Shown here piece by piece: positions 1 to 64,000 of a DNA stretch of 64,000 nucleotides (position 1 is the stretch's first letter; the number at the start of each line of letters is the position of its first letter). The DNA is from Methylomarinovum caldicuralii. Lineage in GTDB: Bacteria > Pseudomonadota > Gammaproteobacteria > Methylococcales > Methylothermaceae. Both the position numbers and the translations under genes were made by a program. A model generated the notes under the pieces. That model was not told the origin of the DNA and ran no database searches. It saw only the letters and a list, made by a program, of their open reading frames with translations. Where the stretch lies: assembly GCF_033126985.1 (NCBI RefSeq), contig NZ_AP024714.1:372001-436000 (forward strand). The letters run 5' to 3'.

Positions 1-69
1 GCCAACCTCGCCATCAGCACCGGCCTCGGCAGCACCAAGGCCAACCAAGGCTCAGTCGACATCGAATAA
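1..69 (+). CDS. Secreted repeat protein, C-terminal 22 residues (partial at window edge)
   Basis: The first 69 bases encode the C-terminal end of another copy of the protein encoded at 345, ending ANQGSVDIE and a TAA stop. The start lies left of the window. Its sequence matches the end of the 345 copy base for base. This shows that at least three copies of the gene lie in tandem. Confidence 0.85.
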   Translation, partial: ANLAISTGLGSTKANQGSVDIE

Positions 70-83
70 TCAGGAAACGTAAC

Positions 84-101
84 GAGGCCAAGGATGGCCT
101 C
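84..101 (+). other. Post-stop hairpin (first copy)
   Basis: A perfect 7-bp stem (gaggcca / tggcctc) with an agga loop lies 15 nt after the stop codon of the repeat gene. No T-run follows directly, although a T-rich stretch occurs about 25 nt later. It could stabilise the 3' end of the transcript or attenuate read-through. Confidence 0.5.
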
Positions 102-255
102 AACCACACGGACACGACCTCTGATTTTTTCCTTAAATTTGGTCGGTAAGCCATAATCCAGGCCATACCAAGAAAAAGCATATGGATATGATAAATAGTT
201 ATCTATATGACTGACAGAAAAAACAGAACAGGTCCGTGTATCACAGGCGAGTGAG

Positions 256-274
256 ATGTTCAGCTAACGAACAT
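256..274. promoter_or_regulatory. Inverted repeat upstream of repeat gene (candidate operator), copy 1
   Basis: ATGTTC and GAACAT form 6-bp inverted arms around a 7-bp spacer, about 70 nt upstream of the start at 345. The same element recurs at 846-864 because it lies inside the 590-bp unit. The symmetry suits a dimeric regulator. I cannot name the regulator, and the copies are not independent evidence of conservation. Confidence 0.3.
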
Positions 275-344
275 TGAGACTCGATCACAACCAAACAGGC
301 CGAAAGGCAACCTACAGTATTGATTTCAAACAGGAGATACGATC

Positions 345-659
345 ATGACCAAGACCATCACTGCACTGACCGCCGCTATCGTGGGTTTGACTCTGGCTTC
401 TGGCGCCATGGCTGCCGGCTCCACAATCAAGAACTCGACTATCACCAACAAGTCCACGGTCAAAAACGCCGCCAACCTCGCCATCAGCACAGGGGTAGGA
501 AAGGCGGAAGCCAACCAGGGCAGCATCAAGATCAAACGCTCCACGGTCAAGAATTCGACCATCACCAACAAGTCCACGGTCAAAAACGCCGCCAACCTCG
601 CCATCAGCACCGGCCTCGGCAGCACCAAGGCCAACCAAGGCTCAGTCGACATCGAATAA
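345..659 (+). CDS. Secreted repeat protein, possible fibre/amyloid subunit (copy 1)
   Basis: A 104-residue protein with a clear Sec signal peptide (about residues 1-24, ending near SGAMAAG). Two imperfect repeats of about 40 residues follow, each with a block of NSTITNKSTVKNAANLAIS type and ending ANQGS(I/V)xI. Ser/Thr/Asn/Lys alternate with aliphatic residues, and Asn and Gln recur at fixed spacing, as in beta-solenoid or curlin-like subunits. The curlin consensus itself is not matched. An AGGAG ribosome site lies 8 nt before the ATG. Tandem copies followed by a CsgG-like lipoprotein gene suggest an exported structural subunit. I do not recognise a named family. Confidence 0.8.
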   Translation: MTKTITALTAAIVGLTLASGAMAAGSTIKNSTITNKSTVKNAANLAISTGVGKAEANQGSIKIKRSTVKNSTITNKSTVKNAANLAISTGLGSTKANQGSVDIE

Positions 660-673
660 TCAGGAAACGTAAC

Positions 674-691
674 GAGGCCAAGGATGGCCTC
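674..691 (+). other. Post-stop hairpin (second copy)
   Basis: Identical to the hairpin at 84-101: a 7-bp perfect stem and agga loop 15 nt after the stop codon at 659. After the third copy (about 1264-1281) the left arm has changed by one base and the downstream sequence differs. Confidence 0.5.
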
Positions 692-845
692 AACCACACG
701 GACACGACCTCTGATTTTTTCCTTAAATTTGGTCGGTAAGCCATAATCCAGGCCATACCAAGAAAAAGCATATGGATATGATAAATAGTTATCTATATGA
801 CTGACAGAAAAAACAGAACAGGTCCGTGTATCACAGGCGAGTGAG

Positions 846-864
846 ATGTTCAGCTAACGAACAT
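846..864. promoter_or_regulatory. Inverted repeat upstream of repeat gene (candidate operator), copy 2
   Basis: The second copy of the ATGTTC - 7 bp - GAACAT element, in the upstream region of the gene at 935. Each tandem gene therefore carries its own complete upstream region and could be transcribed independently. Confidence 0.3.
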
Positions 865-934
865 TGAGACTCGATCACAACCAAACAGGCCGAAAGGCAA
901 CCTACAGTATTGATTTCAAACAGGAGATACGATC

Positions 935-1249
935 ATGACCAAGACCATCACTGCACTGACCGCCGCTATCGTGGGTTTGACTCTGGCTTCTGGCGCCATG
1001 GCTGCCGGCTCCACAATCAAGAACTCGACTATCACCAACAAGTCCACGGTCAAAAACGCCGCCAACCTCGCCATCAGCACAGGGGTAGGAAAGGCGGAAG
1101 CCAACCAGGGCAGCATCAAGATCAAACGCTCCACGGTCAAGAATTCGACCATCACCAACAAGTCCACGGTCAAAAACGCCGCCAACCTCGCCATCAGCAC
1201 CGGCCTCGGCAGCACCAAGGCCAACCAAGGCTCGATCGACATCGAATGA
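935..1249 (+). CDS. Secreted repeat protein, possible fibre/amyloid subunit (copy 2)
   Basis: A second complete copy of the 104-residue protein at 345. It is identical apart from one residue near the C-terminus (I for V in the final QGSxDIE) and a TGA instead of TAA stop. It has the same signal peptide, the same two internal repeats and the same ribosome site. The 590-bp upstream unit is duplicated with it. Subunit dosage or recombination-driven copy-number variation is a likely consequence of the layout. Confidence 0.8.
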   Translation: MTKTITALTAAIVGLTLASGAMAAGSTIKNSTITNKSTVKNAANLAISTGVGKAEANQGSIKIKRSTVKNSTITNKSTVKNAANLAISTGLGSTKANQGSIDIE

Positions 1250-1303
1250 TCAGGAAACGTAACGGGGCCAAGGATGGCCTCGTCTTCCTTGGAGGATCTC
1301 CCC

Positions 1304-1747
1304 ATGCGGACACGAATTCTGATTTTCCTTATAAGCATCGGCCTGGCATTCGCCGGAATAAAAACCGTTCTCGCAGCCGGCTCCAAAATCAAGAACTCGA
1401 CCGTCACCAACAAGTCCACGGTCAAGAACGCCGCCAACCTCACCATCAGCGGCGCCGGCAAAGCAGAAGCCAATCAAGCTAGCATCCAGGTCAAAGGCGC
1501 CCGTCTGAATAACGTCACAGTCATCAATCGGGCCAAGGTCACCAATTCCGCCAACGTCGCCATCAGTGCAGGCGGCAGTGCCCGGGCCAATCAGGGATCG
1601 GTGGTAATCAAGCGATCTCTGAACGGAGTGACTATCGTAAACAACGCTAACATCAAGAATTCTGCTAACATCGCTGTAGATGCCATGGGAATTGGCGGTT
1701 TATTGGGCACCAACGAATCCAATCAGGGTTCTATTGTGATTAAATGA
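1304..1747 (+). CDS. Secreted repeat protein, longer divergent paralogue
   Basis: A 147-residue protein. The start at 1304 follows a GGAGG ribosome site at 1291; an in-frame start at 1274 would add ten residues without a signal-peptide character. The signal peptide spans about residues 1-25 (RTRILIFLISIGLAFAG...). Three repeats follow: the first is nearly the same as in the neighbours (GSKIKNSTVTNKSTVKNAAN), the other two are diverged (INRAKVTNSANVAIS, VNNANIKNSANIAVD), each ending in NQ(A/G)S(I/V)xI. It is probably a minor or capping subunit of the same structure. It lies 15 nt upstream of the next gene. Confidence 0.8.
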   Translation: MRTRILIFLISIGLAFAGIKTVLAAGSKIKNSTVTNKSTVKNAANLTISGAGKAEANQASIQVKGARLNNVTVINRAKVTNSANVAISAGGSARANQGSVVIKRSLNGVTIVNNANIKNSANIAVDAMGIGGLLGTNESNQGSIVIK

Positions 1748-1762
1748 TTCGAGGTAAACACC

Positions 1763-2113
1763 ATGACTTACCGCAACTTCCAATCGATCGCCAACAGATT
1801 GATCTTGTGTTCTTTAGCGCTAGCGCCTGGTGCTGTTTCTCTGGCGATGGCCAACGATCTCAACGATGGCATTGCTATCGACGACCCGATCGATGATTCA
1901 CTGAAGCCTACTCTAAACGTCCCCTTTATTCTCATGAAGGCCAAGGCGGCCGAATTAAGATCCAAGAAAGGTTTGAAATCTTCACGCCCGGTCATCACCC
2001 AGGGCGAACAGGGACAGGGCAACATCACTTTCGGTATTGGCAGTAAAATCGCGCCCGGCACTACAATCATTAACTCATCTGAGATCAAAAACTCCAATGC
2101 CATATCCCGCTGA
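1763..2113 (+). CDS. Short secreted protein with one degenerate repeat at C-terminus
   Basis: A 116-residue protein with a signal peptide (about residues 1-30, ending near VSLAMA). A charged middle follows, then a C-terminal stretch GSKIAPGTTIINSSEIKNSN that echoes the Ser/Asn/Lys repeat of the upstream subunits. It sits between the repeat proteins and the CsgG-like lipoprotein, with a GAGG ribosome site. The shared C-terminal motif suggests an accessory or nucleator subunit. No family is recognised. Confidence 0.7.
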   Translation: MTYRNFQSIANRLILCSLALAPGAVSLAMANDLNDGIAIDDPIDDSLKPTLNVPFILMKAKAAELRSKKGLKSSRPVITQGEQGQGNITFGIGSKIAPGTTIINSSEIKNSNAISR

Positions 2114-2132
2114 ACCGATACGGTGACACCTC

Positions 2133-3809
2133 ATGAAAGCCTGCCTGCCATCTTTCCTCTACCCGCTTCGCCATGTTCTGTTATCCACTGGGATAGCCTG
2201 CTTCATCTCTGCCTGCGGCATTAACCCCCAGGATGTAGACCTGGATTTGAATACTTCCTTGCCTGAAGTTAAAACTACCGTTTTTAGCGAAGCAATCCAT
2301 AATCTGGGCCGTCTCAATGCCATCTATGGCAGGGATCCGCTCTATATTATGGCAAAACCGGCCTTCGATCGTACCGGCACATCTCTTCCCACCCAAGGCG
2401 AAATCCCCCAAGATATTTCAGAAATGGTGAAAAGCAGCCTGAACGCCATCGGAGGTGGTATCTGGTATGTGCCATACGATCCGGAATTCATGCTTAATAC
2501 CGCTCAGACCGGCTATTCAGAATGGGGCGACAAATTGCTACCCAATGTAGTCCTGGTGGGAGGACTGACCGAATTCGATCGGGGCCTGGTTACCAAGGAA
2601 GAAGGCGCTGATGTCAGTGGCAGCGCTGAAGAATTGGGAGTCCCCATGGGGCTTGACTTCGAGGATACTCGCAAAAGCTCTCTGGCCCGCATTACGCTCG
2701 ATTTCAACCTATTGGATTTCAAGACTTTTACCGGCATTCCCTTCATGCAAGCGGTTAACTCCATTCAGGTTCACAAAGGACTCGGCGTCGATCAGCTGGG
2801 ATTCACCGTCTACGGCCAAACCCTGGGGCTTCGGGGCAATATCAAGAAAATCCAGGGACGCCATGCTGCCACCCGCCTGCTGGTCCAGCTCAGCATCCTG
2901 CAAATTATTGGCAAATACCAAAAATTACCCTATTGGCGGCTGATTCCCAATGCCGAGCCGGATCCAGTGGTACTCGACGCCCTGCGCGACGAGTTTTACC
3001 GCATGGAACAGCCGGACCGGATCGCAAAAATCCAGGAGCTGCTGTACCTGTATGGAAAAGACGTGGAAATCACCGGTATGCTCGATGCCAGGACCCGCAA
3101 TGCCATCTCACAGTTCAAAAAAGAGAAGAACCTTGCCGCTCCGGATGTGAGCGAAGCCGTTTACTTGGCATTGTTCGAGAGCGTTCCCCTGGGTCGGGAG
3201 ACGCTCGCACGTCGCCAACGGGTTGACAGGCTGCTGGCGGCCTATAACCAGCGCTTGCGTGAACTGGCCTTCCAGGCCCAGGCAGCTCCGACCGCCGCCG
3301 CCGAACCGCAAACGCTGCCATCCAAAGCGACACCTCGTATCGGGCAAAAGAAACCGCGACCGGCCGAACCCGAGAAGAAGAAATCCCTGGGCGACGTGCG
3401 GGTGTGGCTGAGCAAATCGGCCTACCAGATCGGCGAGCCACTGGAAATCTTCTTCGAAGTGACCGAACCGATGTTCGTACGGATCATCACCATCAATTCG
3501 GTGGGCAAGATGGCCACCCTATTTCCCAACCCCTATCAGAATGACAATTTCGCCCGCCCTGGAAAGGTCTATCGGATTCCACCCGCCAATGCTCCGGTGA
3601 AATTGACGGTAGGGGCCCCCGTGGGGACGGATACCATTTACGCCATCGCTTCGGTCAACCCCATCCCCGCCGATTCCCTTCCGCTGGATGACCAGGGGCA
3701 CGTGGTCGCCGAAGGAAGAGGGAAGCGTTTCGCCTTCGCCGAAGAGGCGTTTCAGGTTCTGCCCAACGGCGCCAGCCAAGCCGCGGTAAAGACGGGAGAC
3801 CAGCCATGA
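2133..3809 (+). CDS. Lipoprotein: CsgG-like N-terminal part, peptidoglycan-binding domain, DUF4384
   Basis: A 558-residue protein with a lipoprotein signal (lipobox ISAC, Cys28). Residues about 45-280 resemble the CsgG/HfaB fold in layout: a conserved-looking strand (PNVVLVGGLTEFDRG), a later strand with acquired-signal wording (ARITLDFNLLDFKT) and a helical end. This assignment is from pattern only. Residues about 305-350 form a PG_binding_1-type unit (YGKDVEITGMLDARTRNAI). Residues about 420-540 match DUF4384 (RVWLSKSAYQIGEPLEIFF ... FPNPYQ). It would sit in the outer membrane and anchor to peptidoglycan. The position directly after the repeat subunits fits a secretion channel or assembly platform. 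The next gene overlaps by ATGA. Confidence 0.75.
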   Translation: MKACLPSFLYPLRHVLLSTGIACFISACGINPQDVDLDLNTSLPEVKTTVFSEAIHNLGRLNAIYGRDPLYIMAKPAFDRTGTSLPTQGEIPQDISEMVKSSLNAIGGGIWYVPYDPEFMLNTAQTGYSEWGDKLLPNVVLVGGLTEFDRGLVTKEEGADVSGSAEELGVPMGLDFEDTRKSSLARITLDFNLLDFKTFTGIPFMQAVNSIQVHKGLGVDQLGFTVYGQTLGLRGNIKKIQGRHAATRLLVQLSILQIIGKYQKLPYWRLIPNAEPDPVVLDALRDEFYRMEQPDRIAKIQELLYLYGKDVEITGMLDARTRNAISQFKKEKNLAAPDVSEAVYLALFESVPLGRETLARRQRVDRLLAAYNQRLRELAFQAQAAPTAAAEPQTLPSKATPRIGQKKPRPAEPEKKKSLGDVRVWLSKSAYQIGEPLEIFFEVTEPMFVRIITINSVGKMATLFPNPYQNDNFARPGKVYRIPPANAPVKLTVGAPVGTDTIYAIASVNPIPADSLPLDDQGHVVAEGRGKRFAFAEEAFQVLPNGASQAAVKTGDQP

Positions 3810-4111
3810 AAAAAACCGCCTTGCTTCTCATCGTCGCCCTGACAGGGCTGACAGCCTGTGAAACCGCCCCCGTCCGCCGGGAGGACTACATCGCCCAGCA
3901 TCCGGAATGGGATCCGGAAATGGTGCGCCTGATCCGGGCCGGCATGATCGCCAAGGGCATGACCAAGGAACAGGTCCGGGCCGCCTGGGGACGGCGCTGC
4001 TATACCTGCCAGGGAACCAAGAAAGGCGAATGGGGTGAATCCTGGGAATATCGAACCCAAGTGGTGTTTTTCGGCCCGGATGGCCGTGTAACAAGGTGGG
4101 AACCGAAATGA
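3806..4111 (+). CDS. Small lipoprotein, BamE/SmpA-like
   Basis: A 101-residue lipoprotein (lipobox LTAC, about Cys18). The mature part contains a helix-turn stretch of the kind seen in SmpA/BamE-like proteins (IRAGMIAKGMTKEQVRAAWG) followed by short strands. Two cysteines in RCYTCQG are unusual for that family. The start overlaps the previous stop by ATGA, so it is translationally coupled to the CsgG-like lipoprotein. The role is inferred as an outer-membrane accessory factor. Confidence 0.65.
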   Translation: MKKTALLLIVALTGLTACETAPVRREDYIAQHPEWDPEMVRLIRAGMIAKGMTKEQVRAAWGRRCYTCQGTKKGEWGESWEYRTQVVFFGPDGRVTRWEPK

Positions 4112-4131
4112 ACAACCACGTGAGGTTAACG

Positions 4132-4692
4132 ATGACCAAGAAACTGACTCATACGCAATGGTTATTCCGACTGTTTGCCCTGGGACTTACCATTCTGCCC
4201 CCCATCACCTATGGGGAAGAGGTCAAATTGTTCCAGAACCCGCCTTCTGCGGAAGAGATGGGAAAACTGCTCTTCCCTGCAAAAGCCGCCAAACCCAAGA
4301 CCCGATCCCTGGCTTTCAGTCCGGTGGAAACGCAAAGCGCTCCCAAAGAGTCGATCGCCATCGCTTTGCCGATCCAGTTCGACTTCAACTCCGCCACCAT
4401 TCGGGATGATGCCAAACCGTTTCTGGATGAAATCGGCCGAATGCTGACCATGGCGCAGTTTCGCGGAGAACGCCTGCTGATCGAAGGACATACCGACGCC
4501 ATCGGCCCGGAAAGCTCCAACGACTGGCTTTCCCGCCAGCGGGCCAAGGCGGTCAAACAGTATCTGGTCAGCCATTTCGGCATCGCTCCGGACCGGCTGC
4601 GCGTGGTTGGCCGCGGGGAACACCGGCCCCTTCCCGGCAAGAATCCCAACGATCCGCTCAATCGCCGGGTCGAACTTCATCGGATAAACTGA
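4132..4692 (+). CDS. OmpA-family C-terminal domain protein
   Basis: A 186-residue secreted protein. The start at 4132 has GTGAGG 6 nt upstream and yields a clean signal peptide; the start at 4108 overlaps the previous stop and is possible. Residues about 75-186 carry the OmpA-like peptidoglycan-binding domain: FDFNSATIRDDAKPFLDE, EGHTDAIGPESSNDWLSRQR and GRGEHRPL...NRRVEL, with the Asp and Arg that bind diaminopimelate. The first half is short and low-complexity with no barrel. It probably anchors the surface structure to the cell wall. Confidence 0.85.
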   Translation: MTKKLTHTQWLFRLFALGLTILPPITYGEEVKLFQNPPSAEEMGKLLFPAKAAKPKTRSLAFSPVETQSAPKESIAIALPIQFDFNSATIRDDAKPFLDEIGRMLTMAQFRGERLLIEGHTDAIGPESSNDWLSRQRAKAVKQYLVSHFGIAPDRLRVVGRGEHRPLPGKNPNDPLNRRVELHRIN

Positions 4693-4693
4693 C

Positions 4694-5389
4694 ATGCGTA
4701 CCCACTGGCTTTCCCCCTTGTTATTTCCGCTGTTGATCGCCCCCGCGGCGGCCGGCACCAATACCGGCAAGATCGTGATCGACGGCATCGAGTACGGCCA
4801 AGGGGTCACGCGGGGCGATCACCGCTTTGCCACGGAACGGCGCCGGTTGCCCTGTTTCGATCACATCCGCCTCGAGGCCAGCATCGATCTGGAATATACA
4901 CCCGGCAAACGGTGCGAAGTCATCCTGGAGGGGGACAGCAATCTGTTACCCCTGATCGAAACCCGGGTGACGGGCGGTGGCCTTCAGATCCGCACCCGCC
5001 GATCCTTCCAGACTGATGGCATCCTGCGGGCCCGTGTGACCAGTCCCGATCTTCGGGCACTGACGATTCAGGGCTCAGGAGACGTTTATCTGAACGGCAT
5101 TCATTCCCCTGAACTGTCCGTACAAGTGGCCGGCAGTGGCGACATTCGCGGGGAAGGCCGGGTCGGACGCCTGGATCTGACCGTCGATGGCAGCGGTGAT
5201 CTGGATCTGGGGCGGCTGCGGGCCGAAGCAGTAAAAATCCGGCTGCGTGGATCCGCCGATGTGACCGTCCACGCCAGCCAGCGCTTGGAGGTGGATCTAT
5301 CCGGGGCGGGGGATGTTTCCTACTACGGCCATCCTGCCCAGGTGATCACGCATATTTCGGGAGCCGGGGATGTGGAAGCGATGGACTGA
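4694..5389 (+). CDS. DUF2807 (GIN) domain protein, putative adhesin head
   Basis: A 231-residue protein with a signal peptide (about 1-20). From about residue 85 it shows the repeating SGSGD / GSGDV pattern of DUF2807 right-handed beta-solenoids: QGSGDVYL, AGSGDIRG, DGSGDLDL, RGSADVTV, SGAGDVSY, SGAGDVEA. This family occurs in cell-surface or periplasmic proteins. The molecular role is unknown. It begins 1 nt after the OmpA-like gene stop and is probably in the same operon. Confidence 0.85.
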   Translation: MRTHWLSPLLFPLLIAPAAAGTNTGKIVIDGIEYGQGVTRGDHRFATERRRLPCFDHIRLEASIDLEYTPGKRCEVILEGDSNLLPLIETRVTGGGLQIRTRRSFQTDGILRARVTSPDLRALTIQGSGDVYLNGIHSPELSVQVAGSGDIRGEGRVGRLDLTVDGSGDLDLGRLRAEAVKIRLRGSADVTVHASQRLEVDLSGAGDVSYYGHPAQVITHISGAGDVEAMD

Positions 5390-5393
5390 TCCG

Positions 5394-5837
5394 ATGCGGT
5401 GGCCGCTCATCCTGCTACTCGCACTGGCAACGGAAGGGGAAGGGAGTCCCTTCCTGGTCAGGACCACCCTGGATTTCCAGACCGCCCCCCCCAAGCGTCA
5501 AAAGCCACCGCCCAAGGTCAAACTAAAGAAATTCGATCGCCCCCACCGCTCCAAAGGATGGTTCAAGGTGGCCGGTTATTCCGGATCGAAGTATTTTTAC
5601 GGCACCGTTCAGATAGTGAACCGCTCCAAGGTCGCCGGTTATGTGTACAGCCAGAACCCTGCAAAAGAACCCCCTGACAAATCACAAGATTATCAGCGAC
5701 CTGAGAACAAAGAAAACGGTGCTCACACAGAAAAGGGACAAAAGTACATTTACGGGAAAGTAACCAAGAACGGGTGGATTCAGGCTTTCGATCAACAGGG
5801 CAATCTTTACCGCCTGACCATTCTGCAACAGCCTTGA
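5394..5837 (+). CDS. Secreted hypothetical protein
   Basis: A 147-residue protein, not recognised. The start at 5394 gives a signal peptide MRWPLILLLALATEGEG; an upstream start at 5370 overlaps the previous gene. The mature part has a basic, Pro-rich segment (PPKRQKPPPKVKLKKFDRP). Two similar strand-rich segments follow (GYSGSKYFYGTVQIVN and KYIYGKVTKNGWIQAF). It is embedded in the surface-protein operon, so it is likely a secreted accessory factor. Confidence 0.65.
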   Translation: MRWPLILLLALATEGEGSPFLVRTTLDFQTAPPKRQKPPPKVKLKKFDRPHRSKGWFKVAGYSGSKYFYGTVQIVNRSKVAGYVYSQNPAKEPPDKSQDYQRPENKENGAHTEKGQKYIYGKVTKNGWIQAFDQQGNLYRLTILQQP

Positions 5838-6991
5838 ACTTGAAGTGGAAACCGCCCGGCAGCGCAGAAAGCGGGATATTTTTCTATCTACTCACTTTCG
5901 CCCTGCCGCTGCCCATCGACCTGGGTCTGCTCGGGCTGGCCGTTTGCGGCAGTCATGCTGCCTTGAGCCGGGCGCCTCGTTTTTCCTATCCGGCATGGCT
6001 CGGCCTGCCCCCTTTTCTCTTGTCAGCCGGGCTGGGTTGCTTGCTCAGCCCGGATCAGACCAGGGCCTTGCACCTGATGCTGGCTTTGATTCCCGCCACC
6101 ATGATCTATCTTCTGCTGGCAGGGTACTTCGAGCGCCGCCACACATCCACCCTGGCCTGGGTACTGACCGCCCTCATCCTGGATCTGGGCGGTTGGTTGC
6201 TGATCACTGCCATTCTGCACCCCGGTCAATCACCTCCCGAATGGGTAATCGCCAGTGGTCTGACAGCCTTCCGGGTTCCCAACGACATCGTCCTGTTCGC
6301 CATTTTGCTGCCTTTTCCGCTCGCTCTGCTTGATGGAGCCGGTCATCGCAGCCGCTGGCTTTGTTGGAGCGCGTTGGCTGTCGTTCTCCTGCTCACAGTA
6401 ATCTATCGTAGCCGCCTGACGCTTCTGGTCAGCACCGTGACGGTCGGCACTTTCTTCCTTCTGGCAGGAAAACGATGGCAATTGCTCCGGGGGCTGGCCT
6501 TTCTGGCCGTCTCCGTCCTGGTCCTCGACGGCGTGCTGGGATTCCGCCTGTCCGGAAAGTTCCTGTCAACCTGGAGCAGCCGTCTGCCCCTGTGGCTGAC
6601 GGCCTGGCGCATGTTTCTCGACGCACCGGGGCTTGGCCACGGTACAGGCAGCTATCTCAGCCTGTATCGGCAATACCTTGATCCTGCCGATTTACCCGCC
6701 TGGATCGTCTTCGATCAACGGCTCACTCCCTGGGCCCATAATTTGTATCTGGAGCTGCTGGCAGAACTGGGATTGGTCGGTTTCCTGAGTTTCTTGGGGC
6801 TGGTTTCCCTGCCGTTAAGAAACCTGCTTGCTTTTCCTGAAAAAAGCTTATTCGAATATGCTTTTATTGCTGCGCTTGCCGGTTTCTCCATTGCCGCCCT
6901 GTTTGAGCTCAGTCTGTGGCGCCAATGGGTAGGGTTGACTTTGCTGACCATAATTGGTTTGATGAGCAGCGATCAACATTGCGGCCAATGA
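5774..6991 (+). CDS. O-antigen ligase-like (Wzy_C) membrane protein
   Basis: Up to 405 residues with about ten to twelve hydrophobic segments. The loop TPWAHNLYLELLAELGLVGF is the usual signature of Wzy/WaaL-type polymerases and ligases (His-Asn followed by Glu and Gly). The GTG start at 5774 overlaps the upstream gene by 64 nt. A TTG at 5834 overlapping its stop is an alternative and would remove 20 unlikely residues. Such proteins transfer or polymerise undecaprenyl-linked glycans in the inner membrane. In this setting it could glycosylate the secreted subunits or build a matrix polysaccharide, which is inference. Confidence 0.75.
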   Translation: MDSGFRSTGQSLPPDHSATALNLKWKPPGSAESGIFFYLLTFALPLPIDLGLLGLAVCGSHAALSRAPRFSYPAWLGLPPFLLSAGLGCLLSPDQTRALHLMLALIPATMIYLLLAGYFERRHTSTLAWVLTALILDLGGWLLITAILHPGQSPPEWVIASGLTAFRVPNDIVLFAILLPFPLALLDGAGHRSRWLCWSALAVVLLLTVIYRSRLTLLVSTVTVGTFFLLAGKRWQLLRGLAFLAVSVLVLDGVLGFRLSGKFLSTWSSRLPLWLTAWRMFLDAPGLGHGTGSYLSLYRQYLDPADLPAWIVFDQRLTPWAHNLYLELLAELGLVGFLSFLGLVSLPLRNLLAFPEKSLFEYAFIAALAGFSIAALFELSLWRQWVGLTLLTIIGLMSSDQHCGQ

Positions 6992-7018
6992 AAACAAAAA
7001 TTGACCGAGAGGTAACTC

Positions 7019-8416
7019 ATGAGAAAAACACGCCGATCATCTGCGCTTCTGGGGAAAATAACCACCGCAGGACTAGCAGGATTATGCGGTACCATTGCCC
7101 TGTTGACCCCCGACTGGCGCCAACAGCTCCTCGCTGCTTACAACCCCCTGCTGATGGAACAGCAGGCCCTCAATCAAACCGAAAAGACCATGGCCGACGT
7201 GATATTCGAGGCCTGCAGCCAACGCAACGAGCAATTGGAAGAGCAATTGGAAGAGCAATTCCGCAATCGCTGCAATGCCCTGGTCGGCACCGCGCTAGAT
7301 GAAAGCGCAAATCCTGCGGAAGTGGGCAACGCCCTCTTCCGGGTTGGTCCTGAACAGCTGCTGGTATATGGCCTGCAGGCCACCCGCACCATGGCCAGCA
7401 ACATCAATGTGGTCAATACTTCGGTCCTGGGACGCCTGCAAACCCTCCACGCCGGTCTGGACTCGGTCCGGTTCGCCGGTGTTCAGCTGTACCAGGACGG
7501 TCAGCCTCTGCGCGGCGGCAATGCCGGCAGCGAGGCCTTCGGCAAACTGGGGGTCTGGCTCAATGGTAGCTATCATTTGGGGGAAGTGGACTCCACCCGG
7601 GATGTCAAGGGTTTCACTTTCAAAAATTGGAGCGTGACCGCCGGGGCCGACTACAAGATTCTGGAATCCGTGGTCGTGGGGGGCGCCTTCACCTACATCA
7701 CTTCCGATAACGATTTCAAGCACAAAGGAGGGGAGTCGGACAACGACTCTTATATTGGCTCTCTTTATGGCTCTTTCTACCCCATCGAGAACCTTTACGT
7801 GGATGTGTTGGGTACCTACGGCCACATCAATTTCGACATAGACCGCAAGATCAGCTACCGTCTCGCCTCCTCCACCGATCCTGACAACTTCGATGTGGTG
7901 AACACCAAGGCCAAGGGTGACACCGACGGCCGCCAGTGGGGCCTGACCCTCAGCACCGGCTACAATTTCCATTGGCAGTCGGTCAAGTTCACGCCTTACG
8001 CCCGTTTCAGCTATCTCAAGCTGGACATCGACAACTACCGGGAACGGGGCGGTCAGGGTTGGGCCCTGCGCTTCGACAGTCAGGACATCGAATCGATGAA
8101 GAGCATCGTGGGGGGGCGTCTGGCCTATGCCATCAGCCTGCCGTGGGGAGTGGTGGTACCCCAGGCACGGGGGGAATGGCACCATGAATTCCGCGATCCC
8201 AGCCGTACCATCAAAGCCAGTTTCGTGGGGGACCCGCTCGGCCAGAAGTTCTCCATATTCGTGCCTCATCCCGATGAAGACTACGCCATCTTCGGAGGCG
8301 ACCTGACCGCCACCTTCGCTCAGGGGATTTCCGCCTTCGTCGGTTACGAAGCCCTGGTGGGCTACGACCGCATCAGCAGCCACCGCGTCACCCTAGGCGC
8401 CCGCGTCCAGTTCTGA
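7019..8416 (+). CDS. Autotransporter beta-domain protein
   Basis: A 465-residue protein preceded by GAGAGG. The N-terminal 40 residues form a signal-anchor-like segment. Residues about 45-165 are helical with a small internal repeat (EQLEEQLEEQ). Residues about 175-465 look like a 12-strand autotransporter barrel: alternating hydrophobic strands, GLTLSTGYNFHW, and a terminal VTLGARVQF ending in Phe. No large passenger is present. It may be an autotransporter-like outer-membrane barrel with a short helical plug. It is the last gene before a strong terminator. Confidence 0.8.
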   Translation: MRKTRRSSALLGKITTAGLAGLCGTIALLTPDWRQQLLAAYNPLLMEQQALNQTEKTMADVIFEACSQRNEQLEEQLEEQFRNRCNALVGTALDESANPAEVGNALFRVGPEQLLVYGLQATRTMASNINVVNTSVLGRLQTLHAGLDSVRFAGVQLYQDGQPLRGGNAGSEAFGKLGVWLNGSYHLGEVDSTRDVKGFTFKNWSVTAGADYKILESVVVGGAFTYITSDNDFKHKGGESDNDSYIGSLYGSFYPIENLYVDVLGTYGHINFDIDRKISYRLASSTDPDNFDVVNTKAKGDTDGRQWGLTLSTGYNFHWQSVKFTPYARFSYLKLDIDNYRERGGQGWALRFDSQDIESMKSIVGGRLAYAISLPWGVVVPQARGEWHHEFRDPSRTIKASFVGDPLGQKFSIFVPHPDEDYAIFGGDLTATFAQGISAFVGYEALVGYDRISSHRVTLGARVQF

Positions 8417-8426
8417 TCGTTTCGCA

Positions 8427-8454
8427 GGCCCCACGCCCGGGCGTGGGGCCTCTT
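8427..8454 (+). terminator. Intrinsic terminator after autotransporter gene
   Basis: A perfect 24-nt palindrome (ggccccacgccc / gggcgtggggcc, 8427-8450) is followed by TCTTCTT. It starts 10 nt after the stop at 8416. It also lies just past the original stop codon of the caspase gene on the other strand (8456-8458), so it separates two convergent units. Confidence 0.85.
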
Positions 8455-8455
8455 C

Positions 8456-8590
8456 TTACAGCCCGGCCTGGACCGTACCGGACGCTGGCACGAAGAAGAA
8501 TTCTCCCGCTTCGTGACCGGCATGACGGATCGGCGCGAACTCCGGCACCTGATGGAAATCCTGTTCCCGCGCCGCATCGGCCACCAGCGC
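8456..8590 (-). pseudogene. Severed 3' end of the caspase-like gene
   Basis: Read on the minus strand this encodes VADAAREQDFHQ...APIRHAGHEAGEFFFVP..., ending at a TAA at 8456-8458. Joining 8590 to 9863, that is removing the IS and one 10-bp duplication, restores one continuous reading frame with the gene at 9818 (AQVSALVADAAREQ). It is the original C-terminal end of that protein, about 40 residues, now detached by the insertion. Confidence 0.9.
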
Positions 8591-9852
8591 CAGGGCAATC
8601 GCATGAACGCTACGTCCATCCAAGCAACTGAGCCCGGTAGTGGTCACTGGAGGCGGCCAGGAGCCGTCTTGCCTTGATGCCCCCGCGGCGTTTGGTGTGG
8701 TCGAGGCGAAAGAGATTGAGCACCATCTGTTTGAGCAGCGCCAGGTTATGAGCCGCATGTCGGGTTCGAAGGCGCATCTGATCATCGTTGAATACGACAT
8801 CCATACACCAGTGAAGCGGGTTCTCCACCGCCCAATGCTGGCGCACCGCCGAGGCCAGCCGTTCGGCATCGGCCGGCAGGCTGGTGATGTAGAAACGCCG
8901 TTCCCGGGTGGTTTTGCCGGCGACGGTGCGTTCGGACTCGACCACGGCAAAGCAGGCCAGATCCGGCCAGCGCTGGGGCCGGTCCAGGCCGTCGAGCTGG
9001 TCGAACACATAGCAGCGTCGCACTTCCAGGCGACCATGCGCCTTGTCGACCGTCTCGCATTGCTGATGCGGGGTTTTGTCCGGCGCGTCCTGAAAGGCCT
9101 GGAAGAAATCCCGGATCGATTCGGACAGACCTTTCTGGTTGTCCTTGACCGCCAGTACATAGTCGGCCCCCCGGTCACGGATGGCCTTGGCAATCTTGGG
9201 ATCGGTCCCCATGGCATCGAGGGTCACCACGCATCCTTTCAAGGCCAGGGTCTCCAGCAGGGCGGGAATGGCCGTCTTCTCGTTGGATTTGTCGGCCACC
9301 GCCTCTTGACCGACCACCAACCGGTACTGAGCCGCAAAGGCACTGACCAGATGCAGGGGATCCTGCCCCTTGGACCGGCTGCGCCGACTGGTCTTGCCGT
9401 CGATGGCGATCACCTGACCTTCCAATGCCGGAACCACGCTCACCGCCCAGCGCTGGAAGGCCGATCCGAACGCTTCCGGATCGATCATCGCCAAAATCCT
9501 CCCTAGGGTGTCGTGGGACGGAATCCCATGCGGCAAGGGCACATATCGACGCAGCCAATCCAGCTTCTCTTTGCCCCAAAGTTCAATCTCCACCAACGTA
9601 TCGGCACCGCAGATCACCGCGCACACCACAACCACCAGCACTTCCACCAGATCGTAAGTTACCTTCGATGATTGTCGCGGGTCCGGAATCGATACGAACA
9701 CCTCGCTCAGCGCCAGGGGCTTTTCCAGCATCTGTGCCTCCCACAAAAAGCATGCTCCTCAGAGAAGAAGTCTCTAATCTCCAAGTAATCTGCTGCAAGT
9801 CATCGAATCTTAAACCATCATCTTCGTGGGGTATATTCATGCGATTGCCCTG
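8591..9852 (-). mobile_element. ISAs1-family insertion sequence
   Basis: A 1262-bp element bounded by inverted ends CAGGGCAATCGCATGAA (8591 inward; 9852 inward on the other strand). It is flanked by the 10-bp direct repeat CCACCAGCGC at 8581-8590 and 9853-9862. It carries one transposase gene on the minus strand. Size, end sequence and a 10-bp duplication fit the ISAs1 family. The intact duplication and intact transposase suggest a recent insertion. Confidence 0.95.
8610..9731 (-). CDS. ISAs1-family transposase
   Basis: A 373-residue transposase. The start is the ATG at 9731; the in-frame codon at 9746 is TTG. It shows the DDE-type pattern of the ISAs1/H-repeat family: VIAIDGKTSRRSRS, then VVTLDAMGTDPKIAKAI, and a final helix region HWAVENPLHWCMDVVFNDDQ. 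The length is full for the family and no frame break is seen, so the element is probably active. Confidence 0.95.
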   Translation of the reverse strand: MLEKPLALSEVFVSIPDPRQSSKVTYDLVEVLVVVVCAVICGADTLVEIELWGKEKLDWLRRYVPLPHGIPSHDTLGRILAMIDPEAFGSAFQRWAVSVVPALEGQVIAIDGKTSRRSRSKGQDPLHLVSAFAAQYRLVVGQEAVADKSNEKTAIPALLETLALKGCVVTLDAMGTDPKIAKAIRDRGADYVLAVKDNQKGLSESIRDFFQAFQDAPDKTPHQQCETVDKAHGRLEVRRCYVFDQLDGLDRPQRWPDLACFAVVESERTVAGKTTRERRFYITSLPADAERLASAVRQHWAVENPLHWCMDVVFNDDQMRLRTRHAAHNLALLKQMVLNLFRLDHTKRRGGIKARRLLAASSDHYRAQLLGWT

Positions 9853-12541
9853 CCACCAGCGCGGATACCTGCGCATACAGGCGGAACGATTCCAGAACGC
9901 CGTCATTGCGCTCCAAAGCCTGGATCAACGCTTTGGCGAACACCGAATGGTTGCCCCCCCCGCTGTCGAGAACCGGACTCAAGCCGCCGGAAGTCAGCGC
10001 CATGCGTGACTTTGCCTTGAGCATCAGCTTGATCCACTCGGCTTTTTTTTCCGGGCTCATGCCCGCTTCCAGCCGCGCCACCGAACTGCGCGTCAGAGAT
10101 CCCGAATAACAGGAATCGGCGATGAGCATCACATGGGCGGCGTTCATGATGCGCAGCAGGTCGGTGATGTCCTGGTTGGAGATCCAATTGGCGGTATTCT
10201 CCATCTCCGCATCCACCGGCAACCAGAATCCCCGCTGGGTGACTTTCTCCAGAGTACCGTGCCCGGCGTAGTAGATCAGCAGGCTGTCCTTTTCGGTCAG
10301 AATCTTGCGGTACTCGTTGAGGGCCTTGAGGATGTCGTAACGCGTGGCATCGAGCAGGACCTTGGTCTGGAAACCATAGCGGGTACGCAGTACCCGGGCC
10401 AGCGCCTTGGCGTCGTTGATCGGCGTATCGAGCACCGGCAGATGCCGATAGGCGTTGTTGCCGATGATCAAGGCGTAATAACGACCGAAAATTTCCCGTG
10501 GCAGGGAGTCGACCACACGCTTGGACAATTCATCTTCCACCTCGGAACCCGCCTCGAGCGGGACCGGCGCCGCAGTCTGGATGTCACGAAGAATGATGAA
10601 TTCCAGTTCGCTGCGGCGACTGGCCCGATCGATCGCCACCAGCCGGACGGGCGTCTTTTCACCCTTGAGCGGTACCTTGACCTTAAAGGTGCCACTAGGA
10701 TCGACCGGAAACTCCTGATCGTTGACCAGGAATGCCAACAATCCCTTTTCCGCCTGCACCCGGCCAACCACGGTCCTCGCCTCCACCAGCCCACGGGTGA
10801 CTACCATCAGGTTCCCCCGCTGGGGCCGCAGCGGAGGATCGATGATCTCGATCTTGGGACCACCGGCGGCCTTGGTTTCCGCCCGCGCCACCAGCGGCAC
10901 CGGCTGGTCGCCGGCCTGGCGTTTCAGATCGACCAGCTGTGCCTGCAGCTGCTGTATCTGCGCCTGCTGGCGGGCCAGTTCCGCCTGTTTGGCCTGTAAC
11001 TGGCCGGACAGCAGGGCCAGTTCCGCTTCGCCGGTGTGTCCGTCTTTCTTTTTCCGGGCCAACTGGCGCTTGAGGGCTTCAATGTCCTGACGTTGCGACA
11101 AGAGCCGGCGGTTGGCCGCCTGCAGTTGCTGCTGCAGGTCCTGAATCGCCTGTTCCTTCTCCGCCAGGGTGCGGTTCAAAGTCTGCAATTGCTCGGCTTG
11201 GCTCTGAACCTTTTGCTGGGCACCGCTCAAGCGCTGCTCCAACCGGGCCAGTTGGCGCTGACGGTCGGCCAGTTTGCTCGCCAGACTCTGATTGAGACGC
11301 TGCAGACGAACCATTTCCGCCTGCACATCGCTCAAGGCCTGGCGGCTGCGCGCCACTTCTGCCTGCTTGGCGGCCAACTGCGCCTGCAGGCGGCGCCAAT
11401 CAGCCGTATCGGTCTGACCGCTGGCCTTCTTCTCCGCCACCCGGCGCTTCAGTGCTTCCAGCCGTGCTATCTGGTCGGCCAACTGCTGGTTTCCTTGGGC
11501 GACCTGCTGCTGCAAGCGTTGCAGGCGCTGGCGGCTCTGATCCAATTGGTGTCGGAGGTCTTCCACCGTTCGATTGCGCTGCGCCAGTTCCCGCTCCAAT
11601 TGCTGGATGCGGCTTTCCTTGGCCTGGAGGGTCTGGGAAGTACTGGTCTGCAGAGTGTGAAGCTGCTGGTTCTGACGCTGCAATTCCTTTTCCAGCAGCC
11701 CCACCATCTGTTCCTTCTCCTGCAGGCGGCGGATCTGCTCTTCGAGCTTTTGCTTCAGCTCGGAACTGCTTCCCGTCGGCAAACGTTGCAACTGACGCCG
11801 CAATCGCTGGATCTCCCGTCGGCTGGCCCGGACCTGGGCCTGGTAACGCCGGAGGGTCTTAAGGGTCTGTCGGTGCTCTGACTGCAGCGCGGCCAGTTTC
11901 TCCCGCAGTCCGGCGGCCTCCCGGCGGTATTTGTCCGCGTCCTGTCGCAAGGCAGCCATCTTGCGCTCATAGACTTCCACCGAAGCGGCAAAGGCGATGT
12001 CGGTCTTGTCGAGACCGGAAGCCCTGCGATACCAGTTGAGCGCCGCCACCGGATCCCTGGGCACGCCCAGGCCCTTTTCGTAAAGGAAGCCTAGGTTGAT
12101 CATGGCAGGGGCATAACCCTGTTCCGCCGCTTTGCGGTACCAGTGGGCGGCGGCCTGGTAGTCCGGTGCCAGACCAAGCCCCTTTTCGTAGATTTCCCCC
12201 ACATATGTCTGGGCCTTGGCGTCCCCGGCCTTGGCCTGGGGCAGCCAGATCTTCAGGGCCGTGGCATAATTGCTGCGATCGTGGGACACATACTCGCCGC
12301 CGCGGATCTCACAGTCGATGGCTGTGGTCCGGACCGCCTTGCGGGCGGCCAGGTAGGTCATATGCTGCCCCAACTGCCGCACCTGGGCCGGCAACAGGCA
12401 ATCCACTACGTACAATTTGTCCACCTGTCCGGGACCGACGGCCACCTCGTCCATCGGCGTGGAGGCACAGCCGGCCAGCATAGCGGTCAAAAAGGCGGCA
12501 CCGAACATCCACAACTGGGCAAGCCAACGCGATGCTTTCAT
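9818..12541 (-). CDS. Caspase-like (peptidase C14) lipoprotein with Sel1 repeats and coiled coil, C-terminus altered by IS
   Basis: A 907-residue protein. The start at 12541 gives a lipoprotein signal (lipobox LAGC, Cys25) and has GGAG upstream. Two Sel1 repeats (AKAQTYVGEIYEKGLG, AMINLGFLYEKGLGVP) occupy about residues 75-150. A very long Gln/Arg-rich coiled coil follows to about 540, then an Ig-like segment. The caspase domain is at about 685-905, with the catalytic pair His761 (YYAGHG) and Cys811 (ADSCYSG). The ISAs1 insertion replaces the last 40 native residues with GQSHEYTPRR read from IS sequence. Both catalytic residues remain, so activity may survive. It is divergent from the hydrolase at 12569, only 27 bp away. 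Confidence 0.9.
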   Translation of the reverse strand: MKASRWLAQLWMFGAAFLTAMLAGCASTPMDEVAVGPGQVDKLYVVDCLLPAQVRQLGQHMTYLAARKAVRTTAIDCEIRGGEYVSHDRSNYATALKIWLPQAKAGDAKAQTYVGEIYEKGLGLAPDYQAAAHWYRKAAEQGYAPAMINLGFLYEKGLGVPRDPVAALNWYRRASGLDKTDIAFAASVEVYERKMAALRQDADKYRREAAGLREKLAALQSEHRQTLKTLRRYQAQVRASRREIQRLRRQLQRLPTGSSSELKQKLEEQIRRLQEKEQMVGLLEKELQRQNQQLHTLQTSTSQTLQAKESRIQQLERELAQRNRTVEDLRHQLDQSRQRLQRLQQQVAQGNQQLADQIARLEALKRRVAEKKASGQTDTADWRRLQAQLAAKQAEVARSRQALSDVQAEMVRLQRLNQSLASKLADRQRQLARLEQRLSGAQQKVQSQAEQLQTLNRTLAEKEQAIQDLQQQLQAANRRLLSQRQDIEALKRQLARKKKDGHTGEAELALLSGQLQAKQAELARQQAQIQQLQAQLVDLKRQAGDQPVPLVARAETKAAGGPKIEIIDPPLRPQRGNLMVVTRGLVEARTVVGRVQAEKGLLAFLVNDQEFPVDPSGTFKVKVPLKGEKTPVRLVAIDRASRRSELEFIILRDIQTAAPVPLEAGSEVEDELSKRVVDSLPREIFGRYYALIIGNNAYRHLPVLDTPINDAKALARVLRTRYGFQTKVLLDATRYDILKALNEYRKILTEKDSLLIYYAGHGTLEKVTQRGFWLPVDAEMENTANWISNQDITDLLRIMNAAHVMLIADSCYSGSLTRSSVARLEAGMSPEKKAEWIKLMLKAKSRMALTSGGLSPVLDSGGGNHSVFAKALIQALERNDGVLESFRLYAQVSALVAGQSHEYTPRR

Positions 12542-12568
12542 CCTCGGATCTCCAAATTCGTCTTCATT

Positions 12569-13555
12569 ATGAATAAGGACGTACTTCCGGCGGAGAAATC
12601 CATCCTCAGACGCATCATACTCCCTTGGATCATCCTCGCCAGCATCGGTTTCAGCGGCTGCAGCCCTCGTTACGTCCAGCTCGATCGCCAAGCGGAAAAA
12701 TTGGGATTCCACAGCGCCTGGGTAGAGGGTTCCGGATTCCGCCACCGGGTCTATTTTCGCACCTCCGGTGACGGCGCCCCGGGACCGTTGTGGGTCTTTC
12801 TCGAGGGAGACGGCCTGGCCTGGCTGTCCAGCGATCGCGTCGCCCGCGAGCCGACCCCTCCGCACAGCTTCCTGCTGACCCGGATGGCCGAAACCCCAGG
12901 AAATGTGGCCTATCTGGGCCGTCCCTGCTACCACGGGCAGGCCCAGGCGCCGGGCTGCCATCCCCTCCTGTGGACCCGGGACCGTTACGCGCCCGCCGTC
13001 GTCGCCAGCATGAAGGCCGCTCTGCAGGCACTGACGGATGACTTCCGACGACCTATCATCCTGGTGGGTTACAGCGGCGGCGGCACGCTGGCCATGCTGC
13101 TGGCCGCCCGCCTGCCCTCCGTGATCGGCGTCATCACCCTGGCGGGAAACCTGAACGTGGCTGCATGGCGCCGCCTACATGGATACAGTCTTCTGACGGG
13201 TTCCCTGGACCCTGCACGCCAGCCACCCCTGCCCGGTGACATTTTTCAGATTCATATCGCCGGCCAACTGGACGATAATATCCCGGCAGACTTGATAGCC
13301 ACCGAGGCGGCACGCCAGCCGAACGCCCGCCTTCTGATCGCCCCTGGAACGGGGCACGACTGCCCAGCGGAGGAAATATGGCGTGCCGTCGTGACCGCCG
13401 CCACGACGTTGGCGCCCCGAACCGGCAAAAAACGGGAGCAATGTCCGTGCATGAAGGGTAATCACAACAACGACCAAAGGAATCCCGGTCATGATCTGTG
13501 TACAGGCCCTTCATCCGGCAGCAGTGCCTTGCGTCCCCCGGAACCTGCAGGATGA
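12569..13555 (+). CDS. Alpha/beta-hydrolase lipoprotein
   Basis: A 328-residue protein. The start at 12569 gives a lipoprotein signal with lipobox FSGC at about Cys28. An alpha/beta-hydrolase core follows: oxyanion-type FLEGDGLAW, nucleophile motif VGYSGGG (Ser) and a C-terminal APGTGHDCP carrying the likely catalytic His. The substrate is unknown. The tail after about residue 290 is low-complexity and may be poorly conserved. It heads the operon running to the M48 protease. Confidence 0.75.
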   Translation: MNKDVLPAEKSILRRIILPWIILASIGFSGCSPRYVQLDRQAEKLGFHSAWVEGSGFRHRVYFRTSGDGAPGPLWVFLEGDGLAWLSSDRVAREPTPPHSFLLTRMAETPGNVAYLGRPCYHGQAQAPGCHPLLWTRDRYAPAVVASMKAALQALTDDFRRPIILVGYSGGGTLAMLLAARLPSVIGVITLAGNLNVAAWRRLHGYSLLTGSLDPARQPPLPGDIFQIHIAGQLDDNIPADLIATEAARQPNARLLIAPGTGHDCPAEEIWRAVVTAATTLAPRTGKKREQCPCMKGNHNNDQRNPGHDLCTGPSSGSSALRPPEPAG

Positions 13556-13562
13556 AACAACA

Positions 13563-14384
13563 ATGACGACACCCATCCCAGAACTGCGCTTTCCCTTATC
13601 TGAACAAACCGCCCGCAAACTGGTCTTCAGCCATTGGGATCTGTTGCAGCACTTGGCCCGACGCCGTTTCCCCAACGATGACAACACGGCCCACCTGGCC
13701 CTGGACTTCGTCTTGGAAAAGCTCCAGGAAGAGGGCTGGCACCGCATCCGAAGCTGGGAAGGCAAAGGAAAGTTCTCCACGTTTCTCGGCGTGCTGACCG
13801 GCCGTCTGATGACCGACTACGTACGCAAGATATACGGCCATCAGCGTCCCCCCAAGTGGCTGACCGAGAAGAAAGATCCGATCTGGCGGGAAGCCTATCG
13901 CATCCTGATCCTGGATCGCTTCGAGCGTCAGGAAGCCGTCTCCCTCCTGGAAACCAACCACCCGGACCGGGACCGCACCACGCTGGAACGCATCGTCTCC
14001 GAGGTCATCGGCCACTGTCCGCCCCGGCACCGTTATCAGGACAGCCAGGGGATCGCCATCGACAGTATCGCCGAACCGGCCAGCGAGGCACCTTCACCGG
14101 AAGCCGAGCTGGAACCCCAGCCCCGGGCGCTGCTGGAAGCCTTGGAAAGCTACATCCGCGGAGAGGGCGACCTGCCCGACGAGGCCCGTCCCCTGTTGGA
14201 AAAGCTGCAGGCCCACCTGGAACTGAGCGATGAAGAGCGTTTGCTGCTGCGGCTACGCTTCTGCGAGGGCATGAAGATGGCCCAGATCGCCAAACTGTTG
14301 GGAATCAAGGGCGATCCATACAAGCGCCTCAACAAAATCTTGACCCGCCTCAAACAAGCTTGTGAAGCGGCCGGTATCCTTTAA
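13563..14384 (+). CDS. Sigma-70-family (ECF-like) sigma factor
   Basis: A 273-residue protein; the ATG at 13563 has AGGA about 10 nt upstream. Region 2-like: ARRRFPNDDNTAHLALDFVL and GKFSTFLGVLTGRLMTDYVR. A long acidic linker lies at about 180-215. Region 4-like helix-turn-helix: LSDEERLLLRLRFCEGMKMA ... AKLLGI ... RLNKILTRLK. The linker and length exceed typical ECF factors. The next gene is a zinc-finger anti-sigma factor, which supports the call. Confidence 0.8.
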   Translation: MTTPIPELRFPLSEQTARKLVFSHWDLLQHLARRRFPNDDNTAHLALDFVLEKLQEEGWHRIRSWEGKGKFSTFLGVLTGRLMTDYVRKIYGHQRPPKWLTEKKDPIWREAYRILILDRFERQEAVSLLETNHPDRDRTTLERIVSEVIGHCPPRHRYQDSQGIAIDSIAEPASEAPSPEAELEPQPRALLEALESYIRGEGDLPDEARPLLEKLQAHLELSDEERLLLRLRFCEGMKMAQIAKLLGIKGDPYKRLNKILTRLKQACEAAGIL

Positions 14385-14406
14385 TTCTCAACATTGAATC
14401 GATACA

Positions 14407-15282
14407 ATGAACGAAAACGCCCCTATGAAAGGAGACGAACGGCTGATCAGCCTGCTTGGCCTGGCAGCCACCCGCCGGGAAGAAACCGAAGAAGACCATC
14501 CGCCGCCGGAAGTGCTGACTGCCTTCATCGAACAGCGCCTGCCCCCCTCCCAGCGGCAGGCGGTCATGGCCCATCTGAACCGCTGCGAATGCTGCTATCA
14601 GGAATGGCTGCACAGCGCGGCCGCCCTGGAAGAAGCCCAACCGGAGGAGACGCCGATCCAACGGCCTGCGTGGTGGCAGCGCTTGTGGGCGCGTCTGCGC
14701 CCCCGCCCTTGGATCATCCCCCTGACCGTGGCCGTGACCGCCGGTTTGGCGGTGGCCGTGGTGCTGGTCCAGCAGCCGATAGCGGGCAAATGGCCGCCCC
14801 ACCGGATCATCGCCGCTCTGCCTAAGGGACAGGAAATCCCTGCTGACCGACTTCCACGTGCCGAAGCACCGTTTGCCTTCAACGATACAGCGGCCGATCC
14901 GGCCAAGGAGACAGTCGCCCAGGGGCTGCGAGACGCCCGCTTCTGGATCGAACATCCCGACCAGGTGGACCTGAGGGACGAAACCCACGACACGCCGGAG
15001 AAACGGGCCTACCGCAGCCTGGGCCAATGGCTGCTGTTGGCCTGGGCCATGACTCAGAAGGAGGACTCCGATCCGAATGTCTGGCAAGTGTTCCGGCGAT
15101 ACGGCCAGAGCCTGGCGGCAGAATTTGAGAAACTGCCGCCCTCCCCCCAACGGGATCAGGCACTGGCGGACCTGCACACGGTCCAGACCATGATGGAACC
15201 TTTGGCTGAAACGCCGGACGCTGTCCAGCGGACCCGTCTGCAACGCAAGCTGCTCCTGATCATCGGCCGATGGCAAGGTTGA
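14407..15282 (+). CDS. Membrane anti-sigma factor with ZAS-type zinc finger
   Basis: A 291-residue protein. The N-terminal cytoplasmic part has a His-x3-Cys-x2-Cys motif (HLNRCECC, about residues 56-63) as in zinc-binding anti-sigma domains. One transmembrane helix follows (IIPLTVAVTAGLAVAVVLV, about 101-119), then a helical periplasmic part. It lies directly after the sigma factor gene and overlaps the protease gene by 13 bp. It likely holds the sigma factor at the membrane until a signal arrives. Confidence 0.8.
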   Translation: MNENAPMKGDERLISLLGLAATRREETEEDHPPPEVLTAFIEQRLPPSQRQAVMAHLNRCECCYQEWLHSAAALEEAQPEETPIQRPAWWQRLWARLRPRPWIIPLTVAVTAGLAVAVVLVQQPIAGKWPPHRIIAALPKGQEIPADRLPRAEAPFAFNDTAADPAKETVAQGLRDARFWIEHPDQVDLRDETHDTPEKRAYRSLGQWLLLAWAMTQKEDSDPNVWQVFRRYGQSLAAEFEKLPPSPQRDQALADLHTVQTMMEPLAETPDAVQRTRLQRKLLLIIGRWQG

Positions 15283-17054
15283 TCCTTATCCTCCTGACCG
15301 GGCTGTTGGCGACAGGGACGGCCGCCGCCGTCCCCACCGAGGATAGCATCGACTTCTATGTGGAAAGCTACGGCGCACTCACACCGGAAGACGATCCTCG
15401 AATCGCCATCGCCTATCGGGTGTTCGAGCGGGTACGGGCCGCCGCCGACCAATCCCGCCACCGGCCCCCAAGGCTGGTGGTAATCGGCGGCGACACCAAC
15501 GCCTGGGCCATCGCCCTGCCCAGCGGCCACATCGTTCTGTCCCGCAAGGCGGTAGCCTTGTGCTTCAAACAGGCCGACGAGAATCTGGCCCGCACCCGCC
15601 TCGCCTTCGTTCTCGGCCACGAGCTGGCCCATCTGGCCCACGACGACTACTGGCACGAAGAGGTGGAGCGGTTTCTGGCCGCTTCGCCGGACACCCAACG
15701 CATCGCGCATTTCCTGGATCAGAACTTCGAGGTCCGGGAAAAGGAACTGGCCGCCGACGACAAAGGGTACATCTACGCCGCCATGGCCGGTTATCCCGTC
15801 CACCTTCTGCTGGAGCGGAACGATACCAAGACCGATTTCTTCACTTTTTGGATGCAGCAGACCCAGGCCCGCATCAGCGCCTCCCATCCCTTCCCGGAAG
15901 ACCGGGCCGCCCTGCTGCGGGAGCGCCTGCGCATGCTGCAGGAGAAGGTCGCCTTCTTCGACATGGGAGCGCGCCTTGTCCACTTCGGCCGTTGTAGCGA
16001 CGCCATCTACTTTCTGCGGGAATTTCAACAGGTGTTCCCGGGACCTGCGGTGCTCAACGACCTGGGCGTCTGTGCCCTGCAGCAGGCCCGCCAGGCCATG
16101 CCGCCCCGGCAGGCACACTTCTACTGGCTGCCGTTCCTGCTCGATCTGGACACCCGCATGCCCCGTACCCGGGCCGCGCTCCCCGAAGACGAATACCGGT
16201 TCCTGAAGCACTTCCCGTTGAACGGGACGGTGACCGGCTATCTGCGCGATGCCGCCGACTATCTGGAACGGGCCGCAGAATCCGCCCCCGACTACCTGCC
16301 CGCCCGCATCAATCTGGCCACCGTGCAACTCTACCTTGGCCGCCCCCATCAAGCCCGGGCCGCGCTGGCCGAGGCGTTGAAGCTCGCCCCGGACGACTGG
16401 CAGGCCCAGATGCTGGATGCGCTAGCGCTCTACGAGCAAAGCGATGCTGACATCGATCTGTGGCCTGCAGCGGTCAAACGGCTGGAGACCCGCACCGACA
16501 TGCCACCGGCCTGGCGTTACAACCTGGCCCGGCTGCTGGACATGCGCCCCCGCAACAGCGACGCCGACCAACACTGGAATCAGCTGGCCGCCCTCGCTCC
16601 CCGTCTGCCCCGCCTCATCCGGGAACAGGTCTGCCGCCGCCAGCGGGTCCAGCCTCAACCCCAGTGTCTGACTCCTCCGTCGGCCGGCGGTACCGCCCCC
16701 TTGCCCTGGTCATGGCCGGTCCCGCAGAGCGGCGGCACCTTGGTCACCCCTTCCCTGCGCGCCCGTCTGTTCGCCGGCTGGGAGTCGATTCCCTTCGACT
16801 GGTTCCGGGCCAAGCTTTATGGCTTCATCCACCGGGTACCCCATCACACCGCGGAGGTGATGGAAATGGATCAGTATCTTCAGCTGCAGGTGACCCGTAC
16901 CGGCCTGCCGAGCAGCGAACAAGCGGTCGCCCGTGCCTGTCCCCAACCGCTGCGCCGCCGGCGGATTTTCCAGGGCACCGTGGTCACCTGCGGCAACTGG
17001 GCGGTGTTGCTCCGTGACGGCCGTCCCCGCGAAGCCTGGTGGATCTCCCGGTAA
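15270..17054 (+). CDS. M48-family metalloprotease with TPR repeats
   Basis: A 594-residue exported protein (signal peptide 1-20). The zinc motif HELAH at residues 117-121 and a downstream [10 protein letters not shown] (third ligand Glu) give an M48 protease in about residues 25-220. TPR-like helices occupy about 320-400 ([20 protein letters not shown]). The C-terminal domain is strand-rich. It could act on the anti-sigma factor or on envelope proteins; that is inferred from the 13-bp overlap with the anti-sigma gene only. Confidence 0.85.
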
Positions 17055-17098
17055 TCCTCTATCATCGGGAACCGGCAATCGTAACAGGGAGATCCGTC

Positions 17099-17308
17099 AT
17101 GTCCGAACACGTCTACAAGGTCATCGAAATCGTCGGTTCCTCCACGGAGAGCACCGATGCCGCCATCCGCAACGCCATCGAGCGCGCCGGCAAAACCCTC
17201 AAGCACCTGAACTGGTTTCAGGTGGTGGAAACCCGGGGGCACATCGAGGACGGCAAGGTGGCCCACTTCCAGGTGGTGCTCAAGATCGGCTTCCGTCTCG
17301 AGGACTGA
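17099..17308 (+). CDS. Dodecin family flavin-binding protein
   Basis: A 69-residue protein; the ATG at 17099 has AGGGAG upstream. The sequence [20 protein letters not shown] ... [19 protein letters not shown] matches the dodecin fold, including the Trp that stacks on flavin and the Gln in WFQV. Dodecins form dodecamers that store or buffer flavins. The last 29 bp overlap the thioesterase gene on the opposite strand. Confidence 0.95.
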
Positions 17309-17726
17309 TGCGCTCGCGCCAGCGCGCGATACGCTCCAGCAGCACCGGCGGCGAGCCGAAACACATCTCGCCGCTGTCAAGTTCCACCGCCACCTGGACG
17401 GTGGTGCCTTTGGCCAGGCGGCGGCCTTCGGTGTCGTGGATCTCGTAGGCCAGCTTCAGGCGGTATTCGTATTCGAGCATTCTCGCCTTCACCCGCAGGG
17501 TCTGGCCGAAGCGGGCCGGGGCCAGATAGCGGACCTGCAGATCCACCACCGGCCACACGTAGCCGGTGGCCTTCATGGTGAGGTAGTCGTAATCGATAGT
17601 TTCGAGCAAGGCGCAGCGGGCGATTTCGAAGTATTTGAGGTAATGGCCGTGCCAGACGATGCCGAGCATGTCGGCATCGAAGAAGGGCACCTCTAGGGTC
17701 ACCTCGGTCTCGGGCAGCCCGCTCAT
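17280..17726 (-). CDS. Acyl-ACP/CoA thioesterase, hot-dog fold (ApeK-like)
   Basis: A 148-residue protein of the YbgC/4HBT type: [20 protein letters not shown] carries the Asp and HGxY active-site pattern. It is the last gene of a minus-strand operon of APE type, overlapping the acyltransferase by ATGA. It probably releases the polyene acyl chain from the carrier protein. The convergent 3' overlap with the dodecin gene means little room for a terminator. Confidence 0.88.
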
Positions 17727-18649
17727 GGCGCCTCCCAGAAGGGGTAGAAGTTGAACCATTGCAGCGGCGCCTGCAAACAGTGGCGCTGCAGGCGCTCGAC
17801 GAAGGGGCGGGCGTAGGCGCGGATCGACGCCAAACGCTCCGCCCTTTCCTGCGGCAGCTGGACCTGTTCGTGCAGCGGGTCGAAGTGGATGTGATAGCCG
17901 TCGCCGCGGCGATAGCAAAACAGGGTGAACACCGGGCACTGGAGCAGGTGGGCCAGCAGCCAGGGGCCCTGGGGAAACGGGGCCGGGGCGCCTAGAAACG
18001 GCAGCTGCACCACCCGCTGGGGGCTGCTCACCGGAACTCGGTCCCCCACCAGCACCACGAACTCGCCCTGGCGCACTTTGTCCTGCAGCAGGATTGCCGT
18101 GGCCGGGTCGATCTCGGTCACCTGAATCAAGGTCATGTGGTGGGAGCGGTCCACGCTGCCGAGCAGGCGGTTGAACTTCTCCGCGTGCTTGGTGTGCACC
18201 AGGATGTTGAGGCGCAGGCGCCGGCGGAAGTCGGCCAGCGCCCGGCAAACCTCCAGGTTGCCGAGATGGGCGGTGACGATCAGGCCGCCCTGGCCCTGAT
18301 CGAGCAGCCGCAGGAATAGCTCGCGGTTGTGGAAGGCCACCGCGGCGGTATCGAAGCGTCCCAGCCAGACCACGATCTTGTCCAGCAGGCATTCGGCGAA
18401 GCTGAGGAAATGACGGTAGCTGTGCCACAGACCGCCGTCCAGCCCCAGTTGCGGCGCGAAGCGGTGCAGCCGGCGCAGGTAATCGCGCGAGGCCGCCCGC
18501 GCCCGGCGGTTGACCACGAAGTAGTAGCCCACCACCGGATACAGAAACAGCCGGAAGAAGGGCCGGCCCAGCAGCAGATACACCCCCAGCAGGAAGCGCA
18601 TCCCCCAGAGGACGCCGCGTTCCTCCATCGCCGCCCAGTGCCCGCTCAC
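17723..18649 (-). CDS. Lipid A lauroyl-type (LpxL/HtrB family) acyltransferase
   Basis: A 308-residue protein, starting at a GTG (18649) that overlaps the previous stop as GTGA; an ATG at 18628 is an alternative. An N-terminal membrane segment is followed by the HLGNLE stretch (GLIVTAHLGNLEVCRALADF) typical of LpxL-like acyltransferases, and GDRVPV further on. In APE clusters such enzymes attach the polyene to a lipid or glycan acceptor in the inner membrane. Confidence 0.85.
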   Translation of the reverse strand: MSGHWAAMEERGVLWGMRFLLGVYLLLGRPFFRLFLYPVVGYYFVVNRRARAASRDYLRRLHRFAPQLGLDGGLWHSYRHFLSFAECLLDKIVVWLGRFDTAAVAFHNRELFLRLLDQGQGGLIVTAHLGNLEVCRALADFRRRLRLNILVHTKHAEKFNRLLGSVDRSHHMTLIQVTEIDPATAILLQDKVRQGEFVVLVGDRVPVSSPQRVVQLPFLGAPAPFPQGPWLLAHLLQCPVFTLFCYRRGDGYHIHFDPLHEQVQLPQERAERLASIRAYARPFVERLQRHCLQAPLQWFNFYPFWEAP

Positions 18650-19353
18650 CGCCACCCTCCCAGACGCTGCAGGAACAGGCGCGCGTGCATCCGGCTGATG
18701 CGCCAGTTGTCTTCCCAGGCGCGGAAGTGGGACACGCCATCGGCCCGGTAGCGCACCCGGGTGGGCAGCCACACCATCGGCACCCCGGCCCAGTGCAGCC
18801 GCACCAGGATTTCGATGTCGAAATCCATGCGATCGCCACGGACTTTCTCCAGCAGCGGTTCCAGCACCGCCAGCGGATAGACGCGGAAGCCGCACATGGC
18901 GTCGGGAATCGCCAGGGAAGCGGTGTTGATCCACACCCACACGTGGGTGAGCCAGCGGCCATAATAACGGCTGCGGGGCATGGAGGCGTCGAAACGGGGC
19001 CGGCCGCAGACCGCCGCCTCGGGCCGGGACCGGGCCACCTCCAGGAAGGCCGGCACGTCGGCCAGCTCGTGCTGGCCGTCGGCGTCGATCTGCAGCGCGT
19101 GACTGAAACCGGCCGCCCGCGCCGCCCGCAGGCCGGTCTTCACCGCCGCCCCCTTGCCGCGGTTGCGGGCATGGCGCAGCACCGTCACCCCGCCCTCATC
19201 GCCCAGGCTGTCGATGACGCGGCGGTGGGCGGGATCGCTGCCGTCGTCCACCAGAAAGCAGGGCAGGCCGTGGGACCGCAATGCGGCAACGATGGTCCCG
19301 AGACGGTCGCTGTGGTTGTACACGGGGATCACCGCGCAGGGTTCGAACGCCAT
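18646..19353 (-). CDS. Family 2 glycosyltransferase
   Basis: A 235-residue GT-A fold protein: PVYNHSDRLG at the N-terminus, VDDGSDP, and DADGQHELADVPAF carrying the metal-binding DxD. The start is the ATG at 19353; a GTG at 19359 overlaps the upstream stop. Such enzymes occur in APE clusters beside the acyltransferase and presumably build the lipid-linked head group for the polyene. Confidence 0.88.
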   Translation of the reverse strand: MAFEPCAVIPVYNHSDRLGTIVAALRSHGLPCFLVDDGSDPAHRRVIDSLGDEGGVTVLRHARNRGKGAAVKTGLRAARAAGFSHALQIDADGQHELADVPAFLEVARSRPEAAVCGRPRFDASMPRSRYYGRWLTHVWVWINTASLAIPDAMCGFRVYPLAVLEPLLEKVRGDRMDFDIEILVRLHWAGVPMVWLPTRVRYRADGVSHFRAWEDNWRISRMHARLFLQRLGGWR

Positions 19354-19355
19354 CG

Positions 19356-19706
19356 TCACTCCCAGTACAGCCGCCCGGAACTGCACTCCCCTTCCCCAGT
19401 GCGGTAACGGAAGGCCAGCCGCTTGCGTTCGGGATCGTAATCGAGGCGCAATTCCAGCGTCATCTCCGGCACCACCAGGCGCTTGAACTTGATGTTCTCC
19501 ATCCGCCGGAAACACAGCGGCAGGGCGAATTCCTCCAGAAACAGCGCTGCGGCCCAGTGGATCTGCACCACCCCGGCAAGAAGGGGAAAACCGGGAAAAT
19601 GGCCCTGGAAACAGGCCAGATCCGCCGGCAGATACAGGCGGTAGTCCACCCGCCAGTCTTCCCGCCGGCGGGCCAGAATCTGCGGCAGCGGGCGGGGATC
19701 AGGCAT
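19356..19706 (-). CDS. Hot-dog dehydratase-like protein (ApeI-like)
   Basis: A 116-residue FabA/FabZ-like fold: LACFQGHFPGFPLLAGVVQI holds the HFPGxPxxPG-type active-site loop with the catalytic His. It is one of two dehydratases in the cluster. In characterised APE systems two such proteins (ApeI and ApeP) act on the growing chain. It overlaps the membrane protein gene by 8 bp. Confidence 0.88.
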   Translation of the reverse strand: MPDPRPLPQILARRREDWRVDYRLYLPADLACFQGHFPGFPLLAGVVQIHWAAALFLEEFALPLCFRRMENIKFKRLVVPEMTLELRLDYDPERKRLAFRYRTGEGECSSGRLYWE

Positions 19707-20259
19707 GGCCGTTGCGCCGCATCGTCCAGCGCCGCACCCCGTATTCCACCGCCATCAGGGCGCCGCTGAGCAGATAAGCGAGCAGACCGTTGTAAAACGT
19801 CCACAGGCGCAGGTCCCCGTACCAGACGGTGAAGGCGGCGATAGCGCCGTTGACGGCGAAGAACAGGCACCAGACCCAGGTGACGGTGCGGGTGTAACGC
19901 ACCCCTTCGGGAGGCAGATCAGGGTCCAGCAGGCGCGCCAGCCGCTCCACCACCGGCGGCGGAAACCACCACAGCGACGCCAGAAACCAGACCAGAAACA
20001 CCCCGTTGACCAGCACCGGATAAAGCAGCAGCGATCCCTCCCGCCCCCACAGCAGCAGGCCTGCCACAGCCAGGGTCAGGGCCCAAAACGGCCAGCCCCC
20101 TCTCAGCCACCAGGCCCGCAGCCCCATCAGCCCCAGCAACGCCAGCAGCAGCCAGCGGGGATCAATGCGGCCGAGGGACAACCACACCAGGAGCGGATAC
20201 AGCAGGGTGAGAGCGACGAGGACGGCCAACCACCATCCGCGCCCCGGACGGCGGCTCAT
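19699..20259 (-). CDS. Polytopic membrane protein of APE cluster (COG4648-like)
   Basis: A 186-residue, Trp/Leu-rich protein with about six membrane helices. It carries the segment RLARLLDPDLPPEGVRYTRT followed by WVWCLFFAVNGAIAAF, as seen in the conserved membrane protein of APE loci. A paralogue lies at 49609 in the other half of the cluster. The function is unknown; it may organise the synthase or transport at the inner membrane. Confidence 0.8.
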   Translation of the reverse strand: MSRRPGRGWWLAVLVALTLLYPLLVWLSLGRIDPRWLLLALLGLMGLRAWWLRGGWPFWALTLAVAGLLLWGREGSLLLYPVLVNGVFLVWFLASLWWFPPPVVERLARLLDPDLPPEGVRYTRTVTWVWCLFFAVNGAIAAFTVWYGDLRLWTFYNGLLAYLLSGALMAVEYGVRRWTMRRNGHA

Positions 20260-20513
20260 GGGCGGCTGAGGCGCTGCACCACATCGACGACGTCGCCAAC
20301 GGTCCGGATCTGACGAAAGTCATCCGGCGGGATGCGCTTGCCGATGAGATCGTGCAGACGGACCACCAGATCGACCGCATCGATGCTGTCGATGTCCAGT
20401 TCCTGGAAGGTGGTCTCGGGGGTGACCTGTGCCGGGTCGATCTCGAACAGTTCCTCGAGCAGGCGGCACAGCGTGGCGTAAACGGCATCCCGGTCTGTCA
20501 TCGTGTCCTTCAT
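20256..20513 (-). CDS. Acyl carrier protein (ApeE/F-like)
   Basis: An 85-residue ACP. The start at 20513 has GGGAGA 8 nt upstream; an alternative is the ATG at 20501. The phosphopantetheine site is DSIDAVD within FQELDIDSIDAVDLVVRLHD. It overlaps the membrane protein gene by ATGA. A 101-bp gap separates it from the PlsC-like gene, the largest in this operon, so an internal promoter may lie there. Confidence 0.92.
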   Translation of the reverse strand: MKDTMTDRDAVYATLCRLLEELFEIDPAQVTPETTFQELDIDSIDAVDLVVRLHDLIGKRIPPDDFRQIRTVGDVVDVVQRLSRP

Positions 20514-20614
20514 CAAAGGGTGTCTCCCCGGTTGAACGGGAGCTGCGATTTCCCTGATTGTAGCGCAAGGAGAGAAAGCGACCAAGGATGCAAGCGCCGG
20601 GTGTCACCTTCGCT

Positions 20615-21397
20615 TCAACGCCTCCCGGCAGGCGCTCTCGAAGCATCTCGCTCATGCCAATCCGAATACAGCCGTTCCAGATGGCGGGTCAAACGCCTGG
20701 CGGCCACAGACAAGGGCAGCCCCGCGTCCATGACCTTTCCAGGATCGATTTCCGCCCCCACGGTCACCGTCACCGCAGGTCGATACTCGGGCACCTGATG
20801 CCAGGACTGCCCCTTGCCCAGCAACAGGGGCCGGTAACGCAGGTACACCGGCACGATGGGCGCACCGGTCTCCAGGGCAATGCGGGCAGCGCTGCGCTGG
20901 AACCGCCACGCCGCTTCCGGCGGGGTGCGGGTTCCCTGGGGGAACAGGATCAGGTTGGCGCCTTGCCGCAGCGCGGCCAGCGCCGCCGGCAGCAAGGTCT
21001 GCGAATCGTCCGCGAGGATGTGGCCGCAGCAGCGGATCGGCCGGCCCACCAGCGGCACCCGCGCCAGCGACGGCTTGACCACGCATACGGCGTCCTCCAC
21101 GAAAGCGAACAGCAGCACGATGTCGAGAAACGAGGGGTGGTTGGCGACGATCACCCGCCCCCGGCCCCGCAGGCGCTGCGCACCTTCCAGGTGGAAGTCC
21201 CAAACCCCGGTCCGGCGCATCCATTCAACGAAAAAGCGAAACGCCCGCCGGCTCAGACGGCGGGCGTAGGCCGGACGGGCGGCGGGGGGATGACGCCAGG
21301 CGGTGGCCGGATAGATCAGCCACCACACCAGCAGCGCGCCCAGCCCGTAGACCAGATAGCTGAGCACGGTGGCGGCAAAGCGCAAGCCCCGTTCCAT
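20615..21397 (-). CDS. PlsC-type 1-acyl-glycerol-3-phosphate acyltransferase-like protein
   Basis: A 260-residue protein with an N-terminal membrane segment. It has the PlsC motifs NHPSFLD (H-x4-D) and FPQGTRT, then PVYLRYRPLL. It starts 1 nt after the ketosynthase stop. In APE clusters a PlsC-like enzyme is usual and probably forms the lipid acceptor or transfers the product. The C-terminal 15 residues are Arg/Ala-rich. Confidence 0.9.
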   Translation of the reverse strand: MERGLRFAATVLSYLVYGLGALLVWWLIYPATAWRHPPAARPAYARRLSRRAFRFFVEWMRRTGVWDFHLEGAQRLRGRGRVIVANHPSFLDIVLLFAFVEDAVCVVKPSLARVPLVGRPIRCCGHILADDSQTLLPAALAALRQGANLILFPQGTRTPPEAAWRFQRSAARIALETGAPIVPVYLRYRPLLLGKGQSWHQVPEYRPAVTVTVGAEIDPGKVMDAGLPLSVAARRLTRHLERLYSDWHERDASRAPAGRR

Positions 21398-21398
21398 C

Positions 21399-22625
21399 TC
21401 AGGGGTGGCGGCGCAGGATCAGGGCGGTGTTGATGCCGCCGAAGGCGAAATTGTGGCTCGCCACCACCTCGCAGTCGAGCCTCCGGCCGTCGCCAGTGAG
21501 ATAGTCCAGCGGCGCGCAGGCAGGATCGGGATGCTCCAGGTTGAGATTGGGATGGAACCAGCCCTCGCGCATCATTTCGATCGCCGCCAAGGCTTCCAGC
21601 GCCCCGCAGGCCCCCAGGGTGTGGCCGGTGTAGCTCTTGAGGGTGCTGACCGGCGTGCGCTCGCCATAGACGTCCCAGGTGGCCCAGCTCTCGGCTTCGT
21701 CTCCCTGGCGGGTGCCGGTGCCGTGGGCGCTGACGTAACCCACCGCTTGCGGCGGCAGGCCGGCGTCCTCCAGCGCCAGCTCCATCGCCCGGCGCATGGT
21801 GGGGCGCGACGGCTGGGTGACGTGGGCGCCGTCGGCATTGGTGCCGAAGCCGGCGATTTCGGCGTGGATGCGGGCGCCGCGCGCCAGGGCGTGGTCACGG
21901 TCCTCCAGAATCAGGGTGCAGGCTCCCTCGCCCAGCACCAGGCCGTCGCGGTCGCGGTCGAAGGGGCGGGGGGTCGCCTGTGGCGCCTCGTTGCGGGTGC
22001 TGGCGGCGTACAGGGTGTCGAACACCGCCACTTCCGTGGGGCACAGTTCCTCGGCGCCACCGGCGATCATCACCGTCTGGCGCCCGGTTCGGATCGCCTC
22101 ATAGGCGAAACCGATGGCCTGGCTGCCGGAAGTGCAGGCGCTCACCGCCGGGATGATGCGGCCGCGCACCTGGAAGAACAGGGCAACGTTGACCGCGGTG
22201 GTGTGTCCCATCATCTTGAGATAGGTGCCGGCGTTGAGACCGCCGAGGCGGTGGTGGAGCAGCATGGCGCCGAAATCGGCGATGGCGTCGGTGGAGCCCA
22301 CCGAGGATCCGTAGGCCACGCCGGTTTCCCCGGAAGCGACGATGGGGTCGTCCAGCAGGCCGGCATCGGCCAGCGCCAGCTCGCTGGCGCGCACCGCCAG
22401 CAGCGACACCCGCCCCATGCTGCGGGTGCGCTTGCGGGTATAGTGGTCCGGCAATTGGAAATCGGTCACCGGTGCCGCCAGCAAGCAATGCAACCCTTCG
22501 TAGGCCGCCCAGTCGTCGCGCCGGGCCACGGCGTTGCGCCGCTGCCGCAGCCGCTCCCGCACCGTGGCCCAATCCGACCCCAGGGGGGAGATGGCCGCCA
22601 TGCCGGTGACCACCACCCGTCTCAT
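21399..22625 (-). CDS. Beta-ketoacyl-ACP synthase II-type (ApeR-like)
   Basis: A 408-residue FabF-type condensing enzyme with the complete Cys-His-His triad: SACTSGSQAIG (Cys), SAHGTGTRQGD (His) and KSYTGHTLGACG (Lys and His). It overlaps the ketoreductase by ATGA. It is separate from the fused KS-CLF at 44466, so it probably is the homodimeric KS of the pathway, needed for early elongation or starter loading. Confidence 0.92.
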   Translation of the reverse strand: MRRVVVTGMAAISPLGSDWATVRERLRQRRNAVARRDDWAAYEGLHCLLAAPVTDFQLPDHYTRKRTRSMGRVSLLAVRASELALADAGLLDDPIVASGETGVAYGSSVGSTDAIADFGAMLLHHRLGGLNAGTYLKMMGHTTAVNVALFFQVRGRIIPAVSACTSGSQAIGFAYEAIRTGRQTVMIAGGAEELCPTEVAVFDTLYAASTRNEAPQATPRPFDRDRDGLVLGEGACTLILEDRDHALARGARIHAEIAGFGTNADGAHVTQPSRPTMRRAMELALEDAGLPPQAVGYVSAHGTGTRQGDEAESWATWDVYGERTPVSTLKSYTGHTLGACGALEALAAIEMMREGWFHPNLNLEHPDPACAPLDYLTGDGRRLDCEVVASHNFAFGGINTALILRRHP

Positions 22626-23356
22626 CCGCTCAACCCTCCGTCGACGGCGATGACCTGGCGGGTAACGTAGGCCGCCTCCGGCGACAGCAGGAACGCCACC
22701 AGCGCCGCCACCTCCCCCGGTTTGCCGAGACGGCGCTGGGGAATGTGGGCCTTGATCTCCTCCAGGAGCAAGTCGGCGACCATGTCGGTCTCGATCAGGC
22801 CGGGGGCGACACAGTTGACGGTGATGCGGCGCTTGGCCAGTTCCAGGGCCAGCGCCTTGGTGGCGCCGATGATGCCGGCCTTGGCGGCGCTGTAGTTGAC
22901 CTGGCCGCGGTTCCCCAGGAGGCCGGCCACCGAGGCGAGGGTGACGATCCGCCCCGGCCGGCGGCGCTGGATCATGGGCAGCACCAGCGGACGGAGCACG
23001 TTGTAGAAACCGTCCAGATTGGTGTGCACCACCCGGTCCCATTCCTCCCCGGTCATGGCGGGAAACACCGCATCGGCGGTCAGGCCGGCGTTGCAGACCA
23101 CGCCATAATAGGCCCCGTGAGCGGCGACATCGGCCTCCAGAGCCGCCGCGGCGGCGGCCCGGTCGGCCACGTCGAAGGCCAGGCAGCGCACGGTGACGCC
23201 GTGGTTCCGGCGCAACGCCTCCGCCAGCGCTTCGAGCAGTTCCCGATTGCGGCGGCAGGTCAGGACCAGGTCGTACCCTTCGCGCGCCAGGCGCTCGGCG
23301 ATGGCGCGGCCGATGCCGCGGCTGGCACCGGTGACCAGGACGGTTTCAGACTTCAT
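22622..23356 (-). CDS. 3-oxoacyl-ACP reductase, FabG-type (ApeQ-like)
   Basis: A 244-residue SDR protein: cofactor motif TGASRGIG, the CNAGLT strand, active-site Ser in TLASVAG, Tyr and Lys in NYSAAKAG, and VAPGLIETDM. It reduces the beta-keto group of the carrier-bound intermediate with NADPH. Overlaps on both sides place it in one translational unit with the KS and the dehydratase. Confidence 0.95.
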   Translation of the reverse strand: MKSETVLVTGASRGIGRAIAERLAREGYDLVLTCRRNRELLEALAEALRRNHGVTVRCLAFDVADRAAAAAALEADVAAHGAYYGVVCNAGLTADAVFPAMTGEEWDRVVHTNLDGFYNVLRPLVLPMIQRRRPGRIVTLASVAGLLGNRGQVNYSAAKAGIIGATKALALELAKRRITVNCVAPGLIETDMVADLLLEEIKAHIPQRRLGKPGEVAALVAFLLSPEAAYVTRQVIAVDGGLSG

Positions 23357-23813
23357 CAGCTCGCTCCAGATAGGCTTTCAGATCCTGCGGCAGCAGCACG
23401 TTCAGACGGGCATCGGCCAGCGGCCGGCCGGCTTCGATGGCGCAGTCGAACACGCACATGTCGTTGGCGGCCCGGAACACCCGCCGCGCCCGCACGCAAA
23501 GCTTCTGCCCCACCGGGAAATGATCCACCGCTGCCTCGAAACGTCGCGTTCCCAGCAACAGGCCGGCCCGGATCGGCTCCCCCCGGTGAAGGCAATGATA
23601 GCCGGACCAGACGGCCACGGTCTGGGCCATGTACTCCAGCCCCACCCAGGCCGGGACACGGCCCGGCTCCAGCAGAAACAGCGGATCATCGCGCACGGTC
23701 AGGGCGGTACGGGCAGTCTCGTCGGTGATCTCCACCACCTCGTCCACCAAGCGCATGACGCCGCGCTGGGGCAACAACTCGGTGATGGGGAAACGTCGGG
23801 GCGGGTAGTTCAC
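23346..23813 (-). CDS. 3-hydroxyacyl-ACP dehydratase-like protein (ApeP-like)
   Basis: A 155-residue hot-dog protein, first gene of the minus-strand operon. The start is a GTG at 23813 (VNYPPRRFPITELLPQRGVM); the longer frame to 23867 starts with TTG and adds non-homologous-looking residues. VGLEYMAQTVAVWSGYH matches the ApeP/FabZ-like second half. It would dehydrate alongside the protein at 19356. The operon promoter must lie in the 89 bp before the divergent AMP ligase. Confidence 0.85.
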   Translation of the reverse strand: MNYPPRRFPITELLPQRGVMRLVDEVVEITDETARTALTVRDDPLFLLEPGRVPAWVGLEYMAQTVAVWSGYHCLHRGEPIRAGLLLGTRRFEAAVDHFPVGQKLCVRARRVFRAANDMCVFDCAIEAGRPLADARLNVLLPQDLKAYLERADEV

Positions 23814-23902
23814 GGCATCTCGATGCGGTTGACGGCAGATTTTTTCATGCCCGCCGGGGAAATGCAACGCGGTCGGGGCTGTGGCACAATGCCACCTACA
23901 TC

Positions 23903-25147
23903 ATGAAACCGCCACCCATGGGTTCCGGAACCCCGCCCGAAGAACTCCAACGCCGGATTGCCGCCCTGGCGCCGGGGCTGCCGCGCCGCCGCCCCCTCGT
24001 CAACCTGTGCCGGGACCGCATCCGTTTCACCGCGGTCCTGCTGCACGCCGCCTGCCGGCGGCAACGCTGCCTGCTGCCGCCCACCCACAGCCCCGCCGCC
24101 GTGGCGGAACTGCAGGCCCGCTTTCCCGATGCCGTCCTCGTGACCGATGACGCCGTCGATCCCGCCCCCGCGTTTCCCTGCCTGCCTTCTCCCTGGCCGC
24201 CCCTGCGCCGCTGGCGCGTTCGGCTGCGGCTTATGTGTTTCACCTCCGGCTCCAGCGGCCGGCCGGCGGCCTGGGAGAAGACCGGAGCGATGCTGGTCCG
24301 CGGCGCCCGCTGCGCCCTCGCCGCCCTGGGTCTGGGCGAGCGGGACTGGGACGTGGTCGCCACCACCCCAGCCCAGCACCTGTTCGCCCTGGAAACTGCG
24401 GTGATCTGGCCGCTCTGTTCCCGGCTGCGGCTGACCGCCGCCCGCCCCTTCTATCCCGAGGACATCCGCCGCCTGCTGGCCCGCAGCCCCCGGCCGGTCC
24501 TGCTGGTTTCCACCCCGCTGCAGCTGCGCGCCTGCCTGGGCTCGGCGCCGCGCTGGCGCAACCTGGCCGGTATCCTGTCGGCCACCGCCCCGCTCGATCC
24601 CGGCTTGGCGCAGGAACTGGAAACCGCCACCGGCCGGCCGGTGTGGGAAATCTACGGCAGCACCGAAACCCAGTCGCTCGCCTGGCGCCACCCCGCCCGC
24701 GAGGAAGGCTGGCGCCCCTATCCCGGGGTACGGCTGGACTGCGGCACCGAAGGCGTCACCGTCCGTGCGCCCTGGCTGCCCCGCCCCGTCGTCCTGGCGG
24801 ACCGCTTCGAGCCGCTTGGCGATGGCCGCCTGCGGCTGCTGGGACGGAGCCAGGAATTGATCAAGGTGGGCGGCAAGCGCATCGCCCTGGGAGAACTGAA
24901 CCATCACCTCCAGGCCATCGACGGCGTCGAGGACGGCCTGTTCTTTCCCACCGAAACCAACCGGGTCGGCGCCCTGGTGGTCAGCCGCCTGGACCGCCGC
25001 ACCCTCCTCGCCCGGCTGCGCCAGCGCATCGATCCGGTGTTCCTGCCGCGGCCGCTGCTGTTCGTCGAAGCCATTCCCCGCACGCCCACCGGCAAGGTAA
25101 GACAGGCCGACCTGGAGGCGCTGCTCAGCCGCCTGCGCCGCCGCTGA
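23903..25147 (+). CDS. AMP-dependent acyl/aryl ligase (ApeH-like)
   Basis: A 414-residue ANL-superfamily protein, shorter than usual (500 or more). P-loop-like CFTSGSSGRPAAWEKT, then EIYGSTETQSLAW, LADRFEPL and IKVGGKRIALGE, with a final RTPTGKVRQ Lys. The P-loop has Ala-Ala-Trp where PKG is usual, a feature of ApeH-type proteins, so adenylation may be altered. It would activate an acyl or aryl starter and load it on an ACP. It is divergent from the ApeP-like operon. Confidence 0.85.
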   Translation: MKPPPMGSGTPPEELQRRIAALAPGLPRRRPLVNLCRDRIRFTAVLLHAACRRQRCLLPPTHSPAAVAELQARFPDAVLVTDDAVDPAPAFPCLPSPWPPLRRWRVRLRLMCFTSGSSGRPAAWEKTGAMLVRGARCALAALGLGERDWDVVATTPAQHLFALETAVIWPLCSRLRLTAARPFYPEDIRRLLARSPRPVLLVSTPLQLRACLGSAPRWRNLAGILSATAPLDPGLAQELETATGRPVWEIYGSTETQSLAWRHPAREEGWRPYPGVRLDCGTEGVTVRAPWLPRPVVLADRFEPLGDGRLRLLGRSQELIKVGGKRIALGELNHHLQAIDGVEDGLFFPTETNRVGALVVSRLDRRTLLARLRQRIDPVFLPRPLLFVEAIPRTPTGKVRQADLEALLSRLRRR

Positions 25148-26654
25148 CCCGGCGCCACAGGCTTTCCTGATCCTCAATGCCAAGGATGGCCTGGGCCGCC
25201 ATCACCCCCGACAGCGCCGCCCCGTACACCCCGCCGCCGGGCGCGGCCCAGTGACCGGCCAGATACAGCCCCGGCAGGGGTGTCTCCACCGCCGGCCGTC
25301 CCGGCCCCACCTGGCGCGGCAAGGCGGCCCAGCCGTAGGCCGCGCCCTGGTGATTGAAGGTATAGCGCATCATGGTGCGCGGGGTGCCCGACTCCAGCCA
25401 GCGGATGCGCGCCCCCAGCCCCGGCAGCCGCGCCTCGGCCCGGGCCAGCAGACGCTGCTGGAAACGGGATTTCAGCACGCGCCAGTCCTCGGAAAGCCGG
25501 TAGGGGGCCAGGGTGGTCAGCATCAGCAGGTGACCGCCGTCGCGGCTCAGACCGGGATCGGTGTGGGTCGGGCAGGTGACGGAGAACCAGTCCGGCGTCC
25601 CCCGGCAGGTGGCATCGAAGGCCCGTTCGTGGTCCCAGCCGGGATAGAAGAAAACCTCGTGCGCCGCGGTGGTCGGCGGCAGGGAATCGACACCGAGGTA
25701 GGTGACGAAGGCCGACAGGGACGGCTGCATCCGCCGCAGCCGCTGCAGGTAACGGGACGGAACCCGGTCGGCCGGCACCAGGTGTTCCATGGTGTGGCGC
25801 AGATCGGCGTTGGCGATCACCACGCCAGCCTCAATGTCCTGACCGGTTTCGGTCATCACTCCGGCGGCGCGCCCGTCGTCCAGCACGATCCGGCGCACCC
25901 CGGTGCGGTAGAGCAGCTCGCCGCCGGCCGCCTCGATGCACCCGGCCAGCGCGTCGGCCAGACGCTGGAACGAACCCTGGCAGTAACCGGCCCCGTCCCG
26001 GACGTAGCCCATGAACATCAGCGCCCAGTAGAGAAACGACAGCCGCCCCGGCGGCAGCCCCAGATAGGGCCACAGTCCCGCCAGTGCTGCCATCAGGCGG
26101 GGATCGGAGAAATGATCGGCCATGACCTGGGCCAGGGTGGCTTGGCGGAAACGGGCCAGCAGGGGAAAGTCCTGTCCCTGGCCGGCGGCGGCGCGGCAGG
26201 CCTGGTCCGCCAGTTCCGCGGCCAGATCGAGAAACGCTTCCAGCCCCCGGCGCTGGACCGGGAAGCGTTCCCCCAGAGATTCCCGCAGGGCGCCCAGCCC
26301 CTGGGGAAGGGCGATGCGTCCGTCCGGAAACGCCACATGGGCCACCGGGTCCACCGCCAGGAAACGGACCCGGCCGTCCAGCCCCAGGCTCTCCACCAGC
26401 ATCCCCAGCACCCGCCGGTGCGGCGGGCCGGAAGCGGCGCAACCGCCGACCGTGTGCACACCGGCGTCACACTGGATGCCGCGGCGGCGGAAGCCGTGCA
26501 GGTAACCGCCGGGGCGGTCGTGGCGTTCGATCACCAGCACCGAGCGCCCGCAGCGGGCCAAAATCGCCGCCGCCGTCAGCCCGCCGATACCGGCGCCGAC
26601 GACCACGGCGTCGTAGCGATGCCGCCGCGATTCCCGGTGAAAGCCGGCCTGCAT
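25125..26654 (-). CDS. CrtI/phytoene desaturase-like FAD oxidoreductase
   Basis: A 509-residue protein: GAGIGGLTAAAILARCG (dinucleotide-binding), ERHDRPGGYLHGF, and the C-terminal PGLYLAGHWAAPGGGVYGAALSG characteristic of the CrtI family. It starts with TGATG coupling to the lipoprotein gene upstream. It may introduce or isomerise double bonds in the polyene, or act on a ring. Its 3' end overlaps the ligase gene by 23 bp, convergently. Confidence 0.88.
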   Translation of the reverse strand: MQAGFHRESRRHRYDAVVVGAGIGGLTAAAILARCGRSVLVIERHDRPGGYLHGFRRRGIQCDAGVHTVGGCAASGPPHRRVLGMLVESLGLDGRVRFLAVDPVAHVAFPDGRIALPQGLGALRESLGERFPVQRRGLEAFLDLAAELADQACRAAAGQGQDFPLLARFRQATLAQVMADHFSDPRLMAALAGLWPYLGLPPGRLSFLYWALMFMGYVRDGAGYCQGSFQRLADALAGCIEAAGGELLYRTGVRRIVLDDGRAAGVMTETGQDIEAGVVIANADLRHTMEHLVPADRVPSRYLQRLRRMQPSLSAFVTYLGVDSLPPTTAAHEVFFYPGWDHERAFDATCRGTPDWFSVTCPTHTDPGLSRDGGHLLMLTTLAPYRLSEDWRVLKSRFQQRLLARAEARLPGLGARIRWLESGTPRTMMRYTFNHQGAAYGWAALPRQVGPGRPAVETPLPGLYLAGHWAAPGGGVYGAALSGVMAAQAILGIEDQESLWRRVSGGAGG

Positions 26655-27067
26655 CAATCGGCGTAGCCGTCCTCGGTGGGGTCGTAGATGACCTGATGGA
26701 CCTTGTAGACCCCTGTCCCCATGGCGCCGCTGGGCACGAACACGACCCGCCCCAGACCCTTGAAGTAGGCCTCCTTGCGGTGGACGTCGGGACCGAAATA
26801 GAACGGAATCCACTGCTTGCCGGTGAGATAGGTCTTGGTTTCGGTGGGCTGACCGAGAATGTCGTACACGTGGCCTTCGCTCATGCCCGGCTGGATCTTA
26901 GCCAGCGGGCTGTCGGCCGGTATTTCCGGCGTGGCGACAGACCCGTCGTTCCGTTTGACCGAAGACCCCGCGGCCGCCTGCGATGCGTCCGCGTGACCGC
27001 CCTGACTGGCGCAGCCGCCCACCGCCAGTCCCAGACAGGCGCCCAGCAGCAACAACCGAATTCGCAT
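26654..27067 (-). CDS. Lipoprotein with SmpA/BamE-like domain
   Basis: A 137-residue lipoprotein (lipobox VGGC, about Cys19). The mature part includes SPLAKIQPGMSEGHVYDILG, as in the SmpA/OmlA family, then a strand-rich end. It is coupled to the CrtI-like gene. A comparable helix-turn element ends the lipoprotein at 50486. It is probably periplasmic or outer-membrane and may handle the polyene lipid. Confidence 0.75.
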   Translation of the reverse strand: MRIRLLLLGACLGLAVGGCASQGGHADASQAAAGSSVKRNDGSVATPEIPADSPLAKIQPGMSEGHVYDILGQPTETKTYLTGKQWIPFYFGPDVHRKEAYFKGLGRVVFVPSGAMGTGVYKVHQVIYDPTEDGYAD

Positions 27068-27086
27068 GTTCTCCCCCTTTTCTTGG

Positions 27087-27114
27087 TTGTGATATCGAGC
27101 GGATATGGTATCTT
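27087..27114 (+). promoter_or_regulatory. Candidate sigma-70 promoter for the carrier/adenylation operon
   Basis: TTGTGA (27087-27092) and TATCTT (27109-27114) are spaced 16 bp, 27 bp before the start of the carrier protein gene. They sit in the only gap between this plus-strand operon and the divergent lipoprotein. The hexamers match the consensus at four of six and four of six positions, so support is moderate. Confidence 0.4.
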
Positions 27115-27141
27115 GCCCGAAGCGGAAAGAACATCGGTCCC

Positions 27142-27387
27142 ATGAACGACATCAAATCCCGCCTGCGCGATTTCGTCCTCGGCGAGCTGGTTTACTGCGA
27201 AGACCCGGACGCCTTCGGCGACGACGACGATCTGCTCGAGGCCGGCCTCGACAGCCTCGGCATCATGCGCCTGATCATGTTCGCCGAACGCGAGTTCGAC
27301 GTCACCCTGCCCGACACCGACATCGAGCCTGACACCGTCCGCACCCTCGAACGCCTGAGCCGCTGGATCGAAGCCCACCGCCGATGA
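27142..27387 (+). CDS. Peptidyl/acyl carrier protein (PltL/RedO-like by context)
   Basis: An 81-residue carrier protein with the phosphopantetheine site LDSLGIMRL in LLEAGLDSLGIMRLIMFAE. The acidic N-terminal half and stand-alone form fit carriers paired with free-standing adenylation enzymes. The stop overlaps the next start by ATGA. With the adenylation enzyme and dehydrogenase downstream it would carry proline and then pyrrole-2-carboxylate as a thioester. Confidence 0.9.
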   Translation: MNDIKSRLRDFVLGELVYCEDPDAFGDDDDLLEAGLDSLGIMRLIMFAEREFDVTLPDTDIEPDTVRTLERLSRWIEAHRR

Positions 27388-28664
27388 CGGCCCCCGTTGC
27401 GCTGAATCCGGCCGACCACTTCCTGCTGGCGATGGACCGGGAGATCCGCAAGGCCGGGCTGCCCGGCGCCTGGTGCGCCTTCGCCCTGGAACTGGCGGGC
27501 AGACCGGACACCGCTGCCCTGGAAAGCGGACTGGCCGAACTGGCCCGTCATTTTCCCACTCTCGGCGCCCGGCTGGTGTCCCGGGGACGGCGTTTCGCCT
27601 GGCAGCCCCAGGGCCGCGGCATTCCCCTGCACACCCGCTCCTGGGACGGCGACCTCAGCACCGCACTGGCGGACCTGCTCAACGGCGCCGGCGATGCCTT
27701 CGCCTCCCCGCCCCTGGATTGCCACTGCCTGACCGCCCCGGAACGCACCCTGCTGGTGGTCCGCTGGCTGCACCCCCTGCTCGACGCCGGCGGGGTCAAA
27801 CGCCTGCTCGATTATCTGGCGGCCGAACCGCAGGCACGGGACTGCTACCACGGCCGGGAAACCGCCCTGGTGCTGCAAAAGTGGCGCGGCTGGTCCTGGC
27901 CCCGGCGCCTGAAACTGCTGTGGCGCGGCAAACGCCACAACGACTGGATCGACCGCCTCGCCAGCAGCCAGCCGGCCCGGACGGCCACAGCCCCCCGCCG
28001 GCTGCGCCATACCGTGCTGCTCCTGGACCGGGACGAAACCCAAGCGGTGCTGGCAAGCGCCCGCCGCCGGGTCGGCCTCGGCGGCCAGACCCTCTATCTC
28101 ATCGGCTGCCTGATGCGGGCGCTGGAGGCCGCCGGACCGGCCGAGCGGCGCGATGCCTGGTGCATTCCCTACGCCTTTGACCTGCGCCTTGGCAACGCCC
28201 CGGCGCCGGTGACCGGCAACCAGGTGGCGGCGCTGTTCGCCCAGGCCGGGCACGCCGTCACCGCCGACCGCGACGCCCTGTTCCGCCACCTGCGGGCCCA
28301 GCACGAAAGCGCCCTCCGGCAGGAGCTGGATCTGGCCTATCTGCCCCTGATGTGGCTGGGGCAGTGGCTGTCCCTGGACCGCTACGCGGAAATCCTGCGC
28401 CGGCAGAAGTCCGGCGGCGAACGGGCTTCGGCCTGGTTCTCCGACGTGGGCGAAACCCGCTTGCGCTGCCCGGATTTTCTCGGCGCCCCGGTCACCGGCG
28501 TCCATCACGCCTGCCAGGTCACCGCCCCGCCTTCGCTGGCGGTGCTGTTCGCCCGTTTCGACGGCCGCCTCCAGGCCGCCATCAACCATCTGGCCCCGGA
28601 CCTGGACGACGCCTGGGCGGCGCGCTTCCGCAGGTGTCTGCACGATGAACTCCTTTCCGGCTGA
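27384..28664 (+). CDS. Condensation-domain-like acyltransferase
   Basis: A 426-residue protein resembling stand-alone NRPS condensation or WES-type acyltransferases. The motif region is RWLHPLLDAGG, which keeps the catalytic second His and the Asp of HHxxxDG but has Leu for the first His and Ala before Gly. The C-terminal part has YLPLMWLGQWLSL and FSDVGETR, like the latch region. It may transfer the activated pyrrolyl or acyl group between carriers or onto an acceptor. Such a protein is not standard in pyrrole or APE pathways. Confidence 0.65.
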   Translation: MTAPVALNPADHFLLAMDREIRKAGLPGAWCAFALELAGRPDTAALESGLAELARHFPTLGARLVSRGRRFAWQPQGRGIPLHTRSWDGDLSTALADLLNGAGDAFASPPLDCHCLTAPERTLLVVRWLHPLLDAGGVKRLLDYLAAEPQARDCYHGRETALVLQKWRGWSWPRRLKLLWRGKRHNDWIDRLASSQPARTATAPRRLRHTVLLLDRDETQAVLASARRRVGLGGQTLYLIGCLMRALEAAGPAERRDAWCIPYAFDLRLGNAPAPVTGNQVAALFAQAGHAVTADRDALFRHLRAQHESALRQELDLAYLPLMWLGQWLSLDRYAEILRRQKSGGERASAWFSDVGETRLRCPDFLGAPVTGVHHACQVTAPPSLAVLFARFDGRLQAAINHLAPDLDDAWAARFRRCLHDELLSG

Positions 28665-30126
28665 AGCCTCCCCCTTACTGGGGCCTGTTCTCACCCGGGC
28701 GGCCGGGCACCCCGACGCCCCCGCGCTGCGGGAGGGCGACCGGACCCTCAGCTACGCTGGACTGGCCCGCCGGGACTCCGCCATCGCCGCCGAACTCGGC
28801 CGCCTGCGCCTGCCGCCGGGCACGCCGGTGGCCATCGACCTGCCCCGCGGCATCGACGCCGCCTGCGCCGTGCTGGGCATCCTCGCCGCCGGCCATCCCT
28901 ATCTGCCCCTCGACCCCAAGGCGCCGCCGGCCCGCCGCCGGGCCATCGTGGCCGACGCCTGCGCCGGCGCCGTCGTCGCCCGGGAAAACTGGGCGGAACT
29001 GCCCACCGTACTCCCCCGGGGAGAGCGTGACGCGCCCCTTACCGGCCCGGGGTCGGCGGAAGCCCTGGCGGCGATCCTCTACACCTCCGGCTCCACCGGC
29101 CGCCCCAAGGGCGTCGCCCTCAGCCACGGCGCCATCGCCGCCTTCGCCGACTGGGCCCGCACCCAGGTTGCGCTGACGCCGGCCGACCGCATCGCCGCCA
29201 TCGCCCCGCTGGCGTTCGACCTGTCCACCTTCGACCTGTTTTCGGTGCTCGGCGCCGGAAGCTGTGCCGATTTCCTCCCCGACGGCCTGGCCATGGCCCC
29301 GCGCCGTTTCACCCAGTGGCTGGCCGCCCGCGGCATCACCGGCTTCTACACCATCCCCTCCCTGCTGGGATTCTGGGCCTGCAAGGGCGGGCTGGCGGAG
29401 ATCCCTTTGCCCGGCCTGCGCTTCCTCCTCTTCGCCGGCGAGCCGTTTCCCACCCCGTCGCTGAAGCGGCTGGCGGACGCCCTGCCCCAGGCGGCGCTGT
29501 TCAACCTCTACGGTCCCACGGAAACCAACGTCTGCTGCTGCTGGCCGGTGGACCGCCGCCGTCTCGACACCGATGATCCGATTCCCATCGGCCGCCCCGC
29601 CTGCGGCGACGCGTTGAAGGTCGATCCGGGCAGCGGCGAGCTGAAGGTCCGCGGCCCCACCCTGCTGTCCGGTTACTGGCGGGAAGGCCGCCTGCGGCCG
29701 GCGCTGGATCGTGAGGGTTGGTACGCCACCGGCGACCGGGTGGAAGTCAACGAGCACGGGGAATACGTCTGGCGCGGCCGCCTCGACCGCATGGTGAAGA
29801 TCGCCGGCCACCGGGTGGAGCCGGCCGAGGTGGAGGCGGCGCTGCTGGCCCTGCCCGGGGTGACGGCCGCCGCCGTGGTCGCCTGCGACACCCCGGACGG
29901 CCCCCAGCTGCACGCCGCCGTGGTCGGCGACGGCACCCCCGCGGCCCTGCGCCTGGCGCTGCGCGCCCGCCTGCCCGGCTACATGGTTCCCGCCCGCATC
30001 ACCCGCCTGCCCGCCCTGCCCCGGCTCGCCAACGGCAAGCCGGATCTGGAGGCCGTCCGGCAGCTGGTGGAAAAAAGAAAAGCCGGTCACGGGGACAGGC
30101 CGAGGGAGGGGGAGGAGGTTCAATGA
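28645..30126 (+). CDS. Stand-alone adenylation enzyme, predicted L-prolyl-[carrier] ligase (PltF/RedM-like)
   Basis: A 493-residue adenylation protein with A3 LYTSGSTGRPKG, A5 NLYGPTETN, A7 WYATGDRV and A10 Lys in LANGKPD. Aligning to GrsA by eye gives pocket residues Asp192, Leu193, Phe196, Tyr235, Leu262, Ala264, Leu288, Val296, Cys297, Lys: D-L-F-Y-L-A-L-V-C-K. From memory this is the code, or within one residue of it, of the proline-activating enzymes of pyoluteorin and prodigiosin pathways. It overlaps the condensation-like gene by 20 bp. Confidence 0.85.
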   Translation: MNSFPAEASPLLGPVLTRAAGHPDAPALREGDRTLSYAGLARRDSAIAAELGRLRLPPGTPVAIDLPRGIDAACAVLGILAAGHPYLPLDPKAPPARRRAIVADACAGAVVARENWAELPTVLPRGERDAPLTGPGSAEALAAILYTSGSTGRPKGVALSHGAIAAFADWARTQVALTPADRIAAIAPLAFDLSTFDLFSVLGAGSCADFLPDGLAMAPRRFTQWLAARGITGFYTIPSLLGFWACKGGLAEIPLPGLRFLLFAGEPFPTPSLKRLADALPQAALFNLYGPTETNVCCCWPVDRRRLDTDDPIPIGRPACGDALKVDPGSGELKVRGPTLLSGYWREGRLRPALDREGWYATGDRVEVNEHGEYVWRGRLDRMVKIAGHRVEPAEVEAALLALPGVTAAAVVACDTPDGPQLHAAVVGDGTPAALRLALRARLPGYMVPARITRLPALPRLANGKPDLEAVRQLVEKRKAGHGDRPREGEEVQ

Positions 30127-30190
30127 AGCAACGCGGCGAAATCTGTTCTCTTGCCTTTCTTACACGGACCCGGACGGTAAAATTCTCCCG

Positions 30191-31261
30191 ATGGCCATGA
30201 ACTTTTATGCCCTCGGCCGCACCGGCCTGTTCCGTCACGCCGTCCCGGAATCCTGGGGCGGTCTGGGGGACGGCTTTGCCGGGCTGCTCCAGGCCCATAT
30301 CCGCCTGGGACGGGAAAGCCGCGATCCCGGCCTGGTGCTGGCAGCGGGCGCCCACCTGTGGGGGGCGCTGTTCCCCCTGCTGCGTCACGGCGACGATGCC
30401 CAGCGAAACCGCTGGCTGCCGCAGCTGGTCAGCGGGCAGTGGCTCGGCGGCCACGCCATCACCGAACCCCAGGGCGGCTCCGATCCGGCGGCGATGACGG
30501 CCCGGGCCGTCCGCTGCGGCGAAGGCTTCCGCCTCGATGGGGAAAAGTATTACATCACCAACGTGCCGGCGGCTGACCTGCTGATCGTCTACGCCCGTCT
30601 CGACGGGGCCGTGTCCGCCTTCGTGGTGTTGAAGGACGACCCCGGCGCGCACTATCGCCAGGACTATGCCGTGGCCGCCTGCCGCAGCGCGCCGATGGGC
30701 GAGGTCGTGCTCGAGGACTGCCGGCTTCCTGCCGGCCGCCTGCTGGGCAGACCCGGCGCCGGTCTGGCGCTGATTCAGCAAGCGCTGGAGTGGGAGCGGG
30801 CCTTCATCTTCGCCGGCATCGCCGGGGTGATGGAATGGCAGCTGGAACAGGTGATCGCCTTCAGCCGCAAGCGCCGCAGCGGCGCGGCCCATCTGGGCCG
30901 TCATCAGGCCGTCGCCCACCGCATCGCCGACATGCGCACCCGCCTCGACACCGTCCACCTGTGGCTGCGGGAATGCGCCCGCCTGGCCGACGCCGGCCTG
31001 CGCCTGACCCTGGCCTCGGCCCAGACCAAGCTGGTGGCCTCCCGCGCCTTCCTGGAATCGACCCTGGACGCCGTTCACATCCTCGGCGCCCGGGGGCTGG
31101 AGGAAGCCGGCGGCATGAGCGCGTGGCTCAACGACGCCGCCGCCGGGCGGCTGTTTTCCGGCTCCGACGAGGTGCTGAAGAACCTGATCGCGGCGCTGCT
31201 GGGAACCGGGGAAGGCTACCGGCCCGGGATCGGCGGATCAAATCCACAGTCTCGGCAATAA
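30191..31261 (+). CDS. Acyl-CoA dehydrogenase family protein, likely prolyl-carrier dehydrogenase (PltE/RedW-like)
   Basis: A 356-residue flavin dehydrogenase: ITEPQGGSDPAAM, then CRSAPMGEVVLEDCRLP, EWERAFIFAGIAGVMEWQLE and RLFSGSDEVLKNLIAALLG. The first start codon leaves the protein about 30-40 residues short of the usual N-terminal helical region. The frame is open upstream to about 30119 without an ATG, GTG or TTG. A 25-codon ORF (30123-30200) coupled by ATGA to the ligase fills that space in another frame. Either an unusual start or an N-terminal deletion or frameshift is possible. The reaction would be proline to pyrrole on the carrier. Confidence 0.8.
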   Translation: MAMNFYALGRTGLFRHAVPESWGGLGDGFAGLLQAHIRLGRESRDPGLVLAAGAHLWGALFPLLRHGDDAQRNRWLPQLVSGQWLGGHAITEPQGGSDPAAMTARAVRCGEGFRLDGEKYYITNVPAADLLIVYARLDGAVSAFVVLKDDPGAHYRQDYAVAACRSAPMGEVVLEDCRLPAGRLLGRPGAGLALIQQALEWERAFIFAGIAGVMEWQLEQVIAFSRKRRSGAAHLGRHQAVAHRIADMRTRLDTVHLWLRECARLADAGLRLTLASAQTKLVASRAFLESTLDAVHILGARGLEEAGGMSAWLNDAAAGRLFSGSDEVLKNLIAALLGTGEGYRPGIGGSNPQSRQ

Positions 31262-32548
31262 TCTGGCTTTATCCTCCAGCCGCCCGCCCAGCGCCGTCAA
31301 CCCCGAGGCCTCGATCAGGCGGCGGAAATGGCGGGTGCGGTGGGTGATGTGGGACACCGCCAGCATCAGTTCCAGCTCCCGCTGCGGCACCGAGCGCATG
31401 AAGCGCTTCACCAGCTCAAAATCGACGCCGTTGCCGCCGACGTCCCCCAGGGCCAGGGCGCGGGAGAAGCTGTAGAACTGGTGCAGGCGGTGGGCGCACA
31501 GCTGGGCGTGGCGCTGCCGCCGGGCCGGATCGCGCAGGGATTCGCGGATCGCCAGAGCGGCCAGCAACGCCCCGTAGAAGGCGTTGAGCACGCCGTGGGA
31601 GAAAATCGGATCGACGAAACCGCCGGCATCGCCGATGCAGTAGAGATTGTCCTCGGCCACCTGCGCCACGTGATAGGAAAAGTCCGGCCGCCCGCTCAAG
31701 GAGCCTTCGACGAAGCGGGCCGGGGCCAGCAGCTCCCGCAGATAGGGCGCCCGGGCGCAGGTTTCCAGGAAGTAACGCTGGCGCGCCGCCCCCTCCAGGC
31801 CCCGCACCCGGTCGCGGTAGATCACCAGACCGACGCTGGTGCTCCGGCGCAGCGGGATGTGCCAGATCCAGCCGTCCTCGTAGGCACAGACGAAGGTGAC
31901 CGGTCGCACGGCCTTCAGCTCCTCAAAATCCCGCGCCCGGCCCTCGCCGTCGATGAAGCGGGAATTTTCGAAATAGCCCCAGAAGGACAGGAACTGATGG
32001 GGGGATCGGGCCAAATGGCGGCGGCCGAGGCGGCGCGCCACCAGGCTCGAGGCGCCGCTGGCGTCCACTAGATAGCGGCAGCGCAGAAAGCCCTGTGCCG
32101 GCGGGTTTGCGCGGCGGTCCGCCCAGCGCAGCCGGATTTCCTCCCCGGGCGCCACGTCGGTGACGGTCACCTGCTCGAACACCCGCGCCCCGCAGCGCTC
32201 GGCGTGGCGCAGCAGCAGGTGGTCGAAGACGTCGCGCTCCACGTGCAGCGCCGGACGCTCAAAGCCGAAGTCGGCAAAGCGAATGCGGTGGATCTCCCCC
32301 TCCCACACCGTGATACCGCCCGCCTTGGCGACGAAGCCCTCGGCCTCGATCGCCGGGGTGGCGCCGGTCAGATCGGTGTATTTCCAGAAGTGGGGAATCA
32401 GGCTCTCCCCCACCATCGGCCGCGGATGCCGGGCCCGCTCCAGCACCACCACGTCGAACCCGTCCCGGGCCAGCAATGCCGCAGCGCTGCTGCCGGCAGG
32501 GCCGGCGCCGATGACGGCGATGTCGCAGTGACGGGGCGGCCCGCTCAT
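31238..32548 (-). CDS. Flavin-dependent halogenase-like / FAD oxidoreductase (PltA-type motifs)
   Basis: A 436-residue protein: FAD motif GAGPAG (14-19), GFVAKAGGITVW with Lys75 where flavin halogenases place the catalytic Lys, and WIWHIP at 227-232 matching W-x-W-x-I-P of halogenases. C-terminal GDAGGFVDPIFSHGV contacts FAD. Next to a pyrrolyl-carrier set it would be the counterpart of PltA. An alternative is a non-halogenating relative common in lipid and pigment clusters. It converges with the dehydrogenase gene (24-bp overlap). Confidence 0.75.
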   Translation of the reverse strand: MSGPPRHCDIAVIGAGPAGSSAAALLARDGFDVVVLERARHPRPMVGESLIPHFWKYTDLTGATPAIEAEGFVAKAGGITVWEGEIHRIRFADFGFERPALHVERDVFDHLLLRHAERCGARVFEQVTVTDVAPGEEIRLRWADRRANPPAQGFLRCRYLVDASGASSLVARRLGRRHLARSPHQFLSFWGYFENSRFIDGEGRARDFEELKAVRPVTFVCAYEDGWIWHIPLRRSTSVGLVIYRDRVRGLEGAARQRYFLETCARAPYLRELLAPARFVEGSLSGRPDFSYHVAQVAEDNLYCIGDAGGFVDPIFSHGVLNAFYGALLAALAIRESLRDPARRQRHAQLCAHRLHQFYSFSRALALGDVGGNGVDFELVKRFMRSVPQRELELMLAVSHITHRTRHFRRLIEASGLTALGGRLEDKARLLPRLWI

Positions 32549-32558
32549 CCGCTGTCGA

Positions 32559-33632
32559 TTACGCCGCCCGCCGTCCGGGAAACACCCGCCTCGCGGTCTG
32601 TATGCCGCGAAGATAACGGCGCCGGCGCCGGCGCCGGGCGCACAGGTCCACCAGCGAGGAAGGCGCTCCCACCGCGGTGCCGAATTGCTTCAGCAGGCGG
32701 TCGGCATGGGCGATGAACCGATTCCCATCGATCCCCAGTCGGACCAGGATTTTTGGCTGATGGGCGGGGATGTGGCCGCGCTTGCCGTCGCGGATCGCTC
32801 TGCCGCTCCAGTCCACCAGTTCCAGATAGTCCTGAAAGTCGAAGGGAACCGCCCAGGGAGTTCTGCCGGTGGCGTCGAAGGGCAGCAGCGGGGCCGGGGG
32901 CAGGGATTGGACCCGGGCTTCCGGTAAGGGGGCGTTCTCCAGAGACTCGGCCTCGGTTTGAGGTGCGTCCTCGATTTCCACCGTTTGCGGTAATCCGCCG
33001 ATCCGCTCCTGAATCGAGGTGTAGTCCGAACTCTCCGGAGTGTCGGCGATCCCGGCCCGGATGGGATTGAGATCCACATAGGCCATGGCGGCCAATAGGG
33101 CTGCCTCGTCCAAAAGGGCCTGGCTCTTGAACCGCCCTTCCCAGAACCTGCCCTTGACTCCGTCTTCGGCATTGGCGCGGCGGGCGATGTACTCGTTCAA
33201 GGTGCGCATGAACCAGGACAAGTCATACAGCCGGGCCCGATAGACTTCGGCCAGTTCCGCCACCTTGGCGATTTCCGCCGCCCCCATCTCCTTACGGGCT
33301 TCGGTCAGATATTTCCTCACCAACAGCGGGCCGGAAAACAAGGCCGTCCAGCGGCGCAATACTTCCTCCACCGACCAGCCCAGGGCCCGGTCCCGGTCGA
33401 TGCGCACCACGATGTGGTAATGGTTGCTCATCACCGCGTAGGCGGCCACATCGATGGCGAAGATCCCGGCCAGCTGCTTGATCCTTTCGGCGATCCAGCC
33501 CCGGCGGTGGTCGAAACTTTTTCCCGTGACCGCATCCTCGCCACAAAGAAAGGCCCTTCGCACACAGCGGCTGACGCAGTGGTACCAGGGGGTGTCGTCA
33601 AGGGAAACCAAAGAGGTGCGGGGCTGGGTCAT
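32559..33632 (-). CDS. REP-associated tyrosine transposase-like (Y1_Tnp, long form)
   Basis: A 357-residue protein of the TnpA-REP class: VAAYAVMSNHYHIVVRID has the HUH-like His-x-His metal motif, and FMRTLNEYIARRANAEDGVKG holds the nucleophile Tyr region. WEGRFKSQ and AYVDLNPIRAG are also typical. The Arg-rich C-terminal tail (about residues 330-357) is not conserved in the family. It lies 10 bp from the halogenase gene and marks the left edge of the mobile island. Confidence 0.9.
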   Translation of the reverse strand: MTQPRTSLVSLDDTPWYHCVSRCVRRAFLCGEDAVTGKSFDHRRGWIAERIKQLAGIFAIDVAAYAVMSNHYHIVVRIDRDRALGWSVEEVLRRWTALFSGPLLVRKYLTEARKEMGAAEIAKVAELAEVYRARLYDLSWFMRTLNEYIARRANAEDGVKGRFWEGRFKSQALLDEAALLAAMAYVDLNPIRAGIADTPESSDYTSIQERIGGLPQTVEIEDAPQTEAESLENAPLPEARVQSLPPAPLLPFDATGRTPWAVPFDFQDYLELVDWSGRAIRDGKRGHIPAHQPKILVRLGIDGNRFIAHADRLLKQFGTAVGAPSSLVDLCARRRRRRRYLRGIQTARRVFPGRRAA

Positions 33633-33689
33633 GATGGAGTGCCTTGTTCATTGATTTTCGATGGACAGAATAGCGTAGGTTAGAAACAA

Positions 33690-33783
33690 GATCAAGGAAT
33701 ATGGGTGTCCTATAGATCTCATTGGATGCCGAGGTTCTGGCCGACTATGGCAGATCAAGGAATATGGGTGTCCTATAGATCTC
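33690..33783. repeat. Pair of 31-bp direct repeats
   Basis: A 31-bp sequence beginning gatcaaggaatatgggtgtc and ending tatagatctc occurs at 33690-33720 and again at 33753-33783, 63 bp apart. It begins and ends close to GATC. It lies about 60 bp upstream of the REP-associated transposase start. It may be a substrate of that enzyme or the scar of another element. Confidence 0.9.
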
Positions 33784-33809
33784 CAGGGAAGTAACGGTCT
33801 GGAATGACC

Positions 33810-33962
33810 GCTTACTCACCACAGTCTGCACACCTTTGCTTGAGATCTTCTCCCAACGCCGCGGTGTGGGTCAGGATTTCGCTTATCTGGCCATTGCCTG
33901 CCTGCGCGGCCTGAGGCTGACAGCCCGCTATGTGAACGGATTTCCAGATCCATTTCCATTTT
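33810..33962 (+). pseudogene. Transglutaminase-like protein remnant, catalytic Cys lost
   Basis: Frame 33839 onward reads TPLLEIFSQRRGVGQDFAYL followed by AIACLRGLRLTARYVNGF. It closely resembles the core of bacterial transglutaminase-like proteins, in which the motif is GVCQDFAHL and ARYVSGY. The catalytic Cys is Gly here. No start, no downstream His/Asp part and no upstream domain are present. It is a decayed fragment. Confidence 0.75.
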
Positions 33963-34087
33963 CCTTGCTTCACATCCGCCCCTGATCGGGGCAGATTGGT
34001 CAACATTTGTGCAAGAAAAAAGAATATTTGGGGTCAGAGTAACGTTTATCTGTTATAAGTTGTTCGAGATTTTTTGCGGTGGTGCCA

Positions 34088-34170
34088 TGGCAAGATTACT
34101 CCGGGGGGCTCCAATAGGCATGCCGCAACATATCATTCAGCGAGGTCATAACAGACAGTGTCAATGGCCA
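34088..34170 (+). pseudogene. Transposase N-terminal fragment (Y1_Tnp type)
   Basis: The frame from ATG 34088 reads MARLLRGAPIGMPQHIIQRG and then HNRQ before losing similarity. This is the usual N-terminal start of REP-associated or IS200-like transposases (MARLxR...PHHVIQRGNNRQ). The rest of the gene is missing; the frame ends at 34200. Confidence 0.75.
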
Positions 34171-34490
34171 GACCCGAAATCAGGGAGTGGCCATTTTTGA
34201 ATTTTCAGAAAGACGTGGCAAACAACACAGATTTGTACCGGCTGGTTGATCGTTTTCTCCGTACATGGCCCGGACTCAACCTGTTCTGCACCCAGAACGG
34301 CTGGATCGACAATGACACCCTATGTTTCGAGATCGAGCAAGTGAACGGGAAAGAAGTCATTGTGACGGTCTCCTTCGAAGAAATCCTGATGGAAGGTTCC
34401 GGCTGTGTCGCTGGCCGTGAACCCTGCTTCGGCCGTCTGCGGTTGAGACTGAACCAGGAGGGCGCGGTAAGTTCGGCCGAACCCTTTTGA
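34164..34490 (+). CDS. Hypothetical protein
   Basis: A 108-residue protein, not recognised; a GTG two codons upstream (34158) is an alternative start. It is acidic with no signal peptide or membrane segment. Segments such as NLFCTQNGWIDNDTLCFEIE and VIVTVSFEEILMEGSG suggest a small mixed alpha/beta domain. The first 15 residues overlap the end of the transposase remnant, so the true start may be at V (about 34215). It could be real, since its codon use is regular. Confidence 0.45.
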   Translation: MARPEIREWPFLNFQKDVANNTDLYRLVDRFLRTWPGLNLFCTQNGWIDNDTLCFEIEQVNGKEVIVTVSFEEILMEGSGCVAGREPCFGRLRLRLNQEGAVSSAEPF

Positions 34491-34622
34491 ATAGGCTGAT
34501 CAGTGCGACGGTTTGCTTAGGAGTTTTTAACTTGACCATCTCCACTCACAGCGTCTTAAGGCAAACAAACCTCCATACCGGTCAAGAATAATTGCTGTCC
34601 AATACTTTTCCCGCGGTCCTTG

Positions 34623-36629
34623 CTAAAACGCGATCCTCATCCCCACCTGGGCGCCACGCCCTGGCTCCGGAGCGACAGTACGCAGGTTAGAAACCGAACT
34701 GCGCACCACTTGGTCGAGCAGGTTGGTCGCCCGGGCAAAGATTATGACCCGGGCGCGGTCCTTGACCAGCACTCGGTACTCACCGCCGAGGTTCAAAAGC
34801 ACATAGCCAGGGGTAGATGCTTCGTTTTCACCCGGTTGTTTCTGGGGTTCGGCGCGGGTAAGGCGCAGGAAAATCTCTCCTTCTTCACGGTGGAATTTCC
34901 ATTCAAAGCCGTAGCGCAGTGGCGGCATCCTGGGAACATCCCCGCCGCTTGCGAAACGGCCGCGGGTATAGTCGCCAAACAGGATCAGATCCAAATCCCC
35001 ATAGTTGCTGGCATACAGCGGCAGATGCACCTGGGCCTCAAAGCCTTTGAAACGGGCATCCTGCTGTTTGGCGGTAAAAATTGGCAGCCCGGAGCCTGCA
35101 TCGATCCGCCCTGTATTGCGGAAGAAAATGTAGTCGTTGACCCAATAGTGGAAAAAGTTGATTTCCGCCGTCATCCTCGGATGTTCAAAGCGGTAGCCGA
35201 GCTCAAGCTGGTTCGAATGTTCCATGTCCAGGTTGGGATTGCCGATCTCGAAGGCTTGGGTAGCGTGGTGAACACCAAACGAATAAAGCTCCTGGGGAGC
35301 CGGCGGCCGCTGGGTGGAGGTGAATGCCAGGCTCAGGCGGTGCCGGTCGGCGGGGTTCCAGGTCAGGCTGGCTGCACCACTGACCGGGAGATCGTGTCTT
35401 TCGTTGAATCCCTGCGCCTCAGTGGTCAGATGTTCGATCCGCATTCCCAAGTCCAGCTCGAATGGCCAGAGGTCCAGATGCTCGGCGATAAATCCTGCGT
35501 AGCTGGCGGTGTCGGTTTCGGGGACCACCGCTTCCTCCCCTTCGGCCTCCATCGTGCCATTTCGGGATTGAAAGCCCAGACTGCCACGAGCCGGTCCCCA
35601 AGGCACATGGTGCAGTTCCAGCCGGCTTTCGTGACTGCGCTGGGTCCAAAGGGTGCCGCGTTCGCCGCCTTCCAATTCCAGATGGCGGTAGTCCGTGTAG
35701 CCGTAGCCCAGGCGCAAATCCTCGGCCCACCCCCAGGGATTCTGGATGCCGGCCCGAAAATCGTACCGGTTCTGTTTGAGGTCAATGCGGATTTTGCCAT
35801 CTTCGTGTTCTTCGTGCCCGGGCTCATCCTCATGTGTATGCCCAGCCTCGTGTTCATGCTCATCCTCGTGTAACGTTATCGCCTCATCGTGGTCTGCTGC
35901 TTCCAGGGAGGGCACCCCGTAATCTTTTTCCAGGCGCTGAAGGCCGCCGCCGACGAAGCCCCACCCGCCGATCCAGGAGAGTCCCAGGCTGCCATTGCGG
36001 TCATCACCGTCAGTGCCCTGCAACCGTCCGGCACCAGTGACCAGATCGCCGCGCGCCCGGCGTGCCCCGCCGGCACTGAGAACCATCGGTCCGATCGCTC
36101 CGGTCAGGCGGGCAACCCCGGCATGCTCGTCGGCAGTCGAGTCGTACTGGTACTCGCCGATTGCTGTCACTGGTCTGGTAGGCAGTTGCTCAGGGATGCG
36201 GCCGTCCAGAACATTGACCAGGCCACCAACGATGCCGCTGCCGTAACGCAGGGCATCCGGTCCGTGCAGGATTTCGATTTTTTCAGTGAGCAATGGCTCG
36301 AGACCAATGGCGTGGTCCGGACTTATCCGGGAGAGATCGTTGACCCCCAGGGAGTTTTGCAATATCCGTACCCGTGGACCACTTTGTCCTCGAATCACCG
36401 GCTGCCCCACACCAGGACCGTAGGATTGATTGGAAAAACCGGGGAGCTGCTCAAGCATCTCCCCCAAGTTTCGGCGCAGGGTGCGCTGGAAGACCTCTTT
36501 TTCCAATACGGTGCGACCCGGACCGTGTTCATGGGCAGCAGTGACCGTCAGTGGAGTCAGCCTAACCGTAGCCTGGTGGGCAAAGGCGGCACCGGAAAAA
36601 AGCACCAACAAAAATCTGGATCCAGACAT
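34623..36629 (-). CDS. znuD: TonB-dependent receptor, ZnuD-like zinc uptake
   Basis: A 668-residue outer-membrane receptor: signal peptide (about 1-17), plug domain with VLEKEVFQRTLRRNLGEMLE, GPGVGQPVIRGQSGPRVRIL and EILHGPDALRYGSG, then a 22-strand barrel ending GAQVGMRIAF. A His/Glu-rich loop (HDEAITLHEDEHEHEAGHTH and onward, about residues 250-285) matches the zinc-binding loop of ZnuD. A GGGGGAG ribosome site precedes the ATG. A Zur-box-like palindrome lies 35 bp upstream, supporting zinc-repressed expression. Confidence 0.9.
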   Translation of the reverse strand: MSGSRFLLVLFSGAAFAHQATVRLTPLTVTAAHEHGPGRTVLEKEVFQRTLRRNLGEMLEQLPGFSNQSYGPGVGQPVIRGQSGPRVRILQNSLGVNDLSRISPDHAIGLEPLLTEKIEILHGPDALRYGSGIVGGLVNVLDGRIPEQLPTRPVTAIGEYQYDSTADEHAGVARLTGAIGPMVLSAGGARRARGDLVTGAGRLQGTDGDDRNGSLGLSWIGGWGFVGGGLQRLEKDYGVPSLEAADHDEAITLHEDEHEHEAGHTHEDEPGHEEHEDGKIRIDLKQNRYDFRAGIQNPWGWAEDLRLGYGYTDYRHLELEGGERGTLWTQRSHESRLELHHVPWGPARGSLGFQSRNGTMEAEGEEAVVPETDTASYAGFIAEHLDLWPFELDLGMRIEHLTTEAQGFNERHDLPVSGAASLTWNPADRHRLSLAFTSTQRPPAPQELYSFGVHHATQAFEIGNPNLDMEHSNQLELGYRFEHPRMTAEINFFHYWVNDYIFFRNTGRIDAGSGLPIFTAKQQDARFKGFEAQVHLPLYASNYGDLDLILFGDYTRGRFASGGDVPRMPPLRYGFEWKFHREEGEIFLRLTRAEPQKQPGENEASTPGYVLLNLGGEYRVLVKDRARVIIFARATNLLDQVVRSSVSNLRTVAPEPGRGAQVGMRIAF

Positions 36630-36663
36630 GTCTCCCCCCTTGTATCCAATCCAAATATTTTAT

Positions 36664-36680
36664 ACGTTATATCATAACGT
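36664..36680. promoter_or_regulatory. Zur-box-like palindrome upstream of znuD
   Basis: ACGTTATATCATAACGT is a 17-bp palindrome whose core GTTATATCATAAC differs from the gammaproteobacterial Zur consensus core GTTATANTATAAC at one position. It lies 35 bp before the receptor start in an AT-rich region where its promoter should be. Position and sequence both suit zinc-dependent repression. Confidence 0.75.
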
Positions 36681-36739
36681 GCATGAAATTATTATAAAAA
36701 CCTGAATCCGTGATTTCACATCCCTTGATATCTCTCCCA

Positions 36740-38361
36740 GATTCCCTGATAAGCCTGCAACCTGCGGGAAATGGGTCTGTATTACCATGATACAGATGGG
36801 GTTGTCTCTAAAAATGCTCTCGAGGCAGGGCGGTGGGCATCTCTGAGGGTGAAAAAGGTGCCACTGCGGGGCTGCTTACCGGGCCGCAGGCGTGCTCAAG
36901 ACAAGCGCCATTCTGCGCAGGTGGCGCATCGACGGAGTAAAGACGACTCAAGCAGCGAAGGGATGGCTATTCCAACTGACAACTGGCGTAGTACAGCCAG
37001 TCGAGCCGGAAGGCTGTCTTGGCGAAGTCCAGCCGCCAGCGTCGGGCATGGCAGACCAGGCGTGCCGTGGAACGGATCAGATGGCGGATCAAGGGACGAA
37101 TGCCATGCCCTCTGGCCTTCGGCGGCAACAGCTGATACTGGATCATCCGTAACAACAACTGGGCCAGCTGGCCACACAGGTAATAGGCCTGATTGGCATG
37201 GAAGGCGCGGCAGGGTGGATGATGCAGATCGAGATCGATCAACGGCCCCTTGAAGGCATTTTCCTGGCCTTGTTTCTGGCGATGCCGACGCACCAGTTCG
37301 TCCACTGGCAGATCGTCACGTGAGACCAGGATGACGGTATAGGCCGGCTGAAGGCGTTTCTGTGCGCCGTCATGGGTCCGACGGATCACCACATAGGGAT
37401 GTTCCCGCCACCCCTGGGGACGATGGTAGGTCAGCGTCGCCTCTTCCCCCAGTCCAATGTCGGTCCAGGCCTCGTCGGTCAGACCCTCGATCGAGTCGAG
37501 CACCGGGCGCCGAAAGCCTTCGTGCGTGACGCTGATGGAGTAGTCCCAGCCCCGGCGATGGCAGTCCTCGACGAAGTCCTTGCTGTAATAGGCATTGTCC
37601 ACATGAACCCACACCGGGGTTTCTGGGGCGATCCAGGACGCCACCGCGGCCAGCTGTTCCCGCCAGCCCTCCGTGACCGACACGCCGCCCGGATGCAACC
37701 GGGCCGCGCCCCAGGCGGTGCCGAGGAAGACGCCATGCAGCCAGTATTGATCCTGGCCGTTGTAGCCCTTGGCCGCTTGCTCGAATAAACGTCCCGACAC
37801 CTCGATGGCGCTGCCATCGACGAACAGAGGAAGATAACCTCGCTGATCGAGTTCATGAGCAATGACCGCCGGCATCACCTCAGCGGCCACCGATTGCACC
37901 AGCAACTCCAAGCGTTCGATCGAGTGGGCATCGAAACGGCAGAGATACTCGCCTCATCTCCGGCTGTCAGGCACTTCCGACAACCCCAGCAACCGCTTTC
38001 CCACCGCATCGACCCGCAAGACGTCCACATCCGACAACGCCCCACCACCGGCCACCTGGGAAGCCACCAGCGATAACAGCATCTGCGCATCACTCGCGCC
38101 ACGGGCGCGTTGCTTCAGGCGAAGTGTCTCTCCGATGCGCTCACCGAGCCTCAACCGATTGAACAAGCGACCGAGAAATATCCATCCCCCATGGCTGGTC
38201 AGCTTCTCGTCGGTGAAGTCGATCTCGATCTTGGCCGGCATTGGTTGTAGGCTTGTCATCGGCGCACCTGTGGGGTGTGGGTTTGGTTACTTGGCATTTT
38301 GCCGTAACTCCCTGTAGCGTGCGCCTTTTCTCTGCTAGGGTCCCAGACCTATCCGGGGATC
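36740..38361 (-). mobile_element. IS1380-family element (about 1.6 kb)
   Basis: Imperfect inverted ends are visible: gattccctgataagcctg at 36740 inward and gatccccggataggtctg at 38361 inward on the other strand. They enclose one interrupted transposase gene. The length suits the IS1380 family. The exact outer bases and the target duplication could not be fixed by eye. Confidence 0.7.
36967..38259 (-). pseudogene. IS1380-family transposase interrupted by an in-frame stop
   Basis: The N-terminal part (38259-37957; KIEIDFTDEKLTSHGGWIFL, LGLSEVPDSRR) and the C-terminal part (37953-36967; FVDGSAIEVSGRLFE, WVHVDNAYYSKDFVEDC, QKQGQENAFKGPLIDLDLHH) lie in the same frame, separated only by a TGA at 37956-37954. 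A CGA-to-TGA change would explain it. Otherwise about 430 codons are intact, so the decay is recent or the stop is an assembly error. Confidence 0.85.
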
Positions 38362-38444
38362 AAGGATATCTCTATAACCTCATGATTACAAAGATAATAA
38401 GTGTTAAAATATGGCTATCCAACCATTCACCCAGTAGGTGAGTC

Positions 38445-39644
38445 ATGAGGCATTTTATTCTGGAGCAATCGGATCGCGAATTTTATACCTCCCATTCCGG
38501 ACTGGCTTTGGCGGGTGCCTGTCTGAATTAATATGCGGAAATCGATATGGCCCTGAAAGCGATTCCTTTGCGGCATGGCATGACGCACGGGGATATGTTG
38601 AAAACCTACATTGGCCTGTTGTGTCTTGGCAAGAGCGATTTTGATGCGGTGGAGAACTATCGCAAGGACACCTATTTCCGCCACGCTCTGGACATCGGCC
38701 AGGTGCCTTCTTCGGCCAGCCTGCGCCAGAGACTCGATGCCCAGGCAGAGGCCTATTTGCCCCTGGCGTATGCCAACAACATCGATTTTCTGGCTCGGGC
38801 CAAGGTTCCTATCACCCCCCTCAAGACCGGCCATGTGCCGTTGGATATGGATGTCTATCCGATGGACAATTCCGATACCCACAAGGAAGGCGTTTCCCGA
38901 ACCTATCACGGTTATGATGGCTATGCCCCGATCGGTGCCTATCTGGGTCTGGAAGGCTGGTGCCTGGCCAATGAGTTGCGTCCTGGCAGTCAGCACAGCC
39001 AAAAGGAATTTACCTACGTGCTGGAGCGGGTACTGCCCAATGCCAAGCGCCTGGCGGGACGCACGCCGATCCTGGTCCGTCTCGACAGTGCCCATGATGC
39101 CCTCGAGACTCGGGGAGAGTTGGCCAAAGACGAAGTGGATTTTCTGATCAAGTGGAACCCTAGGGGTATCGATCCCGAAGACTTCATGGCCCGGGCGGAC
39201 GAGTTGGGGTGTTGGGAACACCCTCGCGAAGGCAAACGGGTGGCGGTATTTTCCGAAACGGTGACCCAGGTATACAAGAAAAAGACCTACCATTTCCGGC
39301 GGGTGATCCGGATCACCGAACGCACTCTGGACAAACATGGCCAATGGATGGTGCCGAACATCGAACTGGAGGGCTGGTGGACCACCCTGGATGAAAACTA
39401 CGATGACGCCACCATCATTGCCTTGTACAAGGATCACGCCACCTGCGAGCAGTTCCACAGTGAATTCAAGACAGACCTGGATCTGGAACGGACCTTGATG
39501 CAGTATGCCAGTGTCTACAACCATCAGATCCCCCAGAAGGCCCTGGGACACAGATCACCGGTACAGGCCCTCAAAAACTGGCAGGAGAAGCGGCCGGAGC
39601 TCTTCAAAAAACGTGTATACAAGCTCACGGGGCTTGACACATAA
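38445..39644 (+). pseudogene. Chimeric transposase: IS1380-type with early stop, fused in frame to an integrase-type C-terminus
   Basis: From ATG 38445 the frame reads MRHFILEQSDREFYTSHSGL and so on to a TAA at 38529-38531, then continues in frame with PLRHGMTHGDMLKTYIGLLC and FRHALDIGQVPSSASLRQRL. This is an IS1380 transposase of a different subgroup from the one at 36967. After DLDLERT (about 39490) the sequence changes to YASVYNHQIPQKALGHRSP and ends FKKRVYKLTGLDT, the C-terminus of an IS481/IS3-like DDE integrase. A shorter ORF from 38547 stays open to 39644. Confidence 0.8.
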
Positions 39645-39969
39645 CATATAAGCATTTTATCTGCCGTGCGCAGCATGGCAGATAAATGTCTGTTGAACTA
39701 TGCCGCCACCACGGCGTGCTATTTATAGGGGATTGTATTGTGGGAGGGCCGGATTGTCGAAGAGAATTGTTGACTTTTTGCCGTCAGTCTCTGTGAACGG
39801 GACGATTTGATCAGGTAGATCTGCGTTCCCCGCCATGATTTTTCTCGTTCTTCGTTGATCATAAAGCGCTTTTTATCTGTTTCGATTGCCTTGGGCCGAG
39901 TGACATTGCAGACCCTCGGGGCCCGATGAATGCACTTCAAGTCCGATCCTGCTTTCAGCGTGAGCTCAG
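39645..39969. other. 325 bp without a gene; contains an imperfect hairpin
   Basis: An imperfect inverted repeat with 16-17-bp arms and a gca loop (39653-39688; cattttatctgccgtgc pairing with gcatggcagataaatg) lies just after the chimeric transposase. The rest is AT-rich, shows no convincing ORF and should include the end of the IS91-type element that follows. The exact element boundary was not found. Confidence 0.6.
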
Positions 39970-41100
39970 TCAACCATATTCTGTACGCCTCGGCGCGATT
40001 TCAGAGCTCACGATAAGGTGTCCGACTTTGCAGTGCGGGCACTTGTAGGTCAGGGATTCGCCCCTGTCTGGTTGGCTGTCTTCGCCTTGGCCGGGTTCAA
40101 CTGGCTCAGGAGCATCCAGGCAGGCGCGGATTCTGGCCAGTTTGCTTTTCCGGCAGCGGTTGGCGAGAAAGCCGAAATGGCGGATGCGCATGAAGCCTTG
40201 GGGCAGGATGTGCAGCAGGAACCGCCGGATCAGTTCTTCGCCGCCCAGGGTCATCACCTTGGGACACTGGTCCCGGTAGTCCCGATAGCGCAGCCTGATC
40301 TGATCATCTTCGATACCGAGAATCCGCCGGTCATTGAGGGCAACCTTGCGGCTGTAGCGGCCGAGATAGTCCACCACGGTCTCCGGTTGTTTCAGGTAGG
40401 CCTTGGTATAGACGACCCAGTCGGTTTTCATCAGCCCATCGAGCAGGGTGTCGATTTCCCCGGGCCGGGTGACCCGGTGCAGTTGACCGTGATTGGCCGC
40501 CTGGCGCAGGGCACCGACCATGACGCCACGAAAACGGCGCGACAGCGCCCTGACCGGAAACAGATAGTTGCCCTGGGTCTCGTGCCACTGCCCCTGATCG
40601 GTCAGCGCCCCGCCGGGTATCAGGCAGTGCAGATGCACATGGCGGCACAGGGTCTGGCCCCAGGTGTGGAGCACACCGGTCATGCCCAGGGTGCCATTCA
40701 ACCCTTTGGAATCCCGGCCAAAGGCATTCAAGGTCTCCCAGACGCTCTGGAACAGCAACCGGTAGATCACTTCCGGGTGCAACTCCACCCAGCCGTTGAG
40801 CTCATGGGGCAGGGTGAACACCAGGTGATAGTAGGTCACCGGCAGGATCGACTGTCTTTGCCTTTCGCACCAGGCCTGCTGGGCACGCCCCTGGCATTTG
40901 GGGCAGTGACGGTCGCGGCAGGAATGGTACTGGGGTGCCTCATGGCCACACCGGTCGCAATGCTGCAGCAGGCCGCCCATGGCCTCGGTGCGGCACTGCT
41001 CGATATGACGACAGGCCTTGGCCTGAGCCGGGCTGAGGTCATGGTGTTGCCGGTAAGCGTCCAGGAAGTGGCCGAAGACCGACTGTAATCCCTCAGCCAT
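39970..41100 (-). CDS. IS91-family transposase (Y2 HUH) with zinc ribbon
   Basis: A 376-residue protein. The zinc-binding N-terminus has CRHIEQC, CDRCGHE and CRDRHCPKCQG. The HUH motif is HVHLHCLIPGG, and the Tyr region is YLGRYSRKVALNDRRI. A C-terminal CPHCKVGHL forms another metal site. The start at 41100 overlaps the recombinase gene upstream by 8 bp. IS91-type elements move by rolling circle and often carry adjacent DNA, which may explain the mosaic around it. Confidence 0.95.
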   Translation of the reverse strand: MAEGLQSVFGHFLDAYRQHHDLSPAQAKACRHIEQCRTEAMGGLLQHCDRCGHEAPQYHSCRDRHCPKCQGRAQQAWCERQRQSILPVTYYHLVFTLPHELNGWVELHPEVIYRLLFQSVWETLNAFGRDSKGLNGTLGMTGVLHTWGQTLCRHVHLHCLIPGGALTDQGQWHETQGNYLFPVRALSRRFRGVMVGALRQAANHGQLHRVTRPGEIDTLLDGLMKTDWVVYTKAYLKQPETVVDYLGRYSRKVALNDRRILGIEDDQIRLRYRDYRDQCPKVMTLGGEELIRRFLLHILPQGFMRIRHFGFLANRCRKSKLARIRACLDAPEPVEPGQGEDSQPDRGESLTYKCPHCKVGHLIVSSEIAPRRTEYG

Positions 41101-41944
41101 GGCCCACCTCCAGTCCTGCAATCAGATCCGCGCCGCTGCGTCCTTCCCGGTGGTCCGGGATCCAATGCACGTAGCGCAGGGTCGAGTGGATATCCTGATG
41201 CCCGAGCAGCCGCTGCAGCTGATGGACCGGCATCCCGGCTTCCAGCTGATGGGTCGCGTAGGCGTGACGCAGGGCATGGATGCCACCCACCTTGTCGATG
41301 CCGGCACGGCGCTTGGCGGCGGTATACACTTTCTGGATACTGGTGAGGCTCAAAGGGCTCGAAACCTCCCGTCCCGGGAACAGCCATTCGGGCGGTCGCA
41401 TCACCTGCCAGTATCGGCGAAGACATTGCAACAGGGTAGCCGACACAACGACATTGCGATCCTTCGCCCCCTTCCCCTGCTCCACCCTTAACAGGTGCCG
41501 CTCGCCATCGATGTGGCGCACCTTGAGCGCCACCAGCTCGCTGACCCGCAAACCGCAGCCGTAACAGGTCGTCAGGGCCATCCGGTGCTTGAGATTCCGG
41601 CAGGCCGACAACAGCCGGCCCACCTCGCCCCGCGTCAACAGCTCCGGGATGCGCTGGGCCCGCTTGGGGACCACCAGGGTGACCCCGAAGGAATCACGTC
41701 CCAGCACCTGCAGATAAAAAAACCGTATCGCATTGAGATACAGCCGGCAGGCCGCCCCGGACAGGCCGCAGTCCTTGGCCAGATACAGGAAATACGCCTG
41801 CAGTTCCTCTCCGGACAATGAATCAGGCGAGCGTCGATAGTACTTCGCAAGGCGGGCAACCGCATCGAGATAACTACGGTGGGTTCGTACCGAAAAACCA
41901 CGCATCTGCATGGCATCGATCATCTTTTGACGTAACGGTGTCAT
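41093..41944 (-). CDS. Tyrosine recombinase accompanying the IS91-type transposase
   Basis: A 283-residue phage-type integrase; the ATG at 41944 has AGGAG upstream. SAM-like N-terminal domain (MQMRGFSVRTHRSYLDAVAR). Catalytic residues: Arg in GCGLRVSELVAL, His-x-x-Arg in HALRHAYATH, His in LGHQDIHSTLRYVH and the Tyr in RYVH. Coupled recombinase-transposase pairs of this sort occur in a sub-class of IS91-type elements. Confidence 0.93.
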   Translation of the reverse strand: MTPLRQKMIDAMQMRGFSVRTHRSYLDAVARLAKYYRRSPDSLSGEELQAYFLYLAKDCGLSGAACRLYLNAIRFFYLQVLGRDSFGVTLVVPKRAQRIPELLTRGEVGRLLSACRNLKHRMALTTCYGCGLRVSELVALKVRHIDGERHLLRVEQGKGAKDRNVVVSATLLQCLRRYWQVMRPPEWLFPGREVSSPLSLTSIQKVYTAAKRRAGIDKVGGIHALRHAYATHQLEAGMPVHQLQRLLGHQDIHSTLRYVHWIPDHREGRSGADLIAGLEVGHG

Positions 41945-42207
41945 CACTCTTCTCCTCTGATCGCGACCAAAAGCGGTCAGAATGAGTGTCCGACAAACCG
42001 TCAATGAAAGGGAAATCTATAGAGGTGAGGGAAAAAGGCTACCGCGAAGCGGTTTAGTTCAACTTTTAGCAGACATCCTAAATAACGCCTTACATTACGT
42101 CACATCTAACATCTACACACACCTTTTGTGACTCAAGTCACTGTGATTCCTTGCATGCTGGGCTATAAATCTCCCCCATTTCCTGTCTCCTTTTAACCTT
42201 TTTTTAC

Positions 42208-42549
42208 ATGACAGACAAGCCCAAACTGCTCAACCAGGTGCGGATGAAGATCCGCCAGAGGCATTACAGCATCCGCACCGAACAGGCCTGGGTGGACTGG
42301 ATCCGGCGGTTCATTGTGTTCCACGGCAAACGCCATCCAACAGAGATGGGGAGCGCCGAGGTCGAGGCGTTTCTGACCCATCTGGCGGTCGATCGGAATG
42401 CGGCGGCCGCGACCCAGAACCAGGCCTTCAGTGCTTTGTTGTTCCTCTACCGGGAGGTGCTGGGAAAGGGATTCTGCGATGTGTTATCATCAGAACATCA
42501 TTGCCTACCGTTGAGTGATTACCATGCGCACGACTTTGGATTTGGATGA
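42208..42549 (+). pseudogene. Integron integrase, N-terminal fragment
   Basis: The frame reads KLLNQVRMKIRQRHYSIRTE, then WVDWIRRFIVFHGKRHPTEM, VEAFLTHLAV and SALLFLYREVLGKGF, the N-terminal SAM-like domain of IntI-type integrases. At about 42472 similarity stops and the frame runs on to a stop at 42549. The catalytic domain is absent. The antitoxin gene starts inside the unrelated tail. It may be the remains of a chromosomal integron; no attC site could be confirmed. Confidence 0.85.
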
Positions 42550-42754
42550 AGATGTGCTCGCTCTGCTCCGGGAAATGGCCCGGCGCCACCGGGTTTCCAT
42601 GGGGAAAGAGGCTTCCCGGCTGATACGGCTGGCGCTGCAGCGCACGACGCCAGGAAAGGAACCCGGCATCGCCGGCTTCGAACCTTTTCCCGGGGAAGGA
42701 CGGATTGTCACCGATGACCTGGTGGAACGGCTACGTGACGAGGAAGGCGTTTGA
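42524..42754 (+). CDS. Antitoxin, ribbon-helix-helix type
   Basis: A 76-residue protein. MRTTLDLDEDVLALLREMAR starts with the short strand and helix of RHH/CopG-type antitoxins, and a C-terminal tail (IVTDDLVERLRDEEG) would bind the toxin. The start is the ATG at 42524; a GTG lies three codons upstream. Its stop overlaps the toxin start as TGATG. The pair resembles VapBC. Confidence 0.88.
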   Translation: MRTTLDLDEDVLALLREMARRHRVSMGKEASRLIRLALQRTTPGKEPGIAGFEPFPGEGRIVTDDLVERLRDEEGV

Positions 42755-43191
42755 TGCGGGCACTGTTGGACGTGAACGTACTGATCGCCTTGCTTGACGG
42801 CGCCCATAGCCATCATGGCCTAGCCAAGCAGTGGCTTGCGGCGGAATTGGACCAAGGACGCGGCTGGGCTTCCTGCCCCATTACCCAGAACGGTTGTGTT
42901 CGCATCATGTCTTCTCCTGCCTATCCAGGAAATTTCACCCCGGTGGATGTAGCCTTGCGTCTGAGCAAAGCAGTCGCCCATCCCTCCCACCAGTTTTGGG
43001 CGGCGGACGTAAATTTGCTCGATGGCCAGTCGTTGGACTGGCAGAAGATTTTGGGCCACCGGCAGATCACTGACGCTTACCTGCTTGCCCTGGCGGTACA
43101 CCACAAGGGCCGTTTCGTTACCTTCGACCGCAGGGTATCAACCACTTCCGTACCTGGCGCCGGGGCTGCGCACCTATGCATTCTGGGTTAA
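42754..43191 (+). CDS. PIN-domain toxin (VapC-like)
   Basis: A 145-residue PIN nuclease: ALLDVNVLIALLD with the first acidic residue, then NGCVRIMSSPAY, and the ITDAYLLALAVHHKGRFVTF stretch with further acidic metal ligands. TA modules of this type cleave RNA. It directly follows the integron-integrase fragment, as cassette-borne TA modules often do. The last 20 residues are unusual and may be read from mobile DNA. Confidence 0.9.
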   Translation: MRALLDVNVLIALLDGAHSHHGLAKQWLAAELDQGRGWASCPITQNGCVRIMSSPAYPGNFTPVDVALRLSKAVAHPSHQFWAADVNLLDGQSLDWQKILGHRQITDAYLLALAVHHKGRFVTFDRRVSTTSVPGAGAAHLCILG

Positions 43192-43293
43192 CTTTTTTCA
43201 CTGCCGTTCGGAGAGGAAGGCGGCAAATTAATCCTCAATCCTACGAGTAGGCAGGATGCGCATCTGGCTCGATTACTACATTCAGACGATGAT

Positions 43294-44469
43294 CTACCGC
43301 CCAAACCGCCCCCTAAGCAGCGTCTCCTGCCACGGATTGCCCCCGCTCCACAGATTTCCCGCCAGAAGCTCGCTGATGGCCTGTTTGATGGCCGCGTCGC
43401 GGTGGGCCTCGAAGAAGACGTTGTGGATCAGGTCCGACTGGTAGAAGCGTTCGACGAAGGCGTACATGGTGTTGAAGCCGAGGGCGTGGGCCGGGTCGTC
43501 GGGGCGGTGGAGGTCGGGATCGGCCTCGGTGCCGCTTTTCAGGCCGAGGTGGATGCGGTCGGCTGCGCGGGCGGCGGAGGTCAGGGCCAAAAACACCCCG
43601 GAGGAGAATACCGGGTCGAGGAAGCCGGCGGCATCGCCCACGCTGATGAAGCGGGGACCGTAGCGACGGCGGTTGAGGTAGCTGAAGTTGGCCTCGGCCT
43701 GGACCGGCAGCTGTCGTCGCGCGCCATCGAGCAGCCGCCGCAGCCGCGGGGAGGCAGCCACGTAGCGCTGGAACAGGGTTTCGGTGGACAGCCCTTGGGG
43801 GCGCCCCCGGTCCGACACCAGGCCGATGCTGACCTTGCGCCCGGCCAGGGGGATCACCCAGATCCAGCCGATGTCCACCATCAGAATCCAGATGTTGCCG
43901 TGGGCGTAGAGTGCGTCGGCCAGTTCCCCCCGCACCGGGGCGTAGTGGCTGTAGAGGGCGAAACGGCCCAGGTGGCGGATGCGTTCGACAGCGCGCTGGC
44001 GCCGGCCCAACAGGGCGGTGCGGCCGGTGGCATCGACGAAGTAGCGGCCCTGGAACCGGCCTTCAGGGGTCGCCACCGCCACCCGGTCACTTGTGAACTC
44101 GACAGCCGCCACCGGACAGCGGTCGCGGCATTCGACCCCAAAGCGGGCGGCGTTGTCCCAGAGCCGGCGGTCGAACTCGCTGCGTTCCACCTGGTAGGCC
44201 CGGTGCTCACCGCTGAGCTGGAAGAACATCTCCTGGCCCGTGGCCTCGTCGATGAACACCGCCCCGGCCTTGAACACGTTGCCCTGGCTCCAATCCAGCC
44301 CCAGGCGGCGGATCACCGGCTCGCTGTAGGGCAGCATCGACTCGCCAATGTGGAAACGGGGGTGGCGGTCCTTTTCCAGCAGCAGCACCCGGTGGCCATA
44401 CTGGGCCAGCAGGGTGGCGGCGGTGCAGCCGGCAGGGCCGCCGCCGGCGATGATGACGTCGTAGTTCAT
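43294..44469 (-). CDS. Flavin-dependent halogenase-like / FAD oxidoreductase of the polyene cluster
   Basis: A 391-residue protein: FAD motif GGGPAG (9-14), NVFKAGAVFI with Lys67 near the halogenase Lys position, WIWVIP at 202-207 (W-x-W-x-I-P) and GDAAGFLDPVFSSGVFLAL. It overlaps the KS-CLF gene by ATGA and is the last gene of its operon. Similar flavoproteins are widespread in APE and related clusters, where halogenation has not been shown, so a redox or hydroxylase role is equally possible. Confidence 0.75.
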   Translation of the reverse strand: MNYDVIIAGGGPAGCTAATLLAQYGHRVLLLEKDRHPRFHIGESMLPYSEPVIRRLGLDWSQGNVFKAGAVFIDEATGQEMFFQLSGEHRAYQVERSEFDRRLWDNAARFGVECRDRCPVAAVEFTSDRVAVATPEGRFQGRYFVDATGRTALLGRRQRAVERIRHLGRFALYSHYAPVRGELADALYAHGNIWILMVDIGWIWVIPLAGRKVSIGLVSDRGRPQGLSTETLFQRYVAASPRLRRLLDGARRQLPVQAEANFSYLNRRRYGPRFISVGDAAGFLDPVFSSGVFLALTSAARAADRIHLGLKSGTEADPDLHRPDDPAHALGFNTMYAFVERFYQSDLIHNVFFEAHRDAAIKQAISELLAGNLWSGGNPWQETLLRGRFGR

Positions 44470-46376
44470 CGCAGTTCCACGCTCCATCCGCCACCCAAGG
44501 CCACGGTTCGCCGGTTTTCGTTCCCCAGGGCCCGGACCAGCGCCAGCCCCGCCAGCACCGGCGAGGAAGCCGCCAGCGGCTGCAAATCCGCCGGCAAATC
44601 TGTCCCGGTCTGCTCCGGCGGACCGATCCGCCCGCCCCGTTCCAGCACCCAGGCCAGAGCGGCGGGATGACGTCCCATGCCCGGCTGCAGATGCGGCGGC
44701 CAGCGTTCCTCGTAGCAGACCAACAGCACCCGCTCAGCCTCGGTCAGCAGCCGGATCCAGGCTTCCAGCCAGGCCATGGCGAAGGTGGCCTCCCCCGCAC
44801 CCAGGGCGGTGGCGGGCTGGCGGCTGCCGGTGGCGATGCTCCAGTAGCCGGAGGCGGCGTTGTGGACTGAATTGTGGAAGGCGGTGGGCGAGACGCAGCC
44901 CTCGGGCTTGGCCAGCTCGACGAGCAGGCGATCGGTGATTTGCATCTCGCCGCCGACGCTGGCGAACACCGCCGGCAGCTCCCGGGGATCGACCCCGGCG
45001 CGTTCGCAGGCCAGAAACCCGGCGCACAGCGCCAGCCGGGTCGCCTCGCCGGTGCGGCGGCGGATGGCGGCGGGAATGCGCTTGGGGTCCGGCAAAGCCG
45101 TCTCGACATCCAGGGATGCCGCCCACGCTTCTTCCGGGGTACAGACCACCGTCACCTTCACACCGATCCCGACCGCCACCACCGGCTCGGTGACAGCATC
45201 GGCCTCCCGCCCCAGCAGCACGCTGGCGTTGCTGCCGCCGAAGCCGAAGGCGTTGCCCAGCACCCGCCCCGCCTGCTGCCGTCGGGGCTGGCGCTGCAGG
45301 TTCAGACGGCAGGCCGGATCGGGGGTCTCCAGCCCGCAGGTGCCCGGCAGCCAGCCGTGTTCCAGGGCTTCCAGCAGGGCCACCGTCTCCAGCGCCCCCG
45401 AAGCGCCCAGGGTGTGCCCCAGAAGGCCCTTGAGGCCGCCGCAAGGCACCCGGTCGCCGAACAGGCGTTCGACGGCTTGGGCCTCGGCCAGATCATTGAG
45501 GGGGGTGGCGGTGGCGTGGAGCTTGACATAGTCGATCCGCGCCGGATCCAGTCCGGCCAGGGCCGCCGCCATCGCCGCCTCGGCGCCGCGGCCTTGCGGG
45601 TCGGGGGCGGCCAGGTGGTGGGCATCGGAGGATTCGCCCACCGCCAACAGCCGGGGGCAGGCCCGGTTCGCCGCGCTGGCTTTCTCCAGCAGCAGCAGGG
45701 CCGCAGCCTCGCCGATGCTGATGCCGCGGCGGTCGGCGTCCAGTGGCCGGCAGGCGGCTTCAGCCACTAGGCCGAGGCTGTGGAAACCGAACAGGGTCAG
45801 GCTGCACAGGGTGTCCACTCCGGCTGCCAGCACCGCATCACAGATGCCGGTCAGCAGCAGCCGCCGGGCCGTGCCCAGGGCCTTGGCGCTGGAGGAACAG
45901 GCGGTGGACACCGCCACCACCGGGCCGGCGAGACCCAGGTCCGAGGCCAGGGCCTCGGCGGTGGCGTGGACCGCGTGGCGGTGGATGAAGTCGAAGTCCG
46001 CCGACATTTCCCCGTGGGCGACGAAATGGCGGTAGGCGGCTTCGGAATCGTAGATACCCGAGGTGCTGGTCCCCAGCACCAGCCCGACCCGCGCCGCGCC
46101 GTAACGGTCCAGCGCGGCCTCGACCCGGCGGCGGAAACCGTCCTGTTCCAGGGCAGCCCGGGCGAGGCGGGCGTTGCGACAGTCGTAGCGCGCCAGTCCC
46201 GGCGGCAGAGGCGGCAGCGGGCCGGGGTACTCCCCCACCAGGGTGGGAAACGGCAGCGGCAGCAGCCGGATCGGCCGCAGGCAGGGCTTGTTGGCCCGGA
46301 TGGCGGCCAGCAGCGCCTGCCGTCCAGCGCCGGCGGCACCCAAAACCTGCCAGGCGGTGATGGCGACCGGATTCAT
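44466..46376 (-). CDS. Ketosynthase - chain-length-factor fusion protein (ApeO-ApeC-like)
   Basis: A 636-residue protein. Residues about 1-395 form a full beta-ketoacyl synthase with Cys in VSTACSSSAKALG, His in KLHATATPLND and His in LLGHTLGASGALE. Residues about 400-636 match the short ketoacyl-synthase-like CLF (RRTGEATRLALCAGFLACER, AFHNSVHNAASGYWSIATG) without a catalytic triad. In described APE systems the KS (ApeO) and CLF (ApeC) are separate subunits that form a heterodimer. Here one chain fixes them at 1:1. It overlaps both neighbours. Confidence 0.9.
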   Translation of the reverse strand: MNPVAITAWQVLGAAGAGRQALLAAIRANKPCLRPIRLLPLPFPTLVGEYPGPLPPLPPGLARYDCRNARLARAALEQDGFRRRVEAALDRYGAARVGLVLGTSTSGIYDSEAAYRHFVAHGEMSADFDFIHRHAVHATAEALASDLGLAGPVVAVSTACSSSAKALGTARRLLLTGICDAVLAAGVDTLCSLTLFGFHSLGLVAEAACRPLDADRRGISIGEAAALLLLEKASAANRACPRLLAVGESSDAHHLAAPDPQGRGAEAAMAAALAGLDPARIDYVKLHATATPLNDLAEAQAVERLFGDRVPCGGLKGLLGHTLGASGALETVALLEALEHGWLPGTCGLETPDPACRLNLQRQPRRQQAGRVLGNAFGFGGSNASVLLGREADAVTEPVVAVGIGVKVTVVCTPEEAWAASLDVETALPDPKRIPAAIRRRTGEATRLALCAGFLACERAGVDPRELPAVFASVGGEMQITDRLLVELAKPEGCVSPTAFHNSVHNAASGYWSIATGSRQPATALGAGEATFAMAWLEAWIRLLTEAERVLLVCYEERWPPHLQPGMGRHPAALAWVLERGGRIGPPEQTGTDLPADLQPLAASSPVLAGLALVRALGNENRRTVALGGGWSVELR

Positions 46377-46753
46377 GGCGCCCCGCTGGTCGTCGGCAGC
46401 CCCAACTTGCGCCAGCGGGCCATGTGACCTTCCAGCAACAGTACTGCCTGGCAGCCCAGATCCCGCAGTTTGGAGGCCGCGTACATCGCCCGCGGCCCGT
46501 GCTCGCAGGTCACCACCACCGGCTCGTTGCGGCAGCGTCGCAGCACCTCGGGCGGGGTCTTTGCGGCCACTTCAGTGAAGGGGACGTGAACGGCACCGGG
46601 AATGTGGCCGCTGCGGTATTCCCCCTCGGAGCGGACGTCGAGCACCAGGGGCGCCTGGCCGGCCTCCAGGTCCCGGGCCAGATCACGGGGGGCGACGGTG
46701 GGGCCGCCGCAGGCGGCCAGCAGGGTAAGCAGTAGCAGACAGACGAAACGCAT
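46373..46753 (-). CDS. Rhodanese-domain lipoprotein
   Basis: A 126-residue lipoprotein (lipobox LAAC, about Cys14). The rhodanese fold is VLDVRSEGEYRSGHIPGAVH, with active-site Cys in VVTCEHGPRA (C-x-x-G-x-R). The start overlaps the exporter stop as TGATG. A sulfurtransferase on the periplasmic side in a pigment cluster is unusual. It might handle cyanide, sulfide or thiol chemistry. Confidence 0.85.
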   Translation of the reverse strand: MRFVCLLLLTLLAACGGPTVAPRDLARDLEAGQAPLVLDVRSEGEYRSGHIPGAVHVPFTEVAAKTPPEVLRRCRNEPVVVTCEHGPRAMYAASKLRDLGCQAVLLLEGHMARWRKLGLPTTSGAP

Positions 46754-49017
46754 CAGGACTCCTTCGACTCGGAAAGCGGGACGACCAGCACCGGACACCA
46801 GAGAAAGCCGCTCACCACTCCGGCAGTCACCGCCAACGCCAGAGCCTGCAGCACCGGCTGGCTCGCCAGCCCCAGGGCGGCGAAGGCGGTCACTGTGGTC
46901 AGCATCGAGGCCCCCATGGCCTGATAGGTGGCGGCGGCATCGCCGCCGCGTCGTTCCCGGTAGAAGATAGCGTAATCCACGCAGATGGCAATGGCCAGCA
47001 GGGCGGCGAGCAGGTGGAAAAAGCTGAGGGGAAAGCCGGCGGCGGCAAAGCCGATCAGAATGGTGGTCCCGCCCAGCAGGGGCGGCGCCAGCAGCTGCAG
47101 AGCGGCCAGGGGACTGCGGTAGCGCCAGGCCAGAAGCGCCCAGATGACGGCGACGCCGGCGGCCAGGGTCTTCAGGGCCCGGCGGCGGTACTGCTGCGCC
47201 AGGCGGTTGACGTGGTCGTGCTGGCTGAAATAGCGCACTCCCTCCAGCCCCGCCAGGGCGGCGCGCACGGCGGCCGGGTCGTGACTGCCGAGCCAGATGG
47301 CCAGCTCGGCCCGTCCGGGGGAAAGTTGGACCTGGCCCACCATAAGCTCCGCCAGCCGCGGGTCAAAGGTTTTCAGCCACGGCGGCTCGCTGCGCGCCAG
47401 CTGCGACAACGGCTCCACCGCTAGACCGGCGGCTGCCAGGGCGCGGCGCCAGGCGGCGACGAATTCCGGGGTCACGTGGTTTTGGTAGTGGTGCCAGTTG
47501 CGCGCCTGAAGAGCCTGGGAGACATACCAAGGATAGAGGGGCTGGAAGCCGGCCAGCGCCCCTGTTTCCCTGAGCCGGCGCAGCACCAGCGTGGCGGCCT
47601 CGGCGCGCTGGAGGGCGGTTTCCAGGTCCGGGGCTGCGACCAGCACCGCCCGTCCCGGTTCGATGCCCCCCAGCCGGGCGCGCAGCTGGCGGTCCTGGCG
47701 CCTGAGCGCGGGATCGACCGCCGCCAGCTTTTCCAGGTCGTCGAGCCACTGTAGCCGCGGCCACGCCGCCCCCGCGGCGGCCACGGCCAGCACCGCGACC
47801 AGTTGCAGGCCCCTCCGGTGACGGCAGGCGAAACCGCGCCAGGCCGTCAGCGGCCGCAAACGGGGGCGGCGCAGGCGCACGGCGGCGATGAAGTCCGGCA
47901 GGAAGTAACGGGTCGCCAGCAGGGCGGCGACGATGCCGGCGCCGGCAAAGACGGCGACCTGCTCGAAACCCGGATAGCCGGTGGCGCCCAGGGCCAGATA
48001 ACCGATTAGAGTGGTACCGCCGCCCAGCGCCAGTGCCGGCCACAGCCGCCGCACCACTGCCCGCGGCTCCCGACCGCCGCAGTGGGCCAGGACGTGGATG
48101 GGATAGTCGATGCACACCCCCACCAGGGTGCCACCCAGGGCCAGGGTCAGGGCATGGACGTAGCCGAAGGCCAGCTGGGTCGCCAGCGCCCCGGCCTCGG
48201 CGGCGAAGGCCAGCACCACCGCCACCGCCAGCAGACTGCGCAGGGTGCGAAACAGCCCCAGGAACACCGCCAGCACGCCGAGGGTGGAGGCGGCGGTGAC
48301 CCGGGCCACGTCCCGCTGGATCCGTTCCTGGGTCCGGACTGCGAACACCGGCACCCCGGTGAGGGTGAGCCGGTAAGTCCCGGCCTCCGGGGTATCGAAC
48401 AGCTGCCGCAGGCGCTGCTGCAGCGCCCGCTGACGCTCAAGAGCGAAGGCATCGGCCTCGGATTCGATCACCAGCACCTCGAAATTCCCGTGCCGGCGCG
48501 GCTGCAGGCGGTCGCGCCAGTCCTCGAGGGCGTGGAGAGTCAGCAGCAGGGGATCGCGGCGGGCGATGGCCTGGACCCAGTCGCCGTAGGGGGAAAGCAA
48601 TGCCCGCCTGAGGTTCTCGGCCCGCTTGGGCAGAGTGGCGGGATCGAACAATTGCGGGGCTTCACGCGCCGGCTCGAGACTGTAGATAACCTCGGCGTGA
48701 TCGGCGTACTCCCGCAGCAGATCCAGGAACGCCAGCGGCGGCTCGGACAGGGACCACACCCGGGCGACGCCCTCGACCCGGGCCAATTGCCGCCGCAGCC
48801 GGCGGGCGAAGGGCGCCACCGCCTGCTCTCCCCGGGCCGGTTCGATCAGCAGCAGGTAACGGCGGGCGAAGCGGGTCTGCTGCAGCCGCCCGAGCATGCC
48901 GGCCTCCCCGTCGGTGCCGAGGAAGAACACCGTCAGCCGGGTTTCTAGCCGCAGCTGGGCCGCCAGCGCCCCGGCCAGCACCAGCAGCAGCCCGACGGCG
49001 GCCAGACGCCGCCTCAT
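46753..49017 (-). CDS. MMPL/RND-type exporter (ApeM-like)
   Basis: A 754-residue inner-membrane protein with two MMPL-like halves, each with one N-terminal helix, a large periplasmic loop and five clustered helices. Key parts: GTLVGVCIDYPIHVLAHCG in the first half and the matching LAIAICVDYAIFYRERRGG in the second, each with the Asp-Tyr pair of proton-driven MMPL transporters. It presumably moves the finished polyene lipid across the inner membrane. It overlaps the LolA-like gene by ATGA. Confidence 0.92.
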   Translation of the reverse strand: MRRRLAAVGLLLVLAGALAAQLRLETRLTVFFLGTDGEAGMLGRLQQTRFARRYLLLIEPARGEQAVAPFARRLRRQLARVEGVARVWSLSEPPLAFLDLLREYADHAEVIYSLEPAREAPQLFDPATLPKRAENLRRALLSPYGDWVQAIARRDPLLLTLHALEDWRDRLQPRRHGNFEVLVIESEADAFALERQRALQQRLRQLFDTPEAGTYRLTLTGVPVFAVRTQERIQRDVARVTAASTLGVLAVFLGLFRTLRSLLAVAVVLAFAAEAGALATQLAFGYVHALTLALGGTLVGVCIDYPIHVLAHCGGREPRAVVRRLWPALALGGGTTLIGYLALGATGYPGFEQVAVFAGAGIVAALLATRYFLPDFIAAVRLRRPRLRPLTAWRGFACRHRRGLQLVAVLAVAAAGAAWPRLQWLDDLEKLAAVDPALRRQDRQLRARLGGIEPGRAVLVAAPDLETALQRAEAATLVLRRLRETGALAGFQPLYPWYVSQALQARNWHHYQNHVTPEFVAAWRRALAAAGLAVEPLSQLARSEPPWLKTFDPRLAELMVGQVQLSPGRAELAIWLGSHDPAAVRAALAGLEGVRYFSQHDHVNRLAQQYRRRALKTLAAGVAVIWALLAWRYRSPLAALQLLAPPLLGGTTILIGFAAAGFPLSFFHLLAALLAIAICVDYAIFYRERRGGDAAATYQAMGASMLTTVTAFAALGLASQPVLQALALAVTAGVVSGFLWCPVLVVPLSESKES

Positions 49018-49634
49018 TCCCCCTTGGCCTGCTGCAGCAGGCGGGCGATCCTGACCTTCAGGCGGGCGCCTGCCTCGTCCGGCGTCAGGCGGGTGAGGCT
49101 GCAGTCACCGTCGCGTTCCTCCACCGTCAGATAGCGCCCTTTGTCGTCCTCGCCCAGGATCACGCGGCGGAACGGGCTATCGGGGCGCTTGGGCGTCAAC
49201 ACCAGGCGCCAGCCGGTTTCCGTTTCCTGCTCCTCCAGATTGAACTCCCGGGAAACGGCCTCGAGATCGCCGCGCAGCAGATGCTGCAACAGCACGATGC
49301 CCTGGACCTGGGGCAGGGAACTGGGCAGGGCGAGACGGCGGCGCTCGCTGGCGACGGGATCGTAGTACAGCAGTTCCTCGGGAGTGGCGATCAGGACGAG
49401 GCGCTCGGGCAGCAGCTGCAGCTTCACCAGGGTGCCGTCAGGGTCGGCGATCATAAAGCCGCTGCCGCGCCAGGGCTTGGCCAGCAGGGCCAGATGACGG
49501 GTTTCCTGGTAACGGAACTGGCGCGGCTGGTCGAGCGCCAGTTTCGCCGCCAGGTCACCGGCCCAGACCGGCGACACGCAGAGCCACAGCAGCAGCCAGC
49601 AACCGGTTTCAATCCAACCAGAACGCCTTGCCAT
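49014..49634 (-). CDS. LolA-like outer-membrane lipoprotein carrier protein (ApeL-like)
   Basis: A 206-residue protein with a signal peptide (about 1-25). FRYQETRHLALLAKPWRGSG, ELLYYDPVASERRRLALPSS and LEEQETETGWRLVLTPK match the LolA-type half-barrel. It is a diverged paralogue specific to APE-like clusters and may carry the polyene lipid through the periplasm. The start at 49634 lies within the 3' end of the membrane-protein gene. Confidence 0.85.
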   Translation of the reverse strand: MARRSGWIETGCWLLLWLCVSPVWAGDLAAKLALDQPRQFRYQETRHLALLAKPWRGSGFMIADPDGTLVKLQLLPERLVLIATPEELLYYDPVASERRRLALPSSLPQVQGIVLLQHLLRGDLEAVSREFNLEEQETETGWRLVLTPKRPDSPFRRVILGEDDKGRYLTVEERDGDCSLTRLTPDEAGARLKVRIARLLQQAKGE

Positions 49635-50211
49635 AACGGACGATCTCACGGAAGGTTTCCTGGGGCGGCGGCATCCGCTCCAGCTCCGGGAAGCGCCGGC
49701 GCCGGTACAGATATTCGCCGCCGACCAAAAGTCCCGTCGCCAGCCAGATACCGATGCCGTGAAACCCGGCCCAGACCTTGGGGCTTGCCAGCAGGGTCAG
49801 GATCGCGGAAACCAGGGCGGCGGCGACGAAAAAACCGGTCCAGACCTGGGTCAGGCGGCTCAGGTAGGCCAGCAGATACGGCGGAATGACGGCGAACTGG
49901 AGCCGCACCATGCGCTCTATCAGCGGCGGCGGCCGCCACAGGGTGCGGCCGAACAGCCAGGCCAGGAGGAGAAAGGTCACCGCCGGCACCCAGCGCACCA
50001 CCGCCGCCCCCTGCCACCAGGCGCCGGCGGCCAGGGCGGCGGCCAAGCCCAGCCACAGCAGCCGCCAAGCGCGGCGGGGTTCACGCACCGCCCGCACCCC
50101 CAGCCAGGCCGCCAGCATCCAGGGCAACAAGCTGCGTCCGCCGGGCCACGAGGCTGCGAACACCCCGGTCAGGAACAGGACGGCGACGGTGGGCGGCAGC
50201 TGGGGTTTCAT
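49609..50211 (-). CDS. Polytopic membrane protein, paralogue of the one at 19699
   Basis: A 200-residue protein with about six hydrophobic segments. WRPPPLIERMVRLQFAVIPP followed by YLLAYLSRLTQVWTGFFVAA has the same layout as the COG4648-like protein at 19699 (ERLARLLDPDLPP then VTWVWCLFFAVN). It overlaps the ACP by ATGA. Two copies in two half-clusters support a common origin of the two halves. Confidence 0.75.
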   Translation of the reverse strand: MKPQLPPTVAVLFLTGVFAASWPGGRSLLPWMLAAWLGVRAVREPRRAWRLLWLGLAAALAAGAWWQGAAVVRWVPAVTFLLLAWLFGRTLWRPPPLIERMVRLQFAVIPPYLLAYLSRLTQVWTGFFVAAALVSAILTLLASPKVWAGFHGIGIWLATGLLVGGEYLYRRRRFPELERMPPPQETFREIVRYGKAFWLD

Positions 50212-50474
50212 CGCTGGCGGTGGGCAGCGACGAAGTCGGCCAGGGAAACGAGGGAGGCGAAAATCTGCGGGTTGCGCTTGTCGTCGGAGGTGATCTTGAT
50301 GCCGTAGCGGCGGTCCAGCATCACGCCGATCTCCAGGGCGTCGATGGAATCGAGCCAGAGGCCATCGCCGAACAGGGGGGCTTCGGGGTCGATGTCGTCG
50401 GGGGTCACATCCTCCAGATGCAACCCCTCGATCAGCATGGATTTGAGTTCGTCGATCAGTGCAGTTTCGGCCAT
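50208..50474 (-). CDS. Acyl carrier protein (ApeE/F-like)
   Basis: An 88-residue ACP with the phosphopantetheine site DSIDALEI in GDGLWLDSIDALEIGVMLDR. The start is the ATG at 50474; an upstream TTG (50489) overlaps the lipoprotein gene. The Trp-Leu just before the site is typical of APE carriers. It is the second polyketide ACP of the cluster. Confidence 0.92.
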   Translation of the reverse strand: MAETALIDELKSMLIEGLHLEDVTPDDIDPEAPLFGDGLWLDSIDALEIGVMLDRRYGIKITSDDKRNPQIFASLVSLADFVAAHRQR

Positions 50475-50485
50475 GGACGTTTCCG

Positions 50486-51055
50486 TCAATTGATGATGGC
50501 CACTACCTTACCATTGCGGAAGCGGACGATGAAGGTGTCGAAGCGCGAGGACCAGTAGCGCCACTCATCCAGGTCCAGGGTCGGAGTCGCCGTGACCGGC
50601 GGATAGCCGATGGCCGCGATCACCGCCTGCTTGCGCATCCCCACCGCCACTTTGCCGGCCTTGATGAGCTTGCGCTCCTTGGGGGTGAACCGGTGCAGGT
50701 TCACCGGCCGGCGCGCCAGCATCTTGTGGAACGCATGTTCGACGGTGTCGCCGGTGTGTTTCTGGACGTTCTCGATCTCGATCACCGGGCCGGAGGGCAG
50801 CACCCGGATCTGAAAGCCCTTGCGCCCCCAGCTCACCAGCTCCACCTCGGTGTTGATCGGCACCAGCAGGCCGCGGCGGTAGTTGGTGGTACGGTGGCGG
50901 TTCTTCTCGTACTGGAAGGAATACTGGGTGTAGAAGTGATCGCCGATGGCCACGCCGGCGGGCAGATTGGCCTCGTTCCCCTTGAAGGCCTTGGGGCAGC
51001 CGCTCAGGCCGGTCAGCATCAGCAGCAACCACAACCACAATCCGAACTTACGCAT
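50486..51055 (-). CDS. Lipoprotein of polyene cluster with BamE-like C-terminus (ApeN-like)
   Basis: A 189-residue lipoprotein (lipobox LSGC, about Cys20). Residues about 130-189 have a SmpA/BamE-type pattern (IKAGKVAVGMRKQAVIAAIG then EWRYWSSRF). It is the first gene of the minus-strand operon ending at 43294. It is probably an outer-membrane factor for placing the polyene lipid. Confidence 0.8.
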   Translation of the reverse strand: MRKFGLWLWLLLMLTGLSGCPKAFKGNEANLPAGVAIGDHFYTQYSFQYEKNRHRTTNYRRGLLVPINTEVELVSWGRKGFQIRVLPSGPVIEIENVQKHTGDTVEHAFHKMLARRPVNLHRFTPKERKLIKAGKVAVGMRKQAVIAAIGYPPVTATPTLDLDEWRYWSSRFDTFIVRFRNGKVVAIIN

Positions 51056-51115
51056 GGTATCCCCCTGTCTTGTACATGGCGTCGGTGAATCAATCTAGCA
51101 CAAAGCGGAGCGAGA

Positions 51116-51121
51116 TATAAT
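51116..51121 (+). promoter_or_regulatory. Candidate -10 element of the RNA methyltransferase gene
   Basis: A perfect TATAAT lies 34 bp before the start at 51156, in the 100-bp gap between two divergent units. No good -35 hexamer is seen at 16-18 bp, so only the -10 call is supported. Confidence 0.4.
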
Positions 51122-51155
51122 TCCGTGTCCTCGATACGCCCATCCTTCAATCGCC

Positions 51156-52550
51156 ATGCCCTTGCAGCGCTACCGCCCCCTGATCGACGACTGGGACGCC
51201 TTCGCCGCCGCCCTGGCCCGGCCCCTGCCCCGGGTGCTGTGGGCCAACCCGCTGCGCCTCGACGCCGCCGCCCTGGCCGGGTTGCTACGGGAGGAGGGGC
51301 TGGCGCCGCAACCTGTCGCCTGGTATCCGGGCGCGCTGCGGCTGCCGGCGGGGACGCCGGTGGGCGGGCGCTGGTGGTATTTCGCCGGTCTGACTCACGC
51401 CCAGGAGGAGGCTTCTCTGCTACCGGTCCGGCTCCTCGACCCTCTGCCGGGGGAGCGCATTCTCGACCTGTGCGCCGCCCCCGGCGGCAAAACCGCCCAG
51501 ATCGCCATGATCCTCCACGGGCGCGGCACGGTGGTGGCCAACGACGTAATCCTGGGGCGGATGCGGCCGCTGCGGGCCAATCTGGAGCGTCTCGGCCTCC
51601 TCAACGTCAGCCTGACCCTGCGTGACGGGGCCGGTTATCCCAACGCCGCCGGGGCCTTCGACCGCATCCTGGTGGACGCGCCCTGCTCCTGCGAGGGCAC
51701 CCTGCGCCGCCACGATCCCCTGGAACGTTACGGCGCCGAGGTGTCGTCCCGTTACGCCCGCCTGCAGCAGGCCCTGCTGCGACGCGCCATCGCCCTGTGC
51801 CGCCCCGGCGGGCGCATCGTCTATTCCACCTGCACCTTCGCCCCGGAGGAGAACGAAGCAGTGATCGACGCGGTGCTGCGCCAGAGCGATGGAGTGGTGC
51901 GGGTGGTGCCGCAGGCGGTGGCCGGTCTGCGTACCGCCCCGGGCGTCTCCCGTTGGAACGGGCAACGTTTCGACCCCCAGGTGGACCACTGCCTGCGCCT
52001 GTGGCCCCACCACAACGACACCGGCGGTTTCTTCGCCGCGGTGCTGGAAAAGGCGCCCGACGCGGAAGCCCCCCGGGCCGCCCCCGCCCACCCGCCGCAG
52101 CTGGCGGCGCCCGAATTGGAAACCTGGCTGCGCTGCCACCACGACCTGCCCCCGGACTGTATGGAAGACTGGCTGCCCTGCCGTCACAGCAGCCGCGGCA
52201 TCCACGTGGTCCAGCGCGACCACCGGCCGCCGGCACGGCCCGAGCCGGAGGTGATGGGGGTGGAGGTACTCAAGACCGCCACCCGTCCACCCAAGGTCAC
52301 CACCGCCGGCGCGCTGCTGCTGGCGCCGCAGGCGCAGGCCAACGTGGTCGATCTCGAGACGGCGCAGCTGCCCGCCTACTTCGGCCGCGGGACCTTCGCG
52401 GTGGCCGCCGCCCAGGCCCACCGCTGCCGCCGCGGTTTCGTCATCGTCCGCCACCGCGGCTTCGGTTTGGGCAGCGGTTGGTACGATCCGGGCGCCGCCA
52501 CCCTGCAGAGCCTGTTTCCCAAGCGCGCCCCCGGCCGGGTGGTACCGTGA
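51156..52550 (+). CDS. RNA cytosine-C5 methyltransferase (NOL1/NOP2/Sun, RsmF-like)
   Basis: A 464-residue SAM-dependent enzyme. Motifs: DLCAAPGGKTAQIA (SAM binding), VDAPCSCEGTLRR and IVYSTCTFAPEENE, the two Cys of the RNA m5C methyltransferase mechanism. A C-terminal part (about 300-464) with GFFAAVLEK and a PUA-like end matches RsmF/YebU layout. It modifies 16S rRNA in relatives. It overlaps the next gene as GTGA. Confidence 0.9.
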   Translation: MPLQRYRPLIDDWDAFAAALARPLPRVLWANPLRLDAAALAGLLREEGLAPQPVAWYPGALRLPAGTPVGGRWWYFAGLTHAQEEASLLPVRLLDPLPGERILDLCAAPGGKTAQIAMILHGRGTVVANDVILGRMRPLRANLERLGLLNVSLTLRDGAGYPNAAGAFDRILVDAPCSCEGTLRRHDPLERYGAEVSSRYARLQQALLRRAIALCRPGGRIVYSTCTFAPEENEAVIDAVLRQSDGVVRVVPQAVAGLRTAPGVSRWNGQRFDPQVDHCLRLWPHHNDTGGFFAAVLEKAPDAEAPRAAPAHPPQLAAPELETWLRCHHDLPPDCMEDWLPCRHSSRGIHVVQRDHRPPARPEPEVMGVEVLKTATRPPKVTTAGALLLAPQAQANVVDLETAQLPAYFGRGTFAVAAAQAHRCRRGFVIVRHRGFGLGSGWYDPGAATLQSLFPKRAPGRVVP

Positions 52551-53290
52551 TCCCCGGCATCGGCACCGCCTTGGCACTCATCGCCCTCTACGCCGTCGGG
52601 GTGCAGATCGCCAGCGCGGTGATCGCCGCCCTGCTGGGCTCTCTGTGGTTCTGGCGCAGCCTGCTGCTGGGGGAAACCGTGTTGCTGGCCTGGCTGGCGC
52701 CGTTCCTGCGCCGCTACGATCTGCACGCCCTGGGATTGCGGCCGGTGGGCTGGCGGGAAGGAGTGGTCGTGGTGCTGTGGTTCCAGGCCATCGCCATCGC
52801 CATGGATGCAGTGGTGCTGTGGCTGGCGCCGGCAGCGCTGGTGCGAAGCTATCTGGCCAGCTTCCATCCCGCCGGTCTCTGGGAATGGCTGGCGCTGGGG
52901 ACGGTGGCGGTGATCCTGGCCCCGACCCTGGAGGAACTGCTGTTCCGGGGCGTGTTGCTGGCGGCGCTGCGGCGGCATTTCCATCTGCCGACGGCGGTGC
53001 TGGGCAGCGCGGTGCTGTTCGCCCTGGTGCACATCAAACCGGTGCAGATCGTGGCCGCCCTGCCCCTGGGCTGGATGCTGGCCCACTACGTCGCCCGCGG
53101 CGGCAGCCTGTACGTCACCATCGCCGCCCACATGGCCGGTAACGGCCTGTCGCTGCTGGGGCTGCTGCTGCCCGGGGTGCCGTGGATATCGGCCAGCTGG
53201 CGTCCCAGCGACACCGAGGGGCTGCTGGCCCTGGGCTGCGCGGCGGTGCTGTTGACGGCCTTTGCCAGAAGGCCGCTGCCTAACGGCTAA
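52547..53290 (+). CDS. CPBP-family intramembrane metalloprotease
   Basis: A 247-residue membrane protein; the GTG start overlaps the methyltransferase stop. Motifs: EELLFRG (EExxxR), ALVHIKPVQ (His) and AAHMAGN (His/Asn), as in CAAX-protease/bacteriocin-processing proteins. Eight or so helices. The substrate is unknown. Confidence 0.88.
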   Translation: MIPGIGTALALIALYAVGVQIASAVIAALLGSLWFWRSLLLGETVLLAWLAPFLRRYDLHALGLRPVGWREGVVVVLWFQAIAIAMDAVVLWLAPAALVRSYLASFHPAGLWEWLALGTVAVILAPTLEELLFRGVLLAALRRHFHLPTAVLGSAVLFALVHIKPVQIVAALPLGWMLAHYVARGGSLYVTIAAHMAGNGLSLLGLLLPGVPWISASWRPSDTEGLLALGCAAVLLTAFARRPLPNG

Positions 53291-53338
53291 GCTCATGATT
53301 TAAGACGATTTTCCCCTGGCCCCGGGCGGCACCCCGCC

Positions 53339-53368
53339 TTGACAAGCCGCTTGCCGAACGGGTAACGT
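53339..53368 (+). promoter_or_regulatory. Candidate sigma-70 promoter for the PfkB-type gene
   Basis: A perfect TTGACA (53339-53344) is followed after 18 bp by TAACGT (53363-53368), about 50 bp before the start at 53417. It lies in the 126-bp gap after the CPBP gene. The -35 match is strong; the -10 is weak. Confidence 0.5.
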
Positions 53369-53416
53369 TATCCGACTGATCTCCAGCCTTTTCACTGAAT
53401 TTCAGGTAAGTATCCG

Positions 53417-55003
53417 ATGACCGAGCAGAACGCCTCCGCCACGCCGTTGACCGCTGACATTCCGCAAAGCCTGAGCCACGTCGTCAAGCGTGAGCTCGAT
53501 GACTGCGACGTGGTTTCCACCTCGATCGAATGCGGCACGGTGGAGGACATTCGCATCGAAGTGCCGGATACGGTGTTCCGCGACGCCGAACAGAAGGTCA
53601 ACACCACCCGTTCGCCCAGCATCCAGGAGAAGATCGCCCAAGGCATCCCCAAACTGCCGGCGCGATCCATCGACATCGTCGAGCAGGGCGGCCGGATCCT
53701 GCTGACGGTGACGAGCGACGACGACCGCCCGGTGACCCTGAACTTCAGCTTTCCAAAGGGAGAAACCGAGATTCACCGCGGCCTCGGCGGGGGCGCCTTC
53801 AACACCACGGTGGACAGCGCCATCATCAACCTGGCCCTGTGCCGGGCCCTGGGGCTGCCGGAGCAGAATCTTCCCAAGGCCCACCTTTACCTGACCCTGC
53901 CGGAGGACCAGGCCGATCAGGTGCGCAAACAGGCCGAACCGTTTCCCAATCTGGACATCATCTGGGTGGACGGCAAACCGCGCCGCTCGGTGTTCATCAA
54001 GAATAAGGACAGCGGCGAGGAAATCTACTTCAGCACCCCCTACGGGGAGATCAACCCCAAACGGCCGATTCCGTCGATGCGCACCCCGCGCTTCCTGCTA
54101 CTCCACAACCAGCCGGACGACCGCATCTTCTGGGACGTGGCGGTGCGGGTCCGCAACGATCTCAAGGACCATTCGGTGGTCTGGAGCGTCGGCTCCAACC
54201 AGATCCGCGACGGCATCGACCCCTACGCCTCCCCCATCGGGGTGTGCGAGACCATGACCCTGAACCTGGGGGAAGCCCTGGCCTGGATCCGCAAATCCAG
54301 CTCCAGCTACATCCGTGACGACGACGTCCTGCTGCGCTACCTAGAGGAATACCACAATGGCGAGCCGACCAAGTCGGGCGCGGGCCGGGTCAGTTTCGTG
54401 CGCCTGTTCGGGATCTTCAAGACCGAGCTGCAGCAGAAGGAAAAGACCCTGGTGCTGCCGGAGGATCCGATCAAGCGCCGCATCGTCGCCCAGCGCTGCG
54501 CTGACATTCTCCACCGCTTCGGGGTCAAGGAGAGCGTGTTCATCACCGACGGCGGCAACCCCACCATCGCCAGCTTCAAGTACGAGGACAAGAAGGAGGG
54601 GGTGCGCAAGAAGGTCCAGTATTACATCCCCATCATCGACAAGGAAACCGGCGAGCGCATTGACCGGATCATCCAGGAGGCCGGCTGCGACATCAGCCAC
54701 AAGGACGCCACCGGCTGCGGCGATTCCTACACCGCCACCGTGCTGGCCCTGAAGCAGATCACCGGCAACCACATCTATCCCACCACCATCGCCATCCTCG
54801 CCAACCACATTGCGCGGCTGGTCTATGCCCTGCCCTTCTCCAACCTGATGGAGATCGAGGCCTATTGCCCCGGCGTCACCGAGAAGGTTCTGAGGCTGGC
54901 GCTGGAAAATCTCGACGAGCTCAACGCCCGCTGCTGCGCCAACAACAAGCTGGAACTGCTGCAGTCCCAGGCGCGTTCGCTCATCTTCCAGGTGCTGCGC
55001 TGA
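53417..55003 (+). CDS. PfkB-family carbohydrate kinase-like protein
   Basis: A 528-residue protein, longer than typical ribokinase-family enzymes (about 310). The anion-hole motif KDATGCGDSYTATVLALKQ at about residues 428-446 holds the catalytic Asp. Upstream GLGGGAFNTTVDSAIINLAL resembles the sugar-binding GG of the family. The N-terminal 100 residues are extra. The substrate cannot be assigned. It converges with the kinase at 54981 (23-bp overlap). Confidence 0.8.
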   Translation: MTEQNASATPLTADIPQSLSHVVKRELDDCDVVSTSIECGTVEDIRIEVPDTVFRDAEQKVNTTRSPSIQEKIAQGIPKLPARSIDIVEQGGRILLTVTSDDDRPVTLNFSFPKGETEIHRGLGGGAFNTTVDSAIINLALCRALGLPEQNLPKAHLYLTLPEDQADQVRKQAEPFPNLDIIWVDGKPRRSVFIKNKDSGEEIYFSTPYGEINPKRPIPSMRTPRFLLLHNQPDDRIFWDVAVRVRNDLKDHSVVWSVGSNQIRDGIDPYASPIGVCETMTLNLGEALAWIRKSSSSYIRDDDVLLRYLEEYHNGEPTKSGAGRVSFVRLFGIFKTELQQKEKTLVLPEDPIKRRIVAQRCADILHRFGVKESVFITDGGNPTIASFKYEDKKEGVRKKVQYYIPIIDKETGERIDRIIQEAGCDISHKDATGCGDSYTATVLALKQITGNHIYPTTIAILANHIARLVYALPFSNLMEIEAYCPGVTEKVLRLALENLDELNARCCANNKLELLQSQARSLIFQVLR

Positions 55004-56003
55004 GCCGGCGCCATTCCCGCGCCAATTCCCCGCCCTGGCGCTCGATGGCCGCCGTCAGGGCGAACTGCCCGCGGGCCCGCTCCAGATTCTCCCCGCGGTA
55101 ATTCACCTTGAAATAACGGTCACCGGCCAGGTGATCGATCAGAAACCGCACCCCCAGCTCGAACGGCAGGCGCCAGACCGCCTCCGGCACCCAATCGCGT
55201 TCGGCACGCGTCAGCACCGGCCGGACCTCCCGCCACCAGGACCCCAGCAGAGCCAGCGCCCGCTCGAGACGGAAACGGCCGCCGGCGCCACAGGCGGAGC
55301 GCACGCAATCGCCCACGTCCCACAGCCACAGGCCGGGTTTGAGGGTGTCCGGATCGATCCAGGCCAAAGGCGTGCGGGAGCGGGGATCGAACAGCACGTT
55401 GTCGAGCTTGGGATCGCCGTGGATCACCCGCCGGGGCGAGCCGGTCTCCTCCAGGGCCAAGGCCCGGGCCCGGCGGGCTTCGATGAATTCGATCAGGGAG
55501 GCGGTTTCCGCATCGACGGGGCCGTCGGTCAGCTGCCGGTCAAACTGGGAAAGGTAATGGGCCATTTCGTGAAATCCCGGCAAGGTGTCGTGGAGGCGGC
55601 CGGGATCGAGATCGGCCAGCCCCCGGTGCAACTTCCCCAGGCTGCGGCCGAGGGCGGCGGCGTCATGAAGATCCCGCAGCGCGGTCAGGGTGATGCCGGG
55701 GAGGTGTTCGAGCAAACGCCAGGCGTGGCCGTCTGCGACCACCAGATCGCCGCCGTCCACGGGCGGGATCGGCTGCGGCAGGCGGATCGGGGCGGCGGCC
55801 AGATGGCGGGAGACGATGCGGAGATTGGCCATGATCCGATCAGGCCGGGGAAAGACGGCACCGTTGAGACGCTGCAGCACACCCCGCGCCTCGGTGGTGA
55901 CCAGCCGCCAGGTGTCGTTGATCAGCCCCCGCCCCAGAGGCTCGACGGCGACGACGCGCCCCGGCAGGGCGAAACGGGCGGCGACGGCGGCCGGATCGGT
56001 CAT
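54981..56003 (-). CDS. Aminoglycoside phosphotransferase-fold kinase
   Basis: A 340-residue protein: IHGDPKLDNVLFD (catalytic loop HGDxxxxN) and WIDPDTLKPG (metal-binding Asp) of the APH/choline-kinase fold. GLINDTWRLVTTE is the nucleotide-binding strand. This family (NahK-like in layout) acts on sugars or small alcohols. It overlaps the Smr gene by ATGA. Confidence 0.85.
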   Translation of the reverse strand: MTDPAAVAARFALPGRVVAVEPLGRGLINDTWRLVTTEARGVLQRLNGAVFPRPDRIMANLRIVSRHLAAAPIRLPQPIPPVDGGDLVVADGHAWRLLEHLPGITLTALRDLHDAAALGRSLGKLHRGLADLDPGRLHDTLPGFHEMAHYLSQFDRQLTDGPVDAETASLIEFIEARRARALALEETGSPRRVIHGDPKLDNVLFDPRSRTPLAWIDPDTLKPGLWLWDVGDCVRSACGAGGRFRLERALALLGSWWREVRPVLTRAERDWVPEAVWRLPFELGVRFLIDHLAGDRYFKVNYRGENLERARGQFALTAAIERQGGELAREWRRLSAAPGR

Positions 56004-56572
56004 CGCTCCGCCAGCTGATAGCGGCGGCGGTTGCGTTCCTTCTCCAGCTCGCTTTTCCTCAGCAGCACGTAGAGCGCGCCGCTGCCGCCATGATGACGGG
56101 AGGCGCTGTGGAACGCCATCACCTCCGGCAGCAGCGGCAGCCACCGCAGCAGGCAACCCTTGAGCAGGCCGGGCGATTGCGGCGTCCCCTTGCCGTGGAT
56201 GATGAGGGCGCAGCGCACCGACTGCTGCAGGCACGTCTGGACGAAGTGATAAACTTCGCGCCGGGCCTGCTCGACCGTCATGGCGTGCAGGTCCAGCAGC
56301 GCCTCGACCGGATATTCGCCGCGCCGCAGCTTGCGAAACACCCCGTCCTGCAGCCCCGGCCGGCGGTACTCCAGAATCGCGTGCGGCGGCAACGGCTCGA
56401 TGAAGCTGGTGGGCAGGAAGTTGGGATCGTCCAGCTGCCGCCTGGCCGCCTCCCGCCGGTAGTCCTGTCCCGGGGTCGGGCGGGCGGCGCGCCGCAGCGG
56501 CACCTTGTCACAACGAAGCGGCCGGGCGTCGGCCATCGCTGCCCGGAACAGCTCGTCTTCCTCATCCGTCAT
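56000..56572 (-). CDS. Smr-domain protein
   Basis: A 190-residue protein; the start at 56572 lies within the 3' end of the hydrolase gene. The Smr domain is about residues 95-175: LDLHAMTVEQARREVYHFVQ, LIIHGKGTPQSPGLLKG and GGSGALYVLLR (LDxH, HGxG). Smr proteins are endonucleases acting on nucleic acid; SmrA/SmrB in E. coli are relatives, SmrB acting on stalled ribosomes. Confidence 0.9.
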   Translation of the reverse strand: MTDEEDELFRAAMADARPLRCDKVPLRRAARPTPGQDYRREAARRQLDDPNFLPTSFIEPLPPHAILEYRRPGLQDGVFRKLRRGEYPVEALLDLHAMTVEQARREVYHFVQTCLQQSVRCALIIHGKGTPQSPGLLKGCLLRWLPLLPEVMAFHSASRHHGGSGALYVLLRKSELEKERNRRRYQLAER

Positions 56573-57335
56573 CACCCACCTCCTGTTCCGGCCCCACTTG
56601 CTGCAGCCAGCCGTAGATGCGCTCCACCAGCCACGCCTCCCGGCCCCGGTAACCGTGCCCGCTTCCGCTGATGCGCCACTGGCGGAAACCGTCCAGATCC
56701 TTGAACAGCAACCGGCGGCGCGGCGCACTGCGCAGCACTGCGCGGTCATCACGTTCGCCGTAAACATCCAGCACCGCCACTGCGGCAGCCCTGCCCCAGG
56801 TTGCCAGTTCATCGTTGTGGGCCGCCGGCCACCAGGGGCTGAGGAGGACGGCGGCGCGCACGCTGTCGTCGCCGCCCTGACCGAGATAGCGCAGGGCCGC
56901 CGTGGCGCCGAAGCCGTGCCCTACCAGGGCGATGCTGGTGTACCCGGCCGCCTTCATGCGCACCACCGCCGCAGCGACCCGGGCCGCCGCCTGGGGCAGA
57001 AGATCCCAGTATTCCTGCGGTTCGGCCTCGGCCTCCAGGACCGGCAGCTGCAGGCTCAGGGTGCTCCAGCCGTGGGGGGGCAGTCCCCGCCGCAGCGCCC
57101 GCAACACACCGGCATCGGCACGCGCACCGGCCTCGGGCAGCAGAATCGCCACCCCCTTCCTCTCCCGGGTGGCGGCCTCGTCGAGAATGGCCTGAAACGG
57201 CCCCGTCGGCGTGGTCAGGGTCAACGCCCTGGCGCCGCCGTCCAGATGCAGCCCTTCCAGCAGCCGGGATTCTTCCAGGGCGTTGCCGCCGGCCCAGGCC
57301 ACGCCCAGCCATCCCCAAAGCAGCAGCCAGCGCAT
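56562..57335 (-). CDS. DUF3530 / alpha-beta hydrolase-like secreted protein
   Basis: A 257-residue protein with a signal peptide (about 1-16, ending VAWAGG). ALVGHGFGATAALRYLG has the alpha/beta-hydrolase elbow with Gly-His-Gly in place of G-x-S-x-G, so the Ser nucleophile seems absent. A C-terminal ISGSGHGYRG has the His. The DUF3530 family is of unknown function. It begins 2 nt after the dehydrogenase stop. Confidence 0.8.
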   Translation of the reverse strand: MRWLLLWGWLGVAWAGGNALEESRLLEGLHLDGGARALTLTTPTGPFQAILDEAATRERKGVAILLPEAGARADAGVLRALRRGLPPHGWSTLSLQLPVLEAEAEPQEYWDLLPQAAARVAAAVVRMKAAGYTSIALVGHGFGATAALRYLGQGGDDSVRAAVLLSPWWPAAHNDELATWGRAAAVAVLDVYGERDDRAVLRSAPRRRLLFKDLDGFRQWRISGSGHGYRGREAWLVERIYGWLQQVGPEQEVGDDG

Positions 57336-57337
57336 CG

Positions 57338-58336
57338 TCAGGGCACCAATACCGCTGCGCCCTGGAAACGGCCGTGGCGCAGATCGTCGAGGGCGCGGTT
57401 GGCGTCTTCCAGGGGGTATGGGTGGACCTCGGTATGGATGCGCAGCGTCGCCGCCAGGGCCAGGAATTCCTCGCCGTCGCGGCGGGTCAGGTTGGCCACC
57501 GAGCAGACGCTGCGCTCGCCCCAGAGGATGGAATAGGGGAAAGCCGGAATGTCGCTCATGTGGATGCCGGCGCAGATCACCTGCCCGCCTTTGCGCACCG
57601 CCCGCAGCGCCTGGGGCACCAGGGCGCCCACAGGGGCGTAGAGGATCGCCGCATCCAGCTCCACCGGTGGGAGTTCGGTGCTGTCGCCGGCCCAGACGGC
57701 ACCGAGCTCGCGGGCGAAATGCTGGGCCTCGGTGTCTCCGGGACGGGTGAAGGCGTAAATCTCGCGTCCCTGCTGCAGCGCCACTTGGGCGATGATGTGG
57801 GCGGCGGCCCCGAAACCGTAGAGACCGAGCCGCTGCGCCTCTCCGGCCAGGGCATAGGAACGGTAGCCGATCAGACCGGCGCACAGCAGCGGGGCGGCGT
57901 GGAGATCGTCATAGCGGTCCGGCAGCGGAAAACAGTACCGGGCATCGGCGACCGCGTATTCAGCATAGCCCCCATCCACGGTGTAGCCGGTGAATCCCGG
58001 CCGGTCGCAGAGATTCTCGCGCCCCATGCGGCAGTAACGGCACTGACCGCAGGTGTGGCCCAGCCAGGGAATCCCGACCCGCTGCCCCGGACGGAAGCCC
58101 TCGACCCCCGCGCCCAAGGCATCCACTGCCCCGACCACTTCATGACCGGGAATGACGGGCAGTTTGGGGGCGGGCAGGTCGCCGTCGACCACGTGCAGAT
58201 CGGTGCGGCAGACCCCGCAGGCTTTGACCTTGACCCGGATCTGGCCCAGCCCGGGCACGGGAACCGGCAACTGCCGCAGCTGCAGCGGCTGGCCCGGGCG
58301 TTCCAGCACCATGGCGCGCATCGCGTTGTAGGACAT
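57338..58336 (-). CDS. Zinc-dependent alcohol dehydrogenase
   Basis: A 332-residue MDR enzyme; the start at 58336 has AGGAG upstream. Catalytic zinc ligands: Cys in GVCRTDLH, His in IPGHEVVG. Structural zinc: CGQCRYCRMGRENLC. The cofactor region GLYGFGAAAHII is close to the usual G-x-G-x-x-G. It resembles propanol-preferring AdhP-type enzymes. Confidence 0.92.
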   Translation of the reverse strand: MSYNAMRAMVLERPGQPLQLRQLPVPVPGLGQIRVKVKACGVCRTDLHVVDGDLPAPKLPVIPGHEVVGAVDALGAGVEGFRPGQRVGIPWLGHTCGQCRYCRMGRENLCDRPGFTGYTVDGGYAEYAVADARYCFPLPDRYDDLHAAPLLCAGLIGYRSYALAGEAQRLGLYGFGAAAHIIAQVALQQGREIYAFTRPGDTEAQHFARELGAVWAGDSTELPPVELDAAILYAPVGALVPQALRAVRKGGQVICAGIHMSDIPAFPYSILWGERSVCSVANLTRRDGEEFLALAATLRIHTEVHPYPLEDANRALDDLRHGRFQGAAVLVP

Positions 58337-58405
58337 GGAGGGCTCCTGTAAGATGAGTGACGTTACTCCAATATACAATGTTTTCCGCTCCCGGTTCCCG
58401 CACCC

Positions 58406-59539
58406 ATGCAAGCTGACGACCGCTCCCCCAGACTGAGCCACCGGCGCGAGGGCGAACGGTTGCTCGTCGGTCTGGCCGGTGATTGGCTGTTGTCGGCCCC
58501 CGCCCGTCCCCGCATCGACGCCGTGGCTGCCCTGCTGGACGCCCCGGTCCGTATCGTGACGGTCCGGGACGAAGGCATCGGCCGCTGGGACAGCAGCCTG
58601 GCGCTGTGGCTGCAGCAGCTTTACGACCTGTGCCAGACCCGCGGCCTGGAGCTGCACATCGATCAGTTGCCCGAGGGGCTGCGTCGCCTGCTGCAACTGG
58701 CCACGGCGGTGCCGCCGGCGCGCACGGCGCCGCCGCACCAGGAACGCGGCTGGCTGGCCCAGCTCGGCCAGGCGGCGCTGCAGATCCTCGACGAAACCTA
58801 CGCCTTCGTCCATTTCATCGGCGAGACAACCCTCGCCGCCCTGCGTTTCGTCCACGGCAAGGCCCGCTACCGTCCTGTGGACCTGTGGCTGCTGCTGCAG
58901 GAATGCGGCCCCGGCGCCCTGCCCATCGTCACCCTGATCGCCCTCCTGGTGGGTCTGATCCTGGCCTACGTCGGCGCCTTGCAGCTGCAGATGTTCGGCG
59001 CCCAGATCTACGTCGCCAGTCTGGTGGGCATCGGCACCCTGCGGGAGATGGGGGCGATGATGACGGCGATCATCATGGCCGGACGCACCGGTTCGGCCTA
59101 TGCGGCCCAGTTGGGCACCATGCAGGTCAACGAGGAGGTCGACGCCTTCAGGACCCTGGGGTTGTCGCCGATGGAGTTTCTGGTCATCCCGCGCATGCTC
59201 GCCCTCATCGTCATGGTGCCGCTTCTGACCCTGTATGCCGACCTGGTGGGGATGCTGGGCGGTGCTTTGGCGGCGGTGACCGTGTTCGATCTGACCCTGC
59301 TGGAATACGTCACCCAGACCCGCGCCTCCCTGGGGCTCTCGGACGTGATCGTGGGCCTGGTCAAGGCGGCGGTGTTCGGGATCCTGATCGCCACCGCCGG
59401 CTGTCTCCAGGGCATCCGCTGCCAGCGCAGCGCCCAGGCGGTGGGGGAAGCCTCCACCACGGCGGTGGTGACCGCCATCGTCGCCATCGTGGTGGCCGAT
59501 TCACTGCTGACCATTCTCTTCACCCGCCTGGGCATCTGA
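58406..59539 (+). CDS. MlaE-family permease with N-terminal STAS-like domain
   Basis: A 377-residue protein. Residues about 10-110 form a STAS-like domain (LLVGLAGDWLL...DEGIGRWDSSLALWL), normally a separate protein (MlaB). Residues about 150-377 are the MlaE permease (GLILAYVGALQLQMFGAQIY, LREMGAMMTAIIMAGRTGSA, GLVKAAVFGILIATAGCLQG). It is the first gene of a four-gene lipid transport operon. Confidence 0.92.
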   Translation: MQADDRSPRLSHRREGERLLVGLAGDWLLSAPARPRIDAVAALLDAPVRIVTVRDEGIGRWDSSLALWLQQLYDLCQTRGLELHIDQLPEGLRRLLQLATAVPPARTAPPHQERGWLAQLGQAALQILDETYAFVHFIGETTLAALRFVHGKARYRPVDLWLLLQECGPGALPIVTLIALLVGLILAYVGALQLQMFGAQIYVASLVGIGTLREMGAMMTAIIMAGRTGSAYAAQLGTMQVNEEVDAFRTLGLSPMEFLVIPRMLALIVMVPLLTLYADLVGMLGGALAAVTVFDLTLLEYVTQTRASLGLSDVIVGLVKAAVFGILIATAGCLQGIRCQRSAQAVGEASTTAVVTAIVAIVVADSLLTILFTRLGI

Positions 59540-59542
59540 GGC

Positions 59543-60298
59543 ATGACGGAGGCACACCTCACCGTCCGCGATCTGACCATGGCCTATGGCGACCGGATCA
59601 TCCAGCGGGACTTGAACTTCACCGTCAACCGCGGCGACATCTTCATCATCATGGGCGGCTCCGGTTGCGGCAAGAGTACGCTGCTGCGCCATCTCATCGG
59701 CCTGCTGCCGCCGGCCCGGGGGCACATCTACTACGGCGACGTGGATTTCTGGGCCGCCCCGCCGGCGCAGCGCCAGGCCATCCTGAGCCGGATCGGGGTG
59801 CTGTACCAGAGCGGCGCCCTGTGGAGCTCCATGACCCTGGCGGAGAACGTCTCCCTGCCGCTGGAGGAATACACCCGGCTGCCCGAAACGGAGATCCGGG
59901 CGCTGGCCTCGTTCAAGCTGTCGCTGGTGGGGCTGCGGGGATTCGAGGATTTCTATCCCTTCGAGATCAGCGGCGGGATGCAGAAGCGCGCCGGGCTGGC
60001 CCGCGCCATCGCCCTCGACCCGGAGATCCTGTTCTTCGACGAGCCCTCCGCCGGCCTCGACCCCATCAGCGCCAAACGCCTCGACGACCTGATCGTGGAA
60101 CTGCGCGACAGCCTGGGGGCGACCGTGGTCATCGTCACCCACGAGCTGCCCAGCATTCTCGCCATCGGCACCAATTCCGTCTTCCTCGACGCCGAAACCA
60201 GGACCATGATCGCCCAGGGACCGCCCCGCGAGCTGCTGCACCATCCCAATCCCAAAGCCCGAGAATTCCTGACCCGAGGAGGAACCCTGCATGAGTAA
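59543..60298 (+). CDS. MlaF-like ABC transporter ATPase
   Basis: A 251-residue ATPase: Walker A GGSGCGKST, signature EISGGMQKRAGLARA, Walker B ILFFDEPSAGLDP, and the switch His in VTHEL. It pairs with the MlaE-like permease to move phospholipids between membranes. It overlaps the MCE gene by 8 bp. Confidence 0.95.
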   Translation: MTEAHLTVRDLTMAYGDRIIQRDLNFTVNRGDIFIIMGGSGCGKSTLLRHLIGLLPPARGHIYYGDVDFWAAPPAQRQAILSRIGVLYQSGALWSSMTLAENVSLPLEEYTRLPETEIRALASFKLSLVGLRGFEDFYPFEISGGMQKRAGLARAIALDPEILFFDEPSAGLDPISAKRLDDLIVELRDSLGATVVIVTHELPSILAIGTNSVFLDAETRTMIAQGPPRELLHHPNPKAREFLTRGGTLHE

Positions 60299-61241
60299 AC
60301 GGGCCAATCCTACCGTCATCGGCGCGTTCGTCATCGGTGCGGTGTTCCTGTTCTTCGCCGCCCTGCTGCTCTTCGGCGGCGCCGAACTGTGGTCGGAACG
60401 CGAACGCTACGTCATTTACTTCCACGAATCCGTCAACGGCCTCAACATCGGCGCCCCGGTGAAGATGCGGGGAGTCCAGATTGGCAAAGTCGCCGAAATC
60501 CGCCTGATCTTCGACCCGGAAACCAAGCAGCCGCTGACCCGGGTGGTCGTCGAAATCCAAAAGGGACACGTGCAGCTGGGCGGTGAAAAGCGGCCCCTGG
60601 ATACATTGATCCAGGCCGGGCTCAGGGCTCAGCTCAAACTCCAAAGTCTGGTCACCGGCCAGCTCTATGTCGACATCGACTTCCGCCCTGAAACCCCGGT
60701 CAACCTGGTGGGCAAGTACAACGACGCCCTGGAGGAAATTCCGGCCATTCCTTCCAGCCAGGAGGAAATCGAAAACACCATCACCTCCCTGGTGAATCAG
60801 ATCAAGGAGCTGCCGCTTCAGGAACTGTTCGCCAAGCTGGATTCCACCCTGACCCACATCAACGCGGTGGTCTCCCAGCCCGCATTCAGGGAACTGGCCC
60901 CTCATCTCGACACCTTGCTGGTGGATCTCGATGCCAGCGTCACCCACCTGGACGAGAACCTGCGGCTCTCGAAACGCACCCTGACGCACATCGACAAGGC
61001 CCTGCCGGCCCTGGCAATGCAATCGGAAGCTGCGCTGAGACAGACCCGGCAGGCGCTGGCACAGGCGGAAGCGGCCTTCCGCGCGTTACAGCAAAGCTTC
61101 GGACCGCAGGCGCCGCTGACGACGGAAGCCCAACTAACACTCCAGGCGCTTCAGGAGGCCGCCAGGGAGCTGCGCGTCCTGTCCGAGACCCTGCAAACCC
61201 ATCCGGAAGCGCTGCTGCAAGGCAAAGGAGGTGATCTGTGA
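60291..61241 (+). CDS. MlaD-like MCE-domain protein
   Basis: A 316-residue protein: an N-terminal membrane helix (VIGAFVIGAVFLFFAALLLF), then an MCE domain (YVIYFHESVNGLNIGAPVKM, RGVQIGKVAEIRLI). The C-terminal part is a helical coiled coil (about 190-316), longer than in E. coli MlaD (183 residues), as in PqiB- or TTG2C-like proteins. It forms the periplasmic lipid channel. Confidence 0.93.
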   Translation: MSKRANPTVIGAFVIGAVFLFFAALLLFGGAELWSERERYVIYFHESVNGLNIGAPVKMRGVQIGKVAEIRLIFDPETKQPLTRVVVEIQKGHVQLGGEKRPLDTLIQAGLRAQLKLQSLVTGQLYVDIDFRPETPVNLVGKYNDALEEIPAIPSSQEEIENTITSLVNQIKELPLQELFAKLDSTLTHINAVVSQPAFRELAPHLDTLLVDLDASVTHLDENLRLSKRTLTHIDKALPALAMQSEAALRQTRQALAQAEAAFRALQQSFGPQAPLTTEAQLTLQALQEAARELRVLSETLQTHPEALLQGKGGDL

Positions 61242-61882
61242 ATGCCCGCATCGTCCTGCTGATCCCACTGCTCCTGCTTGGCGGTTGCGCGCTGACCGGC
61301 GGCCGCAGCCCGGCGAGCCATTATTACGTGCTGCCAGCGCCGCGGCCAACCGCAGCGACAACCAACGTGGCGACCACAATCGCGCTGGCACCGGTGCGTC
61401 TGCCCCGCTATCTGGACCACCCCCAGATCGTGACCCTGGACCGCCAGGGCCGGGCCCGGCTGGCGGAATTCCACCGCTGGGCCGAACCCCTGAATACCGG
61501 CTTCACCCGGGTGCTGGCCACAGCCCTGGCGCGGCAGCTGCATGAAAGCCGGATCGTTCTCCTGCCGGCCCGCAACGTGGCCCCGGCCTGGACCCTGGCG
61601 CTCCAGGTCCACGAACTGGAGATCATGCCCGAGCGGCTGAAACTGCTGGCCGAATGGCGCCTGCTGCAGGGTCAAACGACCCGTGTCTGGCAGCGGGAGG
61701 AAATCGAACGCCGGCTGGCGGACGCCGATTATGCCGCCATCGCCACCGGCCTGAGCGGATTGTGCGAGGAACTGGCCCGGCGCATCGCCCGCACTCTGGC
61801 CGGGATCACCGCCGCGCCGGCGGCCGGCAGCGGGGGTTCCGTCCCTGGGCCCGGGCCTGCTGGTACAACGGCATCACCCTAG
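61238..61882 (+). CDS. ABC-type transport auxiliary lipoprotein (PqiC-like)
   Basis: A 214-residue lipoprotein (lipobox LGGC, Cys13). HYYVLPAPRP, VRLPRYLDHPQIVTLDRQGR and FHRWAEPLNTGFTRVLATAL match the PqiC family, which links the MCE protein to the outer membrane. It overlaps the MCE gene by 4 bp. Its last 77 bp overlap the protease gene on the other strand. Confidence 0.9.
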   Translation: MNARIVLLIPLLLLGGCALTGGRSPASHYYVLPAPRPTAATTNVATTIALAPVRLPRYLDHPQIVTLDRQGRARLAEFHRWAEPLNTGFTRVLATALARQLHESRIVLLPARNVAPAWTLALQVHELEIMPERLKLLAEWRLLQGQTTRVWQREEIERRLADADYAAIATGLSGLCEELARRIARTLAGITAAPAAGSGGSVPGPGPAGTTASP

Positions 61883-62600
61883 GCAGATAGGCTTCTATCT
61901 CGCGGATGCGGGTTTCGTGGGAGGGGTGGGTCGACAGCCATTCGGGCGGCGCCGCCTTGCCGGCCCGGTCCATGTTGCGCCACAGTGCGACTGCCTCGCG
62001 GGGATCGAAACCGGCTCTGGCCATCAGCTCCAGACCGATCAGATCGGCCTCGGACTCCTGAATCCGGCTGTAGGGCAGCAGGATGCCCACCTGGGCCCCC
62101 AGACCCAGCGCCGCCATCGCCAGCTGGCCGGTCGCCGAACCCGGATTGGCGATGGCCTGGATCAGCGACAGCCCCTGCTGCACGGCGAACTGCTGCGACA
62201 TCCGCTCGTTGCTGTGGCGTGCCAGCACGTGGCCGATCTCGTGGCCGATGACCGCCGCCAGCTGATGCTGATTCTCCGCCACCCGCAGCAAACCGGTGTA
62301 GACCCCGATGTGCCCACCGGGCAGGGCGAAAGCGTTGACCTGGTCGGAACGAAACACCACCACGTCCCACTGGCCGCCCAGATCGCGGGTCAATGCATCC
62401 ACCACGCAGCGGACATAGGCATTGACGGCCGGATCGGTTTCGACCGGTTCCTTCTGCTTGATCTGCTCGAAGGCCTGCCACCCCATCTGTACCAGCTGGT
62501 CCTCGGGCATCAATACCAGCTGGCTTCTTCCCGTCGGCGAGGTGGCGCAGGCCGCCAGCCACAGACACAGGAAAACCCAGCCCCAAACTGTATGCTGCAT
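61806..62600 (-). CDS. M48-family metalloprotease lipoprotein (LoiP/YcaL-like)
   Basis: A 264-residue lipoprotein (lipobox LAAC, about Cys18). The start at 62600 has GGGGAGG 6 nt upstream; an ATG two codons earlier abuts it. The zinc motif HEIGH is in AAVIGHEIGHVLARHSNERM, and the third ligand is in IQESEADLIGLELM. It belongs to the envelope quality-control M48 proteases. The C-terminal 25 residues are low-complexity and encoded over the PqiC-like gene. Confidence 0.92.
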   Translation of the reverse strand: MQHTVWGWVFLCLWLAACATSPTGRSQLVLMPEDQLVQMGWQAFEQIKQKEPVETDPAVNAYVRCVVDALTRDLGGQWDVVVFRSDQVNAFALPGGHIGVYTGLLRVAENQHQLAAVIGHEIGHVLARHSNERMSQQFAVQQGLSLIQAIANPGSATGQLAMAALGLGAQVGILLPYSRIQESEADLIGLELMARAGFDPREAVALWRNMDRAGKAAPPEWLSTHPSHETRIREIEAYLPRVMPLYQQARAQGRNPRCRPPARR

Positions 62601-62701
62601 GTTCATCCTCCCCATGGAAACCGAAAGCCACCGAGCGTTGCCGTCAGCCTCCGAATGCAATAAAGTATACTGAATTCCTTAATTTCTTCGCTTCGACAAG
62701 C

Positions 62702-63148
62702 ATGACGCAAAATCCCGTCTCCGGCAACGAACGCCGTCTCCAGACCAGCCACATTATCGAGGAACTGCTGGCCGAACGCCGGCAGATGTGGCAGCTCTAC
62801 TGGGAACTGGCGGAAATGAAGCCGTTCGACAAGCACAAGGAACCGTTGGAACAGATCCTGGACCGCTTCTGCCAGGTCATGATCGACTACATTTCCCTCG
62901 GTCACTTCGGCGTCTACCGCCGCATCATCGAAGGCACCGAACGCCGGCAGCGAGTGCTGGAAGCTGCGGAAAAATACTATCCCGCCATCGCCGAGGCGAC
63001 CGAAGTTGCCCTCAAGTTCAACGACCAATACGAGAACGCCCATCTCACCGACCACGACGTGCTCCATCAGGCGCTTTCCGAACTCGGCGAGGCCCTTGCA
63101 ACCCGAATCGAGCTGGAAGACAAACTGCTTTCCGCCATGCGTCGATGA
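62702..63148 (+). CDS. rsd: Rsd/AlgQ-family anti-RNA-polymerase sigma-70 factor
   Basis: A 148-residue helical protein: [40 protein letters not shown] and [10 protein letters not shown] match the Rsd/AlgQ family that binds sigma-70. A TATACT -10-like element lies at 62666, 31 bp upstream. The stop overlaps the NUDIX start as ATGA. Confidence 0.9.
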
Positions 63149-63720
63149 AGTTCTGCAGTGAGTGCGGAGCGCGCCTGAACCTGCAGATCCCGCCGGGCGA
63201 GGACCGGCTGCGTCACGTCTGCGGGCGCTGCGGCACCATCCATTATCAGAACCCCAAGATCATTGCCGGCTGCCTCCCCGAATGGGAAGGCCGGATCCTG
63301 CTCTGCCGCCGGGCGATAGAACCGCGCAAGGGACTTTGGACCTTGCCGGCCGGGTTCATGGAACTGGGGGAAACCCTGGAACAGGCCGCCGCCCGGGAAA
63401 CCCTGGAGGAAGCCTGCGCCCGGGTAAAGGCGCTGGATCTCTACACAGTTTTCAGCCTGCCCCACGTCGACCAGGTCCACGTGTTCTTCCGTGCCCGGAT
63501 GGCAGAACCCCGTCACGCCCCTGGCGAGGAAAGCCTTGAGACTGCGCTGCTCCCGGGAAAGGAGATCCCCTGGCGGGAACTGGCATTTTCCACCGTCAGA
63601 AGAACGCTGGAAGCCTATCTGAGGGACAGGAAATCCGGCAGTTTCCCCGTCCGCGTTGAGACCCTTGAGCCGCCTTCCAGACGTAAAAAAGCGCCGTCTC
63701 CTGACAGCGCTTTGCAATGA
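63145..63720 (+). CDS. NUDIX hydrolase with N-terminal zinc ribbon
   Basis: A 191-residue protein: zinc ribbon CSECG ... CGRCG at about residues 4-29, then the NUDIX box [20 protein letters not shown] followed by ACA, where the usual Gly is Cys. It resembles NudC-like or ADP-ribose-type hydrolases. The C-terminal tail is basic. It is coupled to rsd. Confidence 0.9.
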
Positions 63721-63722
63721 TA

Positions 63723-63807
63723 TGGTGCCTCGGGCCGGACTCGAACCGGCACGGCTTTCGCCACCGCCCCCTCAAGACGGCGTGTCTACCAATTCCACCA
63801 CCGAGGC
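63723..63807 (-). tRNA. tRNA-Leu (GAG)
   Basis: An 85-nt tRNA on the minus strand. The acceptor stem is gcctcgg/ccgaggc with an encoded CCA (63723-63725). The anticodon stem ccgtc/ggcgg has loop TTGAGGG, giving anticodon GAG. A long variable arm (type II) and the TTCGAGTCC T-loop fit tRNA-Leu. It lies just after secG, as in E. coli (secG-leuU), and is probably co-transcribed. Confidence 0.95.
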
Positions 63808-63815
63808 AATAAAGC

Positions 63816-64000
63816 TTAAGGCGCGTTTTCTTCGGTCTGCTGGGGTGTTTCCACCGGCACGACTACCGGCGTGTCTGTCGGCGCAGGGGCTTCTTTGACC
63901 GGCGGGACGTCCTCTGCAGACTTCAGGATTTCCACGAAATCCTTCTTATTATCCTGAAGGTCGGCGAAATACGCAAGGAAAAGGCTAGTGAGAAAGAACA
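63816..64000 (-). CDS. secG: SecG, preprotein translocase subunit (C-terminal part, partial)
   Basis: The frame ends at TAA 63816-63818 and runs off the right edge. It encodes a hydrophobic end FFLTSLFLAYF, then a charged linker and a Pro/Glu-rich tail (APAPTDTPVVVPVETPQQTE), as in SecG C-termini. The neighbouring tRNA-Leu supports the call. Confidence 0.85.
   Translation of the reverse strand, partial: FFLTSLFLAYFADLQDNKKDFVEILKSAEDVPPVKEAPAPTDTPVVVPVETPQQTEENAP

Follow-up and report, generated by a model that had tools for sequence, protein, structure and literature searches.

The window, a stretch of 64,000 nucleotides from the heat-loving methanotroph Methylomarinovum caldicuralii, carries a gene for a stand-alone adenylation (A) enzyme, set among genes for a carrier protein, a condensation-like (C-like) protein and an acyl-CoA-dehydrogenase-like flavoprotein (ACAD) (Table 1). 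Aryl polyenes are widespread bacterial pigments whose clusters feature ApeI/ApeP dehydratases, ketosynthase (KS), ketoreductase (KR) and KS-CLF-like genes, carrier proteins and an exporter. This whole gene set is present on either side of the A gene; judged by its genes, from which the product is predicted, the cluster is of the aryl-polyene type. We take it to resemble the E. coli ape, xanthomonadin and arcuflavin (Azoarcus) clusters in its ApeI- and ApeP-like dehydratases, KS, KR, KS-CLF-like gene and carrier proteins, and further in its acyltransferases, MMPL exporter and LolA-like protein, a comparison made from general knowledge save for the Pfam ApeI/ApeP models. What sets the window apart from aryl polyene clusters is a predicted cassette for turning proline into pyrrole, together with two FAD halogenase-like genes. 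Both halogenase-like proteins carry WxWxIP, the mark of the flavin-dependent halogenase family, and 3e1t, a PDB match of the first, is a halogenase; their matches also cover non-halogenating flavoenzyme families such as QhpG.

Table 1. Genes of the cassette and of the surrounding polyene cluster, in window coordinates.
Feature	Position	Strand	Evidence
Lipid A acyltransferase-like protein	17723..18940	-	PF03279 2.2e-9
ApeI-like dehydratase	19356..19706	-	PF22818 1e-13
Acyl carrier protein 1	20256..20585	-	PF00550 1.3e-14
Acyltransferase	20615..21397	-	PF01553 1.9e-18
Beta-ketoacyl-ACP synthase	21399..22622	-	NF006587 676 bits
3-ketoacyl-ACP reductase (FabG2-like)	22622..23356	-	TIGR01831 2e-108
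ApeP-like dehydratase	23346..23867	-	PF22817 1.3e-18
Second AMP-dependent ligase, 4-coumarate-CoA-ligase-like	23903..25147	+	PF00501 1.4e-12; TIGR02372 below cut-off
Phytoene-desaturase (CrtI)-like FAD oxidoreductase	25125..26813	-	PF01593 4e-31; TIGR02734 below cut-off; longest ORF, start putative
Small carrier protein, predicted prolyl/pyrrolyl carrier	27136..27387	+	PF00550 3.5e-11; Ser in LDSLG
Condensation-like (C-domain fold) protein, proposed acyl transferase	27384..28664	+	426 aa, fold match
Stand-alone adenylation enzyme, predicted L-proline--[carrier protein] ligase	28645..30126	+	493 aa, code DLFYLALVCK
ACAD, predicted prolyl-PCP to pyrrolyl-PCP oxidase	30191..31261	+	NCBIfam, PDB
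FAD-dependent halogenase-like protein 1	31238..32548	-	PF04820 5.6e-25; WIWHIP; PDB 3e1t 1.4e-42, PltA 3.7e-30
FAD-dependent halogenase-like protein 2	43294..44487	-	PF04820 6.3e-27; WIWVIP
Ketosynthase with second ketosynthase-like domain (KS-CLF-like)	44466..46376	-	PF00109, PF02801, PF13723
MMPL-family exporter	46753..49017	-	PF03176; co-occurs with cassette
LolA-like outer membrane carrier	49014..49649	-	PF03548 1.5e-4, below cut-off
Acyl carrier protein 2	50208..50489	-	PF00550 4.5e-7

The A enzyme is encoded by an open reading frame whose sole Pfam domains are AMP-binding (1.9e-61) and AMP-binding_C; it is a single A domain, with no fused condensation or carrier domain. The preliminary description had read its specificity pocket as D-L-F-Y-L-A-L-V-C-K, and alignment to GrsA (1AMU) and PltF bore this out. 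D192, L193, F196, Y235, L262, A264, L288, V296, C297 and the C-terminal K465 fall on what we take to be GrsA positions 235, 236, 239, 278, 299, 301, 322, 330, 331 and 517, the reference segment being identical to 1AMU 234-335. PltF, the pyoluteorin enzyme (6o6e), aligns residue by residue with D-L-L and Y-L-A-L-V-C and thus differs at one of the nine pocket residues read, with Leu in place of F196 (the lysine is not among the nine), in agreement with the preliminary description, which expected at most one difference. Across 20 orthologues, counting that of the window, D192, L193, F196, Y235, A264, V296, C297 and K465 are invariant, and L262 and L288 are the variable positions; D192 and K465 are the Asp and Lys that amino-acid A domains conserve. 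For stand-alone L-proline enzymes the inner-code consensus L(L/F)YLALVC has been published, together with an unlike pattern for modular proline domains (PMC3874040). The window inner code, LFYLALVC, fits the stand-alone consensus at 8/8 variable positions. Only 0-4 of these eight positions are shared by 20 control A domains, hand-picked from a list of A domains of the same order, Methylococcales, and at most four by the seven other loci (five genes) of the host genome that match the A enzyme.

By sequence, the best stand-alone PDB matches of the A enzyme are 6o6e (1.9e-72) and 7thn (5.9e-68), presumably PigI, both titled L-proline--[carrier protein] ligase, with the next at 1.4e-55; the pocket segment alone again placed these two on top. 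Structure similarity did not single out PltF (Z 43.3 to 47.0 among the 50 matches listed), so that the assignment rests on sequence and code. Together these support the prediction of a stand-alone L-prolyl-AMP ligase of a known kind. Like PltF and PigI (prodigiosin), it would act with a partner carrier protein and a dehydrogenase. However, it is 37% identical to PltF over the structural alignment, the window gene order is carrier, C-like, A, dehydrogenase, with the C-like gene inserted, and the cassette sits in a polyene cluster.

The code had also been put forward as the key support for a pyrrole product. The pyrrole interpretation is supported, but the code by itself speaks for proline only; the support for pyrrole comes from the neighbouring dehydrogenase. 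The top NCBIfam models for this protein are PigA (1.4e-75) and RedW (2.8e-75), about 108 bits over the third model, although its scores of 254.8 and 253.5 bits stay under the respective equivalog cut-offs of 500 and 650 bits. Prolyl-ACP dehydrogenase 4irn, which we take to be AnaB, is the best of the 51 PDB matches listed (2e-57), followed by 6cxt, labelled butyryl-CoA dehydrogenase (1e-56), and 5zw0, a prolyl-PCP dehydrogenase (9.4e-48). E202, within a WE(R/K) motif and presumably the catalytic residue, is invariant in 20/20 sequences and is also found in the alignments of 4irn, 6cxt and 5zw0. The N terminus is about 35 residues shorter than that of 6cxt; a frameshift was rejected as the cause because all 20 aligned orthologues begin in the same region and are short there too. 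PltL is the second PDB match of the small carrier protein, a weak one (3.2e-5). The matches of the dehydrogenase support its predicted formation of pyrrole from carrier-bound proline; its sub-threshold NCBIfam scores and short N terminus count against this.

The C-like protein gave no match to Pfam. NRPS condensation domains are marked by an HHxxxDG motif; this is absent here, with neither HH nor DG, and the family carries instead an invariant H130-P-x-x-D134-A-x-G. Its AF2 model (pLDDT 89.2) is predicted to have a condensation fold. The best fold match is AzeD of Pseudomonas aeruginosa (8s6l; Z 35.0, 408 aligned residues, rmsd 3.2, 16% identity), which carries the title dehydratase, and the next is 5du9 (VIA-align; Z 29.2, 383 aligned, rmsd 3.4). 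An ordinary condensation domain is made less probable by the sparse matches to PF00668, found in 2/18 family members (best 7.2e-5) and not in the window protein, and by a PDB profile search that returned nothing convincing, its best match (8.1e-4) being a designed repeat protein and AzeD standing at 0.092. The family alignment lacks L033, where the gene exists, and L044, where none lies in the stretch examined; in the genome of the latter, G056, the gene is on another contig. Among 369 sampled genomes of the class, three contained the C-like protein, two of them from this order. We propose that it may be an acyl transferase.

We then compared A loci, taken as the best 80 of at least 589 matches from an alignment scan of genome contigs; a single-protein scan of these contigs had given no relative. 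Carrier, C-like, A and ACAD genes occur together at 18/19 orthologous loci. The C-like gene was found at 0/53 other proline-type A loci (tblastn, E 1e-6, in the stretch examined at each), which, being drawn from the best 80 matches, represent the nearest loci only; L076, a cut contig, was left out of this count. At 42 of these 53 loci a same-strand ACAD gene stands no farther than 2 kb from the A gene. In 39 cases it is upstream; the downstream position, which is that of the window, occurs in three. No ACAD was found in the stretch examined at 4/26 methanotroph-type A loci. Two of these four lie close to the end of a contig, unlike L063 and L070. The scan patterns include FDLS[TV]FD[LI][FY] and [YF]GPTETNV, so that the code counts of the loci partly reflect selection for D192, L193, F196 and V296. 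The locus scan and the A-domain list are not independent, since they share genomes (for example, L050 = G016 and L068 = G038).

Close C-like genes were found in 60 of 201 Methylococcales genomes, a sample of a larger order. Of these 60, 58 contain the dehydrogenase and 58 a close relative of the cluster exporter (raw counts, uncorrected for phylogeny), and 135 of the 201 genomes lack both the C-like and the exporter marker. The two markers lie within 30 kb in 33 of the 58 genomes; in nine they share a contig at a distance above 30 kb, and in 16 each is on a contig of its own. Thresholds (E up to 1.4e-97 for the C-like gene and up to 1.5e-118 for the exporter) were set post hoc at clear gaps; at a looser E of 1e-20 the counts become 63/201 and 123/201. 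The second ligase is present at E below 1e-70 in 46 of the 60 C-like-bearing genomes; its distance from the C-like gene is at most 30 kb in 19 of them and larger, on the same contig, in eight, and in 19 it is on another contig. In the 14 others no match reached that level, and all except G007 have a ligase hit of lower significance (E 1e-12 to 2e-38). It also occurs in 12 genomes without a C-like gene; being in addition often unlinked, it is not specific to the cassette.

The conserved neighbours of the A gene suggest that proline becomes a pyrrole ring for a polyene-pigment pathway found in many methanotrophs. From the observed code, homology, conserved cassette and co-occurrence with the polyene exporter, we infer the chemical steps, the C-like transfer, the halogenation and the product as follows. 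The A enzyme would activate L-proline with ATP and load it onto the small carrier protein, on which the flavoprotein would oxidize it to pyrrole-2-carboxyl-S-carrier; the condensation-fold protein may then pass the pyrrole acyl group to another partner of the aryl-polyene-type pathway. A halogen may also be added, to the pyrrole or to the head of the polyene, by one or both of the halogenase-like proteins. That proline is turned into pyrrole on a carrier and feeds the polyene pathway is, in our estimate, about 70% probable. As to where the pyrrole would enter, we lean slightly towards a second building block, a cap, over the polyene starter.

If it were the starter, pyrrole-2-carboxyl would be extended directly by the ketosynthase and would replace the hydroxybenzoyl unit that heads classical aryl polyenes. 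We consider this possible but rather doubtful. The cassette adjoins KS, DH and KS-CLF genes in Methylotuvimicrobium-type loci (L050, which belongs to the culturable methanotroph Methylotuvimicrobium buryatense 5G, L055 and L067), and the 14 genomes in which the window-type ligase is missing at E 1e-70, like the poor linkage in the others (19/46 within 30 kb), weaken the cap against the starter. Conversely, a separate ligase of this type in 46 genomes and a weaker match in 13 of the other 14 speak against the starter, the 46/60 being a weak argument for the cap, and it is not obvious why a starter should require a condensation-like transferase. We think it unlikely that this protein is instead an AzeD-like dehydratase acting on a carrier-bound intermediate: AzeD leads the fold matches by Z 35.0 to 29.2, but identity and profile match to it are low (16%; E 0.092), the His and Asp of the HxxxD spacing are invariant, and function is not shown by a shared fold.

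A cassette with a small pyrrole product of its own, adjacent to the polyene genes but independent of them, would agree with the 25 of 58 genomes in which the markers are on different contigs or separated by over 30 kb, some of the former perhaps through assembly breaks. Yet the co-occurrence persists when the markers are unlinked (58/60, with 135/201 lacking both), 33/58 pairs lie within 30 kb, and four exporter-bearing genomes devoid of the cassette hold another C-like/AMP-ligase set in their polyene locus, which together make this explanation quite improbable. Activation of a proline analogue such as pipecolate, azetidine-2-carboxylate or a substituted proline is less probable still. The related stand-alone domains CcbC/LmbC are reported to have shifted to 4-propylproline, but the LmbC code, VALVAIGC, is quite unlike the window code, which is that of the stand-alone proline consensus (PMC3874040). 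Moreover, no gene for the biosynthesis of such an analogue was recognised among the annotated cluster genes.

A survey of methanotrophs reports that aryl polyene clusters dominate in Methylococcaceae, and neither 'pyrrole' nor 'proline' occurs in its main text (PMC11964084). In the literature covered, outside which most subscription journals lie, we recognised no pyrrole aryl polyene and no methanotroph pyrrole cluster; relative to this literature the arrangement of cassette plus polyene genes is new, the kind of A enzyme being already known. If pyrrole is fed into the pigments, the automatic aryl polyene label would, for many methane oxidisers and culturable ones among them, conceal another kind of molecule, and a sequence-orphan condensation-like family would gain a testable substrate. 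Tentatively, and at somewhat short of even odds, we propose that Methylococcales methanotrophs produce a previously undescribed family of aryl polyenes that carry pyrrole and possibly halogen. A four-gene cassette, whose condensation-fold transferase belongs to a family with no model, would join the pyrrole made from proline to a polyene of type II polyketide origin; in some lineages a related cassette with a carboxylic-acid ligase would take its place. Six genomes contain the exporter without a close C-like gene, among them the four with another C-like/AMP-ligase set (G104 left out). No such set was found on the short contig of G097, whose dehydrogenase is on another contig. At L138-L142 and L145 the alternative ligases have a pocket reading HF(S/T)YITAL, followed by a gap and Lys; they lack the pocket Asp and are not amino-acid domains of the type described here.

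The ten pocket positions of the A enzyme, an adenylating protein, were read from alignments to GrsA (whose reference segment was identical to 1AMU 234-335), to PltF (6o6e) and to a second proline ligase (7thn) that we take to be PigI. They are D192, L193, F196, Y235, L262, A264, L288, V296, C297 and K465, the same ten residues as in the preliminary description, which had placed this code within one residue of stand-alone proline enzymes such as that of pyoluteorin and had made it the key support for a pyrrole hypothesis. That reading of the code is confirmed: PltF, aligned with no shift of the pocket columns, reads D-L-L and Y-L-A-L-V-C and differs from the A enzyme at one of nine residues (leaving aside the C-terminal Lys). 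The 7thn code is more distant, having Ile and Trp at positions 262 and 288, respectively. In a hand-picked set of 20 further A domains from the same order, and in seven loci (five genes) matching the A enzyme in the window genome (a single contig of 2,694,844 bases), 0 to 4 of the eight inner positions agree with the A enzyme code. Several of these controls read out as familiar-looking NRPS codes, such as DVWHISLVVK, which speaks for the correctness of the alignment. The inner code itself is LFYLALVC, and a passage of PMC3874040 gives for these eight variable positions the consensus L(L/F)YLALVC in stand-alone proline enzymes and VQ(Y/F)IAHVV in modular proline domains.

Across 20 orthologues, counting the A enzyme itself, L262 and L288 vary and the other eight positions do not. 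The pattern D[LV]xYxAxVCK occurs at all 26 methanotroph-type loci and at 50 of 53 other proline-type loci, the latter being only the nearest ones (from the best 80 of at least 589 matches) and D192, L193, F196 and V296 having been partly pre-selected by the search patterns. In a sequence search the best stand-alone PDB enzymes were PltF (1.9e-72) and 7thn (5.9e-68), followed by CmnG (1.4e-55); higher scores went to LgrA, which has two domains, and to a synthetase of 1,634 residues. Many A domains match the AlphaFold2 model (pLDDT 86.6) about equally, and PltF shows the top identity among the best 50 fold matches (37% over 462 residues, Z 45.5, rmsd 5.3). The A enzyme is a new example of an already known enzyme type.

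Features of the cassette and of the adjoining polyene genes (window coordinates)
Feature	Coordinates	Strand	Remarks
Second AMP ligase	23903-25147	+	
Carrier protein	27136-27387		upstream of A enzyme gene
C-like protein	27384-28664		condensation-like; 426 aa; upstream of A enzyme gene
A enzyme	28645-30126	+	493 residues; AMP-binding and C-terminal subdomain, no fused domain
Dehydrogenase	30191-31261		acyl-CoA-dehydrogenase-like; downstream of A enzyme gene
FAD halogenase-like 1	31238-32548		WxWxIP; Trp_halogenase model match
FAD halogenase-like 2	43294-44487		WxWxIP; Trp_halogenase model match
MMPL-family exporter	46753-49017	-	

The four cassette genes, from carrier protein to dehydrogenase, occur together at 18 of 19 orthologous loci, the C-like gene lying on a separate contig in the nineteenth (genome G056). 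The two best NCBIfam models for the dehydrogenase are prodigiosin PigA and RedW, about 108 bits ahead of the third, with neither cut-off reached. Prolyl-ACP dehydrogenase is its first PDB match, a chain labelled butyryl-CoA dehydrogenase being a close second, and the Glu of its WER motif, which we take to be the catalytic base, is invariant (20/20 aligned). Together with the four-gene cassette, this homology makes a conversion of proline to pyrrole-2-carboxyl on the carrier protein well supported as a predicted route, and the earlier pyrrole interpretation gains support from it. The dehydrogenase N terminus is about 35 residues shorter than that of its solved relative 6cxt, and the 20 aligned orthologues are short as well.

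No Pfam model matches the C-like protein, which carries an invariant H130-P-x-x-D134-A-x-G motif. Its model (pLDDT 89.2) has a predicted condensation-type fold, closest to AzeD of Pseudomonas aeruginosa (8s6l; Z 35.0, 408 aligned, rmsd 3.2), a structure with dehydratase in its title; condensation domains follow at Z 29.2. The C-like gene is present at 24 of the 26 methanotroph-type A loci, and none was seen in the stretches around the 53 other proline-type loci. A dehydrogenase lies within 2 kb of the A gene at 42 of those 53 (39 upstream, 3 downstream); at methanotroph-type loci it is downstream, within 2 kb at 20 of 26 and farther at two, the stretches around the remaining four having none. 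In a class-wide sample the C-like gene was found in 3 of 369 genomes, two of them Methylococcales. A methanotrophic gill symbiont of Bathymodiolus japonicus (L070) retains the carrier, C-like and A genes; a dehydrogenase was not found in the 21 kb of sequence covered.

The cassette is surrounded by genes for ApeI- and ApeP-like dehydratases, ketosynthases, a ketoreductase, carrier proteins, acyltransferases, the second AMP ligase, a CrtI-like oxidoreductase, the exporter and a LolA-like protein, a gene content that marks an aryl-polyene-type cluster. Of the 201 Methylococcales genomes sampled, 60 contain a close C-like gene (E up to 1.4e-97) and 64 contain a close exporter (E up to 1.5e-118); 58 have both and 135 neither (Fisher p 7e-41, with no phylogenetic correction). 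The dehydrogenase occurs in 62, alongside the C-like gene in 58. In 33 of these 58 genomes the cassette is no more than 30 kb from the exporter; the two are farther apart on one contig in nine and on different contigs in 16. In four of the six exporter genomes without a close C-like gene (G035, G107, G163, G118), the polyene locus itself holds, in place of the proline cassette, a distantly related C-like gene together with an AMP ligase lacking the amino-acid Asp. The window genome also has a second, distant set of this kind at 2.083 Mb (L138, G000:C1:2075001-2090000, 6184-11337), in which a carboxylic-acid AMP ligase is accompanied by a C-like gene (28%) and a FAD halogenase-like gene. In the literature searched for pyrrole aryl polyenes or methanotroph pyrrole clusters, no description was found of a proline-to-pyrrole cassette that includes an unmodelled C-like protein and is linked with a polyene pathway in methanotrophs; we regard this arrangement as a new variant.

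The pyrrole could start the polyene or cap it as a second building block. Forty-six of the 60 genomes that carry the C-like gene also encode a second ligase of the window type (E below 1e-70). This suggests a separate starter for the polyene, with the pyrrole as the second block. Thirteen of the other 14 show a weaker ligase match, the exception being G007, whose contig stops before the expected place of the gene. However, ligase and C-like gene lie within 30 kb in just 19 of the 46 genomes (farther on the same contig in eight, on another contig in 19), and the ligase is also found in 12 genomes without the C-like gene, which counts against a cap. On balance, we tentatively place the cap slightly ahead of the starter.

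Outside named Methylococcales, the cassette was seen in Mariprofundaceae and Mariprofundus (L057, L072) and in NORP111 (L073); in L057 and L073 it adjoins KS-CLF-like and MMPL genes, which suggests transfer. The CrtI-like FAD oxidoreductase gene (25125-26813) and, between the divergent cluster halves, a BamE-like small lipoprotein gene (26654-27067, below cut-off) each occur in every one of the seven loci from this genus (L028-L034). The first putative halogenase matches solved FAD halogenases, including PltA. A stretch of about 10.7 kb (32559-43191) splits the polyene cluster. It encodes a TonB-dependent receptor, a tyrosine integrase and a DDE transposase, along with a Y1-transposase-like protein whose match is below cut-off; the two FAD genes flanking it are directly adjacent in G007 and about 2.1 kb apart in the nearest relative (G009). 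Elsewhere in the window, the product of 9818-12961 (1047 aa) has Sel1 repeats, matches coiled-coil models weakly and ends in a caspase (C14) domain.
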